64,000 nucleotides of DNA from Polytrichum commune. Taxonomy: Eukaryota > Streptophyta > Polytrichopsida > Polytrichales > Polytrichaceae. The translations under genes and the position numbers were made by a program. The stretch spans positions 45,337,554-45,401,553 of the forward strand of contig OX485803.1 in the NCBI GenBank assembly GCA_950295325.1, in the 5' to 3' direction. Below, piece by piece: positions 1-64,000 of the stretch. Below the pieces are notes generated by a model. It saw nothing but the letters and a program-made list of their open reading frames with translations. It ran no database searches and was not told where the DNA came from. Positions within the stretch are counted from its first letter, which is position 1. Every line of letters begins with the position of its first letter.

Positions 1-690
1 ATATTTTTCCTTTTTTTCAAGTCATTCCTACTTGCATGCCTGTCAATTTGCTTCAACTACTCCAAAATGACAATGCTTTGCAAGCAAGCACTCAACTCTC
101 CATCCGAATTTGATCTACTAGCCTTTACCTCCTTTAAGAAATCTCAAAGATGCTCCTTCAAGGTCTCCTCCTGCAAGGTGTTCTCCGGGTAAGCTTGCAT
201 ATAGATTGCATACACCTTTTGCCACACTACATATGGTATGATTTGGGTGACCTTCTTCTTTATGTCATTCTAAATATTGTTCGAAGTGTATGTTGTAAGT
301 GTTCACCAACACTACAAGTTGTTGCGACTTCAAGATTGCTCTCAAACTTTGGGCCATGAATGCCAAAGAAAGCAGTGTATTATTAATTTGCATTGGTGAT
401 GAGGTCATATTTCCGACTCTTGCGGGCCTCGTCAGTGTGATTGCACTTGATTGCAGAGTAGCTGTGGGTGGCTGGTGCATTATGACACAATCGTCCTTGA
501 CCAACTCAATTACCAGACTTCCCAAGCCCTTAGTTACATGCACATCTCCTTGCTCCAACATCAAGTTCTCCAAAATGGCCTTGTCTTTGGCAGTGAAATC
601 AACATCAAAGCAAAAGTAAGTTGGACCATGCATTAAGTTTTCAAATGGAATGCTCTCATAAGATAGTTGCAACAATCCCCTCCATTCCAT
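1..690 (-). pseudogene. Unidentified degenerate coding remnant
   Basis: Read on the minus strand, positions 690-265 give an open frame of 141 codons. After a stop and a frame change, coding-like sequence continues toward the window edge (for example a stretch reading KEVKASRSNSDGELSACLQS near position 100). The residue composition (balanced charges, few low-complexity runs) looks like real protein decayed by stops and a frameshift rather than chance. I do not recognise the family. The surrounding DNA is repeat-type and no splice pattern is clear, so a transposon-derived fragment is the likeliest source. It could also be a chance open frame. Confidence 0.28.
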
Positions 691-1889
691 CTAGTATGGC
701 ATCTCATTCTTGACTAAGACACACAATAATCATAATTATTCATGATAATACACACACCCACAAACTTGAATCCAATGGACGCACTATGCTTTATGTTACA
801 CCTTTTGTAGGTCCTATAGACCTTGCCCACTTCACACGCTCTAGTAGAGTATTGAGGTCATATATAAAGCTCATCCTCTAATGTTATGTAGAAATGTTAC
901 AAATCCTTGTACTTCCTCATGAAGTAGTCTCTAGTGTCACCATGTTCAATTGCCAATGGAGGGCCATATGTTAGGCTCTTTGCTCTACCATCTAGTATGC
1001 AACAAGGGAGGCAGGAAAATTGTACCCACCAACCAGGTGCTACCCGTCCCCTGAGCTACCGGTGACATCTTAAATAACTAGTGGACTTACCACTACCCCT
1101 CTTTTACTCTACTCACACTAACTGGTTGCTTCTATCCATCTCGACATACAAACTAAAAGAAAGTACTCCAAAAAAAAAAAAAAACACACACACACACACA
1201 CACCTGCCAACCAATAAATAAATGGCACCACAATCAACCAATGGGAGACCACTCAACATCCACTCCACAAAGTTATAACCTTTGCCCCTACAAACACCCA
1301 CACATGGCCAACTTGGACACCCCAGCTCCTATAGTGCCCACCCCGAGAGGGGTTAGTAGTCCTGCACCACTGATATTATGCCCACTGGACATAATATCAA
1401 GGGTGGGTCGAACGGGCATTTCAATCACGTTGATCCTATCAAGGGTCAGCGTTTCTTCTCTCTTCTCTCTCTATGCAACAAGGGAAGTCAAAATATTGGT
1501 GTTTGAATTCAATATCATGCGCATAGTTCAATCCATGTCCTCCCAGTTGCTCCTCCCATGTTTGTGCGGATTCGATCCCAATGGTCCACTAGACGCCATC
1601 ATATGCCAACAACTCTCTCAAAGTCGTGCCCACAACTAGCTTGGTTGATGTGAGTAAGAGTTCCAAGCGATCGGGGGGACCACCTAAACACCATGTATCT
1701 CCTCAAAGGTGGGCATATATGTGGTTGAGTCAAAAGTTGTAGATCCCATACTCCAACCCTGCAAGCAATGGCAAGGGATGTTTTATGTATATGGCAATTG
1801 AATTACAATCCCATACCATGCATGACCATATATTGTAGTTGAACTCCTACTCAATGTCTACTATAAGGCCAAGCATTTTCCAAGTTCAT
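691..1889. other. Gene-free stretch
   Basis: No supportable gene. It holds a poly-A/(CA)n microsatellite at 1,170-1,203 and a small perfect inverted repeat (GATATTATG at 1,372-1,380, CATAATATC at 1,390-1,398). A 132-codon plus-strand frame at 1,241-1,639 has no recognisable domain. Confidence 0.5.
1170..1203. repeat. Poly-A / (CA)n microsatellite
   Basis: A run of about 15 A is followed directly by ten CA dinucleotides. Confidence 0.9.
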
Positions 1890-2520
1890 CTCGGTTTAAT
1901 TAGGATTTTTGCACAAAATTTTGGAAGCACTTCAAAGGATTCCTTATATTAACGGAGCAATTGATGGATCCCACATTCCAATTATTGCACTTGTAATTGG
2001 AGGAAATATTATTATTGTTGAAAGTTGTTCCACTCAACTTTACCACAAGATATTCTTGATGCAAAATGTATATTTTGGGATTATGAATTTAAATGGGAGG
2101 AAACATGCACAATTGGACATTATTCAAACTAACAAAAGTTGAAAGATATTACTTAAAAGGTAAGTTCTTAATTTATAAGCTAATTGGAGATTATGCATAT
2201 CCAGTACGGCCATGGATTTACAGTCCATTCATAGGTTGTTTAGAGAATTTAAAAGGTTATAAATATAATTGGATTTTTATTCAAAGTTCTTCTCGTATTT
2301 GTGTAGAATGTCCTTTCGAGATCCTAAAAAAAATGGAGAATTATTATGAGAAAGGGTTGATGTATCTTAAGGACATATAGTTGATATAGTTGCTACATGT
2401 ATTGTGCTACATAATATGTGTACAATTAACAAGGATAAGTTTGATAGAGAATGGATAGAAGAAATAGAGAAAAAGAATAGAGATCAAGTTTTTAAGAAAA
2501 GGTCAGGAAATGAAGGTTGA
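1890..2520 (+). pseudogene. PIF/Harbinger-type transposase remnant
   Basis: This is the catalytic half of a DDE transposase of the PIF/Harbinger superfamily. In one frame IDGSHIPI is the family's first catalytic-Asp motif (about 1,960). After a frame change, GDYAYPVRPW (about 2,188) matches the usual G-D-x-x-Y-P motif, followed by RICVECPFEILK (about 2,300) and then VATCIVLHNMC (about 2,385) near the C-terminus. These occur in the canonical order but in at least three frame segments with intervening stops, so the gene is dead. The N-terminal part and the partner Myb-like ORF are not visible. A second remnant with a very similar C-terminus (TTCIVLYN) lies on the minus strand near 61.7 kb, so this family has amplified in the genome. 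Confidence 0.75.
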
Positions 2521-4362
2521 AATGACAACTATAGGCAAAACAAGAGATATCATTAGTTCAAAAAACAATTTTGATAAAAAAATTTAGAGGCTAAAAATAT
2601 GCATGAAATAATAGCCAAATTATCATAGTAAATGAAGCTTAAAAAAAATTGAACATAAAAGCTTAGGATATGGATATTGAATTTGATACAAGTGAGTAAT
2701 TAACTACTATATTGTGTAGATATTTCCATATGAACATTCATGTCTTTAATAAAATTGTTGTAGCTTGGGAAAAATAACTATCAAATTAGAAGAATTGTCA
2801 ACTATTTGTTCTAAAAAAAGTTCTATCTTGTCTTCAAATTAAATCCTCTGTAAAAACATCATCGATTGGTAAGGCCGGCTCCTATTGGCATACATGTGCA
2901 ACATGACAAAAAAAATTTGGTCTTTTGTAGTACTTGGAGTTGAATTCCTCTCATGTGAATTTTTGTGCATATCTTAATTACATCATTGTTGGTCATTTTC
3001 TTGAGCACTTACTAACATTTGATTGACCATACATGTATGTTGTCCATTCCACATATCCATCTATTCATAGTACTAACATGCATATCTATCATGTCATGAA
3101 ATTTTATTTGAACGTTTATCATTTTCATATTCAATAAGAAGTACATTATTATTTCTTGTTATATGCCAGCCATGCCCTTCCAAAATTGCGCAAATTAAAA
3201 ATCATACGAGCACGAAGCTTAATCTAAGCATTCAATCTTGCCCGCACACAACTACTAATAATCAAAGTAAGGTAGTACTAAAAATTATAATAAATTATAA
3301 TTCCTTCATGCACATATATAACATTGAAAATTGAAATAGACTAATTTGGATTAAATATAATATGTCCAACATTTTATCAACTTGAGAAAAAAAATTGGTG
3401 GCCTAGACCGTCATAAATGCCTTGGCTGCAAGCCGTGAGGTTTAGAGTTCAATATTTTATCCGTGCACCAAGCATTAAGTACACAAAGGGTGAAAAAAAG
3501 GCCAAGGCAAGAGGTAGATGTGAAGACCTTTTAAAAGGCCCAATTGACCCAATTTGAATCTAACCTTTTGCATTTTTCACATTTTCATTTCAAACAAACT
3601 ATTGCATACCTTGTTTTCTTGCCAATTTTGCAAATTCTTCTACCATTACACCATAGATTGTAATGAGGATTTCAATCACATAAACTCACTATTTAATAGG
3701 GACCTCCTCCTCACCTTCTGAATCGTGCAATTCAATTGCATCATTCTTTGTCTTATTCTTGGGTGTTCCTTTCAATTTGAAATTGATATTCTACCTATTT
3801 TCTTTTTAACATGGTCTTCTTCCTTTGTGACAATCTCATTCATCTTTCTTCCCATGGTCGCATCTTCATTATTTTTGACATTTGTTGGCATTTAGGATCT
3901 AATCACTTCTCATTTTGTGTCATAATATAGTTGAAAATTGCTCAAATTCCCACTTGCCAATGAGGGTCCTTGCAATCCGAATTGTGGTTGATTGCATGTC
4001 ATTTAAGGAGAATTTTGGTCCCATTGTTGGGTTTGAAAACCACTGCCATCTTGCGAAAAACATGCCATTGTGGAAAAATAATTATTTTACAAAAATTCAA
4101 TAAAAAAATAATCTACTACAAACACATACTAGCAAACTCCAAAAAATTGAAGTTGTGGACAATCGGAAGCGACGACCCTCTGTCACGTCTTGAACTATAT
4201 GTCTCACAAAAGTTATTATTGGACAAAAATATCAAAATAACCCTGGCAACCAATGACAATCGTTCGACTGTCATGCTTTGCCATGTAGGACTTCATGTAG
4301 ACTTCTCATCCATGAAATTTTTGTTAGACCTTTAGACCTTCACCTTCTAGTGTGAAGGGAGC
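2521..4362. other. Gene-free AT-rich stretch
   Basis: No convincing gene. A tRNA-like segment (A-box-like GGCCTAGACCG near 3,390; B-box-like AGAGTTCAAT near 3,435) sits at about 3,385-3,475 and could be a SINE head. The short open frames at 3,915-4,335 have no recognisable domain. Confidence 0.45.
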
Positions 4363-5508
4363 TTGGATGGTCTCCACCTTTTCGACCAATGGGAGCTCTT
4401 AGATTGCCACGGTCACGGGCCCTCAGTCTCGTGTGTGACGTGGCCCTCATATCCAAGTCACATTGGAGCAATGACACCTCTATTATTGACGATTGCGTCT
4501 CATGGAAATATGAAACATACCTATCCCACACAATTATTGGATACCTCACTGAATGAATCTTGTCCATTCCGGAGTACAAATTGATTCGATTCCAACTTCC
4601 AAGCACATACTGCCTTCTACTTTGTCAGGGGACTCATGAATATGCATCTACAATTTCAACTTCGGAAATTTCTGCATCTGACATGTAGCTGCTGTCATTT
4701 TGCATAAAACATTTGTTAGTATCTTTAACCCAACAACAATATCTGGATTTTTTTTTAAATTTTTTTTAAATTTTTTGAGACAGAAGGCCAACCAAGCCAA
4801 TGCCAAAATTGATTGAGAACAAAGAAAAAATCTGGAGAGGTTTGAAGGTGTGTTCAGGACTGGAGAGATTGAGTGCAACCTCATGCATTTGTCAAAGGGA
4901 GCTCAGTCAACAAAAGGGCCACTTCACACACGAGACTGAGGGCCCGTGGCCATTGCACTTCAAGCACTCTCATTGGTGGAAAAGGCGGAGCCGGTCCAAG
5001 TTCACTTCACACACGAGCCACGAGCCGTGACCATGAAATGGTGACAGCTACAAAGGAAAGTGTCCCAAGGCCGTCGTCGCAAGACACTTCTAAAATCACA
5101 TAGTGTGGTCACGGACACTCAAGTGTAGTGTGACCGGATCATATGTGACCGGGTCCTCGACCGAATGCTATTTTAATGGATTTCTATTCATGCAGGATCC
5201 CTACACGTGATAAAATAGAATAAATCAGTGGGTGCGAGATTCGGAGTGCATGGTCTCCCGGTTTTGGAGTAGGTCTACTTTCCACGAGGTGGTTTTTGAT
5301 AACAGTCCAAGTGACCATGAAACATGATCCATTTGATGTCATGTAGGAATCCATGTAGACTTTACATCCGTTTTGCATTCACTTACTCCATCGGTCCCTC
5401 AAACGTAACTACGAAGCGACCTTGGACCGGCTCTGCCTTTCCACCAATGAGAGTGCTTGAAGTGCAATGGCCATGGGCCCTCAGCCTCGTGTGTGAAGTC
5501 GCTGGAAG
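4363..5508. repeat. Inverted-repeat element with three arms
   Basis: A repeat of about 90 bp occurs three times. It runs inverted at about 4,363-4,445, forward at 4,916-5,015, and inverted again at 5,413-5,508. Shared cores include CACACACGAGACTGAGGGCCC and CTCTCATTGGTGGAAA. The second and third copies form long inverted arms around about 400 bp, as in a foldback or TIR element. The first copy may come from an adjacent related insertion. No transposase is encoded and I found no clear target duplication. Confidence 0.6.
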
Positions 5509-5624
5509 TGCGGAAAGCATTTCATGTGCCATAGCTTAATAGCTGGAATTGTGGAGAACCTTGCTATTTCAAAGAGAAGTCAACTAACACGAGTCACATG
5601 CATACATGAATGGTGGGTGAATAC

Positions 5625-5870
5625 AATGATCGGGGAGGTTTTTGGGCATAATGGGTTCATTGGGTTGAGATCCTAGTGTTTGCAAGTCCAACCGGTTACA
5701 AGTTCACATCCTCCGGTTTTCCTTTATTAAATTGGGGTATATTCTTGTATAGATTCTTCTTAAACGATCGGTAGTTTTCATGAAGTCTTGAACTTCAACC
5801 GGTTGTTTCTCAAACACACCCAGTTCATCTATAACTAACCGCCGGTTCTCCCCGATCATAGGGTGAATAT
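5625..5870 (+). repeat. Dispersed repeat, family R1, copy 1
   Basis: The segment contains GATCCTAGTG..., ACTTCAACCGGTTGTTTCTC and TTCATCTATAACTAAC. The same series of motifs, in the same order, recurs at 13,205-13,440 and, less completely, at 27,150-27,330. No coding potential or terminal structure could be assigned. Confidence 0.6.
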
Positions 5871-7200
5871 ATGTTGAATTCACGTTGCAGAATGCAGTGA
5901 GGATAAAAGAAGGAAAAAAAAAACCATGCTCAGTGTTATCACCGACATGCATATATATGAGCTCATTAGTCATATTATGTTTAAGCACAAACTACACTAT
6001 GTATATTACATTCACTACAAGTAGATGAGTTTTGGGCAATTGTCTTGCATCACTAGAAAAATGTTCTATAGTGTCATCTCTATAAGTATCAAAACCAATA
6101 TAACATTGTGAACATAATTTGGTATACTTTATCAATGTGAGCATATTTATGTTATCTCTAAAAGCCATATTCTCGTGCGAGTCAACAAATATGAAATAAT
6201 TATGAAATAATTATATAGAGAAACCTTATATTTTGTTGAACTTTAAATTGAGCAACTTGAAAGAACCGGTGGCAATGGCTCCTTGGATGGACCCCGGGGG
6301 TGGACTCTAAATTGGAATATCAAGATGACTTCTTCAAAACTTATCATTAATAATATTGCTCAAAAAGTAATGGCAAAATTGGGTTTTGAACGTAGATTTC
6401 ATGACCTTAAATATTTTGAAGTTGGAAATTTTTATCATATTCCCTTAATTACACTATGAACTCGAGGGCACCATCACAAACATTTGTAGAAAATATCAAT
6501 TTAATATAATTTTAGCATGTTTTAAGTAAATTTAAGATGATTACATGTCCAATATATCTACTTGCACACTACTTGCACCATCTTCTAGAATATGTAGAAT
6601 TTTGTTGAAATTTTATTTTTCAACATAAATTGTTTTCCTTTGTAGATCAATGTATTTTTCAAATGTCTATGATTTTTTACTTTCACAAAATTCAAAGTTA
6701 GTATATAGTTTTAATACACTTTCACTTAAACCTATCTAGGGTAATGTAGTTGTGTACTTGACTATGCTTGTGCCCCATATATAAGATATAAATCATGAAA
6801 TGAATAAGTTTGAATATATATATATATATATATATTCAATTTCCATTGAGAGGGCCATTGAACCAATTTTCACACAAAGGATGTAACTTATATTAATTTA
6901 ACCTTGGAAATTGACATTTAAATATATTTGGACAGATTACTTGTCCAAAAATAATAAGGGATGTGCACTTGTGGGGACAAAAACATCAAACAACAAGAAC
7001 AAAAGCAACAACACAACAACCATAACTTTGAATGTTTGTGTTTCATGTTCATCAGCCACCACATTTGTGTAGTTTTGCAATCTAATCACATTGGTGGTTG
7101 GCATTGTCCAAAATTCATGCATAAATCCAAATATATTTGAATCCTAGTTAGGAACATGGGTCATTGAAGCTAAGACAAAGATAAAAATGGATGAAAACTA
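5871..7200. other. Gene-free AT-rich stretch
   Basis: No gene seen. It contains an (AT)n microsatellite at about 6,814-6,834. A short minus-strand frame at 5,704-5,988 overlaps repeat R1 and has no recognisable domain. Confidence 0.5.
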
Positions 7201-7568
7201 CATTAGATATGATATTCAATGTCACCAATTCTAATTGTCTTGCTTGGTACTAATTGTAAACCACGGCATAGTGTCACCAACACTAATGCTAACCCAACAA
7301 TATTTGTCATTCCTATTAAATCTTTTGGGGATTACGAATCTATAGTGTTGCAATTACTGTCAAGTACCAAGTGATTTTTTTCCAAATTTCAATCATCCAT
7401 AACAATATTTCATCACAAGTTGTTGACAAGAGAAGGTAGATATTTGCCGATGGATGAACTCATCCACCATCCTTGACAATATTTGTAAACTTATTCATAA
7501 AAAGTGTCATCCAAAAAGTTACCATAGTGACATCAAATACCATATAACACTAAATATCATATTTAGTG
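7201..7568 (+). mobile_element. MITE family M2, copy 1
   Basis: Non-autonomous element of about 368 bp. Its right end is CACTAAATATCATATTTAGTG (7,548-7,568) and its left end is a diverged copy of the same motif. The interior (GTGTCACCAATTCTA..., TTGTCATTCCTATTAAATC) aligns with 19,413-19,810 in the same orientation and with 12,819-13,204 in reverse. Each terminus is itself nearly palindromic. Confidence 0.7.
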
Positions 7569-9298
7569 TTCCACATCTATTGTCAAGTTTTTCTCTGAAT
7601 CTTAAGGTCTCTCTTTTGTACATCTACTTTTACTTCAGAAAAAATAAAATAAATTACAAGCCCTTTTAAATGTAAACACGAGAGAAAAACAATACCTCTC
7701 CCTTATGTATACTATGTACGTTGGTACCTCAATTAGTTCCCCTTTTTATCCAAGTTAAATTGTACGTGATATGAAGAGTCCACCCCCATGAGGATGGACC
7801 TCTTGTTAAAGGACCCTACAAACATGGGTGTTTAAGTTTTCTTTATTATCAATGTCATAAAATAGGTGTGGAAATCGTATCTATGAACCCCAATTTGTGT
7901 AAGATGGTTGTTTCTAAAACACCCCAACCTACCCTTTTTCTTCCATATCAATTATCAATGTAAGGTCTCATATATCAAACACAAGTTAAAGGTGAAAATA
8001 TAAGATGGCATTGAGATGATATGGGATTGAACAGTGACACCAATGCATCTAAAGAATTAAAAATAATAATAATGCAGTGCAATTTGTGTTGTCATAACAT
8101 TATTCTGATCCATAACAATGTTTTGTGGGATTGATAGTATTCCACGGAATATTCCCCATATTCAATCTGAGTGTGGGGAATATTTTGTGGAATATTGTCG
8201 GTCCCACAAAACTTTGTTATGAATTTGAATAAAGTTATGGTTGCACATCTAGATAAGACATGGGTATATTCCCAAGGGGTGGACTCTTCATTGACACATA
8301 AATGATGTGCATGGTGACTAAGAAATAAAACACTCTATCAACACGAAATTTATAGATATAAACAAATGTTAAGGTACTAAAATTAGGCTATAAAATCTAT
8401 AGTTGCATCAAAAAGGTGCAACAGACAACACTCACTTCACTATGTTGAACTAGTAGACTATTTTTATAGTAATTTTAAGATTGCATACACATGACATAGT
8501 ATATGTGAAAATGCCACATTCACATGTGACTATTTTTTTAATTTTTTTTAAGAACTTTAATTTTTTAATAAGGTTGACTCAATTTTTAGTATTGTGGAAT
8601 GCACTTGAATTTTGGAAAAATTATAGTTGGCAAAAACTTATGTAGTTAGCAAAAGTTGCCTCCAAAGACCAATTCAAGTTGGCCTTCCTTGCATCCAAGA
8701 AAAAGACTTATATGACATTTTTACGTGCCATGTGATGTTTTCACGAACACCATGCTACATATGTAAACACCTTTTGTATGCTTCTTAACCAAATTGTTGT
8801 AATGTTGGATAGCACTCCAAGCATATGTGAGGATGAGTCCTATGTTACTATATACATCAATTTCTATGAAAAAAACAGAGAAACAAAACATATATCTATT
8901 GTCATTAGTTGGGTCCCCCACCTTTAGACAAGTACCTATATTTATATGAATGATATTGACTTGTTCTTGTTACTTGGGGTGTGGGGGGGGGGGGGGGGGT
9001 GGGGTTCTAAAATGAATGTAGAAAACCCTGTAATATCAATGATAGCATGAGTTTAATTCATGGGGGGCAAAAACTACAATCATGTACATAGAAATCTGGT
9101 ATCGTGGGGGAGATTTTTTTTTAATTTTAAATATTTTTTATAAAAGTCTCTAACCTAAAACACATCATGTCTCAGTGTCGTAGTTGAGCTTGTTTATTAG
9201 TCATTATACAACCATTTGTTTCTTGAAGAATTTGGATTTTTATTGGAGTTTGCCTCACTTGCCCAGTCATTGGCAATACAAATGAGAATTTGAGATGA
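7569..9298. other. Gene-free stretch with hairpin and poly-G
   Basis: No gene seen. A long hairpin element lies at 8,093-8,239 (listed separately). A homopolymer G run of roughly 20 bases lies at about 8,980-9,000. Confidence 0.5.
8093..8239. repeat. Foldback (hairpin) element
   Basis: The two halves are inverted copies. CATAACAATGTTTTGTGGGA on the left pairs with TCCCACAAAACTTTGTTATG on the right, and GGAATATTCCCCA pairs with TGGGGAATATT, leaving a loop of about 15 bp. Outer arms continue to CATAACATTATTC and GAATAAAGTTATG. It is probably a small foldback MITE. A small-RNA hairpin is possible but there is no evidence of it. Confidence 0.65.
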
Positions 9299-9306
9299 AC
9301 AACCAT

Positions 9307-10119
9307 CACAGGTAGATCACTTAGTGCATTTTAAAAACGACGTGCGGCATAATATAGAGAGGATTAAAATCATTTGAAATAGAAATTATAAAGGAATTCC
9401 AAATAATGAAGGGGCCATTAAATGTAGACAATCCCATTATAAGTAAGTTAGATGGACATAAAACGTGGGCCGTTATTTTTTGTAAAATCAATATAGGGGT
9501 TGAGATAAGGATCCTAGAAGGTATGTTTAGTGTTTGGGTCAGCATTTTGTAAACCGCATGTTGTGTTTGTGAACACACGGACACTTTTCCTCTATTTCCA
9601 CCCTTACCTTATTTGTGGTGTACTTGGGGTTATTTTGTACAAGATGTAACATTGTGGACTCCACCTTAAATTGTAAATTCTAAACCCGCTTTACTTGGTC
9701 ACTTGCATTGCAATGACCGCTATGGTATTTGTGTTGGCATCTCCTATGTGTTTTCATCATAACAGTGTTTGCAATGGTATTACTTTGCTATGGTCTCCTA
9801 TGTGTTTTCTTCATAAATTTGTTTGCAATGGTATTATTGTTTGCACCCTTCTTTGTTTCCATGCTTTCCCTCAACACTCGTCAATTGCGTTAGGAAGTAG
9901 ATTAGTTTTTATTACTTAAAAGGAATATAAGTGCAAAAAATTACACTGACTTGAACGATATAAGTAATGGAAGGGTGCAAACAAATGGGCCATTTTTGAA
10001 ATTTAAGTAATTATAGGGAGGCTTTAATTCAGCCCTTGAAGGCAAATAGCCCCAAAACAAAAAAAAAAACCCAGCCGCACGTGGTGCACAAAAATGCCTT
10101 AGAGAGTGATCTACCCGTG
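9307..10119 (+). mobile_element. Complete 813-bp non-autonomous TIR element (family M1, copy A)
   Basis: It begins CACAGGTAGATCACT and ends AGTGATCTACCCGTG. An ACGTGCG block lies 33-37 bp inside each end. It is flanked by a perfect 8-bp duplication ACAACCAT (9,299-9,306 and 10,120-10,127), which fixes both borders. The interior carries a 54-bp tandem duplication (about 9,740-9,840, TCTCCTATGTGTTTTC...) and an open frame of 74 codons that I do not consider a gene. A sister copy of 814 bp in the opposite orientation, split by a later insertion, occupies 43,273-43,463 plus 59,715-60,337. The 8-bp duplication and CACGGG-type ends resemble hAT or P-type elements. The end similarity to the transposase-bearing elements at 43-60 kb suggests a related transposase moved it. 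Confidence 0.93.
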
Positions 10120-10127
10120 ACAACCAT

Positions 10128-11708
10128 GTTTTGAGTAGTTTTGCCAAAAATTAACTTGTGGTGGTGAAAATCTTTTAGCTTTCTCGCTTGCATTTGTGTT
10201 TGCATGAGGGTGGTATTTACATTGACTTAGCAGAGTTGTTTTTGGGTTCTTCATTGAAGGCCTATGGGTTGAATGTGAAACTTGCATTTGTATAAGATGT
10301 GCTTAACCAAGATGGTTACGAGAATAAAATCCAAGGTATAAAATGTAAAAGAGTAGTGTATCTGTCAATAGTTAGATATGTAAGTGTCATTTTTTCATGA
10401 AACAAACTATTTAATTGTTATATGATGACACATATTAAGAGATGGTATTTTGTACTTCCTATTATATCAACACTTACAGAGAGCAAAGTGTAACATTATA
10501 AAATGGGCCCGGGATAACTTGTTATCGTTCCAGTCAAGGATAACCTCTTTGCAACTCCTAACAAAAAATAATATTCAACTTGAAATTGTGGACAAGGAAG
10601 AATTTGAACCTCTTTACTTTGAAATAATCCTAGCATAGGTTATGGGGAAAAAAATTCATATCTACGTGTATAAGTTAAGTTATATGTTACTTAGGGTCCA
10701 ACTATACATCTCGGTTAAGGCTTTGGTTAGGGTAAGTAATCACTCAAACTAGTTATATTGTGCCTGCATTGCCCAATTAAGAGAATTATTAGCGATCATA
10801 TAAGGTAGGTAATCTATATGAGAGCTAATCAACCTCATGGCCGCACCATCTAGCCAAAATCAAGGTTTAAATAGAAAGTTATCAAACTAAAAGTTACCTA
10901 ACTCTTGGGATCTTATATTGATGAAGAAATCTTCACTTATCCATAGTCCTAATGCTAACTAATTTTTACAAATGAGAAGCCCAAGTTTTTTTTGAATGCC
11001 AACATTTCATTTTTTTTCCATCTCTTCTCCATTCCACTAGGAGGTGGACCATAATGTTTCTCGCGTCTTCCAAAATTGACATACATGATTAAAATTACTA
11101 GCTTAATATTTCAATAAAATTATATTTCAATAAAATTTAGATAATTATTAATAATGCATAAAATAATCTATATTATTAAAAATTTGACAAATGAAATTAG
11201 ATGTTGTGGGCTACATAAGTATAACGTATGATAATTATTGTCATGTTCAAAACATGGGAAAGTTGAGCAAAACTTTGGTTTGTGGACCTTAACTCCTTTA
11301 TTAAATTGGTCAACCTTTGATTAGTAATAACCATGATATGCATGTGTGTGATCAGTTAGCTAAATATGAGTTAGTTGATTTCACTAACTTGTATTGTTAA
11401 CTAATCCTCTTAACTAGGTGGAGTAGCCATAATTTTAGCTAGCTAGATTTTTGGCTAGCTAATCTTCACTAACTTGTAAGTTAGTTATTTCTCTTAATTA
11501 GGTGGTGCAGCTAGACCCTTACATGATACAAACAATGAACAGGAGAACCGACTGCTAGTTATAGATGAACCAATTGAGTTTGAGAAATAATCATTCAAAG
11601 TTCAAGACTTCAAGACAATTACTGGTCTTGAATTTATAGAATATACCCCAAGTTAATAAAGAATTATGAAAGAGGTCAAACCTGTAACTGGTTGGACATG
11701 TCTCTAAA
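10128..11708. other. Gene-free AT-rich stretch
   Basis: Nothing that can be supported. There are several TAGCTAGCTA-like palindromes near 11,440-11,460 and short meaningless open frames. Confidence 0.5.
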
Positions 11709-12280
11709 TACCCCCGACGAGCATTGCACTCATTAGGGTGGCGGGCGGCGGGCAACACCAAAAAAGCCAGAGCCTTGGCCCCTTGAGCCTCCCCAGCCCC
11801 AACCCTAGCCTAACCCTGGACCCTAACTTGACCCTTGCATTCTCGAAGGTTGCTTGTCCATATAACCCATATTGAGTGCACTTCATTTTCAAGGTCCAAA
11901 TTATAATATATATGTTCAATTCCATTGAGTAAATAAGCAATTGATTTGGATTTCCTTTTCGAAGTGAAACCTCAATGCTAATGAGGGTTTTGTAATGTTT
12001 TCGACTTCCAAGTTAATTACATCCTTTATTGACAATTTCACTTCGAAAAGGAAATCCCAATCAATTGCTAACACACTCAATGAAAGTAAACATATGTATT
12101 GGATTCTGGACCTTGAAAATGAAGTGTACTCGGTATGAGTTACATGGACAAGCAACCTTCAAGAATGCAAGGGTCAGGCCACGCTTAGGGGTTAGGTCTG
12201 GCTCGGGGCAAGCCAGGCTCTGGCTTTTTCGGTGCTGCCCCTGCCCGCCGCCCTAACAAGTGCAACGCTTGTCGGGGGTT
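11709..12280. mobile_element. Long foldback element, family FB1
   Basis: The two halves are extended inverted copies of roughly 270 bp each. The left end CCCCCGACGAGCATTGCACT mirrors the right end AGTGCAACGCTTGTCGGGGG. The arms also share GGCGGGCGGCGGGC, AAAAAGCCAGAGCC, GCATTCTCGAAGGTTGC and TTTCCTTTTCGAAGTGAAA, and meet at a short centre near 12,000. The outer 100 bp are GC-rich and the inner part AT-rich. There is no coding capacity. A partial copy (one arm plus centre) is at 13,828-14,036. No convincing target duplication was found. Confidence 0.75.
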
Positions 12281-12818
12281 TTTAGAAAGACTAGGAAACA
12301 CTAGGATCTTAACTGATCATGCCCAAAAATCTCCCTGGACACTGAATGCACGGCGGTAGGTGCTGATGTGTGAGGAACCAGCTCCGGAGTTGGCTTTCTT
12401 TGGCCGGCCTTGAAATTCTTGATGCTTGAAATATGTGCAACTGACCTAATCCGGTGAGACTGTAGCAGGTGTAAGTACTTCACTCCCTTCACAGTTGCTT
12501 GAAAGCACTCAAGGCTCAAGCACTAGGAAGGGGCTACCCCCATATGCACCTAGAATCAACCGTAGTCCCTATTTAATGGATTCTAACGTGTAGGTTACAT
12601 ATCATCTGAGTATGGAATAATTGTATCCAAGTGACTTGAAGCATTCTACTTACGTCATTTATGATTTTCACGTTAAGAATATTTAGATACTCATCTCAAC
12701 TTCCAAAATAGCAAGATCGACTTTCATGTTCTTCCTTAGGGATTTTGCGATACTACTGTGTTCATGTGATTTTTATTTTGTTATCAAACCTGACGTGTGT
12801 GCTAAATACTAGGTACTA
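12281..12818. other. Gene-free stretch
   Basis: No feature recognised. Confidence 0.45.
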
Positions 12819-13204
12819 CACTAAATATTATATCTAATGTCATATGGTGTTTTGTGCCACTGCAGTAACTTTTCTAAATGACACTTTCTATGAATAAGTT
12901 TACAAATATTGTCATCCCAACTGACTTTCACTTCATCCAAATGCCAATTATTGTTTGGTGTAATTTGCATCCTAACAATTATGTGATGAAATATTGCCAT
13001 GAATGGTTGAGATTTGGATGAAAAGTTAGTCAGTAAGTGACAACAAATGCAAAACTGTCAATCCATAATGCCCAAAAGAATATACAAGGAATGACAAATA
13101 ATGTCACGTTAACATTTAGGGTTTGTGACACCACACCAAGGCTTACAAGTACTAGTATTGAGCAAGAAAATTAGAATTGATGACACTAAATACAATATTT
13201 AGTG
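12819..13204 (-). mobile_element. MITE family M2, copy 2
   Basis: Both ends are the near-palindrome CACTAAATA(N)TATTTAGTG (12,819-12,839 and 13,184-13,204). The interior is the reverse complement of the copies at 7,201-7,568 and 19,413-19,810 (for example GGAATGACAAATAATGTCAC and GATGAAATATTG). Confidence 0.75.
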
Positions 13205-13440
13205 CAGTCCGACCAGTGGCCGGGAAGTTTTTGGACATAGTTGGTCAAGATCCTAGTGATTCCAAATCCAACCAATTACATGTTGACATCTTTTGTTTTT
13301 GTTTTTTTCATTTCAGGTTTATTCTACAAATTCCTCTAAAATGATCGGTAATCCTCCTGAAGTCTCGAACTTCAACTGGTTATTTCTCAAACTCAATCGG
13401 TTCATCTATAACTAACTGATAGTTCTCCCCCGATAGGGGG
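13205..13440 (+). repeat. Dispersed repeat, family R1, copy 2
   Basis: Shares an ordered series of motifs with 5,625-5,870: GATCCTAGTG, AATGATCGGTAAT, GAACTTCAACTGGTTATTTC and TTCATCTATAACTAACTGA. It abuts the right end of the M2 MITE. Confidence 0.6.
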
Positions 13441-13827
13441 GACGTTAAACACCCTTCCCCCCCATGAACTTTTTTGGGGAGGTAGATTCGGGCAAGGGCG
13501 ATCACCCAAAGACAAATCCAAATTTATTGGAATTAATTCCAATAAATTATGATTAATTCTAGTAAGTACATTTTATAATTAGTTAGGCTTGATAATTTTG
13601 GTAAGCATACTTTCTGATTGAGTTGGGATTAATTAGTATTAATTAAAATTAATTAGACTTAGTTACTTTCAATCACACTTAATTAGTTTAAATGCATATG
13701 AAGACTTTGTGAAAGTAGAAGGTATTAACTAGACTATAATATTTAACATATTAAAAATAAATCACTAATTTTAGTCCCATTTTAGAATGACAAAGACACT
13801 TTCAATGATAAGTCACAAAAATTATAA
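13441..13827. other. AT-rich spacer
   Basis: Low-complexity AATTA/TTAATT-rich sequence. No feature recognised. Confidence 0.45.
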
Positions 13828-14036
13828 CCTCAGTTTTAGTGAGGGTTTGGTAATATTTTTGACTTCCAAGTTAATTACATGCTTTTTCAGCGGTTTCACT
13901 TTGAAAATGAAATCGCAGTCAATTGCTTATTTATTCAATGAAGCTGAACACATATATTGAATTTTGAACCTTGAAAGGTGAAGTGCACTCAATATGAGAT
14001 TCGTGGATAAGTGACCTTCAAGAATACAAGGGTAAT
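13828..14036 (+). mobile_element. Partial copy of foldback family FB1
   Basis: GAGGGTTTGGTAATATTTTTGACTTCCAAGTTAATTACA-type sequence (quoted here only by its GACTTCCAAGTTAATTACAT core) and the following arm (ACCTTGAAAGGTGAAGTGCACTC, ACCTTCAAGAATACAAGGGT) match the centre and right arm of the 11,709-12,280 element. The left arm and the GC-rich ends are missing. Confidence 0.65.
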
Positions 14037-15355
14037 GATTTTTTCGAAGTCGGGCGGGCAGCAGAATACGGTCAGGTACAGAAAATCTGGACGGGCATCT
14101 GCCCCTGACCGAATATACCTCCCCCGATAACCGGACAGTGAGTCCGACATGATATAGCCCTCCCAATGTACTTTTAATGAAAAGAAAGCAACTTTCAAGT
14201 CCCCGAGAATGATATCGGAAATGGTAATAATAGTAATTAGTCGACAATAGGAAGCTGGTGAATTCTGGATCTGCTGGCACCCACATTTGTCTGTCTCGAG
14301 AGCCACGGAGATCACGCGGTTAATAGTTAAGTGGCTGCACAGTATTTCTTCCCAGTCACTATGTAGTTTGTTAGTAACCAATATAATCATAGATCCAGAT
14401 TCGGCGACGACGTTGCATTGCGTGCAGTGGCTCCAGGTTGTAAGTAGTACTACTGCTAGAAATAAGAATTGTGGGATTGCAGGCTGATCCGGTGGGGCAT
14501 CATGATTCATGATGAGTGTCTGCGTTGTTGCGGTAGCGTCTCCGATTTACCAGATTGCGCCAGCGAGTGAAGATTAAGAATCACAAACGACTTGCAGGCT
14601 CTGGTTGCAGAAGCAATAGGAAGTCAACCCTCGTTTTTTGGACTTTGCCGAAAACTTCAATGGCTTTTTCTCTTCAAGGTTTATTGACATTGACAATGAC
14701 AAAAAGGGTTAAGTAATCAAGACTGAAAACATCTTGCAAGGTAACCCGGTTGGGAGGTTTGCTGCAATAGCTGCTGTGATCGTCTGTACTATGTATCCTC
14801 AGATCCGTTTCTAAAGTCAAATCCTCTTGTCAACTCCTCCTCCATCCGTCCGCTGGATCGAGCATAGCTGACTAGACTTTTTATAAGCTGGTGCTTCTCA
14901 CCAGGTTCTGGAATTAGTCACGTGCAGAAATTGCAATCCATATTCCACTGCTTCCGAATGTTAAAGCGGCGATGGAGATATATACATGATCACTCATCAG
15001 AACTGTCTGCAATCCCTCCGCCCTCCTGATCAGGATTCTTGTCCCGGACAGATGCCAGTGTGGAAATGATCATCGTTGTTCAGGTGATTGCATGCACGAG
15101 TAGCAACAATAGTATGTGGGTTGAGTACCAGGGGGGATTTGTGCTGCTCTCATTTAATTTGTTCGGTAATGACACTGGAGCTTCCTGCAACTGGAGAGCC
15201 ATTCTGGGGAAGCGTTTCGACTGATGAAATCCTCTTTCGTGATTGTAGTTGCATCAGTTTGATTGCAAGGCAATAGTTATAACACTCTGGCATTCAATGC
15301 AAAACCTCAGCATATAGCGGCCTGTGAGTTACTCTGAGCTCCAGCGAGAGCAGAG
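14037..15355 (+). promoter_or_regulatory. Upstream region of the multicopper oxidase gene
   Basis: About 1.3 kb of mixed-composition DNA with no recognisable repeat, lying between a foldback remnant and the oxidase start codon. TATATA at about 14,977 (GGAGATATATACATG) and TTATAAG at about 14,881 are candidate TATA boxes. The transcription start and any 5' UTR intron cannot be fixed from sequence alone. A 173-codon minus-strand frame (14,510-13,989) runs into the foldback repeat and is rejected as a gene. Confidence 0.3.
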
Positions 15356-18300
15356 ATGATTCTGGCAATGGGCTACTCCACCACCACCACCACCACCACC
15401 TGCCGAGTCTACTTGCGAGGAGCACTTTTTGTTGCAGTGGGTGTGCTCCTTTTCACAACTCTTCATGTCCACGTTGCTGTTGAAGCCGCAGATTCGGAAT
15501 GTCAGAATTTAGCAGCGTCCCCAACGTTGACACCCTTCGTCGACGAGCTTCCGATTATGAGGACAATCCATCTCACTACCAAAAAAATCACAATCGGTGC
15601 CTGGAAAATCAAGCAGGTGAAACAAACTATCCTTACCGTTACCCAAAATTCGATTCATTCATCAACTTTTCTATATTTCTGCAAGAAATATTACGACACT
15701 TGATCTCTGCAGACATCCGATTGCTACATTTTGCATTGCGGTGAAATTTATTCATTTCAAATTCACCAAGACTTTGTCAGGAACAGAGAGAAGGAGAGAA
15801 TTGTAAGAAAGGCTCTCCACCCAAGGTAACGTTTAAGAAGTAAGTCGCATAAGCTGATGATTTTCCTCTCACCCCCGAGCCTCTTTCATTTATATGTAGA
15901 TTACACTTATTGTCTCTTGACACTACATTTCAAGATACTAGAACACCAATCCACTTGGTGTATTCATCTACCCTTAAGCTTAAAATGCCTCCTCTAGAAT
16001 TTGCAAGGTCACTGGAGACCTTTTGTTGATTGAGCAAACTTAGACTCTTCGAATTCCAACAGACTTTGCTTACTATTATAAATGTATCTGCAGAAACTCC
16101 ACCGAGACCTACCGCCCACGACACTGTACGCATACGGCGAGTCGCAGAAGACGGCGAGCTTCCCCGGGCCAACACTCGAGGCGACCCGCAATGTCGCTGC
16201 TAACATTCGGTGGGAGAATCACATCACTGATGTGGAGCATTTCCTCCCCGTGGACAGGACGCTAATGTGGGCAAACCCGAAAAAAGGCGGTGTGCCCATA
16301 GTGGTGCACCTCCACGGGGCCGAGACTCAGAGCGAGTTCGACGGCCACCCCGACTCGTGGTGGACGTCGCAGAAAGAATATGGGCTCACTTACACGACCC
16401 AAAATTACACTTACCCCAACAAGCAACGGGCAACATCGCTGTGGTAGGGAGAGAGAGAGAAAGAGGTCACATGCTAAGCTGATGATTATCCTCTCTGCCC
16501 CGAGCCTCATTTCCTCATGCATATTAAACTAGTAGTCTCTTGACACTTCGTGTCAAGATATAACTAGAACACCAATCCACTTGATTGTTCATGTACTCTA
16601 AAAGCTCACTTGGTTGTTCATGTACTCTAAAAGCTCACTTGGTTGTTCATGTACTCTAAAGCTCACTTGGTTCCTCATCTAGATGTATAAGGTCACTTAA
16701 TGAGACCGTTTAGTAGTTGAGCTAACTTAATTAGAGTCGTTGGTTTTCAACAGGTACCACGACCATGCGGTGGGCATCACACGCTTGAACGTGGCAGCAG
16801 GGATGGCGGCGTTGTACTTCCTTCGAGATGTATCCCACGAGGCCAAACTTGACAACCTCTTCCCGCCTGGCCGATTCGAAATCCCGTTTGTCATCAAAGA
16901 TTCACAGTTATGGGGGAACGGCTCCATTAATTTCCCCAACATTGGGAACGGCCCAGCCTTCCACCCTGTGTGGTGCCCGGAATATTTCGGTGACACGATT
17001 CTGGTGAATGGAAAGGCGTGGCCTCACCTCACCGTCACCGCTCGCATCTACCGGTTCCGCATGCTCAATGCTGCGAACGCCCGCTTCTTCAATCTCACCA
17101 TGAGCAACCCCAAACTTAGGTTCATCAAAATTGGAACCGACAGCGGCCTCCTGCAGAAACCGCAGAAAGTGTCTTCGCTACTATTCGCGCCTGCCGAGCG
17201 CTTGGACGTGTTGGTCGATTTCTCAACCTTGAAAGCGGGTGATATGGTCTACTTCAACAACTCGGGGGCTGCTCCGTTTCCCGCAGGCATGCCCAACTTC
17301 AGCCCGCCGCAAACCAACTCCGTCATGAAATTGAAGGTGCGTTTTACACGCAACCTCCGTTTTAGTGGTTGATGGTTGTGTGTACCGTTTTGGTGGTTGA
17401 TGTCATGTTTTAGTGGTTGATAGTTGAGGGTAGTTGCTATGATGATCGTAGTTTGCTTTCTTTGGTTCTATTCTGATTGTGTTTACTATGCAGCGTTGGG
17501 AAATAACTTCAAGGTCAAAGCATGGAAGATGATGATTTATAGGAGAAATTTACCCTTAGATAAAATTTGATAATTTTCTCTACTCCATGGATTGCACCAG
17601 CAGTAGGGATGATCATTGAGGTCAAATCCACCGTTTTAATGGGTTTATGGTTTTAGTTTACTTTCTTTGGTTCTATTGGGAAGGATAGATGACAACCATA
17701 ATCAACTCTAATTATTTGTCCAATTACGATATAAGGTGTAGTTCCGAGTAGTTCTAGTTTACTTCCTTTGGATTATTTTGTTAGTATTTACTATGGAACG
17801 GGGAGAGAACTTCAATGCCAAAGCATACAAGAGGATGATTTGTAGGAGGCAATTCCTGTTAGACCAAATGTCTACCAAAGTCCATGAATTATTTTTCTTC
17901 ACTCCATGGATCGCACAATAGTAGGGACGATCATTGAGGTCAAATCCACTCGTCAACTACAAGAGTACTTGTGTGTAAACCAAAAGGGATCGCATTGTGG
18001 TTGAAAGTGGGCCCGAATCACAACTACACTCATTGTGTGTAAATGCACCTTCAATCAGGTCGTTGCATGCCCGGAGGCAGACAAAGTCGGTGAGGAAGAG
18101 GCGTTGAAGGCATTCAAGGATTCTGTTGTCCCTGTGCCGACCTTTGGTTTCCATAATGCGCTTCGTCGACGGTTGCTGCTTCAAGAGTTCGACGATCCAC
18201 TGACTGGACCCATCATCTCCACTCTGGGCAACCGGACTTGGTATCAGCCGGTGACAGAGAAACCGCGAGAAGGGGCGGTGGAGGTGTGGGAGTTGATCAA

Positions 18301-20196
18301 CACCACTCCGGATGCGCATCCAATCCATATCCATCTCATCCAATTCACAGTTTTGAATCAACAACCCTTCGATTTGAATAGGTAAGTAAGTAGTTCGGCC
18401 CACCTCCATCTCCATCTTGTCCGATTTACCGTTTTGTGTGGAGAGAGGGATTATCGCATACGAGCGTACCTCTCATCCGGCCAACATAAAATCTTGAGCC
18501 CTTATAGGTTTGTGGCCGATTATCTCAAATGACATGGACTAGGCTAACTTGGGGTCTTTGAAGATGATTCTTCAGTTAACAAATCATTAAACATGGCACG
18601 CGATAAGTGACTACTGACTAGGTATTGCATGGGATGAGCACCGATACCAACTACACTGTGTATCAGATAATGTACTCAACGAACCCTGCTACGGGATGTA
18701 GCAAGGTGTCCTTGTGCTCTCTACCAAGTTGTGGGAGCGACGAGATAGATACAGGAGGAGCCTTGCTACAACCTGTATGATACCAAGCGTACAATCTATA
18801 TTTGTTATGTTCGTGTCCAATGAAGACACAAAACATTAGTGAGATCCAAGTCGACATATGTCAATACTGGACATAAACGATGATTTGGATATTTCAAATT
18901 GGTGAATGGCTTGTGGTAGTCAATATAACTCAACACGACCTTAGGATGTGGGCGACTTGGATGCTGGCGCAAATTTGACACATCATGTCCCCAAATTGGC
19001 TATGGTGTCTAGATTACCATAGAAAATTGTATGGTTCAACACCATATGGTGCCTATGATGGTTTGTTTTGGATATGTACAATTGAAACTTAGATATGTAC
19101 CTATACATTAATATACTCCTATGTAGGCCACAGTCCATGATAGGTACACTCACCTTATTCGAAGCTTGCTCAACAAAAAACATGGTTGTTTTTACAAACC
19201 CACATATTAGGTAGTTTCATATGTTAAATTTTTCCATAATTGTCAAAGTCAACATTTATAACTTGTTTGGAGTATCAGAGAGGCAAAGTACCAAGGGAAG
19301 GACACATGTTCCTTGTAGTGAACCCTTTTGTGGGTTCACCTTCAAAGTCATTTAGCATCAAGCCATGAATTGTTGTCACTACGGCAATCGTAGTTCCTTT
19401 GGAAGAGAATTGCATTAAATATTGTATTTAGTGTCACCAATTCTATGTGTCTTGCTCAAAATCAAATGTAAACCGCCCATGTAGTGTCACCACCACTGAT
19501 TGTAAACCTAGCATTATTGTCATTCCTTGTAAAAAATATTTGGGCATTATAGATTCACAATGTCGCAATTATTGTCACTTACTAAGTGGTTTTTTATCCA
19601 AATCTAATTGATTTTTCATCTATGACAATATTTCATTATATAAATGTTAGGATGGAAAATATACCAAACTTTGTTTCAAAATTGGCATGAATTTCACTCA
19701 AATTTCACTCATCCGTGACAACACTTGTAAACTTATTCATAAGAAGTATCATTAGAAAAGTAACCACATTGACATAAAATACTATGTGACACTAAATACA
19801 TTATGCAGTGTATCGGTAAGGAACCATGATTCCAGTAGCAGAGTATCAAATGGAGTGTAGTGCAGTGTGTTCCCCTCACTTATGGTGAATGACTCACATG
19901 TATTTTGATTTTTGCACAGGTTTATAGGTGGCACATGTAACATTACAGCTGACTATGAGAAACCAGGAAGTTGTTTCACAGGTGCACCTGAAGCTCCTTC
20001 CATCTGGCAAACTGGACAAAAAGACACTGCGATTGTCTTGCCATCATATGTCACACGATATGGAATTCGATTTTTGACTGCAGATGGTCGGCCATTCTCA
20101 TTTGACCCAACAGTTGGTCCTGGCTATGTGTGGCATTGCCATATCTTAGATCATGAAGATAACGACATGATGCGTCCTTACAAGATTATACATTGA
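15356..20196 (+). CDS. LPR1-like: LPR1-like secreted multicopper oxidase (ferroxidase type), five exons
   Basis: Exons 15,356-15,616; 16,094-16,443; 16,754-17,336; 18,059-18,381; 19,920-20,196 join in frame through GT-AG introns to 597 aa. The family's Arabidopsis member is about 580 aa and bacterial CotA about 510. Residues 1-45 hold a poly-Thr run and then a hydrophobic signal-peptide-like segment (GALFVAVGVLLFTT). The order is that of CotA/LPR: KLHRDLPPT (88-96), VHLHG (158-162, His159/161), YHDH (205-208, split after its preceding Trp by intron 2), HPIHIHL (485-491), and WHCHILDHEDNDMM (577-590) with type-1 Cys579, His584 and axial Met589. All copper-binding clusters are present, so it should be active. 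Plant LPR proteins are cell-wall ferroxidases in phosphate- and iron-dependent root signalling. That role is known for Arabidopsis and only inferred here. The substrate could differ in this lineage. Confidence 0.93.
15850..16093 (+). repeat. Intron 1 segment homologous to intron 2
   Basis: The 3' part of intron 1 (GCTGATGATT.TCCTCTC, CCCCGAGCCTC, TAGTCTCTTGACACT-like, AGAACACCAATCCACTTG, AAGGTCACT.GAGACC) aligns in order with 16,475-16,753 of intron 2 and runs close to the 3' splice sites in both. This is either a local duplication or two copies of one intron-borne element. Confidence 0.7.
16475..16753 (+). repeat. Intron 2 segment homologous to intron 1
   Basis: Partner of 15,850-16,093. 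It additionally contains three tandem copies of a unit of about 29 bp (GTTCATGTACTCTAAAAGCT) at 16,591-16,672, which expand this copy. Confidence 0.7.
17448..17953 (+). repeat. Duplicated segment within intron 3
   Basis: About 185-200 bp occur twice (17,448-17,632 and 17,755-17,953). Shared cores are TAGTTT(G/A)CTT(T/C)CTTTGG, GAGAACTTCAA-like, CACTCCATGGAT(T/C)GCAC and GATCATTGAGGTCAAATCCA. The copies are clearly diverged, so the duplication is old. Confidence 0.75.
19413..19810 (+). mobile_element. MITE family M2, copy 3, in intron 4 of the oxidase gene
   Basis: Ends CATTAAATATTGTATTTAGTG (19,413-19,433) and CACTAAATACATTATGCAGTG (19,790-19,810). The interior matches the copies near 7.2 and 12.8 kb. 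It lies about 110 bp upstream of the exon 5 splice acceptor. Confidence 0.75.
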
Positions 20197-20630
20197 TGAG
20201 GTGAGTTGCTGTTAATTCAATAAATTTGTCAACTTCCTGCTCAGCTTCTAGGATGTTGATCAGGATGTATTTTGTGGTTGTGTGTAATGTGGAATCACTT
20301 ATGACTTACCTTTGAGCATCTAATATATGTGTTTATTGGAAATTTCAAAATTTACTGAAGACTCGACTGATGTTAAAAAAATGTGCAGGTTTGCTTCATT
20401 AAGGCCGCAATCAAATTGGTTGACTGTAGGAGCATGAGAAAGTGGCAGTGCATACCCTACAATTGTACACTTTAGAGAGCTTCAGTTCAATTAATGATAT
20501 CATTGCATCTCATTGCTGAGTGCAAATTAAACTACAAAGATTAGAACCCATTTGTTACATTGCGACGTACAGTATACCATTTGTTGTTTGCAATTCATCA
20601 ATCAATAAAACTTTGGCTGCAATTGTCCGA
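20197..20630 (+). other. Probable 3' UTR of the oxidase gene, possibly spliced
   Basis: GAG|GTGAGT four bases after the stop codon (20,201) and GTGCAG| at 20,388 could bound a 3' UTR intron. AATAAA signals occur at 20,219-20,224 and 20,604-20,609. Transcript evidence is needed to choose between them. Confidence 0.4.
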
Positions 20631-21623
20631 TAGACTATTTCAATCCTAAGTGTTATGTCTACAGACTGGGCATTCTTAGTGGCATCACAATAAATGAGAT
20701 CTTTTTGACTAATGATATGCCCACGTGCCATTATTCAGTAGCTTGACATTGCTCTTTTTATGTTTCCAGCTGATAAACCTCCCAACAATTACTGTAGAGA
20801 TGAAGTGCTCACTACTAGGATTTAAGGTAGTTATTAACACCACTTGTTCACCTGGACCCTAATATCAACACTTGTGTTGATACAGTGTGTTCTCAAGAGT
20901 AAGGGTTGCTTCCTAGTTTATTATAAGCTATTGTCAGTCAATATTTTGTCTTCTACCAGGCATGTGGAAAGAAAACTTCAATTTGGGTTGCACATGACAC
21001 CAGTTCAAAAGACTCGACTGATGTTTCTCGTCATTCAAGACACGTGTACTTCTCTCAAACTCATGACAACCTTGGATGTGCAGGTTTCTCTGGAGATTAT
21101 TTAAACACAGTCAATCAAAGAACTTACTTGGGAGTCTACATAGGTTTAAATAATTCCCTGATTTGCTGAGAATGTCTTCTTTGAAAAAGAATTATAGACT
21201 AGGAAATTATTACAGTACATATCAGTTCTCCAGGAAGCAACCAAAGCTGGTCTATATATAATATGATCTCATCAATTGTGGAACATCATATCCTAAATAT
21301 TTTTGTTCGCAGCCACAATCACAAAATGGTAAAAGTGTGGTCAACGTTACATTGTAACTACGAGCATTCCATATCCTCTTTAGGATCTTCACTGCTAAAA
21401 GGTACATATCATAGATTTAACTACAATGCCACTACCTAATTGCAAGTATATTTTGAGTGTACAATGCAGTTATAGTACAACATCAACAATAACTGCAATA
21501 TACTGCACTCCATTGATGGTACTCAACATTTGCAATGGCTTTCAAGTCACACGCTTGCATTGATAGCAGGCTTACATTAGACTGCAATACTGCAAGCATA
21601 ACTATACTTTTTTCATGTTACTC
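20631..21623. other. Gene-free stretch
   Basis: No gene. A short echo of the 3' UTR (AGACTCGACTGATGTT at about 20,358 and again at about 21,012) hints at an old local duplication. Confidence 0.4.
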
Positions 21624-22207
21624 AGGCTTTCTCAAGATATGACTAGTTTTCCATTGAGCCCTTTACATGGAAAGAGCATTGGGGGGAACATCAAGGTCAC
21701 ATAAATGTGTAATTTGACTCCTTGATTAATTTGCACCTGTTTAGACATAAAAGACTTGAAGTTAGTTCTCTGATCACGAGATGAATGTAATTTGACTACA
21801 TTAACTTGGCTTACTGTAAGAGAATATAACTTAGACTTGCATGTAATAAGAGTCAAACTGAAAATCTGACAAATTAAAATTCTATTTCACTGTTTTTTTT
21901 CAAAAGCATTGTTACCATGTTAGATGTCAAGCTCAGGTCCTCTCAAGCAGAAATGACTAGTTTTGTTTTGAGTCATTGACAGGGAAAGAGTATTGGGATC
22001 ATCAAGGTCACAAGAGTATGTAGTATTTCGCGTCCTGTTAAGACATAAATTAATTGAAGTCAGTAGGAAGTAAGACACAAGAACACGGTGAGAAGTTTAT
22101 TCCCTACTCATGAGATTATTGTAATAAATTTGACTACAAGAACTCAGGTTATCATGGGAGAGAAAATAACTTACTCTACATGTAATAAGAGACCAAAATG
22201 AAACCCA
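21624..22207 (+). repeat. Tandem duplication with units of about 300 bp
   Basis: Units at about 21,624-21,870 and 21,932-22,207 share CTCAGG, ATGACTAGTTTT, GGAAAGAG.ATTGGG, CATCAAGGTCACA, AGACATAAA, TAATTTGACTAC-like and CATGTAATAAGAG in the same order. The second carries extra inserted sequence. Confidence 0.7.
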
Positions 22208-23904
22208 ACTGTGGCTACAGCCCACCACATAAGGGGAAAAATAACCAATGCACATGTATGACAATGCATATGTACTCATACAAGGGATGTGCTTAGACGC
22301 ACATATTGAGAAACACACAATCTTTAAGCTTGAATATTACTGTCATGTCGCCAATCAACCAATTGGGGTTATAATAGTGTGTTAATATACAAGCTGTGAC
22401 AAAAGTTGACCCTCCCCAACCCCAGTCCCTGGGGGTTCCCTGTTGCGAATTGACACTAAAATATGCTTACAAAAATATGTTCATTGTAACTAAAGGGAAT
22501 TGAAATTGTTCTTGAATTCACGAATCTGCTACCAAGGGCTCCAATGATCATTAGAACACCTCATGTTATTGATAACCTATTAATAACATATTGCACTATG
22601 TGAATCTCTGATGTAAATAACTTAAGATTTTGATACAAACCTGCTACAAATGGGCTACGAATATAAATTTTGTCTATAAGTATTGACCCCTGAGCCTAAC
22701 ATTTTCTCATGACCTCCATACAAGTCCAAATTAGCAACACAACTTGTGCCACTAAAACAAAACTGAAACATCCGCAAATCTATCACGGCCGTAGATTTGG
22801 AAGTTTTGAGTGGCACAAAGATGCGTTGGAGTGAGACCTGTATGAAGGGAGCGACTTAGGTGAATAATGATTCAGATATAATGATAAATAAATTTAAAAT
22901 CAAGGTTTTTCACGAATGTTACTGAGAGAAAACTCTCAGAGTCATCTAAGAAAAAAAAGGGACGTACCACAGTTTGAGAAGTCTTGAGTCATTTTCAATG
23001 TGGATTATCTGCCATCTTTGTAGTCAAAGTGCTTGTTTCACTGCAACCACACCACAATGTTACTCATGGTCATGAAAGTCGCCTATAAGGTACGTGGCTC
23101 TACTGTGGGCACTTCCCACTCCACAAACATATGAGGCTGTCGGTTCGACTCTGAAATTAGGTCTTCCAGGTTATAGCAAGTCATTTGAACTAGGATGGTT
23201 GTCATTTCAAGTTTTTGGATTGGAGTTGAGATGCATCATGTAGATTTTTAGAAGTTTAATTGGAAAAATCACTTGTTATTTAAGCACTCACATAGGCCCT
23301 CCCAATTATATTTATTAGTATTGGACTAAAAATGGAGTCTATAATCTGAGCACATCGTCTAATCTCATTGTAATATGACATGTATTGTGTCCACTCTAAA
23401 CTACATGCCTTTGCCATAAACATCAAACTATAGGCGTTAGATTAAGAAGAGTAACCACTTGAGGCTCACATACCTTGTGTGGTCCTTGAATACTAAGATT
23501 CTAAGATGCAAAGAGAATTGCACTGAGCAATATGTAGAGTAAATGGGACATGTATGCATCCTACATAGATAGTGACAAATACCTGAAATTTTTCTTTTAT
23601 GATAAATGAAGATCTCTTGTTACTGAATAGCTTTCATGTAATTATATGGTAGTTGCATGTTGTGTCGTCCTAGTACAACCGTTACTTCCTGTCCCAATAC
23701 ACCCAAAACATGCCCAGGAATCCATTTGCCTTCATGAATTTGCAACTAATTGAATTTGCACCACTTTATTGATATGAATTTGGTGGATCAATAAGTAAGA
23801 GGTACCTGGAAGGTGGGAGGAGAACACATGTAGCGTATGCATGTTGCAAGATTATTAGTTTCTTAGCTAATCCTGCACTGACATCACCCACATACCATTG
23901 GTAA
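22208..23904. other. Gene-free stretch
   Basis: No gene. At about 23,080-23,155 there is a tRNA-like segment with a good B box (GTCGGTTCGACTCTG) and a weaker A box. It may be a SINE head or tRNA pseudogene. Confidence 0.4.
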
Positions 23905-24420
23905 GACTTGGGTATACTAAGTTGCTACCTTTTCTTTTTCTAAGTGGGTAACCTAAGCAAGTTTGCATATTCAGGATAAACAAGAACCTAGGTATACTAA
24001 AATGCTACCTTTTCTTGGATCTTAATGATTAACCTAGACAAGCTGCATAATTAGGTTAAACAAGAACTAAGGTATGTTAAATTGTTATCCCTTGTATCTA
24101 AATAAATGTCCTAAATAAGCTAGCATATTTGAGATAAAGAAGAACATGTATGTTAAGTTGCTAACCAATATGTTAAGTTGTTACAAGAGTCAGGTAAACT
24201 ACCTAGACAAACTTTGAACATATTATTTGAGATAAATAAAATCTTGTGTACTATGTTAAATTATTACTTTTTTGGTCTGAATGGGCAACCTAGGCAAGCT
24301 AGCATATTTGAGATCAACAAGAATATGAGCATGAGAAGTTGTTATCCTTTTGTGTCCAAATGAACATTTTGCACAAGTTTAACATATCTAGGATAAATAA
24401 GAATTTGCATAAGCTAGAAT
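23905..24420 (+). repeat. Degenerate minisatellite
   Basis: About six imperfect units of 80-95 bp, each with the series GGTATA(C)TAA.TTGCTACC, then TGGGCAACCTA.GCAAGC, then AGCATATTTGAGATAAA.AAGAA. Unit lengths vary by small deletions. Confidence 0.75.
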
Positions 24421-24928
24421 CAACCTTAATGTGTATGCTACATTACTCTTGCTGCGATGGCTTTTGATTCGCCATCTAGGGATAGTCCCATGAGTTTAAC
24501 AATGTTATGCATGTAGATGATCCAGTTCACTGGAATTTCGAAGAACAAACATCTCATTTGTTGCAACTTCAGTCCCAAACCAATATACATGACAATGGTG
24601 CTAGAGGCTAGGCCTCCAGACCAATTATTCCAATACACTGACCTGCAACAAGAACTTGAAGGCTTGAAAAGGGCAGTGTTTCAGAGAGCCTATATATATA
24701 TATAGACGATTGTATGATGGTCATATTTTCCTTAGTGATGCATAACTTTGAATGTTGATGTAACATGTGAAAAATAAAAGCTGATGGAGGGTCGGCCACT
24801 TTGAGTGTGGTGATTTGGGTAGAGATCCTATGGACATTCTCAATCCAGGTTCGTGGCACCTTGTTTATGTATAGCTTTACCACTGTTATAAAACCAATTA
24901 CCAAGGAACATCATGCAAACTGTATTCT
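24421..24928. other. Gene-free stretch
   Basis: Nothing recognised apart from a short TATATA run near 24,691. Confidence 0.4.
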
Positions 24929-25236
24929 TAGGGTGGGTTTACACTAGGGTCCAAGACAAAAGAAACACCAAAATCAGTCATGGTATTGGTTGAGAGCAAA
25001 ATTTTAGACCTTGCAAGGAGTTTACACAGCTAGGATCTGAGTCCAAAGTAAAAAAAATTGAAGTGGCACTAAATATGTGACATCACTTTCCTGCCAAATC
25101 TTGTCGTTCTCAACCCAAAAAATTCTCCTCCTAGTTTGAGAAATCACTCTCCAAGCTTGGGTCCACTCTTGAGTCCGAACGTAAGGTCCAGTAACAAGTG
25201 TTTTGGACCCGAACCTTAACGTACACCTACCCTAAC
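24928..25236. mobile_element. Tourist-like MITE
   Basis: Imperfect terminal inverted repeats: GGGTGGGTTTACACTAGGGT at the left, and a right end whose reverse complement reads GGGTAGGTGTACGTTAAGGT. Each end is bordered by a TWA trinucleotide (TTA at 24,928-24,930, TAA at 25,233-25,235) as expected for PIF/Harbinger-mobilised MITEs, although the two trinucleotides are not identical. PIF/Harbinger transposase remnants occur elsewhere in the window. Confidence 0.6.
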
Positions 25237-27149
25237 TGGAAAATTGTACTGGAAAAATTGCTGGATGGTCCCAGTACCGGTGCAGTTTTTGGCCGTGTTT
25301 TGGAACATAGATTTAGCAACGCTTTGCATACTCGGAACTGGAATGTAATTAGTTGCCGAGAAGACAGCTGTACCTAACTACCGCTTTCTGAAGAACAATT
25401 TTGGAATATTCATCTTGGCTGAACATTACTTCTTAGGGACTCGTTAATGTAATGCCAAAACTCCACAATTGCAGTACCCCATGATGCATTCGAGAATACA
25501 CTATACCTACACTGCAACTGAAACAGAAGACATCAAGATGAGCATATTATTCCCCACTCTGAAGTGGATCTAGCTGATGAACGTAATAGAATTCATGCTA
25601 TGATATGCAATGATGGTAAAGCCTAGTGCTGAACATTCAGACCCTCAAACTGCTATGCACTCTTCATATTATTGTTGTGTTTGTATTTCACCCGCATTTC
25701 ATGTGCACATTGACCACAGGCCTTGGATGCATAAGAGATGTAGGTGGCTCTTCCTGGTAATACTCACAATCAGCAATATGTGGGTCAAATGCTTTACAGT
25801 AAGAATTTATAGGTCTTAGTAGTTGCTAAGCTGTGCATTCTTGACCGAGGGATAAGAGCTGAACATTTTGAACCTTGTTGTGCTTAGGGCCATGCTGTAT
25901 ATTATATATTTATATTATAACACTTGTGACCTGACACGTGGTCAGCTTTAATAGAGCACTGATATATATATATATATATATATATATTTACATGTATACG
26001 GCCTCCATTACATGCACAAACTTCATTCGCTGAACAAACATGAACAACGACAGAGACTTGAAAGTCTGTTCCCTCAACGAATCAATCAGCATGATCGAAT
26101 GCAAGCAATATATATATATTTATATATATAAAATAGCAGCTTTCAGACATACGTATATTAGGTAGCGGTTGGGTGCCCACCTTCATAAACCATGTCGGGC
26201 TACCCTTACATAGGTTACAGACATCGCTCCGGGTAGAGCCAAAAGAAGGCACTTGTTGTAAGTTTAGTACTTTGTGGCAACAACGATCCCGCACTCCTCA
26301 AACCTTGAAAACTTTGTCAGATTTGGTGATGATGTAGCAAACCAGTCACCATCATGTGTGCTGATGAAATACTTTGATCTGTTGTGCACTAATGTATCGT
26401 TCGTGCCAGCTTTGTATAGTCTGAAATCTCGTGATTAGTCGGGGGCTAGCCTGCAAGCGGCACAAAAAAACTCATACACAACAGGATGGAGAGGAAGCAG
26501 CGAGGGTTAAGAAAAATAAATAAATACTTCTTTCCGATGGCGAGTCTCCCTAACTCAGGACGTGAAAGAAGGAGGTCAAGAAATGGCAGCCAGAAAGCAG
26601 GAAGAAGACACCCATAAGCTTATTTGAAGAGACCTAGCCCTTTGAAGAAGTCGACAAGTTCAGCTGTGCTTATAATGTATTTTTCTTGCAATGCAAGTGT
26701 CACCCATGCCTCACCGCCACCGCTTTGCCAAGTTAGCCTCCCTGATTGGGCCGAAACTCTGTGTCCTTTTGCTTTCCATCACTTCACAGCCAAGGAGAAG
26801 ACCCAGGCTACACACGCTCCTTTTTGAGCTGGGCCCTCACCGAAGTAACTTAAAAGGAGTCAGAATTGCCCACATGATTTACCCAAGTAAAAGGAGTCTA
26901 GTAAACATGTGCCCTCCACAAACCTGTACTTAATTCATCTCAAGTGGGGTACCACACACTAATTCAGGGTCTTTGATGCTAACATAATATTACTTAGCTT
27001 AGCCAAGGCCCACAAAATGTCACAATTTAGAGCAAGCCCAATCATTTCTAGATTTGCATATGCATCTGGGAATGAACAGTGGCCTCTGTCCAAGATGCAG
27101 ATGCAAACCCAACAAAAATTGCCACTCATCTTGCATCACCTTCAATATT
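25237..27149. other. Gene-free stretch
   Basis: No gene supported. Contains (TA)n tracts at about 25,962-25,989 and 26,108-26,130. The frames at 26,624-26,933 show no family signature. Confidence 0.45.
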
Positions 27150-27330
27150 AACCCTTGAATTCCTCTAAAATGATCGGTAAATTTTCTAAAGCCATGAACT
27201 TCAACGGGTTATTTCTCAAAGTCGTCTCAAAGCTCAACAAGTTATTTCTCAAACTCATCCGGTTCATCTGTAATCAGTAATTTTCCTAAAGTCTCAAACC
27301 CGAACTGGTTATTTCTCAGGACGAGTGGGC
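27150..27330 (+). repeat. Dispersed repeat, family R1, copy 3
   Basis: Contains TAAAATGATCGGTAA, ATGAACTTCAACGGGTTATT and CCGGTTCATCTGTAAT, with the GGTTATTTCTCAAA block repeated internally. It matches copies at 5.6 and 13.2 kb. Confidence 0.55.
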
Positions 27331-28000
27331 TTGCTCTAAAGTGAGTATGTTGTGAATTACGGAGTCTATTTTATCTTAAAAGGTTGCAAGCTCCAATATG
27401 ATTCTACACATTTTCACCTCAGGCAATAGTGATGGGGGCGAACTCAAAGGTGGGTGTCTAGCCTTGGCCCAATGAGAAGCACAGGGATGGGGCCCTTAAC
27501 CTCACACAACCAATGGGGTGACATCTAATGATTTTATTCCTGCCCTTATAAGGTTATAGGTCTGCCAACTAGTATGTAAAACTTTTGTACAGTTTTACCT
27601 TTAGGAGGAGAGAGTCTTTTACAGGGCAATGGTCCAATTCTATCCAACCAAACCCTCCGCTTTGACCGGTCAAGAGCTAGAAGTCTTGTAGGACAACAAC
27701 ACTAGGTAGTATGCAGGTAGTATATTGAGGGGCCCAACTGGTAGTCAAATCTCTCACGTCTGTTTCTTGTCTCTAGATTGATTCGATCTAACTTACCATT
27801 ATTCAGTTGCATGGTTGTGTTTCATTCTATATTTAGCATATGTGTAGTAAGTTTTTGCTCTCAGTTAAATAATCCAAAACCTAGGATACAAACTCTCAAG
27901 GAAGGCTTTACTAGTGTCTATTACAGGCATTTGTCACATTATAGTTCATTAATAAGACAATAGGATTGTTATCTTCACTCCAAATCATGACTGATATGTC
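27331..28000. other. Gene-free stretch
   Basis: No feature recognised. Confidence 0.4.
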
Positions 28001-30287
28001 TTTTACTCTCCTTTTCTCTCTTGGTTTTCCTCTCAATGTTTCTCAGTCAGTGGGCTATGTGTGTCAGTAAGCTGTAGTTTCCATCTCGCCATGAGATTTT
28101 GTATAACAATAGTCAAGAGAGAACAATAGTCTTTGAGTAACACAATTGTCTTTGGTAACCATTGGCCAATGCATCTTCATATCACAACAATTCCTTCATT
28201 ACTTTGTCAATGTTAATTCCAATACAAGACAAATTGTTTATTCCTCAACTTTAGATTTAATCATTACTCACAACTTATGCAACTAACAAAGCTTAACGGT
28301 CAGCTATAGTCTTGGTCGCCCTGCACAACTTGCAACAATGACAACCAGGGTAACACACTAGACAATAGTTGATCGTGTTAATTCACATTTTATACTCAAA
28401 GATCAAATCTCTTGACTAAGTCTCCATTTACAACTCAACTTAAAACTAGAATAACTTATGCCTAGATTTCCTTTATAATCCAAAGTTCACTATATCTTAA
28501 GTTCATTTAATCCCTCTTACATACCTCAATCCCTCCCCTAATCAACTGATTAGAAGTGATTTCTCATCACTTCAGTTGATTGAGATTCTCTCATTAAATT
28601 CACTCTTCCCAATTATAAACCTATCAGCCTAACATTTAGATTTCACTATTATCTCATTTGGCTAAACTATTAGCTTTCTTCATCATGGCCTCTCACAGGC
28701 TTCAACTATACTCAATAGATTCTCTCACAATCAGACACTTGGCCTTACGGCTTCTTTATAGCCTATAATTGGTTTCAACTATAGCCCATAGTTACACTTC
28801 ACACAGGCCAACTCCTTGACTTTTCAACTCCCTTCTCTCGGCTGGAACTCTCACAAAACCTCTCTCAAGTGGGTTCTCTCTCTCCCACGCAATCGCTCAA
28901 GTCTCTGCTCTCTCACAGGGAGACAATGGTTCAACTATAATCTTCCAGCCTCTGCGCTCATAGTTCTACACTTCTTCTCATTTCCTATCACCTTCTTCGG
29001 CCAAGGATTTCACATATGCTCATAGTGTCAGGGATTTCTCGCAACCATGTTTTACCCTTCACTTAATTTTCCCTTTCGCAGACGATAGTTATCTTGCATT
29101 CAACTTTCTTCAATTGTTCGAACTCACTCTCGCTCAAGTTCTATTCATTTAATTCTCTTTTCATCCTCTCATTGCTCGCTGTAATTTCCCATCAACCAAT
29201 CTCATTCTCACTTTTTGACTCAACCAACTACAATCTCAACAATCAACAATAGTTTTATCTCATTCTTCCTATTTGCTTTGCCTCACATTCATACTCATTC
29301 GAATCCATGTTCTTACTCGATCACAGGTTACGACCTCACTCATAATCTCTCACTCCATTGAGTGCGGCTTCAATCCAATAAACAATTCCAAAATTCACAT
29401 TGCTCAGTCAAATCAGAAAATAGTTCCACTGTGCTACAACTCTCCAATTAACTTTCATTCCCAAATAACAATATACTTTCATAAAATAGGACAAGCCGCA
29501 ATCACTACGGTGTCTACTTAATTCAAAATCAGAAAATGGTTTAACTATTTCCTCGCCTGTTCTCGGTGCTGAGGGAGATCAGTCTATAGTTTTTACTTTG
29601 CGCTCAACAATAATCAAGAACTATCTGTCTTCTCCACCCTTCGCCAGCCCTCTTAGCTCGGTGGGGGAAGACGATAGTTATCGTAACCGACTAAGGGCAC
29701 CTAAGCCCATGCCTAGGGTTATAACTACTTGCCTATAGTTTAACTATGTTCATATGCTTGGATGGACTTCATCCGAGACTCTACTATAAGCCTATGGTTA
29801 ACTAATTGCCCAAAAAATTGGCTCACAATATGACATGAACCTCCACGGGGGGAGAATGAAGAGCTGCTGAGAGCTCCGTAATTCCTGGAGAGGTGAGCGA
29901 CTGAGGAGTTAGCCGCTATGGAATGATGTGTGTGTTGCCTGGAGCTGGACTTGCAGTCACCCTGCACACATTAGAGAAACAGTTAGGTCAGTGTGTTTGG
30001 AGAGGTGCTTAAATGTGTTGGGAGGGGTACATGTGCATGCTTGGTATCAGATCTAAAGATTGAAGTATGTGTGAGTGAGAGTTGAGATCTCAAAATTAGA
30101 GCATTCTGATGAGCTGGGGCCCTGATTGGTTACATTGAATTAGAAAACTTCATCTCCCTGCTTGTAGACTTTAGATCTGTAATCGAAGCACCACATCTTG
30201 TGAGGAAACGAAGCACCAAGGACACAAACACATTGTTACTCACGGTCACGGCACTGATCCAGGATCACACTCCAGACAATAGATAGA
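28001..30287 (+). other. Pyrimidine-rich leader with recurrent TATAGTT motifs, possible 5' region of the LINE
   Basis: The plus strand is rich in C and T. The motif (A/T)ATAGTT, or its complement AACTAT(A/T), recurs roughly every 60-150 bp (for example about 28,305, 28,707, 28,770, 28,930, 29,087, 29,249, 29,586, 29,672, 29,737). It ends shortly before ORF1 of the retrotransposon. It could be the element's untranslated leader or promoter. The 5' border is not visible. Confidence 0.35.
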
Positions 30288-32765
30288 ATGCTATATAGAA
30301 GGAGCCATAGGCTCCTTCTCCTTGTCATACACATTGCAATAACATTCTCCCTACTCCCTCTATCTAGCACAGGTACATGGACAGCAGATCCAGAACCACA
30401 CCTACGAAGGCCACAGATCAAATCCGATCCCCCTGAAGTGAACTGGTGCAGACATCTACACCAACTAGATCGAGTTTACACCCATCTTCACCTAATCTGC
30501 ACCAAATCTGCACGCCAACCTGCATCGAATCTATCAACACCACGCTGGAACGAAGGAGAGGACCGAGCCATCACCAAAATCGAAAGAGAGCCACACCGGA
30601 ACGACGGAGAGGATCGAGCCGTCACCGAAATCGAAAGAGAGCCACACCGAAACGAAGGCGAGGACCGAGCCCACAGAGGAGACCTGTTGTACCAAAGGGG
30701 AGGAGATCAAGCCTACAGCAAAACTAGACTTCACCGAAAAGGAGGGGAGCCGGGAGCTGGAGATTGCGAAATACGAAGAGAAAACATCAGAGGTGCCAGC
30801 GATCCACAACAACGGCACCACTACACCGAAACCAGTAGCAATCTACACCGAATCAATCCCATCGCCGAAAGCCGAAACCCAGCAATCTGCAGGTACAGTA
30901 AAGCCCCAGAGATCTACAGCAACCGAGGAGAACAACACCGAATAAGAGGACACACAGCTACTAAGAACCCAAACTCAATGGCAATGCCGAAAACCTCACA
31001 CCGAAATGGGAGTACAGCAGACGGGAGCCTAATCCCCATGGCCCTGGCAAAAGTTTTTGGTGCAGAAGAAGATGTAATGGAGATAGACTCCCCTGCCCAG
31101 AGTCTCAAAAAATTGTTGGCAGAGAAGGCCAAAATGCCGCCCAAAGGGGCAGCGAGCGGGAAGCGAAGTCGGGACCCAGCAGTAACTCCTCCACACTTAC
31201 CGTCACCACCGAAAGTGGCCCAAGCCACAGTACCCACTTCCGAACAACCACTTAAACTTTGGCTAGGGTTTGATGTTATGGAGAAACTTGCCATGGACCA
31301 GGGATTAGATGAGTTATACATGGACGAGACCATCAATGATAAAGTTACAAGAGGCATCCCCCGCAAAGAAGCTGAAGAGCTAGACAATGTAAGCATCTCC
31401 TACCCTAGAGTGCCACAAATATTGTACCCTAGTAAAAGGAGTGATGGATTCCCGGGGCAACATCTTAACCTCACTCAACTACCGTCTGAGATAGATACTG
31501 ACCCTATCTCATGCATGTCTCTAGACTTTCAAATTGCCATTCATTTTCAGCTCCCCAACAACCCCCTTTTCCATAATCATGTGAAAGAGCTTGTCAAAGA
31601 AAGGCTAAATGACATGCATATCCTATTAGGCACTAAACTTATAGAGCCCATCTCAATTCTATGCATGAGTATCAAGAGGGGTGGGATTAAGGGAGTTTGG
31701 GCTGGGATAGTCAAACTCCACCTTCTCCACCCCCAAGTTGATGGAGTAGCACTACTCACGGGTCTTAGACCCTTTATCCTCCACCTTGAGTCCCACTCCA
31801 ACGTTGGAAGTCTTGGCAAGGTATACAAGTCATATCACTCCATTGCTAGAAGCAACAACCTCTCCATCAAAATCTCAAACGACACATTGATTGGTATATC
31901 ATCTCATGCTCTTTTTCTTGATGTCCTAGAAAATAGCTTTAGGAGAGGCCATAATTTCGAGATTGTAGGGGTACAAAAGAGCACCACTAACAACCATGCT
32001 TACATTGTTGCTCCTACCCCCCACCAAGCCAAAAAAATCCAAAAACTCCAAGTATCTACACATCACCAAATCCTTGAAGGTCAAGTGACAAAAGGTCCCT
32101 CTCTTACTTTGGAGCAAAAGGCAAAGAAAGAGGCTCTTACCCTAACCTTCTACAACCTCCCCATTTTGATGAATATTGAGGATACCTCCCTTGAAATTTG
32201 CAAAGTATTAGGAACCAAAAATGTTGTATCCATTTGGTTCCACAAGCAAGATGGCTTGAGACACAATGGTAGTGCAAATGTGGAATGCCTTAACCCCTTT
32301 GTGTATAGGAAGTTTGTAGGGAAAGAAGCAAAAATTGGAGCCTACCATGTGGAAATTACCCCACACCGCCGAAGCCTTGACGGTAATGACAAACCCACCA
32401 AAGAATTACTAGTCAAATTTGGTTTTGAAGATACTAATACGTGTTTGGTAAACACAATTGAAGCCATCCAAAACCAAACCCAAGAGGAGACTAGTGCAAC
32501 AAAGGAAGACGTTTTCACCGTCATGAAGGAGGCAATTGAAGAAGGCAACAAAAAACTCAAACTTGAATTTCACAAAGACATGAAGGACTTAAAGGATGAT
32601 ATAGTAAGAGAGGCACACATCTATGCGGATGAAATAAACGATAAATTAAAAAAGCAAATGTTGGACATCCAAAGCACTTTGACCTTGGCACTCACCGGAA
32701 TGCAACAAATTATAGGCTTGGTAAACCCAAACCTCATGCTAAAAGACCAACCAAATGTGGAATGA
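30288..32765 (+). CDS. LINE ORF1 protein (RNA-binding, RRM-like and coiled coil)
   Basis: 825 codons without interruption. Residues about 88-135 hold a 17-residue tandem repeat (EGEDRAITKIEREPHRN and variants, about 2.5 copies). A basic Pro/Ala region follows. The globular middle ends with an RRM-like fold (about 600-705, core ALTLTFYNLPILMNIEDTS and later SANVECLNPFVYRKFVG). The C-terminus (about 735-805) is charged and coiled-coil-like (EEGNKKLKLEFHKDMKDLKD). This matches the general plan of LINE ORF1 nucleic-acid chaperones. The first Met gives a signal-peptide-like start (RLLLLVIHIAITFSLLPLSS) that makes little sense for such a protein. Translation may really begin downstream, for example at MAMPKTSHRNG (30,978). 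The frame being open while ORF2 is wrecked is unusual. Confidence 0.75.
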   Translation: MLYRRSHRLLLLVIHIAITFSLLPLSSTGTWTADPEPHLRRPQIKSDPPEVNWCRHLHQLDRVYTHLHLICTKSARQPASNLSTPRWNEGEDRAITKIEREPHRNDGEDRAVTEIEREPHRNEGEDRAHRGDLLYQRGGDQAYSKTRLHRKGGEPGAGDCEIRRENIRGASDPQQRHHYTETSSNLHRINPIAESRNPAICRYSKAPEIYSNRGEQHRIRGHTATKNPNSMAMPKTSHRNGSTADGSLIPMALAKVFGAEEDVMEIDSPAQSLKKLLAEKAKMPPKGAASGKRSRDPAVTPPHLPSPPKVAQATVPTSEQPLKLWLGFDVMEKLAMDQGLDELYMDETINDKVTRGIPRKEAEELDNVSISYPRVPQILYPSKRSDGFPGQHLNLTQLPSEIDTDPISCMSLDFQIAIHFQLPNNPLFHNHVKELVKERLNDMHILLGTKLIEPISILCMSIKRGGIKGVWAGIVKLHLLHPQVDGVALLTGLRPFILHLESHSNVGSLGKVYKSYHSIARSNNLSIKISNDTLIGISSHALFLDVLENSFRRGHNFEIVGVQKSTTNNHAYIVAPTPHQAKKIQKLQVSTHHQILEGQVTKGPSLTLEQKAKKEALTLTFYNLPILMNIEDTSLEICKVLGTKNVVSIWFHKQDGLRHNGSANVECLNPFVYRKFVGKEAKIGAYHVEITPHRRSLDGNDKPTKELLVKFGFEDTNTCLVNTIEAIQNQTQEETSATKEDVFTVMKEAIEEGNKKLKLEFHKDMKDLKDDIVREAHIYADEINDKLKKQMLDIQSTLTLALTGMQQIIGLVNPNLMLKDQPNVE
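30548..30670 (+). repeat. 51-bp tandem repeat inside ORF1
   Basis: About 2.5 copies of a 51-bp unit (GGAGAGGACCGAGCCATCAC...), in frame, encoding the 17-residue EREPHRN repeat. Confidence 0.85.
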
Positions 32766-34592
32766 CCACAAACCGCCAAGAAAAGAAAAAAGTATTTACA
32801 ACAATACTACCTCAGATACATAGATGTATATAGATATAGTAGTATACAAAAAATATGTCATAGTAACATACATAGTACTATACGTCGTCAATTTTTATAT
32901 ATAAAATACAAACATATCCCACATCCATACCTATACGGTATGTTCCAAAAAATCACTCATCCAATACATAAACTAAAATACAAAACCCACCCATACAACA
33001 ACTTCCATACAAAATACAACCCCCATATAAAATACAGTAGTAATCTAAATCGGAAAATACCCCGACCTCATCCAAAAAACAGTTATCATCTAAGACATAG
33101 TCTTCATCCAAGGCACCGTCTTCTCCCAAAAAACAATCTTCATCCGAAATACGGAAGGTACCCAACACACATACTTCACCCAAAAAACAAACTTCATCCA
33201 AGACATGGACTCCATCCAAAACACATATTACATTCAAAACACATATCTCATCCAAAAGATAGCTCACACCCAAAACAAGAAATCCATCCTAACTTAAGGA
33301 CACATCCACAAAATAAACTCCATCCTAAACACAACTCCCATCCAAGCCCCAAACTTTGTCCCCACTCAAAACCTAACTCCCACTCAAAATACAAACTCTA
33401 CCCAAAAAATAAAACGGCCTCGGCCTACCGGCCTTGCCACATAACTAATTGCAAACACCACTTCACAAACAATTGGAAACCTAACTCAATACCAAATCAA
33501 ATACCTAAAAACTATGCAAAATCACACCCCTTACCACAAGAAAACATAATACCCGCCCTACCCAACATTCTCTCTACAACAAAACTTGCACTCATTAAAT
33601 ATCAAAAACTAAATAAGAAAAAACCAAAAATACCTCACTTATATGGATACTACTTCATTACATCAAATACATCAAGTATGTATCAAAAATCTACACACAA
33701 ACCAAATTACACTAATCACCCATACAATGACAACTACCCAAAACACACTTTCCGAACAAAATACAACACCCACCCAAATTATACCTCTCATCCAAAACAC
33801 AAAATAGAAAGGCCTCACCCAAAATACAGATATTACCCAAGAAATGAATGCCACCCAAAATACAAAGTATACCCAAAACATAGTTTATATCCAAAACAAA
33901 GACCACATCCAAAACTCAAACTCCATCATAAACACCCCCCCCCCCCCCATCCAAACCTTAACCCCCATCCAAAAATTTGCTTCCAAGCAAAACTCTACCT
34001 CCACTCAAAATACAAGATTCATCAAATAAACAAAATGGCCTCGGCCTACCGGCCTCGCCACAAAACAAATTACCAATATAACTCCACAATCAAGAGGAAG
34101 CCTCACATAACACACACCCTACCCAACCCTCTTACCACAACTAAAATTGAACGCATAAAATACCAAAAAACAAACAAAAAAAACCACAAATAATCAACTT
34201 CCACCCAAACCTCAAACCCTATCCAACACTCTACTGCAAAGTAAAACTCAACTTTCACTCAGAACACAAAATCTACCCCAAAAACCAACCGGCCTCACCA
34301 CAAAACTATTATTAAATACCACCCCACAAACAAATGGAAACCTAACAAAATAACAAACCACACACCTAAAGACAACACATACACACACTTCTCATCCATA
34401 CATTTAGAAAACATAACACCCAATCCCTCTACCGTACCCAAACTCGTACCCATAAAACACCAAAAAGCAAATAAAAATAAATCAAAAACACTCAACCCAT
34501 ACTCATACCAAAACCTCAAAGCCCACCCAAAACTTTGCCTCACAGCACAACCTCACTTCCACACAAAATACAAAATTTCACCCAAAAGCAAA
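32766..34592 (+). repeat. LINE spacer: alternating leader copies and HPK-type minisatellite
   Basis: Two sequence types alternate. One is an A/C-rich minisatellite of short units around CATCCAAAACACAAACT, which in one frame reads HPKHxLHPK over and over (32,940-33,400; 33,720-34,020). The other consists of diverged copies of the first 200-260 bp of ORF2, each opening with GGCCTCGGCCTACCGGCCT (33,414-33,670; 34,032-34,195; 34,290-34,500). The functional-looking copy at 34,593 is the fourth. The upstream copies lack the 2A motif. An open frame of 417 codons (32,940-34,193) spans this region but is most likely a by-product of the repeats. Confidence 0.75.
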
Positions 34593-34850
34593 ATGGCCTT
34601 GGCCTACTGGCCTCGCCATAAAACTAATAGCAAATACCACTTCATAAACAAATGGAAAACTAATGCAATAACAAATCACATAACTAAAGACAACACACAT
34701 GCACACTTCTTACCCAAACAATTAGAAAACATAACACCCGCCCTACCCAACCTCTTTACCACAACCAAATTCATAACAATAAAATACCAAAAAATAAATA
34801 AGAAAAAACCAAAAATACTTCACTTCCATGGATACTACTTCATCAACAAG

Positions 34851-34895
34851 TTAACCCTACTACAATGTGGAGACATAGAACCCAACCCCGGACCA
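34851..34895 (+). other. 2A-like ribosome-skipping motif
   Basis: Encodes LTLLQCGDIEPNPGP, a full match to the 2A consensus D(V/I)ExNPG|P with the usual upstream LL and G. In known 2A peptides the ribosome skips the final Gly-Pro bond, releasing the leader from the downstream protein. Here the leader would be about 100 residues (MALAYWPRHKT...) and the product would begin with Pro before the APE domain. It lies in a still-open part of ORF2. Confidence 0.85.
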
Positions 34896-35539
34896 ATGCT
34901 TAATATTCTCCGGACACACCCCGCTACACACAAAAAGCGAGCTAAACTATATTTCATCACAAACACAATAAAACTACAACCTGAATACCAACACATAGCA
35001 AGCACATTTGCACCCATACTCAAGCACACACACCCCCTACACCATCAGACAATTACTACATACCCACACCTCCACCAATACATCATAATACAAAGTCATT
35101 CTCCACTAACCCGTATGTTATATGCTCTTACCATTACTATACACCCCTCAATAAACATATGCAACAATATACTAGTCCAACCCCACATTTATCACTTTAA
35201 CAACATATGGACAAACACATTACTCGTCAGACTAGCCAATCTTTCCAACCCCCCCGAGCGACACATTCTAACACCACACCCATACACAACATTTACAAAC
35301 AATAACTAAGATATAATACACCCAAAAAACTCAATACATAAAGAATTATATAAATTTATCCACAACCAAGAGATCACACTTACACCCACCACTCTTCAAA
35401 GCAAATTCCCTTTTCTCCCAAATCAATTAATAACTGAATCACTCCGTTACCTAGAAAATATTAACAAATACTCACACCCGCCCCTACCCCCAGTCACCCC
35501 CGCACCAGAACCTAGAACCAACACTAGCACCAATCACGA

Positions 35540-36300
35540 AACAAATATAATAAGTTGGAATGCCTCCTCACTTAACACCGTACTACCAAACTTACAAAGC
35601 CTAATCAATAACTCTCTAAACAATATAGCAATCATACATATCCAAGAAACCAAACTAACAGCAAATAAATCCACAAAATACATACAGAACCTATTCCCTG
35701 AGTTCAAACTCATCTTTAACAACACACATGCTCTCACACGATGCATACAACAAAGATTGCCCTACACCCCTGGAAGAGGCGGTCTACTCACACTTATCCA
35801 TAACAAGCATGCATTCCCTGGAAATGTCACCAAAATCCCCACGCCAACAAACATCTTCCCGTATTTACAAATAATCAAAATAAATAACCATCCCTCAATA
35901 CTATGGCTAATCGTACAAATGTATATGCCCACACACTTAGAAGACATATGTCTTATCCCATTCCTCAAAACCGAAATCACTAACCAAATTACTACACATC
36001 CAAACCACATATACACACTATGTGGTGACTTCAACAGAGATATTGCACTCCGAGGAAGACATACTAACAACACTAACACCCCTCCCCAAGAAGAGGATCT
36101 ACAATAGAAACACTTTACCACATCTCTCAACCTTGAATACATACCAACTAACACCAGTTTTTCCCGACAAGGGGGCTATAATTATACATCAACAAGTCTA
36201 ATAAACGGTTTCTACATCCACTCTCCAGACAATAGCAAATGTACTTCCACTAAAAACACAACCATGAACCTAAACTCAAACCACTACCCAGTCACCTTAC
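35540..36300 (+). pseudogene. APE-type endonuclease domain of LINE ORF2
   Basis: Motifs in order: ISWNASSL (strand 1 Asn), HIQETKL (catalytic Glu), GRGGLLTLIH, QMYMPTH, LCGDFNRD (catalytic Asp and Asn), and near the end NHYPVTLHI in place of the usual SDHxPV. It is interrupted by a TAG at 36,105-36,107. Such domains nick target DNA for target-primed reverse transcription. Confidence 0.82.
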
Positions 36301-37199
36301 ACATCCCACACAACATACTTATAGCCAGACCCCCACCCCCCACAAACATATCACCAAATAGAATACTAAACCCGATACCACTAGAAAACCTAGAAAATTT
36401 TAAAATAATATTCTTCGAAGAAAACTCTACACAACTAAAGGAACTTACCACACTACTAGAAAACCATCAATACTTAACCCCTGATCAATGGCAAGAAGCC
36501 TACACTTCATTAGATAACATTATTAACAAAATTTCAGAAACCATTGAAAAAACCTGTAAAGCCGCCCCACTACCCAACCTCGCGTACAGAACATCACAAC
36601 AATGAGGGTTTCTACAACGAAAACAAGCTAAAGAGTGGAAAAAACACCTTACCACATACTACCTCATTAGGAAAACTATATACATTATACAGCACGACCC
36701 ACACTGGCTAACCCACCCCATCCTAAACGAAATCCGAAACCACCAATATATAAGTATCTCACACCCACCCACAACAACCGCATCTACTGATGAATGGATT
36801 GATACCATAGTTGTCATTGCAAAAACTGCCAACAAAAAAGCCAGGAAAATCACCGCCAAATACACCAAAGACTGTATCCTAAAAGCTGTATCAAAATGCC
36901 GTCAGATGTATGAAAATAGTCCCAAAAAAAATAAACAGAAAAATCTTCAAAAACTCCGAAACCTCACCTCTGAACTCCATCATGGACAGACACAACAATA
37001 AACTAACTAACCCTAAAGACATCGCATCAGAAATATACACACAACAATCTATCAGTAACCGTCCAACAGTCCCCACATGCCACTACCAAAATACCCACCC
37101 ATCACACTGCACATGCGGAGTAAGGCAATATCCATGACACGATTTAGACGGATACACAATTAACAAACGAGGAGAACCCTAAACTCCCCTACATACATA

Positions 37200-38010
37200 C
37201 TTTGACCAAGAAACCTACGACTTCTGTCTCAAAAATCTAGGAAATAACAAAGCCTCAGGCCCTGACAAAATTCCCAATTCAATTCTAAAAAATATGCCCC
37301 CACGTTTCCACAAACTACTCTTCCTATTCTTTAAACAATGCTACAAATAAAAACAAATTCCCACATCATGGAAAACTAGCCTAACAGTCTTATTATATAA
37401 AAAAAGAAAATCCATCACATCTTACAAACCACAGGCCTATTGCACTAGCTAACATCATATATAAACTTTATACAAACACATTAACTTCTATACTATCCGC
37501 ATACGAAGAAAAACACCAAATACTACATGATAGTCAAGAAGGATTCAGAGCAGAAAGAAGTACCTCTAGACAAATTCAATTACTTATCGCAGCACTAGAA
37601 GACGCAAGATTTACGAATCAAGACATAAACATACTATGTATTGACTTCAAAAATGCCTTCGGCTCCATTGACCATCCCAGACTCTTAGCCATAATGGAAG
37701 ATCTAGAATATCCCACTGACTCCATACACCTCATAGGAAACATATACGCAAAATCCTCCACCATATATATCGGGGAACACTTCGACAAAACCTTACCGAT
37801 CCCTATCCAAAGAGGTACAATACAGGGAGACACTCTCAGCCCATACTTATTTATAATATTTTTAGAACCCCTCCTTAGATGGTTACAACAAGGGGACAAT
37901 GGATATACTTTTGGTACATCCAAAATCAAAATCTCATCAGCAGCATATGCAGATGACCTAGCGGCAATTGCCAACAAACTATAATCATTACAAACACAAC
38001 TAAACAAGTT
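37200..38010 (+). pseudogene. Reverse transcriptase domain of LINE ORF2
   Basis: NKASGPDKIPNSIL (motif 0/1), SQEGFRAERSTSRQIQ, IDFKNAFGSIDH (motif A, catalytic Asp), RGTIQGDTLSPYLFIIFLEP (motif B) and AAYADDLAAI (motif C) are all present. At least two frame changes occur before 37.5 kb, then one more at about 38.0 kb. The catalytic residues themselves are conserved. Confidence 0.9.
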
Positions 38011-39645
38011 AGACAAATTCTGTGAATGGGCATGAATGGATATCGGAATACCCAAGTGTGTAGTGACTGGATGCCCAAAAAATCCAAACTGAACCCCATA
38101 ACCTTCAAGGCCCTAATCCAAGCTACTAACATAAATTATCGAAACCAACCTATACCAACCCTACATCAACACGAACCATACACCTATCTAGGAATAAACC
38201 TTGCACCCTCACTCAAATAGAAAACACAAATAAATACCACTACAGCTAAAGTAATCAAACAATACCAAGCTCTCGTTACATGCCCATCAACTATGAAACA
38301 AAAAATCAATATGGCAGATACAGTCATACGTGCTGGAATAGCATACAACTTCTACGCAGTACCATATTCCATACCGGCTATCAAAAAACTTGACAAAAGA
38401 ATCATAGCACTCCATAAAATGATATGCGGAATATCCAAATGTACATCTAACATTGCTACACAACTCCCGCATAACCTATTCGGCATCGAAGCATTCTCAC
38501 TACAAAATGCCTATTTAAGATGTATTGGAGAACAACTACAAAATGCCCTAAATGATAAAGGAAGAATTGGCAAAATCTATGCCGGCCTAATACAACACAT
38601 ACTTGCCAAATATGGAGGATCTAAGGATATAACCCGCATTAAATACCACCACTGTGTCAGATCACCTATCACTATAACATTATTCTTGCTCAAGCATAAA
38701 GCCGGAGTCCACCTAAAAAGTACAATAAACAACTTCCTATTAAATTCATCCCCACTCGAAACTGCGTGGACTCAAGAAGCACAAGAACTACACGGTCTAA
38801 GCCCAAACACTTCACTTAAATTACTACACAAATTGCTAGTACATAATATAATAACACTAGACCAAATAACCATACCTAATGGCACCACTCTAATGAACTC
38901 AGACGAATTTAAAATCTACCACTCCAACCCTTCTAAACTCATCAAAAGTGTACTAAACATTGCTAACCAACTATTTTGTCATCCACCTTGTGACCATGAA
39001 TGCCCCCTAACATGTCAACACCACCATCCACCACGATCCCTCAAAACCAAATACATAATAAGACACTACAACATCCTACCTCATTTACCGACTCCCCCTA
39101 TACACCCTCCAAACCCTCCAAACCCTCCCATCCCCAATCTACCCCCTCCTCCCAACAACATGATTAAAAACCCCCGACAATTTCCCATACACAAAATACT
39201 CGATCACAAACAACGACAATCCAACGACCCTAACAGAATAAAAAGAACAGTCACATCATACTTATGCCAATGGACTACAACAAATAACAATACATATAAT
39301 AAATGGCAAACCCAAAGAGACTTATACCCCTATTGTGATGCCAACACAATCAACCACAATACCGACCTACTCTCCCAATACTACACGGGAAAACAACACA
39401 AACATTTCTTAAATATTATTAATGCCTACTTCTCCATAGAACAACAAAGAGACACAAGATACGTCACACCTACCACAATTATCCCACTGGCACACATTTT
39501 TATTAATGAATGCAATCCAGAAAATGACATCGAAACAAATTCTGACACTATCCAAATACAATTTGACGTCGCTCACATATACGAAGATAGGGGCCGACAC
39601 CTCATCACCATCCCAAAAACTAGATTAATATGGTTATGGCAATAA

Positions 39646-40257
39646 TATCAACAAACAAAACATTCCACTCACGGACTAGAACCACCTACCCAATCATTCG
39701 AAACTGAAATTGTATGGCTATACCAAAGATACAAATATCGCATTCCGAAAAATGACCCACTCAAACGAGCCCAACATACAATTCCAACCCCAATATTAGA
39801 TCTCCTAATAACCACATTTAATATCAACCACTCATATTTCTCATCCCCAGTTACATGCCCCACACAATTCACCCAATTCTACTCACCATTCTCACGAGAC
39901 ATAATATTTGGATCCCTCGGGAAAGCGTTTGACCATAAATGGCAAGGAATTGGCTACGCCCACCCCCACAACGCAACGGAATTACAACAAGCTATCCATT
40001 GGGCTCGCCTGGCAGCCAAAAATGACCCATATACAATCACTATACTCATATCACCGGATACTAATTGGTACAAAAACTTCAACCCATACATAGGTCCATT
40101 CCAAGACACGCACGTTATCGCCCACTTTGCCGCCGACACGATCACATATGAAGAACCCACAATACCCCCAAAACTCAATACTACAAGGAAAGAACCATCT
40201 ACCATACAAATATTCTGCATCCATCACCAAACCAACAACATTGGTACTTACGAACAA
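39646..40257 (+). other. ORF2 segment between RT and RNase H, possibly methyltransferase-like
   Basis: In the same frame as the flanking domains. Contains FGSLGKAFDHKWQGIGYAHP, then WARLAAKNDPYTITILISPD and TNWYKNFNPY. The pattern FGSxGxAF...HP followed by a hydrophobic strand resembles phage-type N6-adenine or PCIF1-like methyltransferase layouts. The catalytic (N/D)PP(F/Y/W) motif would be replaced by AHPH. This is a tentative reading. Confidence 0.3.
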
Positions 40258-40469
40258 ATGAAGCAACTCAAGGACCTAGCAAATAATCTCCAAATAACAC
40301 AAAGTCACACCCAAATTGCACCATCCACCCCTTCAAATACCACTGTTAACCCCAGTAAAAAATGGTCTAAATTAAACTACCCACAAATAGTCGCACATAA
40401 CACCACACTTGCCTCACAACTCCCAAACTACCAGACAAATCTACCTCTAAAATTCCACCCACAATTTAG

Positions 40470-40900
40470 CTACTACACTGACGGTTCCTTTATAAAACCC
40501 AAAGAAATTGCCCCTGGAGTATGGAGAAGAGAAAGAGTTGGATATGGTATTTATAGCCCCAAAGGTTTAAATATTACCAAAAAACTGCATGGGCATCAAA
40601 ACATATTATGCGCAGAAATGATAGCTATATACAAAACAGTAAGAATAATCAATACACAATATCCTAACGAACCCGCATTCATATTCACAGATAGTTTAAA
40701 CGTATTATACCTACTCAACACACAAATTAAACACCCCACCCTTCATAATAACCACCCAGACCAAACCACACTTGCCTCCATGGTACAAATTCTTCAACAC
40801 CGGACACAACCAATCACATTATACAAAGTTAGAGCACACGTCAACATTGACGGCAACGAAAAAACAGATAAATTAGCAAAAGAAGGATTAGAATTAGAAC
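40470..40900 (+). pseudogene. RNase H domain of LINE ORF2
   Basis: YYTDGSF (first Asp), ILCAEMIAIYKTV (Glu), FIFTDSLNVLYLL (second Asp) and GNEKTDKLAKEG (last Asp) give the full D-E-D-D set of RNase HI. Presence of RNase H places the element with I-, Tad-, R1- or Dualen-type LINEs rather than typical plant L1 (although some plant L1 lineages carry an archaeal-type RNase H). Confidence 0.85.
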
Positions 40901-41179
40901 ACAAAATTGCCACACACTCATATGAACATGCCCACGCCACCCCATACTATTACCAAAAGGATGTATGGGCCTCGATGATAGACGTTCCAGACAAAGGCCC
41001 AGTCAAATTTTTAGAGAAACAAATTAAAAAATATGATAGGGAAAATAACCTAGCAATCATGGCCACACAAACCCCCAACACTTGTAAATGGACAAAAAAT
41101 GTAGACATAGACAAAGAGCTGTCGAACGAATTTTGGGAAAATCCTTCAATCACCGACAAACAAAATCATGCCTCATTAA

Positions 41180-41930
41180 ATTCCGCACAGGAAATTACAT
41201 GGGCAATGCTAGGAAACAGTTGTTCTTCAGCTGCCAAAGATATCCCTCTATTACGTGCCCCATATGTAACTCAAACGAACCAGATACATGGCTACATGTA
41301 CTACTTACATGTAAACATCAACATATACACTCACTTCGAGTTAAAAGACATAACAAAGCAGTTGGGGAAATTAGGAAACTTCTAATCTCATCCGAAAAAT
41401 CCCGATGTTTTACTCTCATGAATGCTGGCACCTTCAATAACAATCCTCAAGAAAACACAGTTCCCAATTGGCTACTCCCTTGCACATGTGGTACACAAAG
41501 ATGCCACTGTAACGCAAGATTTAGACATGATATCCTTTGTGTTAGGGGACTACCATATCAAAACGACCCTCCCGTAGACATTGACCCTAACCTCACCATA
41601 CAATTTATTGAATTCACATACTGCAATGACAAATTCTCCCCAGAAGCAGTTGAAGCAAAAAATATCAAATACAGACCACTAATTGCTAGTATCGCTTCCA
41701 GAGGATGGAAAATCGAACCACTTATTGTCATCACTGCTGGTGCCAGAGCTACTGCTCACATCCCATCTATGAAATTACTCAAGACTAATTTCAAAATGCC
41801 TATGCCTACCATCAAAAATACATTGAAAAATATTAATACCATCGCAATACAATATGCCATGTCTATCCTCCTCCACAAAAGGAGAATAGAAAACCACCAA
41901 CCGCTTCCCCTCACTCTAGACCCCCCATAA
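41180..41930 (+). pseudogene. CCHC knuckle and restriction-like endonuclease candidate of LINE ORF2
   Basis: KFRTGNYMGNARKQLFF leads into a CCHC knuckle (CPICNSNEPDTWLHVLLTC), a Cys-rich patch (PCTCGTQRCHC), then DPNLTIQFIEFTYCND and an AKNIKYRPL segment, then LIVITAGARA. The D...(I/V)EFTYC...K..KY.PL layout is that of the PD-(D/E)xK nuclease found at the C-terminus of RLE-type and Dualen LINEs. It is one frame away from the RNase H, by an indel near 41,170. The assignment rests on motif pattern only. Confidence 0.55.
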
Positions 41931-42110
41931 CTCAAAACTTAAAAGTTACAGGTAAGGGTCACTGGGTATAATGTTAGGAGTGGTTCCGTGTTACTGGTTT
42001 CTTGTGTCTAAAGTGTCTACTCTCGAAAGGGGGGAGTAGATCTTTTCCTCCATACCCTTGTCCTGTGGGCATGGGATTGGAGGTGAATCGAACAGACACT
42101 TAATTCACGT

Positions 42111-42129
42111 CGGTCTCCTCCGGAGACCG
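42111..42129 (+). other. 3'-terminal hairpin of the LINE
   Basis: CGGTCTCC-TCC-GGAGACCG: a perfect 8-bp stem with a 3-nt loop, five bases before the (TTA)n tail. Stem-loops in this position are recognised by the reverse transcriptase of several LINEs. Confidence 0.7.
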
Positions 42130-42133
42130 AAGT

Positions 42134-42156
42134 TTTATTATTATTATTATTATTAT
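42134..42156 (+). repeat. (TTA)n tail of the LINE
   Basis: Seven TTA units follow the 3' hairpin. A short tandem repeat in place of poly-A is typical of I-, CR1- and Dualen-like elements. It marks the 3' border. Confidence 0.85.
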
Positions 42157-43264
42157 GAACTTCCACTATCTTAGGGGTTGTTTACACCATGAACCCTGAA
42201 GTCGTCTCAAGGCCCTACAAAATTTGTGTGTGACTGTTGAACTCGTTCTGGGACCACTTCGGTTTACACAGAGGAAAAAATGTCAAGAGTGACCATGGAG
42301 TTCGAGGTCCTCAAAGACATATTTCAAGGCCTATATTATGCATTGGCATGGTCCAACAGGTTTCGTTATGAAAGAGGCAAAAGAGGTGGTCTAGTAGAAA
42401 AATGCAAGGGCCTATGGCAAAGAAATGTTGCTATAATAAAATTCTAATGGATTTTTTTATTTTAGAAATGTAGATACAATGGCGGCTCATTTTTATTACA
42501 TATTAACGTTATACTTTAAAACCACAGTAGAAAGCGTCGTTTTTTTGTAACATTCTCCCATTTCTCTTGCATCTTTGTTTTGGCATGATTTGGGTAATAG
42601 TGTGTCAAATTATTATTTTTAACATGGAGGGATATACTGCTAATCAAGATTCACATAGGAAGTCGCAAGGAGAGTGATCGCATAATTCACAATGAATGCA
42701 AGAAATGGCAAGTCTAATTTTCAAGAGTAACCAGACATTGCTTTTTCAAATGCTACATGAACCCAAACTACTCCCCCTCTTTATAGTGCATTTCACCCTC
42801 TTCCAAATACATCCATGTTCAATTTTTGTAAGGAGGACAATTAGAGAGTCATTTTAAAACTCTTGAGCTAGAATCTTGCAAGGAAAGAAAAAAGTGGCAG
42901 CAACAATAAAGAAGCAATTTGTTGGAAAGAAGAGAGGGCATCCAGCAAAAAAAAACGAAGAAGATGCAAAAAATCGACAAAAAAAATGTAATTGAGGTTG
43001 GCAAATCAGATTATAAAAAAATAAAAATAAAATTGCATCAAGTGATAAGATTTTGAATTGCATCACCTAATTGCTATTAGAAGCGAAATGGACAAGGAAT
43101 TTGCAAAAATTATAAACAAACAAGATGGATTTTTCAAACATGAGTTTATTTTTTTTTACAAAAAATGAATGTGATGAATACAGGTGAATGAGGTAGAGTG
43201 AGGTTGAATGCAATTATCTATAGGTTGTATGATGAAGCCATAAAAGGCCTTGGCCCTATGCCCC
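42157..43264. other. Gene-free spacer
   Basis: No gene. CTTAGGGGTTGTTTACACC at about 42,170 looks like a Tourist-type terminus but no partner end was found. Confidence 0.4.
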
Positions 43265-44436
43265 TCTTCTCCCACGGGTAGATCACTCTAAGGCATTTTT
43301 GTGCACCACGTGTGGCTTGGGGTCTTTTGTTTTGGGGCTATTTACCTTCAAGGGTTGAATTAAAGCCTCCCTAAAATTACTTAAATTTCAAAAATGGCCC
43401 ATTTGTTTGCACCCTTCCATTACTTATAGTGTCCAAGTCACTGCAATTTTTTGTACTCTATATCTCGGGGAGTTCACTAGACATGTATATATGTATACAC
43501 GTGCGTGACAAGGGTATTTATTCAAGGGGTATTTAATTATCCATCCTTAATTTTTTGTACCATATTATTATATAATTTGCTAATTTCTTTTTTTAAATGA
43601 CCCTATAATTACTTTTAAATTTGATGAAGCTCTAATTTTAAGCTAGGTATGTTCATTATAATTATTTGATTTTGCTCCAAAGGGTTTAAGAGCATTCAAA
43701 GTACTAAGTCACCAAAATCCAAGGCATAACAAGGTTTTACATTAAGAGTGTTCATAAACAGTTTCAACCAACAAAATCAGCCCATGTTCCTCAATCAAGT
43801 TACACACACAATTAAACACAACGATACTGAGTGTCAAAAAAAACAATTAAAAAACCAACAACAAAGCAAGCAAAAACAGGGTCCATGCAATAATGTAGAA
43901 GGGTATAGAGTTAATACTACAACATCCTGCTTGAAGCAGACAGACACAAGACCAACCAAAACTCCTCTAATTTATCTTGAGAAATTGTTTCTAGCATTTA
44001 AAAACACTAGCAAAATTGTTCATAGCAAATAAAAGGTGTCATGTTCACCTTGCAAAACAATTCCTAGCTTTTAAGAACACTAGTATATAATCAACAAATA
44101 ACGCATGCCTTTAATATCTGTAATTTGTTACGTCCCAACGCCCCAACTTCATCGCCATAGCCTTCAACGAGCTGTCTGCAAACGTTCTCCAAACTTGCAC
44201 TCCAGCTTCTTCATTGCCAAACATGTGGTGGAACCCTAGCGGAGGTGGTTAAGCAACAGGGACACCATCTTGCAAATTGATGTCACATGGAAATCTGCAA
44301 AGTCCAAAACGAGACAAAAAAGAGGACAAAAAGGGAATAAAAGGAAAAATAAATAAAATTCCTCTTAATGCCTTTTGAATGTCATCTAAATGAAACCAAA
44401 GTACTTTCTAGGAAAAACAGACTAAAAACATTGTTG

Positions 44437-45733
44437 CTAAGTCTGTCTAGCAACAAATTCATCCAGAGCCATTCCATCTACATGATCAATCTCATATACC
44501 TTAGTCAAAGGGTCCCTACTTAAAGTGACCGTGGATATAATGGCCTCAACATCTATCCAAAAACAATTTGTGTACTCGTATTTGAATTTGAACCTCCCGG
44601 ATGCGCTAATGAACCATTGCAGCAAAACCATGAGGGTAGGTTGGGAGTACCCTTTCTTACCATACTTCACCTGTGGCTTATTCTGAAGGTCGATGGGTTG
44701 CCTCGAAAGTCCCCACTTCATTCCTGACTGCCTTCTGATTTTCAGCACACCGCCGAGCATCCATTTTCCCTCATCCCCCCCACTCACACAACTTATGGGT
44801 CTACCTTCCTTAAGTAGATTGGCCCTTGTTCTCTTTTGGGCAACCTTCACAGCAGAGGTGAGCATTGTGCTAGTCCGTTGTTTGAAGTAAACACCGACGT
44901 CCGATCCAAGACCCAACAACATAGTTGTAGAAGACGATGTTGCAGTTAAATAATCGTCGTTGTTATTGAAGTATATAGAATTTCTCACCCGGGTTAATCT
45001 ATCCTTCGACAAGAATGGATTTCCATTCAGTTGGGAGACCAATGTTGACTTGTAAATTGAGTGGCCTTCGTAAGTCACAATTGACGAGATATTCTGTTGA
45101 ACTAGCGTTGTCGGAACTTGGTCATCATCTACGTCCAACATCTCTCGTAGGACATCACAAACCTTGTCTTCAACTTCGCCAACTACATCCACGTAATCAT
45201 CAACAATCTCGTCTTCCATTGTTTCGAGAGGGAACATGTTTATGTCCGGATTCTCGGCACATGTTGGGGCATTTGAAATGCATTGGTGGAGCACCTCTGA
45301 ATCTCCATCTTCTCCGGGCACTAGGCATCTTGTAGGGTTGTATGCCAAATGCTTTGGATCCAGCCGCTCCAAGTTCCATGGTTTTAAAAACCATTCTTTT
45401 TCACGAGCGTGGACCCGAGGGGGCCATATTTAGGACCCGAAGCACTTTCCGTGCTTCCTTTAAACCTTCTTTCAGAGCAGCGACTACATCAACATCAAAT
45501 GCGATGGAAGAATAATCACCAAGGTCGCATGGGTCCTCGCCATCACGGAGAGGGTGCAGTTGGGCCCACATATTCGTTATCTTTTTGTGCATGCGGCCGA
45601 ACTTGAGTCCGTTTTCTCCATACTCAATTCCCGACAGTTGGTTCAACGTATTAGCAGTACTCACAAGTTCGTGAAAGTCGTAGGCCCATTCTAATCCAAC
45701 CATTCCTCCAATTTTTGAAAAAAAATATCTCAC
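44437..45733 (-). pseudogene. Transposase gene of the inner element, C-terminal part
   Basis: Two overlapping frames join at about 45,410 (one-base shift: GPRS then EKEWFLKPWNLERLD). The first reads ELVSTANTLNQLSGIEYGEN... and NMWAQLHPLRDGEDPCDLGD. The second is 311 codons: an acidic segment (EDEIVDDYVDVVGEVEDKV), then a C-terminal domain ending GRFKFKYEYTNCFWIDVEAI and IDHVDGMALDEFVARQT. The last 130 residues are matched by a diverged copy at 50,705-51,172 on the plus strand. The conserved end suggests a folded domain of unknown function. Confidence 0.7.
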
Positions 45734-45953
45734 ACGAATATGACCCAGTCAAGTGTAAGGGCACTGCCAGATTTGGATACATATCCCAAAAGTGCACAAT
45801 TAAAAGTACCATGAAGGGGCAAGACACTTGTATGTCTAAAAAGCATTGTTGACTTACAAAGTGTTCCGTTTGGGTTAGAGGTTTAGAATTTCCACCACTC
45901 GAGTGATAGCCATGGTGAAACCATAGTTTCCATAAACAAAAAAAAAATGATAC

Positions 45954-46853
45954 CTTAGACACAAGAACCAATCGTCCTCGCAAATCAAGAGAAGGTGAAA
46001 AAAACATATCGATATAATCAGAGCAAATTTCTAGATACATCTCTGTACCTAGAGTACGCTCACTATGGACATCTACTAAAGTTCTAAGATCATGAAGACA
46101 TTGTCGTAGTTTCCGCTGACATATCCGTTGGGCGGACGCCCAATTCTGTCTATCGGTCCTTTGTACAACTTCTAGTTTCAAGCCATGCTAATCGTATGTG
46201 TATTTGTTGTACACTAATCCAATGTGCTCAAGGCAACATATATCTTGACCTAGATAGAGAGTCCAAACTGGAGAGTCAAGTGGGTTAATTAATTTTTTTC
46301 CATTATGGATATAGTCTTGGTCATGAAGACCCGAAGCATTCCCCATTGAATCTAAGCTAGTGGATAAAATCCAGCCTTCCTAGTCAATCTTTAGTCGAGA
46401 GCCAATGGTGCCCTTATAATCTTGCAGCATTAGTTGCCTACGTCTACTATCACCATCAGAAGCGTGTCCTACAATTGGACCGACAATGTCTACACACTTC
46501 TTTTTCCACAGAGACTCTGCTACGTTCCATTGATTCCACACCCAAGCTGCATCGAAACAGTTACAGATAGAATTTACGCAAAGGACAAGGCGGGGCAGTT
46601 TGTCGTGGAGTGGGTTTACCACTAGAACCCTGGCAAAACCCCCCACCTTATCAGTTCGAAACGCATCCACCACTTTATTATATCCCTCCTCACCAATCCC
46701 TACCGTAGGTTTATAATCAGAAATGCATCTATGATCATTCTGATGACCAAAAAATCCAGCCAACGTATCAAACTTTGCTTCCCAAGTCACTCTAGCGCGG
46801 ATTTTTGTTTCATCCTCGGCAATGATAACGGGAATTGTGTGGGAGTCCAAATT
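45954..46853 (-). pseudogene. Transposase gene of the inner element, probable catalytic part
   Basis: One frame broken by TAG at 46,380-46,382 and 46,188-46,190. It holds PVIIAEDETKIRARVTWE, DTLAGFFG, GPIVGHASDGDSRRRQLML, a segment around HNGKKLINPLDSPVW, then DRQNWASAQRI and LRTLVDVHSERTLG. The DE-(T)KI motif followed by SDGxSRR is reminiscent of the first and second catalytic Asp regions of P-element/THAP9-like RNase H-fold transposases. That link is a guess. AAG|GTATCA at 45,954 is a plausible splice donor, with an intron to about 45,75x. The upstream border is the insertion site of the 6.4-kb element. Confidence 0.65.
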
Positions 46854-47079
46854 CAACGGAAAGACGGAAATACGGAAATACGGATTCCATTTCCGTATTT
46901 TTCCTTGCTTATCTGAAGGTAATAGGGTCTCTTAGGTTAAAATTACTTGTACTAGGAAATAGGGTATTCTAACTCCGCCTTGTGCGGTAAAACGACTTAA
47001 AATAAGTACTATGACCGGTCCGTCAAATAGGATGGGCGGACCGTGTAATCATGATCCGAACCATTGGTCCAGACCAAGT

Positions 47080-47194
47080 AACGGACGCGCCAAGATTACC
47101 CAACGGACCGGAAGTGGCGGTTATAACGGGTTTATGACGGTTGGGGGAAGACCGTCGGAAAACCGTTATAACCGTTTTCCGTTAACCCAAACGG
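47080..47194 (+). promoter_or_regulatory. Cluster of AACGG (MSA/MYB core) motifs upstream of the 690-aa ORF
   Basis: Seven AACGG/CCGTT cores occur within 115 bp (47,080; 47,102; 47,125; 47,163; 47,172; 47,179; 47,190), including the palindrome AACCGTTATAACCGTT. AACGG is the core of plant M-phase-specific activator elements bound by three-repeat MYB proteins. A GATATTTA at about 47,206 could be a TATA-like box. Confidence 0.45.
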
Positions 47195-47454
47195 TAACAG
47201 GGGAGGGATATTTAGGAGTCCCTTCCTTCTCCTTCCCACTTTTTTCTGATTCACGAAAGGCAAACTTGCTGAGAGAACGAGTGGTGAGGTTGTTGTCATT
47301 TCGAGCCGCCAGCAGTTGGATTGCTGGGACTCAACACTTTTCAGTCACCGGCAGTTGGCTTGCCGGGACTCTGTAGCAATTAGACGGAAGAGAGGGAATC
47401 CGGAAGAGAGAGAGAGAGGAAGTGTGCAAGCCGGAAAGTTAGAAAGGGAGGAAA

Positions 47455-49527
47455 ATGCCGGAAGCGTGGGAAGAGGAACAGAGGGAACCCATCCTGATTC
47501 CGCTCAAAGCCCTCACCCCTGCAATTCCGAGGGATGATAGGGAGCTGCAGGAGCTCGCGGAAGATCTCCGGGTCATGGGCTGTGCTGGGCTGCTCTCCAA
47601 ACCCTGGAACCTTAGAGCGGAAGATACCCTCCGTGAGTTTAAGTACGAGAGAGGCAATCAGTGGCTAGGCACGAAGAGGAGGGATCCGGAAAATTGGACT
47701 CCGGATACCTGGAACAGGGTCTACGGGTTTCCCAGGGGGATTGCAGAAGGGTGGGCCGGCCGCCGCGACGGCCTATTCGCCGGGAAGTTCAGAGGGGACG
47801 CGGATCCAAAGGACGGATTCCACCCTGGGAACTGCCGGAATCTTAGGGAGCGGAGAGTGTTGGAGTTTCTCCTGCCCATTCTCAATCCGGACAAGCCGAA
47901 GTGGATTAGCCTCACCATGGCTAACACACTGTTTGGTGCAATGTCCGGAGTCCGGCCGGTGAATTGGGGCCTGATCATCCAGGAGATAGTCGGACGGGCC
48001 CTCCCCCACATCGGCCGGAAACCCTCCTTTCTCTCCCCCTTCATTTTGCACCTCTACCAGCATTTCGACTGCATCTTAGCGGAGGAGGAGGACCTGCTAA
48101 CGATAGCGGCGGACGAGGTCACCTACAAGCTACTCCCGGAACCCGGAGACCTCGAGACGGAGACTTCCAGCGACCCAATCATTCCGGAAGCACCTCCCTC
48201 TTCACCCGGAAGCCCGCCGCCCACCATCTCAAGGCCACTCTCTCCCCCTCCTCCTCATCATCATCCGGAACCCGGACCCAGCCGGGAGACCACATGGCGG
48301 AATGTGGATCTATCCGCTTGGGACTTTCCGGAGAATCCCTTCAAACGGGTCCAGGAAGGGATGGAGGACCTGCAGAACCAGTACTACCGGATGGAACACA
48401 TCGTCCGAGGGGCGAACGAGGCTCTAGATGACTGCGGGCCTGGAAACATCCTTCGAGAATTGACAAAGAGGGCGGACAGGAAGGAGCTGGAGCAGGTCAG
48501 GACGGAGAACGCCCATCTCACCGTGCAGGTAGCGGCCATGACTCAGGAGCTGAGTCAGAAGAGCGAAGAGATCCGGAAGTACCACGCAGAGCAGGCAGTG
48601 CTCTTCAGCCGGATCCGGGAGTTGGTGGGGCATCCAGCGGAGATCGTCAACAAGGCGCATCTCTACAACCGGATGATGGAGTCCGGAGAGCCCGCTTCCG
48701 CCAGGCATATTCTTCCCATCCTCGTGAAGTACTCACGGACGATGAAGGACCTCCTTGCGGAAATCCAGAGGGTGGTTCCACCAAGCGGAACACCCCGGCG
48801 GGTACTCTATCCGGGTCCGCCTGGGTCACCAACCGGAACCCTCTATGAGGTAGTTGGTGAAGTGGCCCTGGTGCAGAATCCGCCGACGTCTGCGGGACCC
48901 AGCCAGCAGGGAGGCGGCTCGCAGCCGACTAATTCCAGGAGGGCTCCGGAACAGGTCCGTTCTCCCCAGGTGAGGAGGAAGAGTACCGGGTCGGTCCGAT
49001 CCGGGAGAGGCCAGTCCCCGGTTCCACGAAAGTCGGATCGATCCCGGACTCCGGATAGGGCTAGGACGCCGATCCGGCACCAGGCTTCTGATCGGGAGGC
49101 AACTCCGAGTAGGGGCAAAGCCCCTATGACCCAAGCCTCGCCATCGTCTCCTCCGGACTACCAAATGGTCAGTCCCTTTCCTCCGCCACCCTCAAGGGCG
49201 GCCTCCAACCGGGATCCGCGGACGGCTTCGATCTCGGGCGGACGGAATCCGGAACAGGGCACCGGAAGCGATCCTTCTCCGATCCGGAGCCTCCGGATGG
49301 GGGCAGTTTCCGAAACCCCAGGGACAGTTTCCGGAACACCAGGGACCGGGACACCGCGGACCGAGAGAGTAGCGGATTCGGAGGACAAGGTTGCCCTGTC
49401 TCCGAACATGAGGAGGATGCTCACGCGGCTGCAGAAGGCATCGCTGGGAGGGGGCTCATCCGCCGTCAACGGGTTAGGCAGTCACTCAAAGGAGGGATCG
49501 GCTCCGAAGAAGCACCGCTCTTCTTAG
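47455..49527 (+). CDS. 690-aa gag-like protein of the TCCGGA-rich element
   Basis: Open from ATG 47,455 to TAG 49,527. The N-terminal 235 residues form a Trp-rich globular region (WLGTKRRDPENWTPDTW, FPRGIAEGWAG, then NTLFGAMSGVRPVNWGLII) whose layout recalls the plant-specific 'putative plant transposon protein' domain. Residues 236-280 are Pro-rich. Residues 285-430 are helical with a coiled coil (EQVRTENAHLTVQVAAMTQE). The last 220 residues are a basic Ser/Pro/Arg-rich tail (RKSDRSRTPDRARTPIR) suited to nucleic-acid binding. No protease, RT or integrase is present. The intact frame and strong codon pattern (many TCC-GGA, CCG-GAA) suggest recent activity or constraint. Function is not established. 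Confidence 0.65.
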   Translation: MPEAWEEEQREPILIPLKALTPAIPRDDRELQELAEDLRVMGCAGLLSKPWNLRAEDTLREFKYERGNQWLGTKRRDPENWTPDTWNRVYGFPRGIAEGWAGRRDGLFAGKFRGDADPKDGFHPGNCRNLRERRVLEFLLPILNPDKPKWISLTMANTLFGAMSGVRPVNWGLIIQEIVGRALPHIGRKPSFLSPFILHLYQHFDCILAEEEDLLTIAADEVTYKLLPEPGDLETETSSDPIIPEAPPSSPGSPPPTISRPLSPPPPHHHPEPGPSRETTWRNVDLSAWDFPENPFKRVQEGMEDLQNQYYRMEHIVRGANEALDDCGPGNILRELTKRADRKELEQVRTENAHLTVQVAAMTQELSQKSEEIRKYHAEQAVLFSRIRELVGHPAEIVNKAHLYNRMMESGEPASARHILPILVKYSRTMKDLLAEIQRVVPPSGTPRRVLYPGPPGSPTGTLYEVVGEVALVQNPPTSAGPSQQGGGSQPTNSRRAPEQVRSPQVRRKSTGSVRSGRGQSPVPRKSDRSRTPDRARTPIRHQASDREATPSRGKAPMTQASPSSPPDYQMVSPFPPPPSRAASNRDPRTASISGGRNPEQGTGSDPSPIRSLRMGAVSETPGTVSGTPGTGTPRTERVADSEDKVALSPNMRRMLTRLQKASLGGGSSAVNGLGSHSKEGSAPKKHRSS

Positions 49528-49977
49528 TTAGGAGAGTAGCTAGATTAGTTAGGCAGAATAGAGGTAGGTAGGTAGGACTTAGGAGTTTTTGAAGATGAGT
49601 AATAAAATTTTCCCTTGGGTGTGTCAGCGGAAAATCCGGATCTTGATCCGGGAAATCCGGGAGACCGGGGGTAGTTAGGGTTTTCCTTAGCGGCGGCCGC
49701 TTGGGCTGCCGCCCTCGGTTTAGGGATTTTAGGGCCTCTACTTAAGGCTGAATAAGGAGTTGGGGAGGGGTTCCTTCTCCATTGTTGTATTGTGATTACT
49801 CCTACTCTGAATAAATGCCTTAGTTCCTCACTCCTTGACTTCTCTTTAATGATGTTTGTGTGAACGATCCGGAGAGTGTTAGCGGAGGAGAAAGAGGGCA
49901 TGAGGGATAGGAGTTCCGGATAGGACATGAGAGAGGAGACCCGGATCAGATCCGGTTATTGCCTTGTAGATCCTCTC

Positions 49978-50165
49978 TGAGTGTAGTGGGAGGGAAACCT
50001 CACTAATCCGGTGGGTTGGGTAACGTCTAGGTGGGATAGCCGCTGGGAAGATTGGGTGAGATCCGGAAGGGATCCGGACTTACGCCAATCTGATCTTCTG
50101 AAGAGGTCCCACCGCCCTTAGACGGACCTATCCGGATGGTGGTACGGATCGCCCAGTTAGCTCAG
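49978..50165 (+). repeat. Direct repeat in the 3' region of the TCCGGA-rich element, unit 1
   Basis: Aligns with 52,576-52,750 (GAGTGTAGT.GGAGG, GGGTAAC, GATCTTC.GAAGAGGT, GGTACGG). Without the 2.3-kb insertion the two units would lie nearly in tandem. Confidence 0.7.
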
Positions 50166-50704
50166 ATTTAGTAGAATCCAAGGTAGAGGTAACCGGACAG
50201 ATCCGTCGGAAGGAGAAGGGAAGGTCCGGATCAGTAAGGATTCCGGATTGGAGGCCACCTCACGGGGGGGTGACTATCGGAATTTTAGAAACCACGTGAG
50301 ATAAAAAAATAGGGTCAATTTAATTCATTGAGGGTAAAATTTATAACTTCGTTAGATCTACCATAGCTTTGGAAATATGTCCCATACATGATTATATATA
50401 AAATAGGGCGGTGAATAATTCCTCCATTTTAGTAATCAGTAGAAAAAAAATAGGATTATAGATATTGGATCCCCCCAAATGTGTGTAGTAGAATCAATAG
50501 AATAATTATGGGTTTGACTACTTGGATGAAGAATTGTGTAAATTTTGTCCAAATTTGAATGAAAAGTGTTAGTATGGAGGGAAAATGTTGTGGATTTTTT
50601 TGGGGGAAGGAACATTGTGACTTCTCAACGGCCCTTGGGTTGGCTTAGGGTTTGGACAAGCATAGTGGCGTGAAGGCGTTGAAGTGTTTGGGTAGGGTCT
50701 TGGG

Positions 50705-51172
50705 ATGGATTGTGGAGTGTATTTTATGCAGAGAAGTACGACAACTATCTCATCTACAGTTAAATCAGTTGTTAGAAGGACTAGGGGAAATCCTTCCAAA
50801 AATCTGCAACCTACGTGTGTCCTCAATGGAGTTGACCGGGGCACATGGTGTATAGGACGAGTTCAGAAAATGAGACGAAAGGTAGGTACAAGGTGGGGCA
50901 GTTGCAGACATCCTGTTGATCTTCTTAATCGGGAGGTAAACAAAGGTTAAAAAACAAATATTGTCGGATCTAGTTTTATGGTCTATCTTAATTATTTTTG
51001 AAAAGTCCCCGGACACTTTAAATTCAAATATGACCACTCAGATTCTATTTGGGTTGATGTAGATAGCATAATTTGCACAGTGACTATGTCATTTGATGTA
51101 GAGAGGGATGTCTTTGAGCTTGATCCGGTTGATGGGAACTCCTTGAATGAATTTGCTGAAAAGTCAACATGA
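50705..51172 (+). pseudogene. C-terminal transposase fragment, homologous to the inner element's transposase
   Basis: RRTRGNPSKNLQP...GVDRGTWCIGRVQKMRRKVG is matched in the 44.4-45.4 kb gene by KRTRANLLKEG...GGDEGKWMLGGVLKIRRQSG. HFKFKYDHSDSIWVDVDSII...DPVDGNSLNEFAEKST matches RFKFKYEYTNCFWIDVEAII...DHVDGMALDEFVARQT. A stop and frameshift lie between the two blocks (50,950-51,010). The end of the protein, including the stop (51,170-51,172), is preserved. Confidence 0.85.
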
Positions 51173-52500
51173 AATTAATAGTGATGTAAGATATTATTTG
51201 TTACTCCATATCCATATCACAAAATGACTAATGTTCTTTCTAGTGTACAAATCATGCATGATTGTTATGGAATTTGTTTTCTAAGTTAGTAGGTGTTATT
51301 TAATCTATGAAACTCTCTTGCTTCATTCAAAGATATCGTTTATCAATGAGCATTGGATGGTTGAAGTGATAAACATGTACTAAACTTTTCAAATGCATGA
51401 AGATGATGAGTTGATTTTCAATCCAATTTCGGAGGAAGCTAGGTATTATGCTTTCCTAAACCTTGAATTTGCACATTTTCTTGTTGTTTGGTCTTGTATA
51501 GATTTCTGAATGAACATGTTCAATTCTCTAATTCAAAAAACCTAGTTTTCAAGCCATGAAATTATGAGAATTAAGATTGGAATGTAGTTCATTCTTCATA
51601 AATTTTTGTTATTAGTTTTACTTGTCTTGCTAGTAGTGTCTAATATGCCAACATTCTATTCATTACCTTTTTGCTACAACAACCTTTTGTAGATGATCGA
51701 TGATGCGCTACAACATTTGGCACCTCACCATGGTAGACTCAGAGGATTGTGCTTTGCCTTGGAGGATACGTGATGGAGTGGCTGGAGACTTCGAAGGTTG
51801 CCCGCCTCATGCCAACAATTAGTTTTAGTTATTTGTCATCATTGGTGTTAAACCTCTCTAAAATATTTTGTCTTATCATGACATTGTAGAGGATATCGAT
51901 ATGTACCTTGACATGTATCGGAGGGTGCATAATTATATCCTAACCCTTCACATTGTAAATAGTTGGTACAAGGTTGAATGTGTTTGTGAACACAATTAAA
52001 GTAAATGTTTTCAATTTTTGTATTTGGTTTTTTCAATTGAATGCAATCTTTTGTTTTGGAGTAGATAATTATGCAAAATTTCATGTCTTATGACAATTGA
52101 TTATAATTCTTGTTTTGTTCTATCCGTGTTTACAACTTGTCTATGTTAGCTTGTACATTTTGTTATCTTCATGTTCATTGGTAATCTTTTAACTAAACTC
52201 CAAGTGTTATTGGTTGTGTTTTGAATGGCATTTTGAACGCTTTAGCATTGGTATAACTAATTGAAACCGATTAAATGATAAGATGGATGGTGTGGAACGT
52301 TTGTTGCTCACATAGTTGATTTTGCAATGCTATAGTATTCCGTTCATTATTTGGTACTTGTACGATTTATAAAAAAGATATGATGCCAAAAATTGGTCTC
52401 TCTAAAAATTTACAAATAAACATAGGGTGCTTAAAAATATGTCAAAGTAACTTTATATCTACAAATAGGGAGGGAAAAAATACCGAGAGGTGCATAAATA
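51173..52500. other. Non-coding remainder of the 2.3-kb transposon
   Basis: AT-rich, no coding recognised. The last 70 bp contain the subterminal GGGGTATTTAAT motif also seen inside the left end of the 16-kb element (43,53x). Confidence 0.5.
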
Positions 52501-52575
52501 TCCCCCCATTAAATACCCCATTATCGCACGTGGTTACAAAATGTAAGGGGGTGTGACCCCCCCGTGGGCCACCTC

Positions 52576-52750
52576 CGGAGTGTAGTAGGAGGAGATCCTC
52601 ATTGTTCCGGATGTCCGGGTAACATCCCGGTGAGACAGCCGTGGGAGAGACTAGGCAAAGGTCCAGAAGGAATCTGGACTTAACTGATCTTCCGAAGAGG
52701 TATCATCACTGGTGAACGGGACAATCCGGAAAGTGGTACGGGTCACCTAC
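52576..52750 (+). repeat. Direct repeat in the 3' region of the TCCGGA-rich element, unit 2
   Basis: Partner of 49,978-50,165; see there. Confidence 0.7.
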
Positions 52751-53226
52751 TCATCCCGTCGAGTCAGATCTCCGCTCGGAATCCGGACTCCTCTGGTCAC
52801 TATGGTCCCAAGAAACAATCCGGATCTCTCTGCGTGACCTGCCAAGACGGACCTGATCAATCCGGATTGGTTGTGAGGGAGTTTCCGGATTCCAATCTTA
52901 TCAAGGACGTCTTCACCAGAAGAAACCACCTATTCTAGAGGGTCGAAGGTATAGGGGTGAGTAAGCATTATAATTAGTATCTAGAGGTCCAATCCGGAAA
53001 GGCACACTCCGGAAAAAGGTTAAGAGTGTCCCCAAAGACCAAAAGTCTGGGAACTAGGGTTTCCGGAAATTTGGCTAAGGAAGAGGAAATAAGCAGGTAC
53101 GGAAAGTTCTAGCCCTCCTACACTTCACAAAATCCCTGGACGATACTAGGGTCATCCGGACAGACCGGATTAGGCACTTAAAACCGCCAATCCGGATATG
53201 TTGGTGTTCGCGTGCTCCCACAAATT

Positions 53227-54800
53227 GGACCTATGATTCCGTGGGCAGCTTTTGCCTCTCGGTAAATTTCTGCCACAGACTTAAATATAGACGCATGCTC
53301 ACCAAGTACAAATTGTACCCCCTTTCTATTATCCCTTTTTACTGTGGACAACGTGGGGCTAGCAAAGTTCAAACTAAACAAGTCTACCATCGTACGCCCC
53401 CCATAAATCTTCATAGCTTGAGCAAACAACTTGTTGTTAGTAGAAAATCAATACCCAATTTTCTTACAATTCAAGTTCCTAGCCACATCTTTCATAAAAT
53501 CCCACAAAGCAGGCCTACCACCAAATGCACCTAAACGATGTGCTGCTATAATATTAGTACAAAACTTTAGAACATTATGATCCTGAGACGCCATTTTGGA
53601 TGCTTCTCTAAGTGTCGGTCTCTTCACCTTTAGCTGGACAATTCGTTGCTTTGCAGCCCAATGACACATTTGTTCTAAGTGCCATTTCTTAGACAGTTCT
53701 TGACTATGACCGTGGAGTTCCCCTTGCGTCAAATAACCGAATCGCCTACCTAGACTAGTACATCTGCTCCCCCTTTTCACTAAAGATCTATCCTCTCTAA
53801 CTACCCTCATTTGGAAATCCTTGTCCTGCGGTATTCTAGCACAAACTGAACAAGTCAAGTTTGGGAAGGGTTCACCAGAGCTTGAAAATCAAGCATATTC
53901 TCTATGACGGAAGGCTCCACAGATTTCTTTCAACTCACCTTCAACCCTCACTGTACATTTCAAGTTGGGTTCGGGATACCACTGGGAGCCAACGTGGGAA
54001 TCATTCAACAAACCTCCAATAGCATACGACTTCCCACTGTACAAACAATGAGCATCTCGAAACCCACAACAAAAGAGTGCAATTAAATTAGTTTGAGATA
54101 TAGAATTATTCTCACCTGGCTGGCAATTGCTCCCGGAGTTACTGAATCCAAAGTTGTGCAAGTCCTTCTCATTGTGGGTATTCGTGGTTGAAGATGTTTT
54201 GCTGCTAGGTCGACCCTTCTTCCCAGATAGCAAGGCAAACGTCCCGGATTTTGCTTTGGCCGATTCCTCTATTGCCATCGCATGCTTTGTTCTTCCAAGA
54301 TGACTTCGTAGGTTAGCCTCCAAGTTTTTCTTCGGTGGGCAAAAGCTGCAGCAAGTCCCACAAAAGTGGCATCGTACCTTGTACCAGAACTCTTCAAATC
54401 ATCCGCATTAGGGTCTCCAACGTGGTGAAATGGCTCCTTCCCTCCTCCAGCTACAACCTCCCTGTTCACCATTTGCAAAATCTGAAGGCCATCGCGCACT
54501 GTTTTTTTGTGATCACTGATTGTCATCACAATCGGCCAAGTCTTTGTTGAAAGGGATTGTGGGTGATCGCTGAAATTAACCCCTTTCCTTCGGCACCAAT
54601 TTCGAACATGTTGGTTGCTTAGGAGGTGGCTTTTCCTGAAATTGGAAAAAAGGTTGTTGATCGTGATCTTGGAATGATCTCCAGAACTCCCTCCGCAATC
54701 TTTACTGCTGTGGGGCCAAACCCCCCACCCTTAAGCGTCCGTAGTCCGAGTAGTGGGTTTGGGCTCACATTCCTCCGCGGTATTGGATTTGGACTTGGAT
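53227..54800 (-). pseudogene. Transposase gene of the inner element, zinc-finger and central part
   Basis: Minus-strand pieces in order: NNLFSNFRKSHLLSNQHVRNW..., ISDHKKTVRDGLQILQMVNRE, a one-base shift near 54,380, then VRCHFCGTCCSFCPP with RSHLGRTKH (a C2H2-type finger). These are followed by a Ser/Lys-rich linker, CTVRVEGELKEICGAFRHRE, LTCSVCARIPQDKDFQMRVV, AAHRLGAFGGRPALWDFMKD and FASPTLSTVKRDNRKGVQF. It ends at HGIIGPI where the 6.4-kb element is inserted. Possible introns (for example 53,880-53,890 and 54,060-54,120) and real disruptions cannot be told apart without a second copy. Confidence 0.65.
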
Positions 54801-54911
54801 GAGTCCATAGTGCAAGGTTCACCCTTCAAGTGGTCTTGGATTTAACTGGAATTTCACTTTTAACAACTCAATGTACGATTTCAATACGTATGTGGAGAAT
54901 GCACAAGTTAA

Positions 54912-55124
54912 CTATGTTATTTTAACCTCCTTATGCTCGGGTGCTATTTTGTCTTTGTTTGCTTCTAACGTCCATCCGGCTGCTTTAGCTACACAAGCCC
55001 TTAAGGATATCCCTCTCCTAAATGGAGTCCGTGCCGTTGACTCTATACTACCACTTGAACTATCACTTGTGTATTCCGTATCGCTACTATAAGAGGTCTC
55101 ACTTGGTGTCTCCATACCGTACAT
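54912..55124 (-). pseudogene. Possible further exon of the transposase gene
   Basis: 70-codon frame with an acidic Ser-rich start (SETSYSSDTEYTSDSSSGS) and then RACVAKAAGWTLEANKDKIA. It has plausible protein character and lies in line with the other minus-strand exons, but has no recognisable domain. Confidence 0.35.
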
Positions 55125-55399
55125 AAGCCTTTAAGTATTAAGAAATACTTATGTGACTTATGTCAATCTCTCCCTCGCACCTTTGGTCTTTGCTTCCTTT
55201 GTCTTGCCATCGCGAGAGTGCTCCACATTCTCCATTAAGTTGTGCACGTGGTTTATTTTTAAAGAGAGGATGCAAGTGTAAAAAAAAAACACTATTCTCT
55301 ATAGTCAATCTCAAATACATTTACTTGTGAAAGCCACACATAACACTAACTAGCATAATGTAACTAACTACTTGTCTATGAGCTAATTAGGTAGGCTAT

Positions 55400-55605
55400 C
55401 TACTAAGCTCCTTCATGAACCCATCTCTTTACTTTCTAATTTCATGAACCCAGCTCCTTCATAAACCCAGCTTCTTAGCTTCTAACTAAACAAACCCAGC
55501 TCCTTCATAAACCCAACTCCTTCATGAACCCAGCTCCTTAGCTTCTAACTAAACAAACCCAGCTCCTTCATAAACCCAGCTCCTTCATGAACCCACAACT
55601 TTGTA
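55400..55605. repeat. Minisatellite
   Basis: Imperfect tandem copies of AACCCAGCTCCTTCATAAA/GAACCCAGCTCCTTAGCTTC, organised in a higher-order unit of about 75 bp that repeats at least twice. Confidence 0.8.
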
Positions 55606-56760
55606 GTTGTAATCCCCAACTACCTCACTAATTATTCAAGCCCTTAACTAATCTTCCTACCTAATTTCCCTAATTCTACTAACAACCCCTTTCTAATCAC
55701 ACAATTCTTCTCTAATCCTAAAATCCTAAAATCCTAGAGAGGAGAGGGGGAGAGAGAATTTCCTAACTTCACTAAGACTAACTAATCCACACAAGTATAT
55801 TTTTGCACTCATCACAACATCAAGTGCTCAACTCTTAAACATGGAACTTGCAACCACGTGTATTCAAAACATGAACTTTAAGTACCACAAATTGGAATCA
55901 TGAATTAACTTTAAAATCCTTCACGTCAACACTAATTCTACCAAGAGGTCAAGTCCTCTTCAAGGCTAACAAGCCTTGGCTCTCAAACTAAAAACTAAGC
56001 ACACACATGTGCTCCAATATGGCTTCCCACACCCACACTTATAACTCGTGGGGTGCCTTGGAGCACAAAGGAAAGAGAGGATGAGTGAGGGAAGAATGAG
56101 GGATTATATAGTAAGCTTGAGGGGGTGAGCACCCTCAAGGCTCACGATAAGCCCTTGAGATTTCCTCCTACTTAGTAGGCGCCAATCCTATCTTCTAAGT
56201 CTTCCTCCCTCAAATGATCAACAAGGATCCTAATTCGAACATTTAACTAGCCTTGGCTTTCTACCTACCACACTTTACCAAACTTGGGATGCTTCAACCC
56301 AAACTTAGCCTCCTTCGCTTTCCGCCGCCATAACTTTCTCCCCTTACTTTCCCAAATCGTCGCTCACCACTTAATTCAAACCACGATGCTTAACTCGTGA
56401 TTTGATTGGTGCTTTGAGAATTTGCTTATCCTCCACCTTGCATTCTTCCTTGGGCCTTCCCCATTAAGTGGCCATGATGAGGTGGTCCACTTGTGCGCTC
56501 CATGTGATCCTCCATTCATCCCAATTCGAATGCACTTGCCTCTTGAGTCACTTTGGTTGTCTCCATCCATTTGTACTAGCCTACTCACTAACTACTCAAT
56601 CCAAGTTCTCCTTACCTATCCTCATTCACTCAAATCCTTCCGAAGGTAAAAACACAATAACAACTCACATCCTAGCCTCTTACAACATGGTACTTCTAAG
56701 ACTAACATTTCATTCTTTTTATATTTTTGTGAAGTAACATGCTACTTCAAAGTGCATCAA
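55606..56760. other. Gene-free part of the inner transposon
   Basis: C/T-rich sequence, possibly intronic within the transposase gene. No domain recognised. Confidence 0.4.
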
Positions 56761-57408
56761 CTAACGTTTCAAGGGTCTAAGACTAAATGTGGGCACCCTT
56801 TTGGGCTCACAACTGCACTCTTCACAAAAAAATTTCACAACCCCAACCCCATCCTTATCCCACGACTTTAGGCACCACATGTGATCTTCAAGGGAGATGA
56901 GTCCCAACTCCTTCCGCAACTTTATTTCGCCTCTTTGGTATCTGTCCATAATCTCCGGGGGCACGAGAGTGGACTTTAGATGGATTTCTCCACCTGATTC
57001 ACCATGGCATGTACGCGCACCAATTTGTGAGAAGCCAACTGGATCCACAATGTGCTCTCCTAGGCTTGAATTTGGAGGCTCCTCGCTTCCCAACCCATCA
57101 ACAAGGCCTTCGATCGAATCCAAAACTACATCCTCAGGAAGACGTTGTCATTTGCAGGGAGGTTCTTCATCTTCAGATTTGATGACATAAACCGTGTCTT
57201 GGATTGTGTTTAAATGCTCCAACTCCTTATTTAAGCGGCATTTCTCCTCATCATCCCAAAAATCAAATTTCCATTGGAAGACAGTCCACTCTTCTAACCT
57301 CAATCGCAGCTTTGAATACGACTCCCCCGGATCCGCATCAATTGGCCCAACCCACTTCGGCTTATCAAATTTGTCTTGGAGGGAATACAACTTCGTCTGG
57401 TACGCCAT
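56761..57408 (-). pseudogene. Transposase gene of the inner element, N-terminal exon
   Basis: Starts at an ATG (57,406-57,408) with MAYQTKLYSLQDKFDKPKWV and runs in one frame to 56,761, interrupted by a single TGA at 57,148-57,150. It includes EEWTVFQWKFDFWDDEEKCR, PPEIMDRYQRGEIKLRKELG and a Cys-rich VVKFFCEECSCEPKRV segment that may bind zinc. This is the likely start of the transposase. It would need splicing to the exons below 55 kb. Confidence 0.55.
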
Positions 57409-59690
57409 AACCCAACTCTAAAAAATATTCCAAACCCTAACACACGCACAACACATTATGATCAAAATATAGACAAAACATACAATAAACCCTAAAACCC
57501 TAAACCGGAATCCAGGTGCACTCAAAGACAGGGAAGAACGGCCACTAAAGTAAAACTTGATGCATTGTTGGAAATTAAAAGGTTCGAGCCAACAAACTGC
57601 AGCTCTAAGACTCACAATCTAAAAAATCTAAAAAATAACTTCTATTCATGAATTTGTTACCAAAAGATTGTTTAATTTTATGTTTTTTCTACCATGAAAG
57701 AGTGGATTGGTTCCTTACTGAAAAAATTCACAATCACCATTCGAATAGCGGTGAAAGCATCTACCATTGTTTGCCTCCGTGTTCGCAGTCAGTAACTTGC
57801 AAGGCTTGTCACACTCGCAGCGTACAACTCCAGTTGTTTCTAATGCTGCCAAGTAGAAGCAAACACAGTAAGATAATTACTATTGGATATGTCATGCTTG
57901 CCATGGATTTTGAGCATGATGTTGTTACAAGCCCAGATCTCCATCTCGTCTGTAAGAGTGGTTTATTGTGACTCACCAACCAACCATAGAAGAAAGATCT
58001 TGTCAATTAGACGTGGTGATCTCCTTCACCCAACAAGCAACACTTATAGTCCTAGTACTATCTGCCTACATACTTAGAACATGTACAAACTAAGTAGATT
58101 TCCATATGGTGTTCTAACTAACTTGGAGTCACTAACTTGGAGTCACTAACCTGGTCTATCAGTTCCTTCACAAGGGACTTAATTACCATATAAGTAATTC
58201 CAACACTAGCTACATCAAGTGAATCCATACATTACGCACAAATCACTCACAACTTTCAGTACAAATGAAAGCAATTCAGTATCTAGCTGCATGTTTCGCA
58301 AACTTTACTAGTGTTTTGCAGTTACAAAAGCTACAAAAACATCAACAAAACACGATGTAATGCACTGGAATTTATATTAATCGAGGGAGCTTTGTCAATA
58401 TTGTGAGTAAGGGCTTCGGGTTTTCATGATATCCCTGTTTCAGTAAACCCTAATTGAAGATTGGGACACAAGAATCAAGCTTACTTGTTTTGATGAGGGA
58501 CACAATGTGGCACAACAGGCTCCAATGTATATGACTGGCCCCAATACACTGAAGCTAAAATTCTCAGCGAGTTTATCAACCCTAAACCGCCTACAAAATG
58601 CCCTATTTCTCAATCCTAAACACAACATTCTGACCCCAAGAGTACTGGAGGGACGGATTCCAGCTACCAATTCGAGTGAAATGGAAAGACGGAAGGTACA
58701 TGAGAGGGTAGGCTTCAAGGCAGAGTGTCCGCCAGAGCAGCATCATGTGGAAGAATGAGACACCCCAGCGGATGAAAGAAAAAAAAATTCCGGTGTTGGC
58801 CACAGAGACGGAGAGTTCGTCCACAACCACTCAGTGAGTACACTACTCCACCTAAAGAAGAAGAAAAAGCAACCAAATGGGTGTTAAGCAACCAGATGTT
58901 CACGGAGATTGATCATGCACCATGGCAGGCACGACATTCTGAATTGACGGATAACTCTAACAAAATTCTCCAAAAATATCATACTGCTGTGTAGATCAAC
59001 TCCAAATCCCTCTAAAAAAAACAGCGTGAGAAGAAAACTCTGTTGATCAGCCATGAAGAAAGCTTTGGGAACCCTAAACGGATGGCAACCGACGGTCTGG
59101 ACTCAGGTTTTGGGAGTGAAATGGAACTTACAGGCAAGCACGAGTTCCAAAGCTGGACTTGTGTGGTCGTTATGAAGATTCGACCTCCACTCAAAGTAGA
59201 GAGTGAAAATGACCTGCACAGGCCGCTTGCAAACCCCACCTCTCAAAAAGTCAACAGCGTCGAAGAAAAAACTCTCGCCAACACTGAACCGCAAACCCCA
59301 CCTCTCAGAACGGTGAAAAAAAACTCTCAAAACCTAATCCTCCAGGAACGTTCTCCCCCAATTTTTCCTAAACCCTAATCCGTCTTCCGCCCTCATCAAT
59401 CTTTCATCCCATTTTTCAACTGAATCGACGTAGTTTTTCATCCAAAATCTTCCCGCCTTTGAACTCAAAGGACAGCCTATTTCAAAAAAAACCTAGGATC
59501 CTTAAATCCTACAGTATATTTTTACAAATATTTTAAAAATATGTGTTATTTGTATCAAGCCTATATTATTTATAATACAAATTTTATCATACATACTCAC
59601 CTATATTACTTCTAAGAAAATTCTAAGTTTTTCCTTTTGTGAATATAAATTACCCTATATTTTCCCGCACGTTGTTTTCTAATATTATCG
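57409..59690. promoter_or_regulatory. Upstream region of the transposase gene with telo-box-like motifs
   Basis: No convincing gene. AACCCTA motifs occur at 57,432, 57,487, 58,445, 58,579, 59,070 and 59,370. AAACCCTA (telo-box) is a common plant promoter motif, and two copies lie within 90 bp of the transposase ATG. A 14-bp tandem (AGTCACTAACTTGG, about three copies) sits at about 58,117-58,153. Confidence 0.35.
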
Positions 59691-60345
59691 CAGTGAACTC
59701 CCCGAGCTCTATGTTCCTTTTAAGTAATAAAAGCTAATCTACTTCCTAATGCAATTGACGAGTGTTGAGGGAAAGCATGGAAACAAAGAAGGGTGCAAAC
59801 AGTAATACCATTGCAAACAAAGTTATGAAGAAAACACATAGGAGACCATAGCAAAGTAATACCATTGCAAACATTGTTATGATGAAAACACATAGGAGAT
59901 GCCAGCACAAATACCATAGCGGTCATTCCAATGCAAGTGACCAAAAACACAGAGCATAGTAAAGCGGGTTTAGAATTTACAATTTAAGGTGGAGTCCACA
60001 ATTTAGGGACGACCCCAACGACGGCGCGTTCCCTTTTCATTCATTTTTGGACAGACGGAAATCCCAATTATCATCCATCCCCGTGAGTCCTAAACCCATT
60101 TACATACCATACTAAACATACCTTCTAGGATCCTTATCTTCAGCCCCTATATTAATTTTACAAAAAATTAATGGCCCACGTTTTATTTCCATCTAACTTA
60201 CTTATAATGGGATTGTCTACATTTAATGGCCCCTTCATTATTTGGAATTCCTTTATAATTTTTATTTCAAATGATTTTAATCCTCTCTATATTATGCCGC
60301 ACGTCGTTTTTAAAATGCACTAAGTGATCTACCCGTGTCTTCTCC

Positions 60346-61098
60346 CAAATCACGAGCAGCCACCGCCGCGGGGACTTCAAGTTTGGTTACTATGTTAATT
60401 TTTTCCGCATATGAGAACATTTGAACCCTCTCATTTTATTCCAAAGTTTTTTTTTCCTCCTTCTAACCACTAGTCCATCTCATGTTTTCGGTCCCTACTC
60501 AAATTGTTCTCACATACAACATTTTCTTTAAAAACATTAGGTTTATTTTTCTTTACATTCATCAATTCCAGTTAATTTTTAATTTTTTGGGATTTCAGTT
60601 TATTTTTTTAGTGCTTCATGCAATTGCTAACTTTTGGATCAAACTACATATTCAATTGGTTGCAAACAAGGGTTTCAACAGTTTTTTTATTATCATGTAA
60701 AGAAATACAATTCAATTTTTAAAGAATACAAGATTAAGAACAAGGTTAATGAGGTTTCAGGAACTCATTGGAAACAAAAATTTAAGTGGTTTACATAAAT
60801 TAATGAATGACATGACAGTAGGACAAGTATGCACAACTGGATCCTTGCAAGTGCTATAGATTCATGAAAAAAAAAACATGATATTTATAACTACTTCATG
60901 TCAAGCAGTTATTGCTACACCACCAACTACCATACCATGAACTATTACAACATAAAAACTAAAACTAAAACTAAAAATAAAATACAAAAGTAATTTTGAG
61001 GCTCTTTATTATTCTTGGAATCCACAATTTTTTTTTTAAACATGGGTTAAAATTTTATTACTCTTTTAGATGTTTATAATTTTATTGCTCTTCTAGAT
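60346..61098. other. AT-rich gene-free spacer
   Basis: No feature recognised. Confidence 0.45.
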
Positions 61099-61353
61099 TG
61101 GCCTTATCAACTAAAATGAGCCAATTGGTCCGCTCAATTTAATGTAGGGAATGTGATGAGAACGTAATGATTGCTAGTTGGTACGAGAGAATACCCGTTG
61201 AAGGTTCTTAAAATACAACTCGACCATTCCAATACACCCACACATGTTTATAAAACCATGTAAATAAGCATTGTAATATGAAAGATCTCATCCATTATGA
61301 CAAAATAATTGTCTCATAATGGCCCAATTGGCTCATTTTAGTTGATAAGGCCA
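61099..61353. mobile_element. 255-bp MITE
   Basis: Near-perfect terminal inverted repeats of about 30 bp: TGGCCTTATCAACTAAAATG... at the left, and its reverse complement ending ...CATTTTAGTTGATAAGGCCA at the right. The target duplication is unclear. There is no coding. Confidence 0.8.
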
Positions 61354-61539
61354 TCTGAAGTTTAGTAAATATTTTTTCTATATTTGACCGATTGTCACTG
61401 TCTACTTTTGTGATGCTGGATTTTTTTTATAACTTGTATTGCCACAAATTGTCGGCAAGTGACTCATATTTTGTTGTGTCTTCACGAAGAAGGTCATTTC
61501 TCTTCTAAATTTCTCTCAATAATTTTTATTTATTTATTT

Positions 61540-61880
61540 CTATGTCATTTACTTCATCTGCAACTGGAACATCTTTCCTAGCTAAAATAATTTTTTTCAT
61601 TTCGGCAAGTTTAGTTTTTTCTTTTCGTAATTCATTGCCCTTTCATTTATTTTTCCTCACTAACTCTTCTAGCAAATTTATTTTTTTCTTCACGGATCCA
61701 TTCATTTTCAATTCCTTTGTTCTTTACAATGTACAAATTATACAATACTATGCAAGTTGTTACCATATCGGGCATATTCCTCAAAGATATTTTAAATCGC
61801 TTTATTATCAGCCTCCATCTACCTTTCAAAATTCCAAATGAACACTATATTCGTTAAATTGAGACTTTCTCTAGTCTCAA
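61540..61880 (-). pseudogene. PIF/Harbinger-type transposase C-terminal remnant
   Basis: Minus strand reads FGILKGRWRLIIKRFKISLR, then VTTCIVLYNLYI, then a charged tail with several stops. F-G-x-L-K-x-R-W followed by (A/T)CIVLHN is the standard C-terminal signature of PIF/Harbinger transposases. It is close to the remnant at 1,890-2,520 (VATCIVLHNMC). Confidence 0.7.
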
Positions 61881-62371
61881 ATTAATATATGGATCAAACA
61901 ACATTCCGTGTTCCGAAACTATATTGCGAACAATCTCAAATATATTATATGTTCTAATATCCCAAATCTATTATGTGTGGACATAAGCACATATGGTAGA
62001 GCACTCAACACCAACTTCATCAACAAAAACACTTTGGGTAGAGCACTCCAAACTAGTTTCATCCAATAAACATATAAAATGGTTTATATTATTAGCATGG
62101 TCAATAAAATATAGACATTGCAACATACAAAGTGCATGCAATAAATGCATTTTTCTTCAATGGACAATTTAGTCCCAAACTTAATAAAAAAATGAACTTC
62201 ACATTTGTATTGAAATATAGTAAATGAATATTCATCCAACCCCAAACAATATAGCATTCGCAAGTTCTACCCAAACTTTGCCCCAAGTTTGAGGAGCACA
62301 CATATGAGTAATATATATTCGTCGAATTACATATTACACTATAATCATGCTAACACAATCCTACCAACTTC
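61881..62371. other. AT-rich gene-free spacer
   Basis: No feature recognised. It may include the 3' UTR of the gene that ends at 62,372. Confidence 0.4.
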
Positions 62372-63858
62372 TCATTTAACGTGGGTTGCTTCTTCTGCGA
62401 TCCGAGCAAGGTTGTCTTTTGCAAAAGTTATGTACTTTTGAGGGATGGACACCGATCCACTATGATTTTTCCGTGGTTTCCATGCTATGAATATGGAATC
62501 TGTATCTATCCAAGATGGACCATGCTCAGAATCCACCTTCCACCGAAAGTTAGGGTTTGTATCCCAGCCTGTATAATGCCGAACAACATCTTCATTCCGT
62601 GATGTCGGTCGGTAGTACTCTACTTGTATTTGTCGAAAATGAGGGCTGGAAGTTACAAAATTTGGTTTGGACAAAGCTCTTGCCACCCACACTGGCTTTG
62701 CATATGTCTCATCTCCAGGACGCAAAATGAGCATATAACCTTCATGACAATCCACTGCAATGCGGAAAGATGGTGGCAGACGACTACTAGCAGGCCCCAC
62801 GTAATGGTCGTCCACATCAAACTCCTCTCGAACCTCTCCATTTCCCAAAAGACTAGCCTCCGAAGCTTGTACATTGACACGTGTTTGTGGCCAAAACCCA
62901 TGCCTTAAAGTAAGGGGTGTATCTTCATGAAGGTTTGCCAAAGCGCCACGAACACGTGTCCAATATTGTATCCAACTTCCGTAACGAAGCCAACACGATC
63001 CACCAACATCCGCTACCCTCAAACTCTCCCAATATTGTATGAAGCCTGATATGCCTTTACAAATGTCCTCCAAATTCTTCATGGATATTGGTTTGCAAGG
63101 CTTAGGCTCTCCGTCAGGCAACATCGTCCTTCCTTCCCCATCAACACGCCATACAAGGAGACCCTCCGGCGGGCTCCAGTCTTGTGATGTGCACAACAAC
63201 TTGTATTGCATGGCGGGGACACCATCGTCACGCACGTAGAACCGAAATTGTTGTGCCTTCGTATGCCCGATCAATCGGTGAGCTCCGCTTCGAATATATG
63301 GTTCTATAAATGCCTTGAAGTCTGGAACCTCCTCAATCATATGTGGGATGACGGGAATGTTCTCCAAATCCATGTACGACTTCATCAACAATGGGATTGT
63401 TGGAAAATCCTCCTCGCGCAACTTCATGCTCCACCGCCCAAAGGACGCATCAATATCATCGTGCGTGTGGCCTACCAATAGAAAGGACACAAAAACCTCC
63501 TTGAAAATGCCTTTCGCAACCAACAACGACCAATATGCAAAAACATATCTACTTTTATTGTCCTTCGCACAATTGTCCAATTGGACACGCAGAGTTGGGG
63601 GCAAATTCTTGGCAATCACATCTTCACTTGGTGGCTCCGGCAATGAGTGCACGCATACATCTCTTCCATCCAAGACCGCTTCATATAGAGGTGTTGATCC
63701 CGAGTTTTCAAATAACAATCTTGATGAATAGGACGGCGGTTTCTCCAAATCACGTAAAAGCTTTGCAAATGACCCTATCGTGTGGTTTGAATCCGCCGGA
63801 TACAAATCAAGAGCATAATGAGCATACTTGACATCACCATGTCCATGTGCAATCATCC
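62372..63858 (-). CDS. 3' exon of a DUF7869-like protein gene (partial)
   Basis: 494 codons, uninterrupted, ending at 62,372. Upstream on the minus strand a good acceptor (GGCTTTGCAG|GG, 63,859) precedes the first ATG, so this is a downstream exon and the 5' part lies beyond the window. The N-terminal part contains VQLDNCAKDNKSRYVFAYWS and LLVGHTHDDIDASFGRWS. LDN...N and GHTH(D/E)D(I/V)D are the hallmarks of the DUF7869 family, whose acidic residues resemble a DDE-type transposase core. The rest includes SGFIQYWESLRV and a BAH-like region (YKLLCTSQDW and later FIAWKPRK). It may be a transposon gene or a domesticated host gene. The lack of stops argues for recent activity or constraint. Confidence 0.65.
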
Positions 63859-64000
63859 CTGCAAAGCCAACGCAATGGTTTAATATTCAACTATGACACC
63901 AAAAAATTCACCTGCTGTACATCTATGGTCCCAAGTACAAACCTAAAGCACAAATTTGTGTTTAGGTAATGCAATGCAATTGTTATCAAAATCACATGTA
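63859..64000 (-). other. Probable intron at the window edge
   Basis: Sequence upstream of the acceptor at 63,859 shows no coding frame continuous with the exon and has a T-rich tract before the AG on the minus strand. Confidence 0.4.

Follow-up and report, generated by a model that had tools for sequence, protein, structure and literature searches.

The 64,000-nucleotide window of Polytrichum commune contains five mobile DNA elements inserted one inside another, M1, L2, L3, L4 and a solo LTR (Table 1). M1 was present first and received L2; L3 and the solo LTR then entered the gene carried by L2, and L3 later received L4. A nest of this kind is ordinary and the unusual part is the transposase lineage. 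On the best reading, most of the nest is the work of a cut-and-paste lineage of DDE type, not assigned to any known superfamily, to which two LTR-type insertions were added. Taken together, the five-insertion history, a DDE-type transposase lineage and retro-type TG...CA insertions make up an account that we regard as likely. The preliminary description of a four-level nest with duplications at each level is correct as to the nest, but the borders and duplication of the third element were wrong and a fifth element, the solo LTR, had been overlooked.

Table 1. Coordinates of the nested elements and associated features in the window.
Feature	Position	Strand	Target duplication	Comment
Uninterrupted M1 sister	9307..10119	-	ACAACCAT, 9299-9306 and 10120-10127	
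M1 left target duplication	43265..43272	.	TCTTCTCC	
M1 left part	43273..43463	+		814 bp non-autonomous TIR element, ends CACGGGTAGATCACT
L2, TIR transposon	43464..59706	-	CTCTATAT, 43456-43463; CTCTATGT, 59707-59714 (7/8 match)	16,243 bp as it stands
L2 transposase gene	about 44440..57411	-		Traced by tblastn; queries P0003 and P0004, both intact relatives
L3, TG...CA unit	46838..53222	+	AATTG, 46833-46837 and 53223-53227	Ends TGTGGGAG...CTCCCACA
L3 694-codon stop-to-stop frame	47443..49524	+		ATG at codon 4
L4, TIR element	50261..52566	+	GGCCACCT, 50253-50260 and 52567-52574	2,306 bp, CACGGGGGGGT ends
L4 transposase remnant, C-terminal part	50696..51154	+		Same family as L2 gene; tblastn, 48-49% identity to P0003/P0004
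Solo LTR	54709..56811	+	ACTGC, 54704-54708 and 56812-56816	2,103 bp, TGTGGGGCC...GGGCTCACA
M1 right part	59715..60337	+		
M1 right target duplication	60338..60345	.	TCTTCTCC	

Three related TIR elements

M1, L2 and L4 look like members of one superfamily, a kinship not recognised in the preliminary description, because they have related ends (C[A/T]CGGG...) and 8 bp target duplications, L2 and L4 share a transposase gene family (tblastn), and short relatives of L2 carry internal deletions. In 14 TIR copies both ends could be read; the 8 bp duplications are perfect in 12 of them, and seven of the eight positions match in the other two. Five short L2 relatives all have perfect 8 bp duplications and show four different internal deletions. 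No transposase remnant was found within M1, and its membership of the group therefore rests on its ends, the size of its duplication and a shared palindrome.

The borders and duplications of all three elements are as originally described, as is the 814 bp size of M1, whose two parts contribute 191 and 623 bp. The terminal inverted repeats of L2 (CTCGGGGAGTTCACT) are identical over 15 bp and those of L4 agree over 11 bp. Without its two insertions L2 is about 7.7 kb long. Its transposase gene had been said to be split by an insertion, which tblastn bears out, except that it is split twice, by L3 and by the solo LTR, and is further disrupted by stops and frameshifts; the intact relatives are contiguous across both insertion points. 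The uninterrupted M1 sister had been taken as the exact pre-insertion sequence, and it is indeed collinear with the joined M1, with three aligned blocks that are 89.8, 92.5 and 96.5% identical. The correspondence is only approximate, however, with substitutions and an indel, and the M1 stretch 60003-60110 has no alignment to the sister.

A transposase lineage without credible matches in the protein families searched

The TIR group is recently active, and its very long transposase has no credible match in Pfam or among solved structures. For the transposase, 125 candidates gave 106 matches, and 16 of these lie in frames that run for 1,100 aa or more without a stop. Two copies elsewhere, of 8,426 and 8,423 bp, are 99.5% identical and lie in different flanks, with perfect target duplications (GAAATCAC and ACCATTGC), inverted ends CTCGGGG... 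and an uninterrupted 1,518-codon frame in each. A third near-identical copy, L009, was located without its right end. The dN/dS of 0.82 between the two 8.4 kb copies reflects very few changes and is uninformative; between families dN is 0.19-0.55 and dS is saturated. The near-identical copies, whose frame is uninterrupted and whose duplications are fresh, make activity of the lineage directly testable.

In the protein of about 1,500 aa the order D...D...DxxH...E is conserved, and a long insert precedes the E. Three acidic blocks are invariant, and nine long frames share AEDETK, GHxSDGDSRRR, QDxxHxxKKLxNP and GSDxCExFFS without change. The DxxH segment may resemble the P-like DxxHxxKxxRN. Pfam yielded nothing credible: five long frames, searched at E<=5, matched Thioredoxin_4 alone (E 0.038 and 0.52), and ten transposase cores, searched at E<=10, matched three unrelated families (best E 0.081). 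One search of solved structures returned a single troponin match at E 1.5 and a second returned none. A single-sequence fold of the core segment from the window has a pLDDT of 35.5 and lends the RNase H assignment no support. A scan of viral contigs gave 81 stretches with the pattern and no confirmed relatives, and a literature search for the end motifs and a core motif found no paper.

In a plausible scenario this protein has an RNase H fold and acts as a cut-and-paste transposase of DDE type, which would cut at C[T/A]CGGG ends and join them to the target with an 8 bp stagger. Transposases of this kind would then have moved M1, L4 and the short relatives of L2 as internally deleted passengers.

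We give nearly an even chance to the alternative that the TIR elements belong, as divergent members missed by the Pfam models, to a known superfamily with 8 bp duplications (P, hAT or KDZ/Zisupton). Such duplications are typical of P (PMC7776569) and of hAT and Zisupton (PMC12730594), and are recorded in Dileera as well (PMC12730594). The acidic order, in which a long insert precedes the final residue, also recalls the P and hAT enzymes. Set against this are the lack of credible Pfam and structure matches noted above and differences from each family in turn. The P superfamily (THAP9-like) shares the duplication size, the acidic order and the long insert, but the P residues are D230, D303 and E531 (PMC7776569), spaced by 73 and 228, and the spacings here are 119-121 and 240-242, which may set the two apart. 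The length of about 1,500 aa and the C[T/A]CGGG ends are unlike P, and no P-type RNase H, GTP-binding or THAP domain was matched by Pfam in the five long frames or ten cores. Similarity to hAT lies in the 8 bp duplications, short TIRs and many short non-autonomous copies; hAT ends, however, are of the CAGGG type, and no hAT transposase domain was matched in the same frames and cores. KDZ elements (Zisupton, Dileera and Kyakuja) are alike in the duplications of the first two (PMC12730594), and there was no Pfam KDZ match among the same proteins. Genome searches with PF21787 (for P) and PF18758 (for KDZ) gave no match, yet 14 control genomes were equally silent, so that this does not show absence. 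The CMCT group (EnSpm/CACTA, Mirage, Chapaev, Transib and Plavaka) is described in PMC12730594 as having 2-5 bp duplications, as opposed to 8 bp here, and CxxC and HxxxH motifs between the second D and the last E; by inspection of alignment A2, no conserved CxxC lies in that interval.

The lineage may also have been described already in Repbase or in plant proteomes, outside the databases compared. If it is new, annotation of this genome and of related ones would enter its autonomous copies as unknown genes, and the numerous short ones would pass for generic MITEs of hAT-like type.

The TG...CA unit L3

L3 is 6,385 bp long including L4 and about 4.07 kb without it, and eight of eight sister units chosen, all without L4, are 4,036-4,085 bp. 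The borders previously assigned to this element and its CAAATT duplication are wrong; CAAATT lies inside the unit, since all ten sister copies fetched with both flanks start with TGTGGGAGTCCAAATT. Among 15 other units with both flanks read, the 5 bp duplication is perfect in 11, matches at four of five positions in one and is absent from three. A Pfam search with the 694-codon frame gave no credible match.

Solo LTRs typically show TG...CA ends and 5 bp duplications, and L3 has both. It differs from solo LTRs of LTR retrotransposons in its length of about 4 kb, in a frame of 694 codons on which purifying selection acts (five open frames give dN/dS of 0.18-0.41) and in that no full-length parent, with two units around a pol region, was found among the copies examined. 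These differences raise the alternative that L3 is a mobile 4 kb unit without LTRs, spreading with one conserved gene. In its favour, of 150 scored protein matches, counting the one in the window, 31 occupy a frame of exactly 694 codons without a stop, no adjoining same-strand pair occurs among 40 listed left ends (the other LTR family had six), nothing is common beyond 20 further right ends except in one identical pair, and one of two closer same-strand pairs checked consists of separate units, each with its own duplications; the 11 perfect duplications also fit. Against it stand the ends and duplications themselves, the other pair (C5), in which one unit lacks a duplication and no right end was found for the second, and unit L078, which also lacks a duplication and is adjoined by TGGCGCC, a possible primer-binding site. 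We know of no mechanism for retro-type insertion without LTRs, and we consider the alternative unlikely.

A joint reading goes further and is offered tentatively, as possible but rather less than probable: that the TIR elements represent an undescribed eukaryotic cut-and-paste superfamily (C[T/A]CGGG ends, 8 bp duplications and a DDE transposase of about 1,500 aa in which Cys/His segments are conserved and the C-terminal domain is peculiar to the lineage) that would be old, diverse, recently active and the source of hundreds of short passengers including M1, accompanied by an LTR-less 4 kb TG...CA unit spreading with a single conserved gene.

The solo LTR and the order of insertion

An intron was considered for the 2.1 kb gap in the L2 gene and rejected in view of the TG...CA ends, the ACTGC duplication, the contiguous relatives and genome-wide copies. 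LTR retrotransposons share these ends and the 5 bp duplication, and the element has full-length two-LTR relatives. Its family includes six neighbouring same-strand pairs among the listed left ends. In one full-length pair the LTRs are 9.4 kb apart and identical over 2,202 bp, and the first is followed by the primer-binding-like TGGCGACC; this pair may be recombinant, because its flanks (CCCGA and GCTTG) do not match. The element is probably the solo LTR of a retrotransposon family with full-length members of about 11.4 kb, and both TG...CA elements would have been inserted by retro-type integrases with a 5 bp stagger.

That a chimeric contig produced the nest is scarcely credible, as no sign in support was seen, each of the five levels has its target duplication, the four inner ones have an empty-site counterpart, and the window contains no N. 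The same duplications and empty sites back the order proposed earlier, from M1 to the 16 kb transposon, the TG...CA element and the 2.3 kb transposon, and the nest also puts bursts of several families into relative order. The suggested genome search for empty sites was productive, with 692 uninterrupted M1 sites, none of which departs from the joined 40-nt site by more than three mismatches; the reversed-pattern control gave 0.

Organization of the nest

The preliminary description had proposed a four-level nest of transposable elements, in which M1 (the outermost TIR element) is split by the TIR transposon L2, the L2 gene by the TCCGGA-rich element L3, and L3 by the TIR element L4. The layered nesting is borne out, with corrections to the target duplication (TSD) of L3 and to the list of levels, which lacks a fifth insertion that is also present in the L2 gene. 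The nest is ordinary in kind, and lies in a host genome of 408 Mb in 64 contigs, at least seven of which are at least 42 Mb.

Features of the nest and of the rest of the window; positions with a prefix (L002 and so on) are in loci cut from the same genome
Feature	Position (strand)	Description
M1	43273-60337	814 bp summed over two parts; TSD TCTTCTCC; split by L2
L2	43464-59706	Inverted ends, 15 bp identical; TSD CTCTATAT/CTCTATGT
L2 transposase gene	~57411 to 44440 (-)	
L3	46838-53222	Interrupts L2 gene immediately before conserved AEDET motif
L4	50261-52566	TSD GGCCACCT; splits L3
Fifth insertion	54709-56811	Interrupts L2 gene earlier than L3 does, near residue 204 of P0003 (protein of an intact transposase relative)
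Short imperfect direct repeats	55406-55602	Within fifth insertion
Palindrome TGTTTGTGAACACA	9564; 51981; L005:5472; L007:1896 (-); L008:5488; L011:5764	
8.4-kb copy at M1 copy	L002:1244-1757	Lies five bases past duplication of M1 copy
Nested L3 unit	L079:2179-6285	In another copy of L2-type transposase gene
LINE-like element	~34245-41927 (+)	RVT_1 37385-37981; RNase_H in 39646-41382
2A-like motif CGDIEPNPGP	34872 (+)	In upstream frame of LINE-like element
504-codon frame	62375-63886 (-)	DUF7869 domain, E 8.4e-42
Laccase-like frame	16731-17369 (+)	Multicopper oxidase domain

Empty sites elsewhere in the genome provide counterparts for L2 in M1, for L4 in L3, and for both L3 and the 2.1-kb fifth insertion in the gene. 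The joined 40-nt site of L2 in M1 is present at 692 genome places with at most three mismatches (none for a reversed-pattern control), eight sister L3 units picked for their perfect duplications measure 4,036-4,085 bp, and the two halves of the window L3 adjoin at one point in the three sister comparisons printed. Intact transposase relatives are unbroken across the insertion points of both L3 and the fifth insertion. The evidence for the outermost level, M1, is its duplication.

A solo LTR within the transposase gene

The fifth insertion is a solo LTR, with TG...CA ends and the TSD ACTGC. Its first 600 bp are found in at least 39 other places at about 100% identity (40 scored of 1,343 first-look candidates), and the matches listed include six same-strand pairs spaced 9.2-9.8 kb apart. 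In the one pair that was read the two LTRs match without a difference across 2,202 bp, and the first is followed by TGGCGACC; the outer flanks differ (CCCGA and GCTTG), which we count against the pair. The window LTR, compared with this pair across 2,103 positions, is 99.4% identical; the alignment has 99 gap columns, perhaps from repeat contraction.

The solo LTR is younger than L2, the element that it splits, and its order relative to L3 or L4 is not given by nesting. By its high identity to its relatives, a weak clock, it would also postdate L3, the best relatives of which are 92-98% identical over the ends searched; in the stretches aligned to loci L061 and L062 the identity is 94-97%. Full-length matches to L4 are 98-99% identical.

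The nature of L3

A 6-bp duplication, CAAATT, had been assigned to L3, but it is internal to the unit, because all ten sisters begin TGTGGGAGTCCAAATT; L3 is flanked instead by the 5-bp AATTG (TGTGGGAG...CTCCCACA). Among ten sister pairs with both flanks, the 5-bp duplication is perfect in eight, agrees at four of five positions in one and is missing from one. Because of the sister end sequence, TTCCCACA, these duplications were judged by eye; the eight perfect ones were also obtained by computation. Across L3-type units other than the window copy with both flanks read, the duplication is perfect in 11 of 15, matches at 4/5 in one and is unmatched in three.

L3 is likelier to be a solo LTR; a mobile unit that lacks LTRs is a less probable reading. 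A two-unit parent was sought and not found: the 40 left ends listed have no same-contig neighbours within 30 kb, and 20 further right ends are followed by no common sequence, save in one identical pair. Closer same-strand matches exist, and two pairs were checked: on contig C3 the units have separate perfect duplications (TCGCT and TTCCC), and on contig C5 one unit is without a duplication and the right end of the other was not found. Of eight sister units, four have a counterpart of the 694-codon frame of L3, 707-715 codons long, and in the other four it is broken; dN/dS among five open frames is 0.18-0.41. Stop-free frames of exactly 694 codons occur in 31 of 150 scored protein matches, window included. 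Three units with such frames differ in their borders: one has a target duplication and lies inside another copy of the L2-type transposase gene, the second is without a duplication and is followed by TGGCGCC, and the third is without a recognised right end.

The transposase family

With a 150-residue core piece of L2 as query, a protein search yielded 106 matches among 125 candidates, and stop-free frames of at least 1,100 aa hold 16 of these matches; twelve transposase regions were taken from the genome, then nine more for the core. Two transposon copies, on contigs C5 and C4 (8,426 and 8,423 bp), share 99.5% identity and are flanked by different sequence; their TSDs are GAAATCAC and ACCATTGC, their 1,518-codon frames are free of stops, and their ends bear G-runs of variable length. 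For a third near-identical copy, the right end was looked for and not found. Four blocks, AEDETK, GHxSDGDSRRR, QDxxHxxKKLxNP and GSDxCExFFS, are invariant in nine long frames, one of which has just 29% identity to the first, and nearly all of them are retained in a ten-core alignment that includes a further clade. The window L2 transposase has lost some invariant residues (GSYSCEIFFF, two stops). Between families dN is 0.19-0.55 with dS saturated, and dN/dS of two near-identical copies is 0.82, from very few changes.

Pfam gave no credible match for five long frames (Thioredoxin_4 at E 0.038 and 0.52, under its cut-off), ten cores (three unrelated families, best E 0.081) or ten window pieces (weak coiled-coil and other hits under cut-off). 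Among sequences of solved structures, one search gave a single troponin hit at E 1.5 and a second gave none. The order of acidic residues and a DxxH motif hint at a DDE enzyme from the wide grouping to which P and hAT belong, a reading based partly on P-element residue numbers in PMC7776569. With no credible Pfam match, and given this order and motif, we predict that the protein likely works as a cut-and-paste DDE transposase, and name no superfamily. Novelty of the lineage is limited to the scope covered, namely Pfam, solved structures, open-access papers and one genome.

TIR elements of the nest

M1, L2 and L4 probably form a single superfamily: all three have 8-bp duplications, and their ends (CACGGGTAGATCACT, CTCGGGGAGTTCACT and CACGGGGGGGT) are related. 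The transposon lineage behind these three of the five layers merits follow-up. On the plus strand, L4 retains a fragment of the C-terminal region of the transposase family encoded by L2. A search of M1 for a coding remnant found none, and its putative membership rests on its ends, its duplication size and the palindrome TGTTTGTGAACACA, possibly a 3'-region signal, which is common to the uninterrupted M1 sister at 9307-10119, L4 and stretches of four transposase loci; the L005 site may lie within an M1 copy inserted there. Among TIR copies that show both ends (those showing one are left out) the duplication is perfect in 12 of 14 and matches at 7/8 in two. Five short relatives of L2 have its left ~400-760 bp fused to its right ~210-630 bp; there are four distinct junctions among them, and the 8-bp duplication is perfect in all five.
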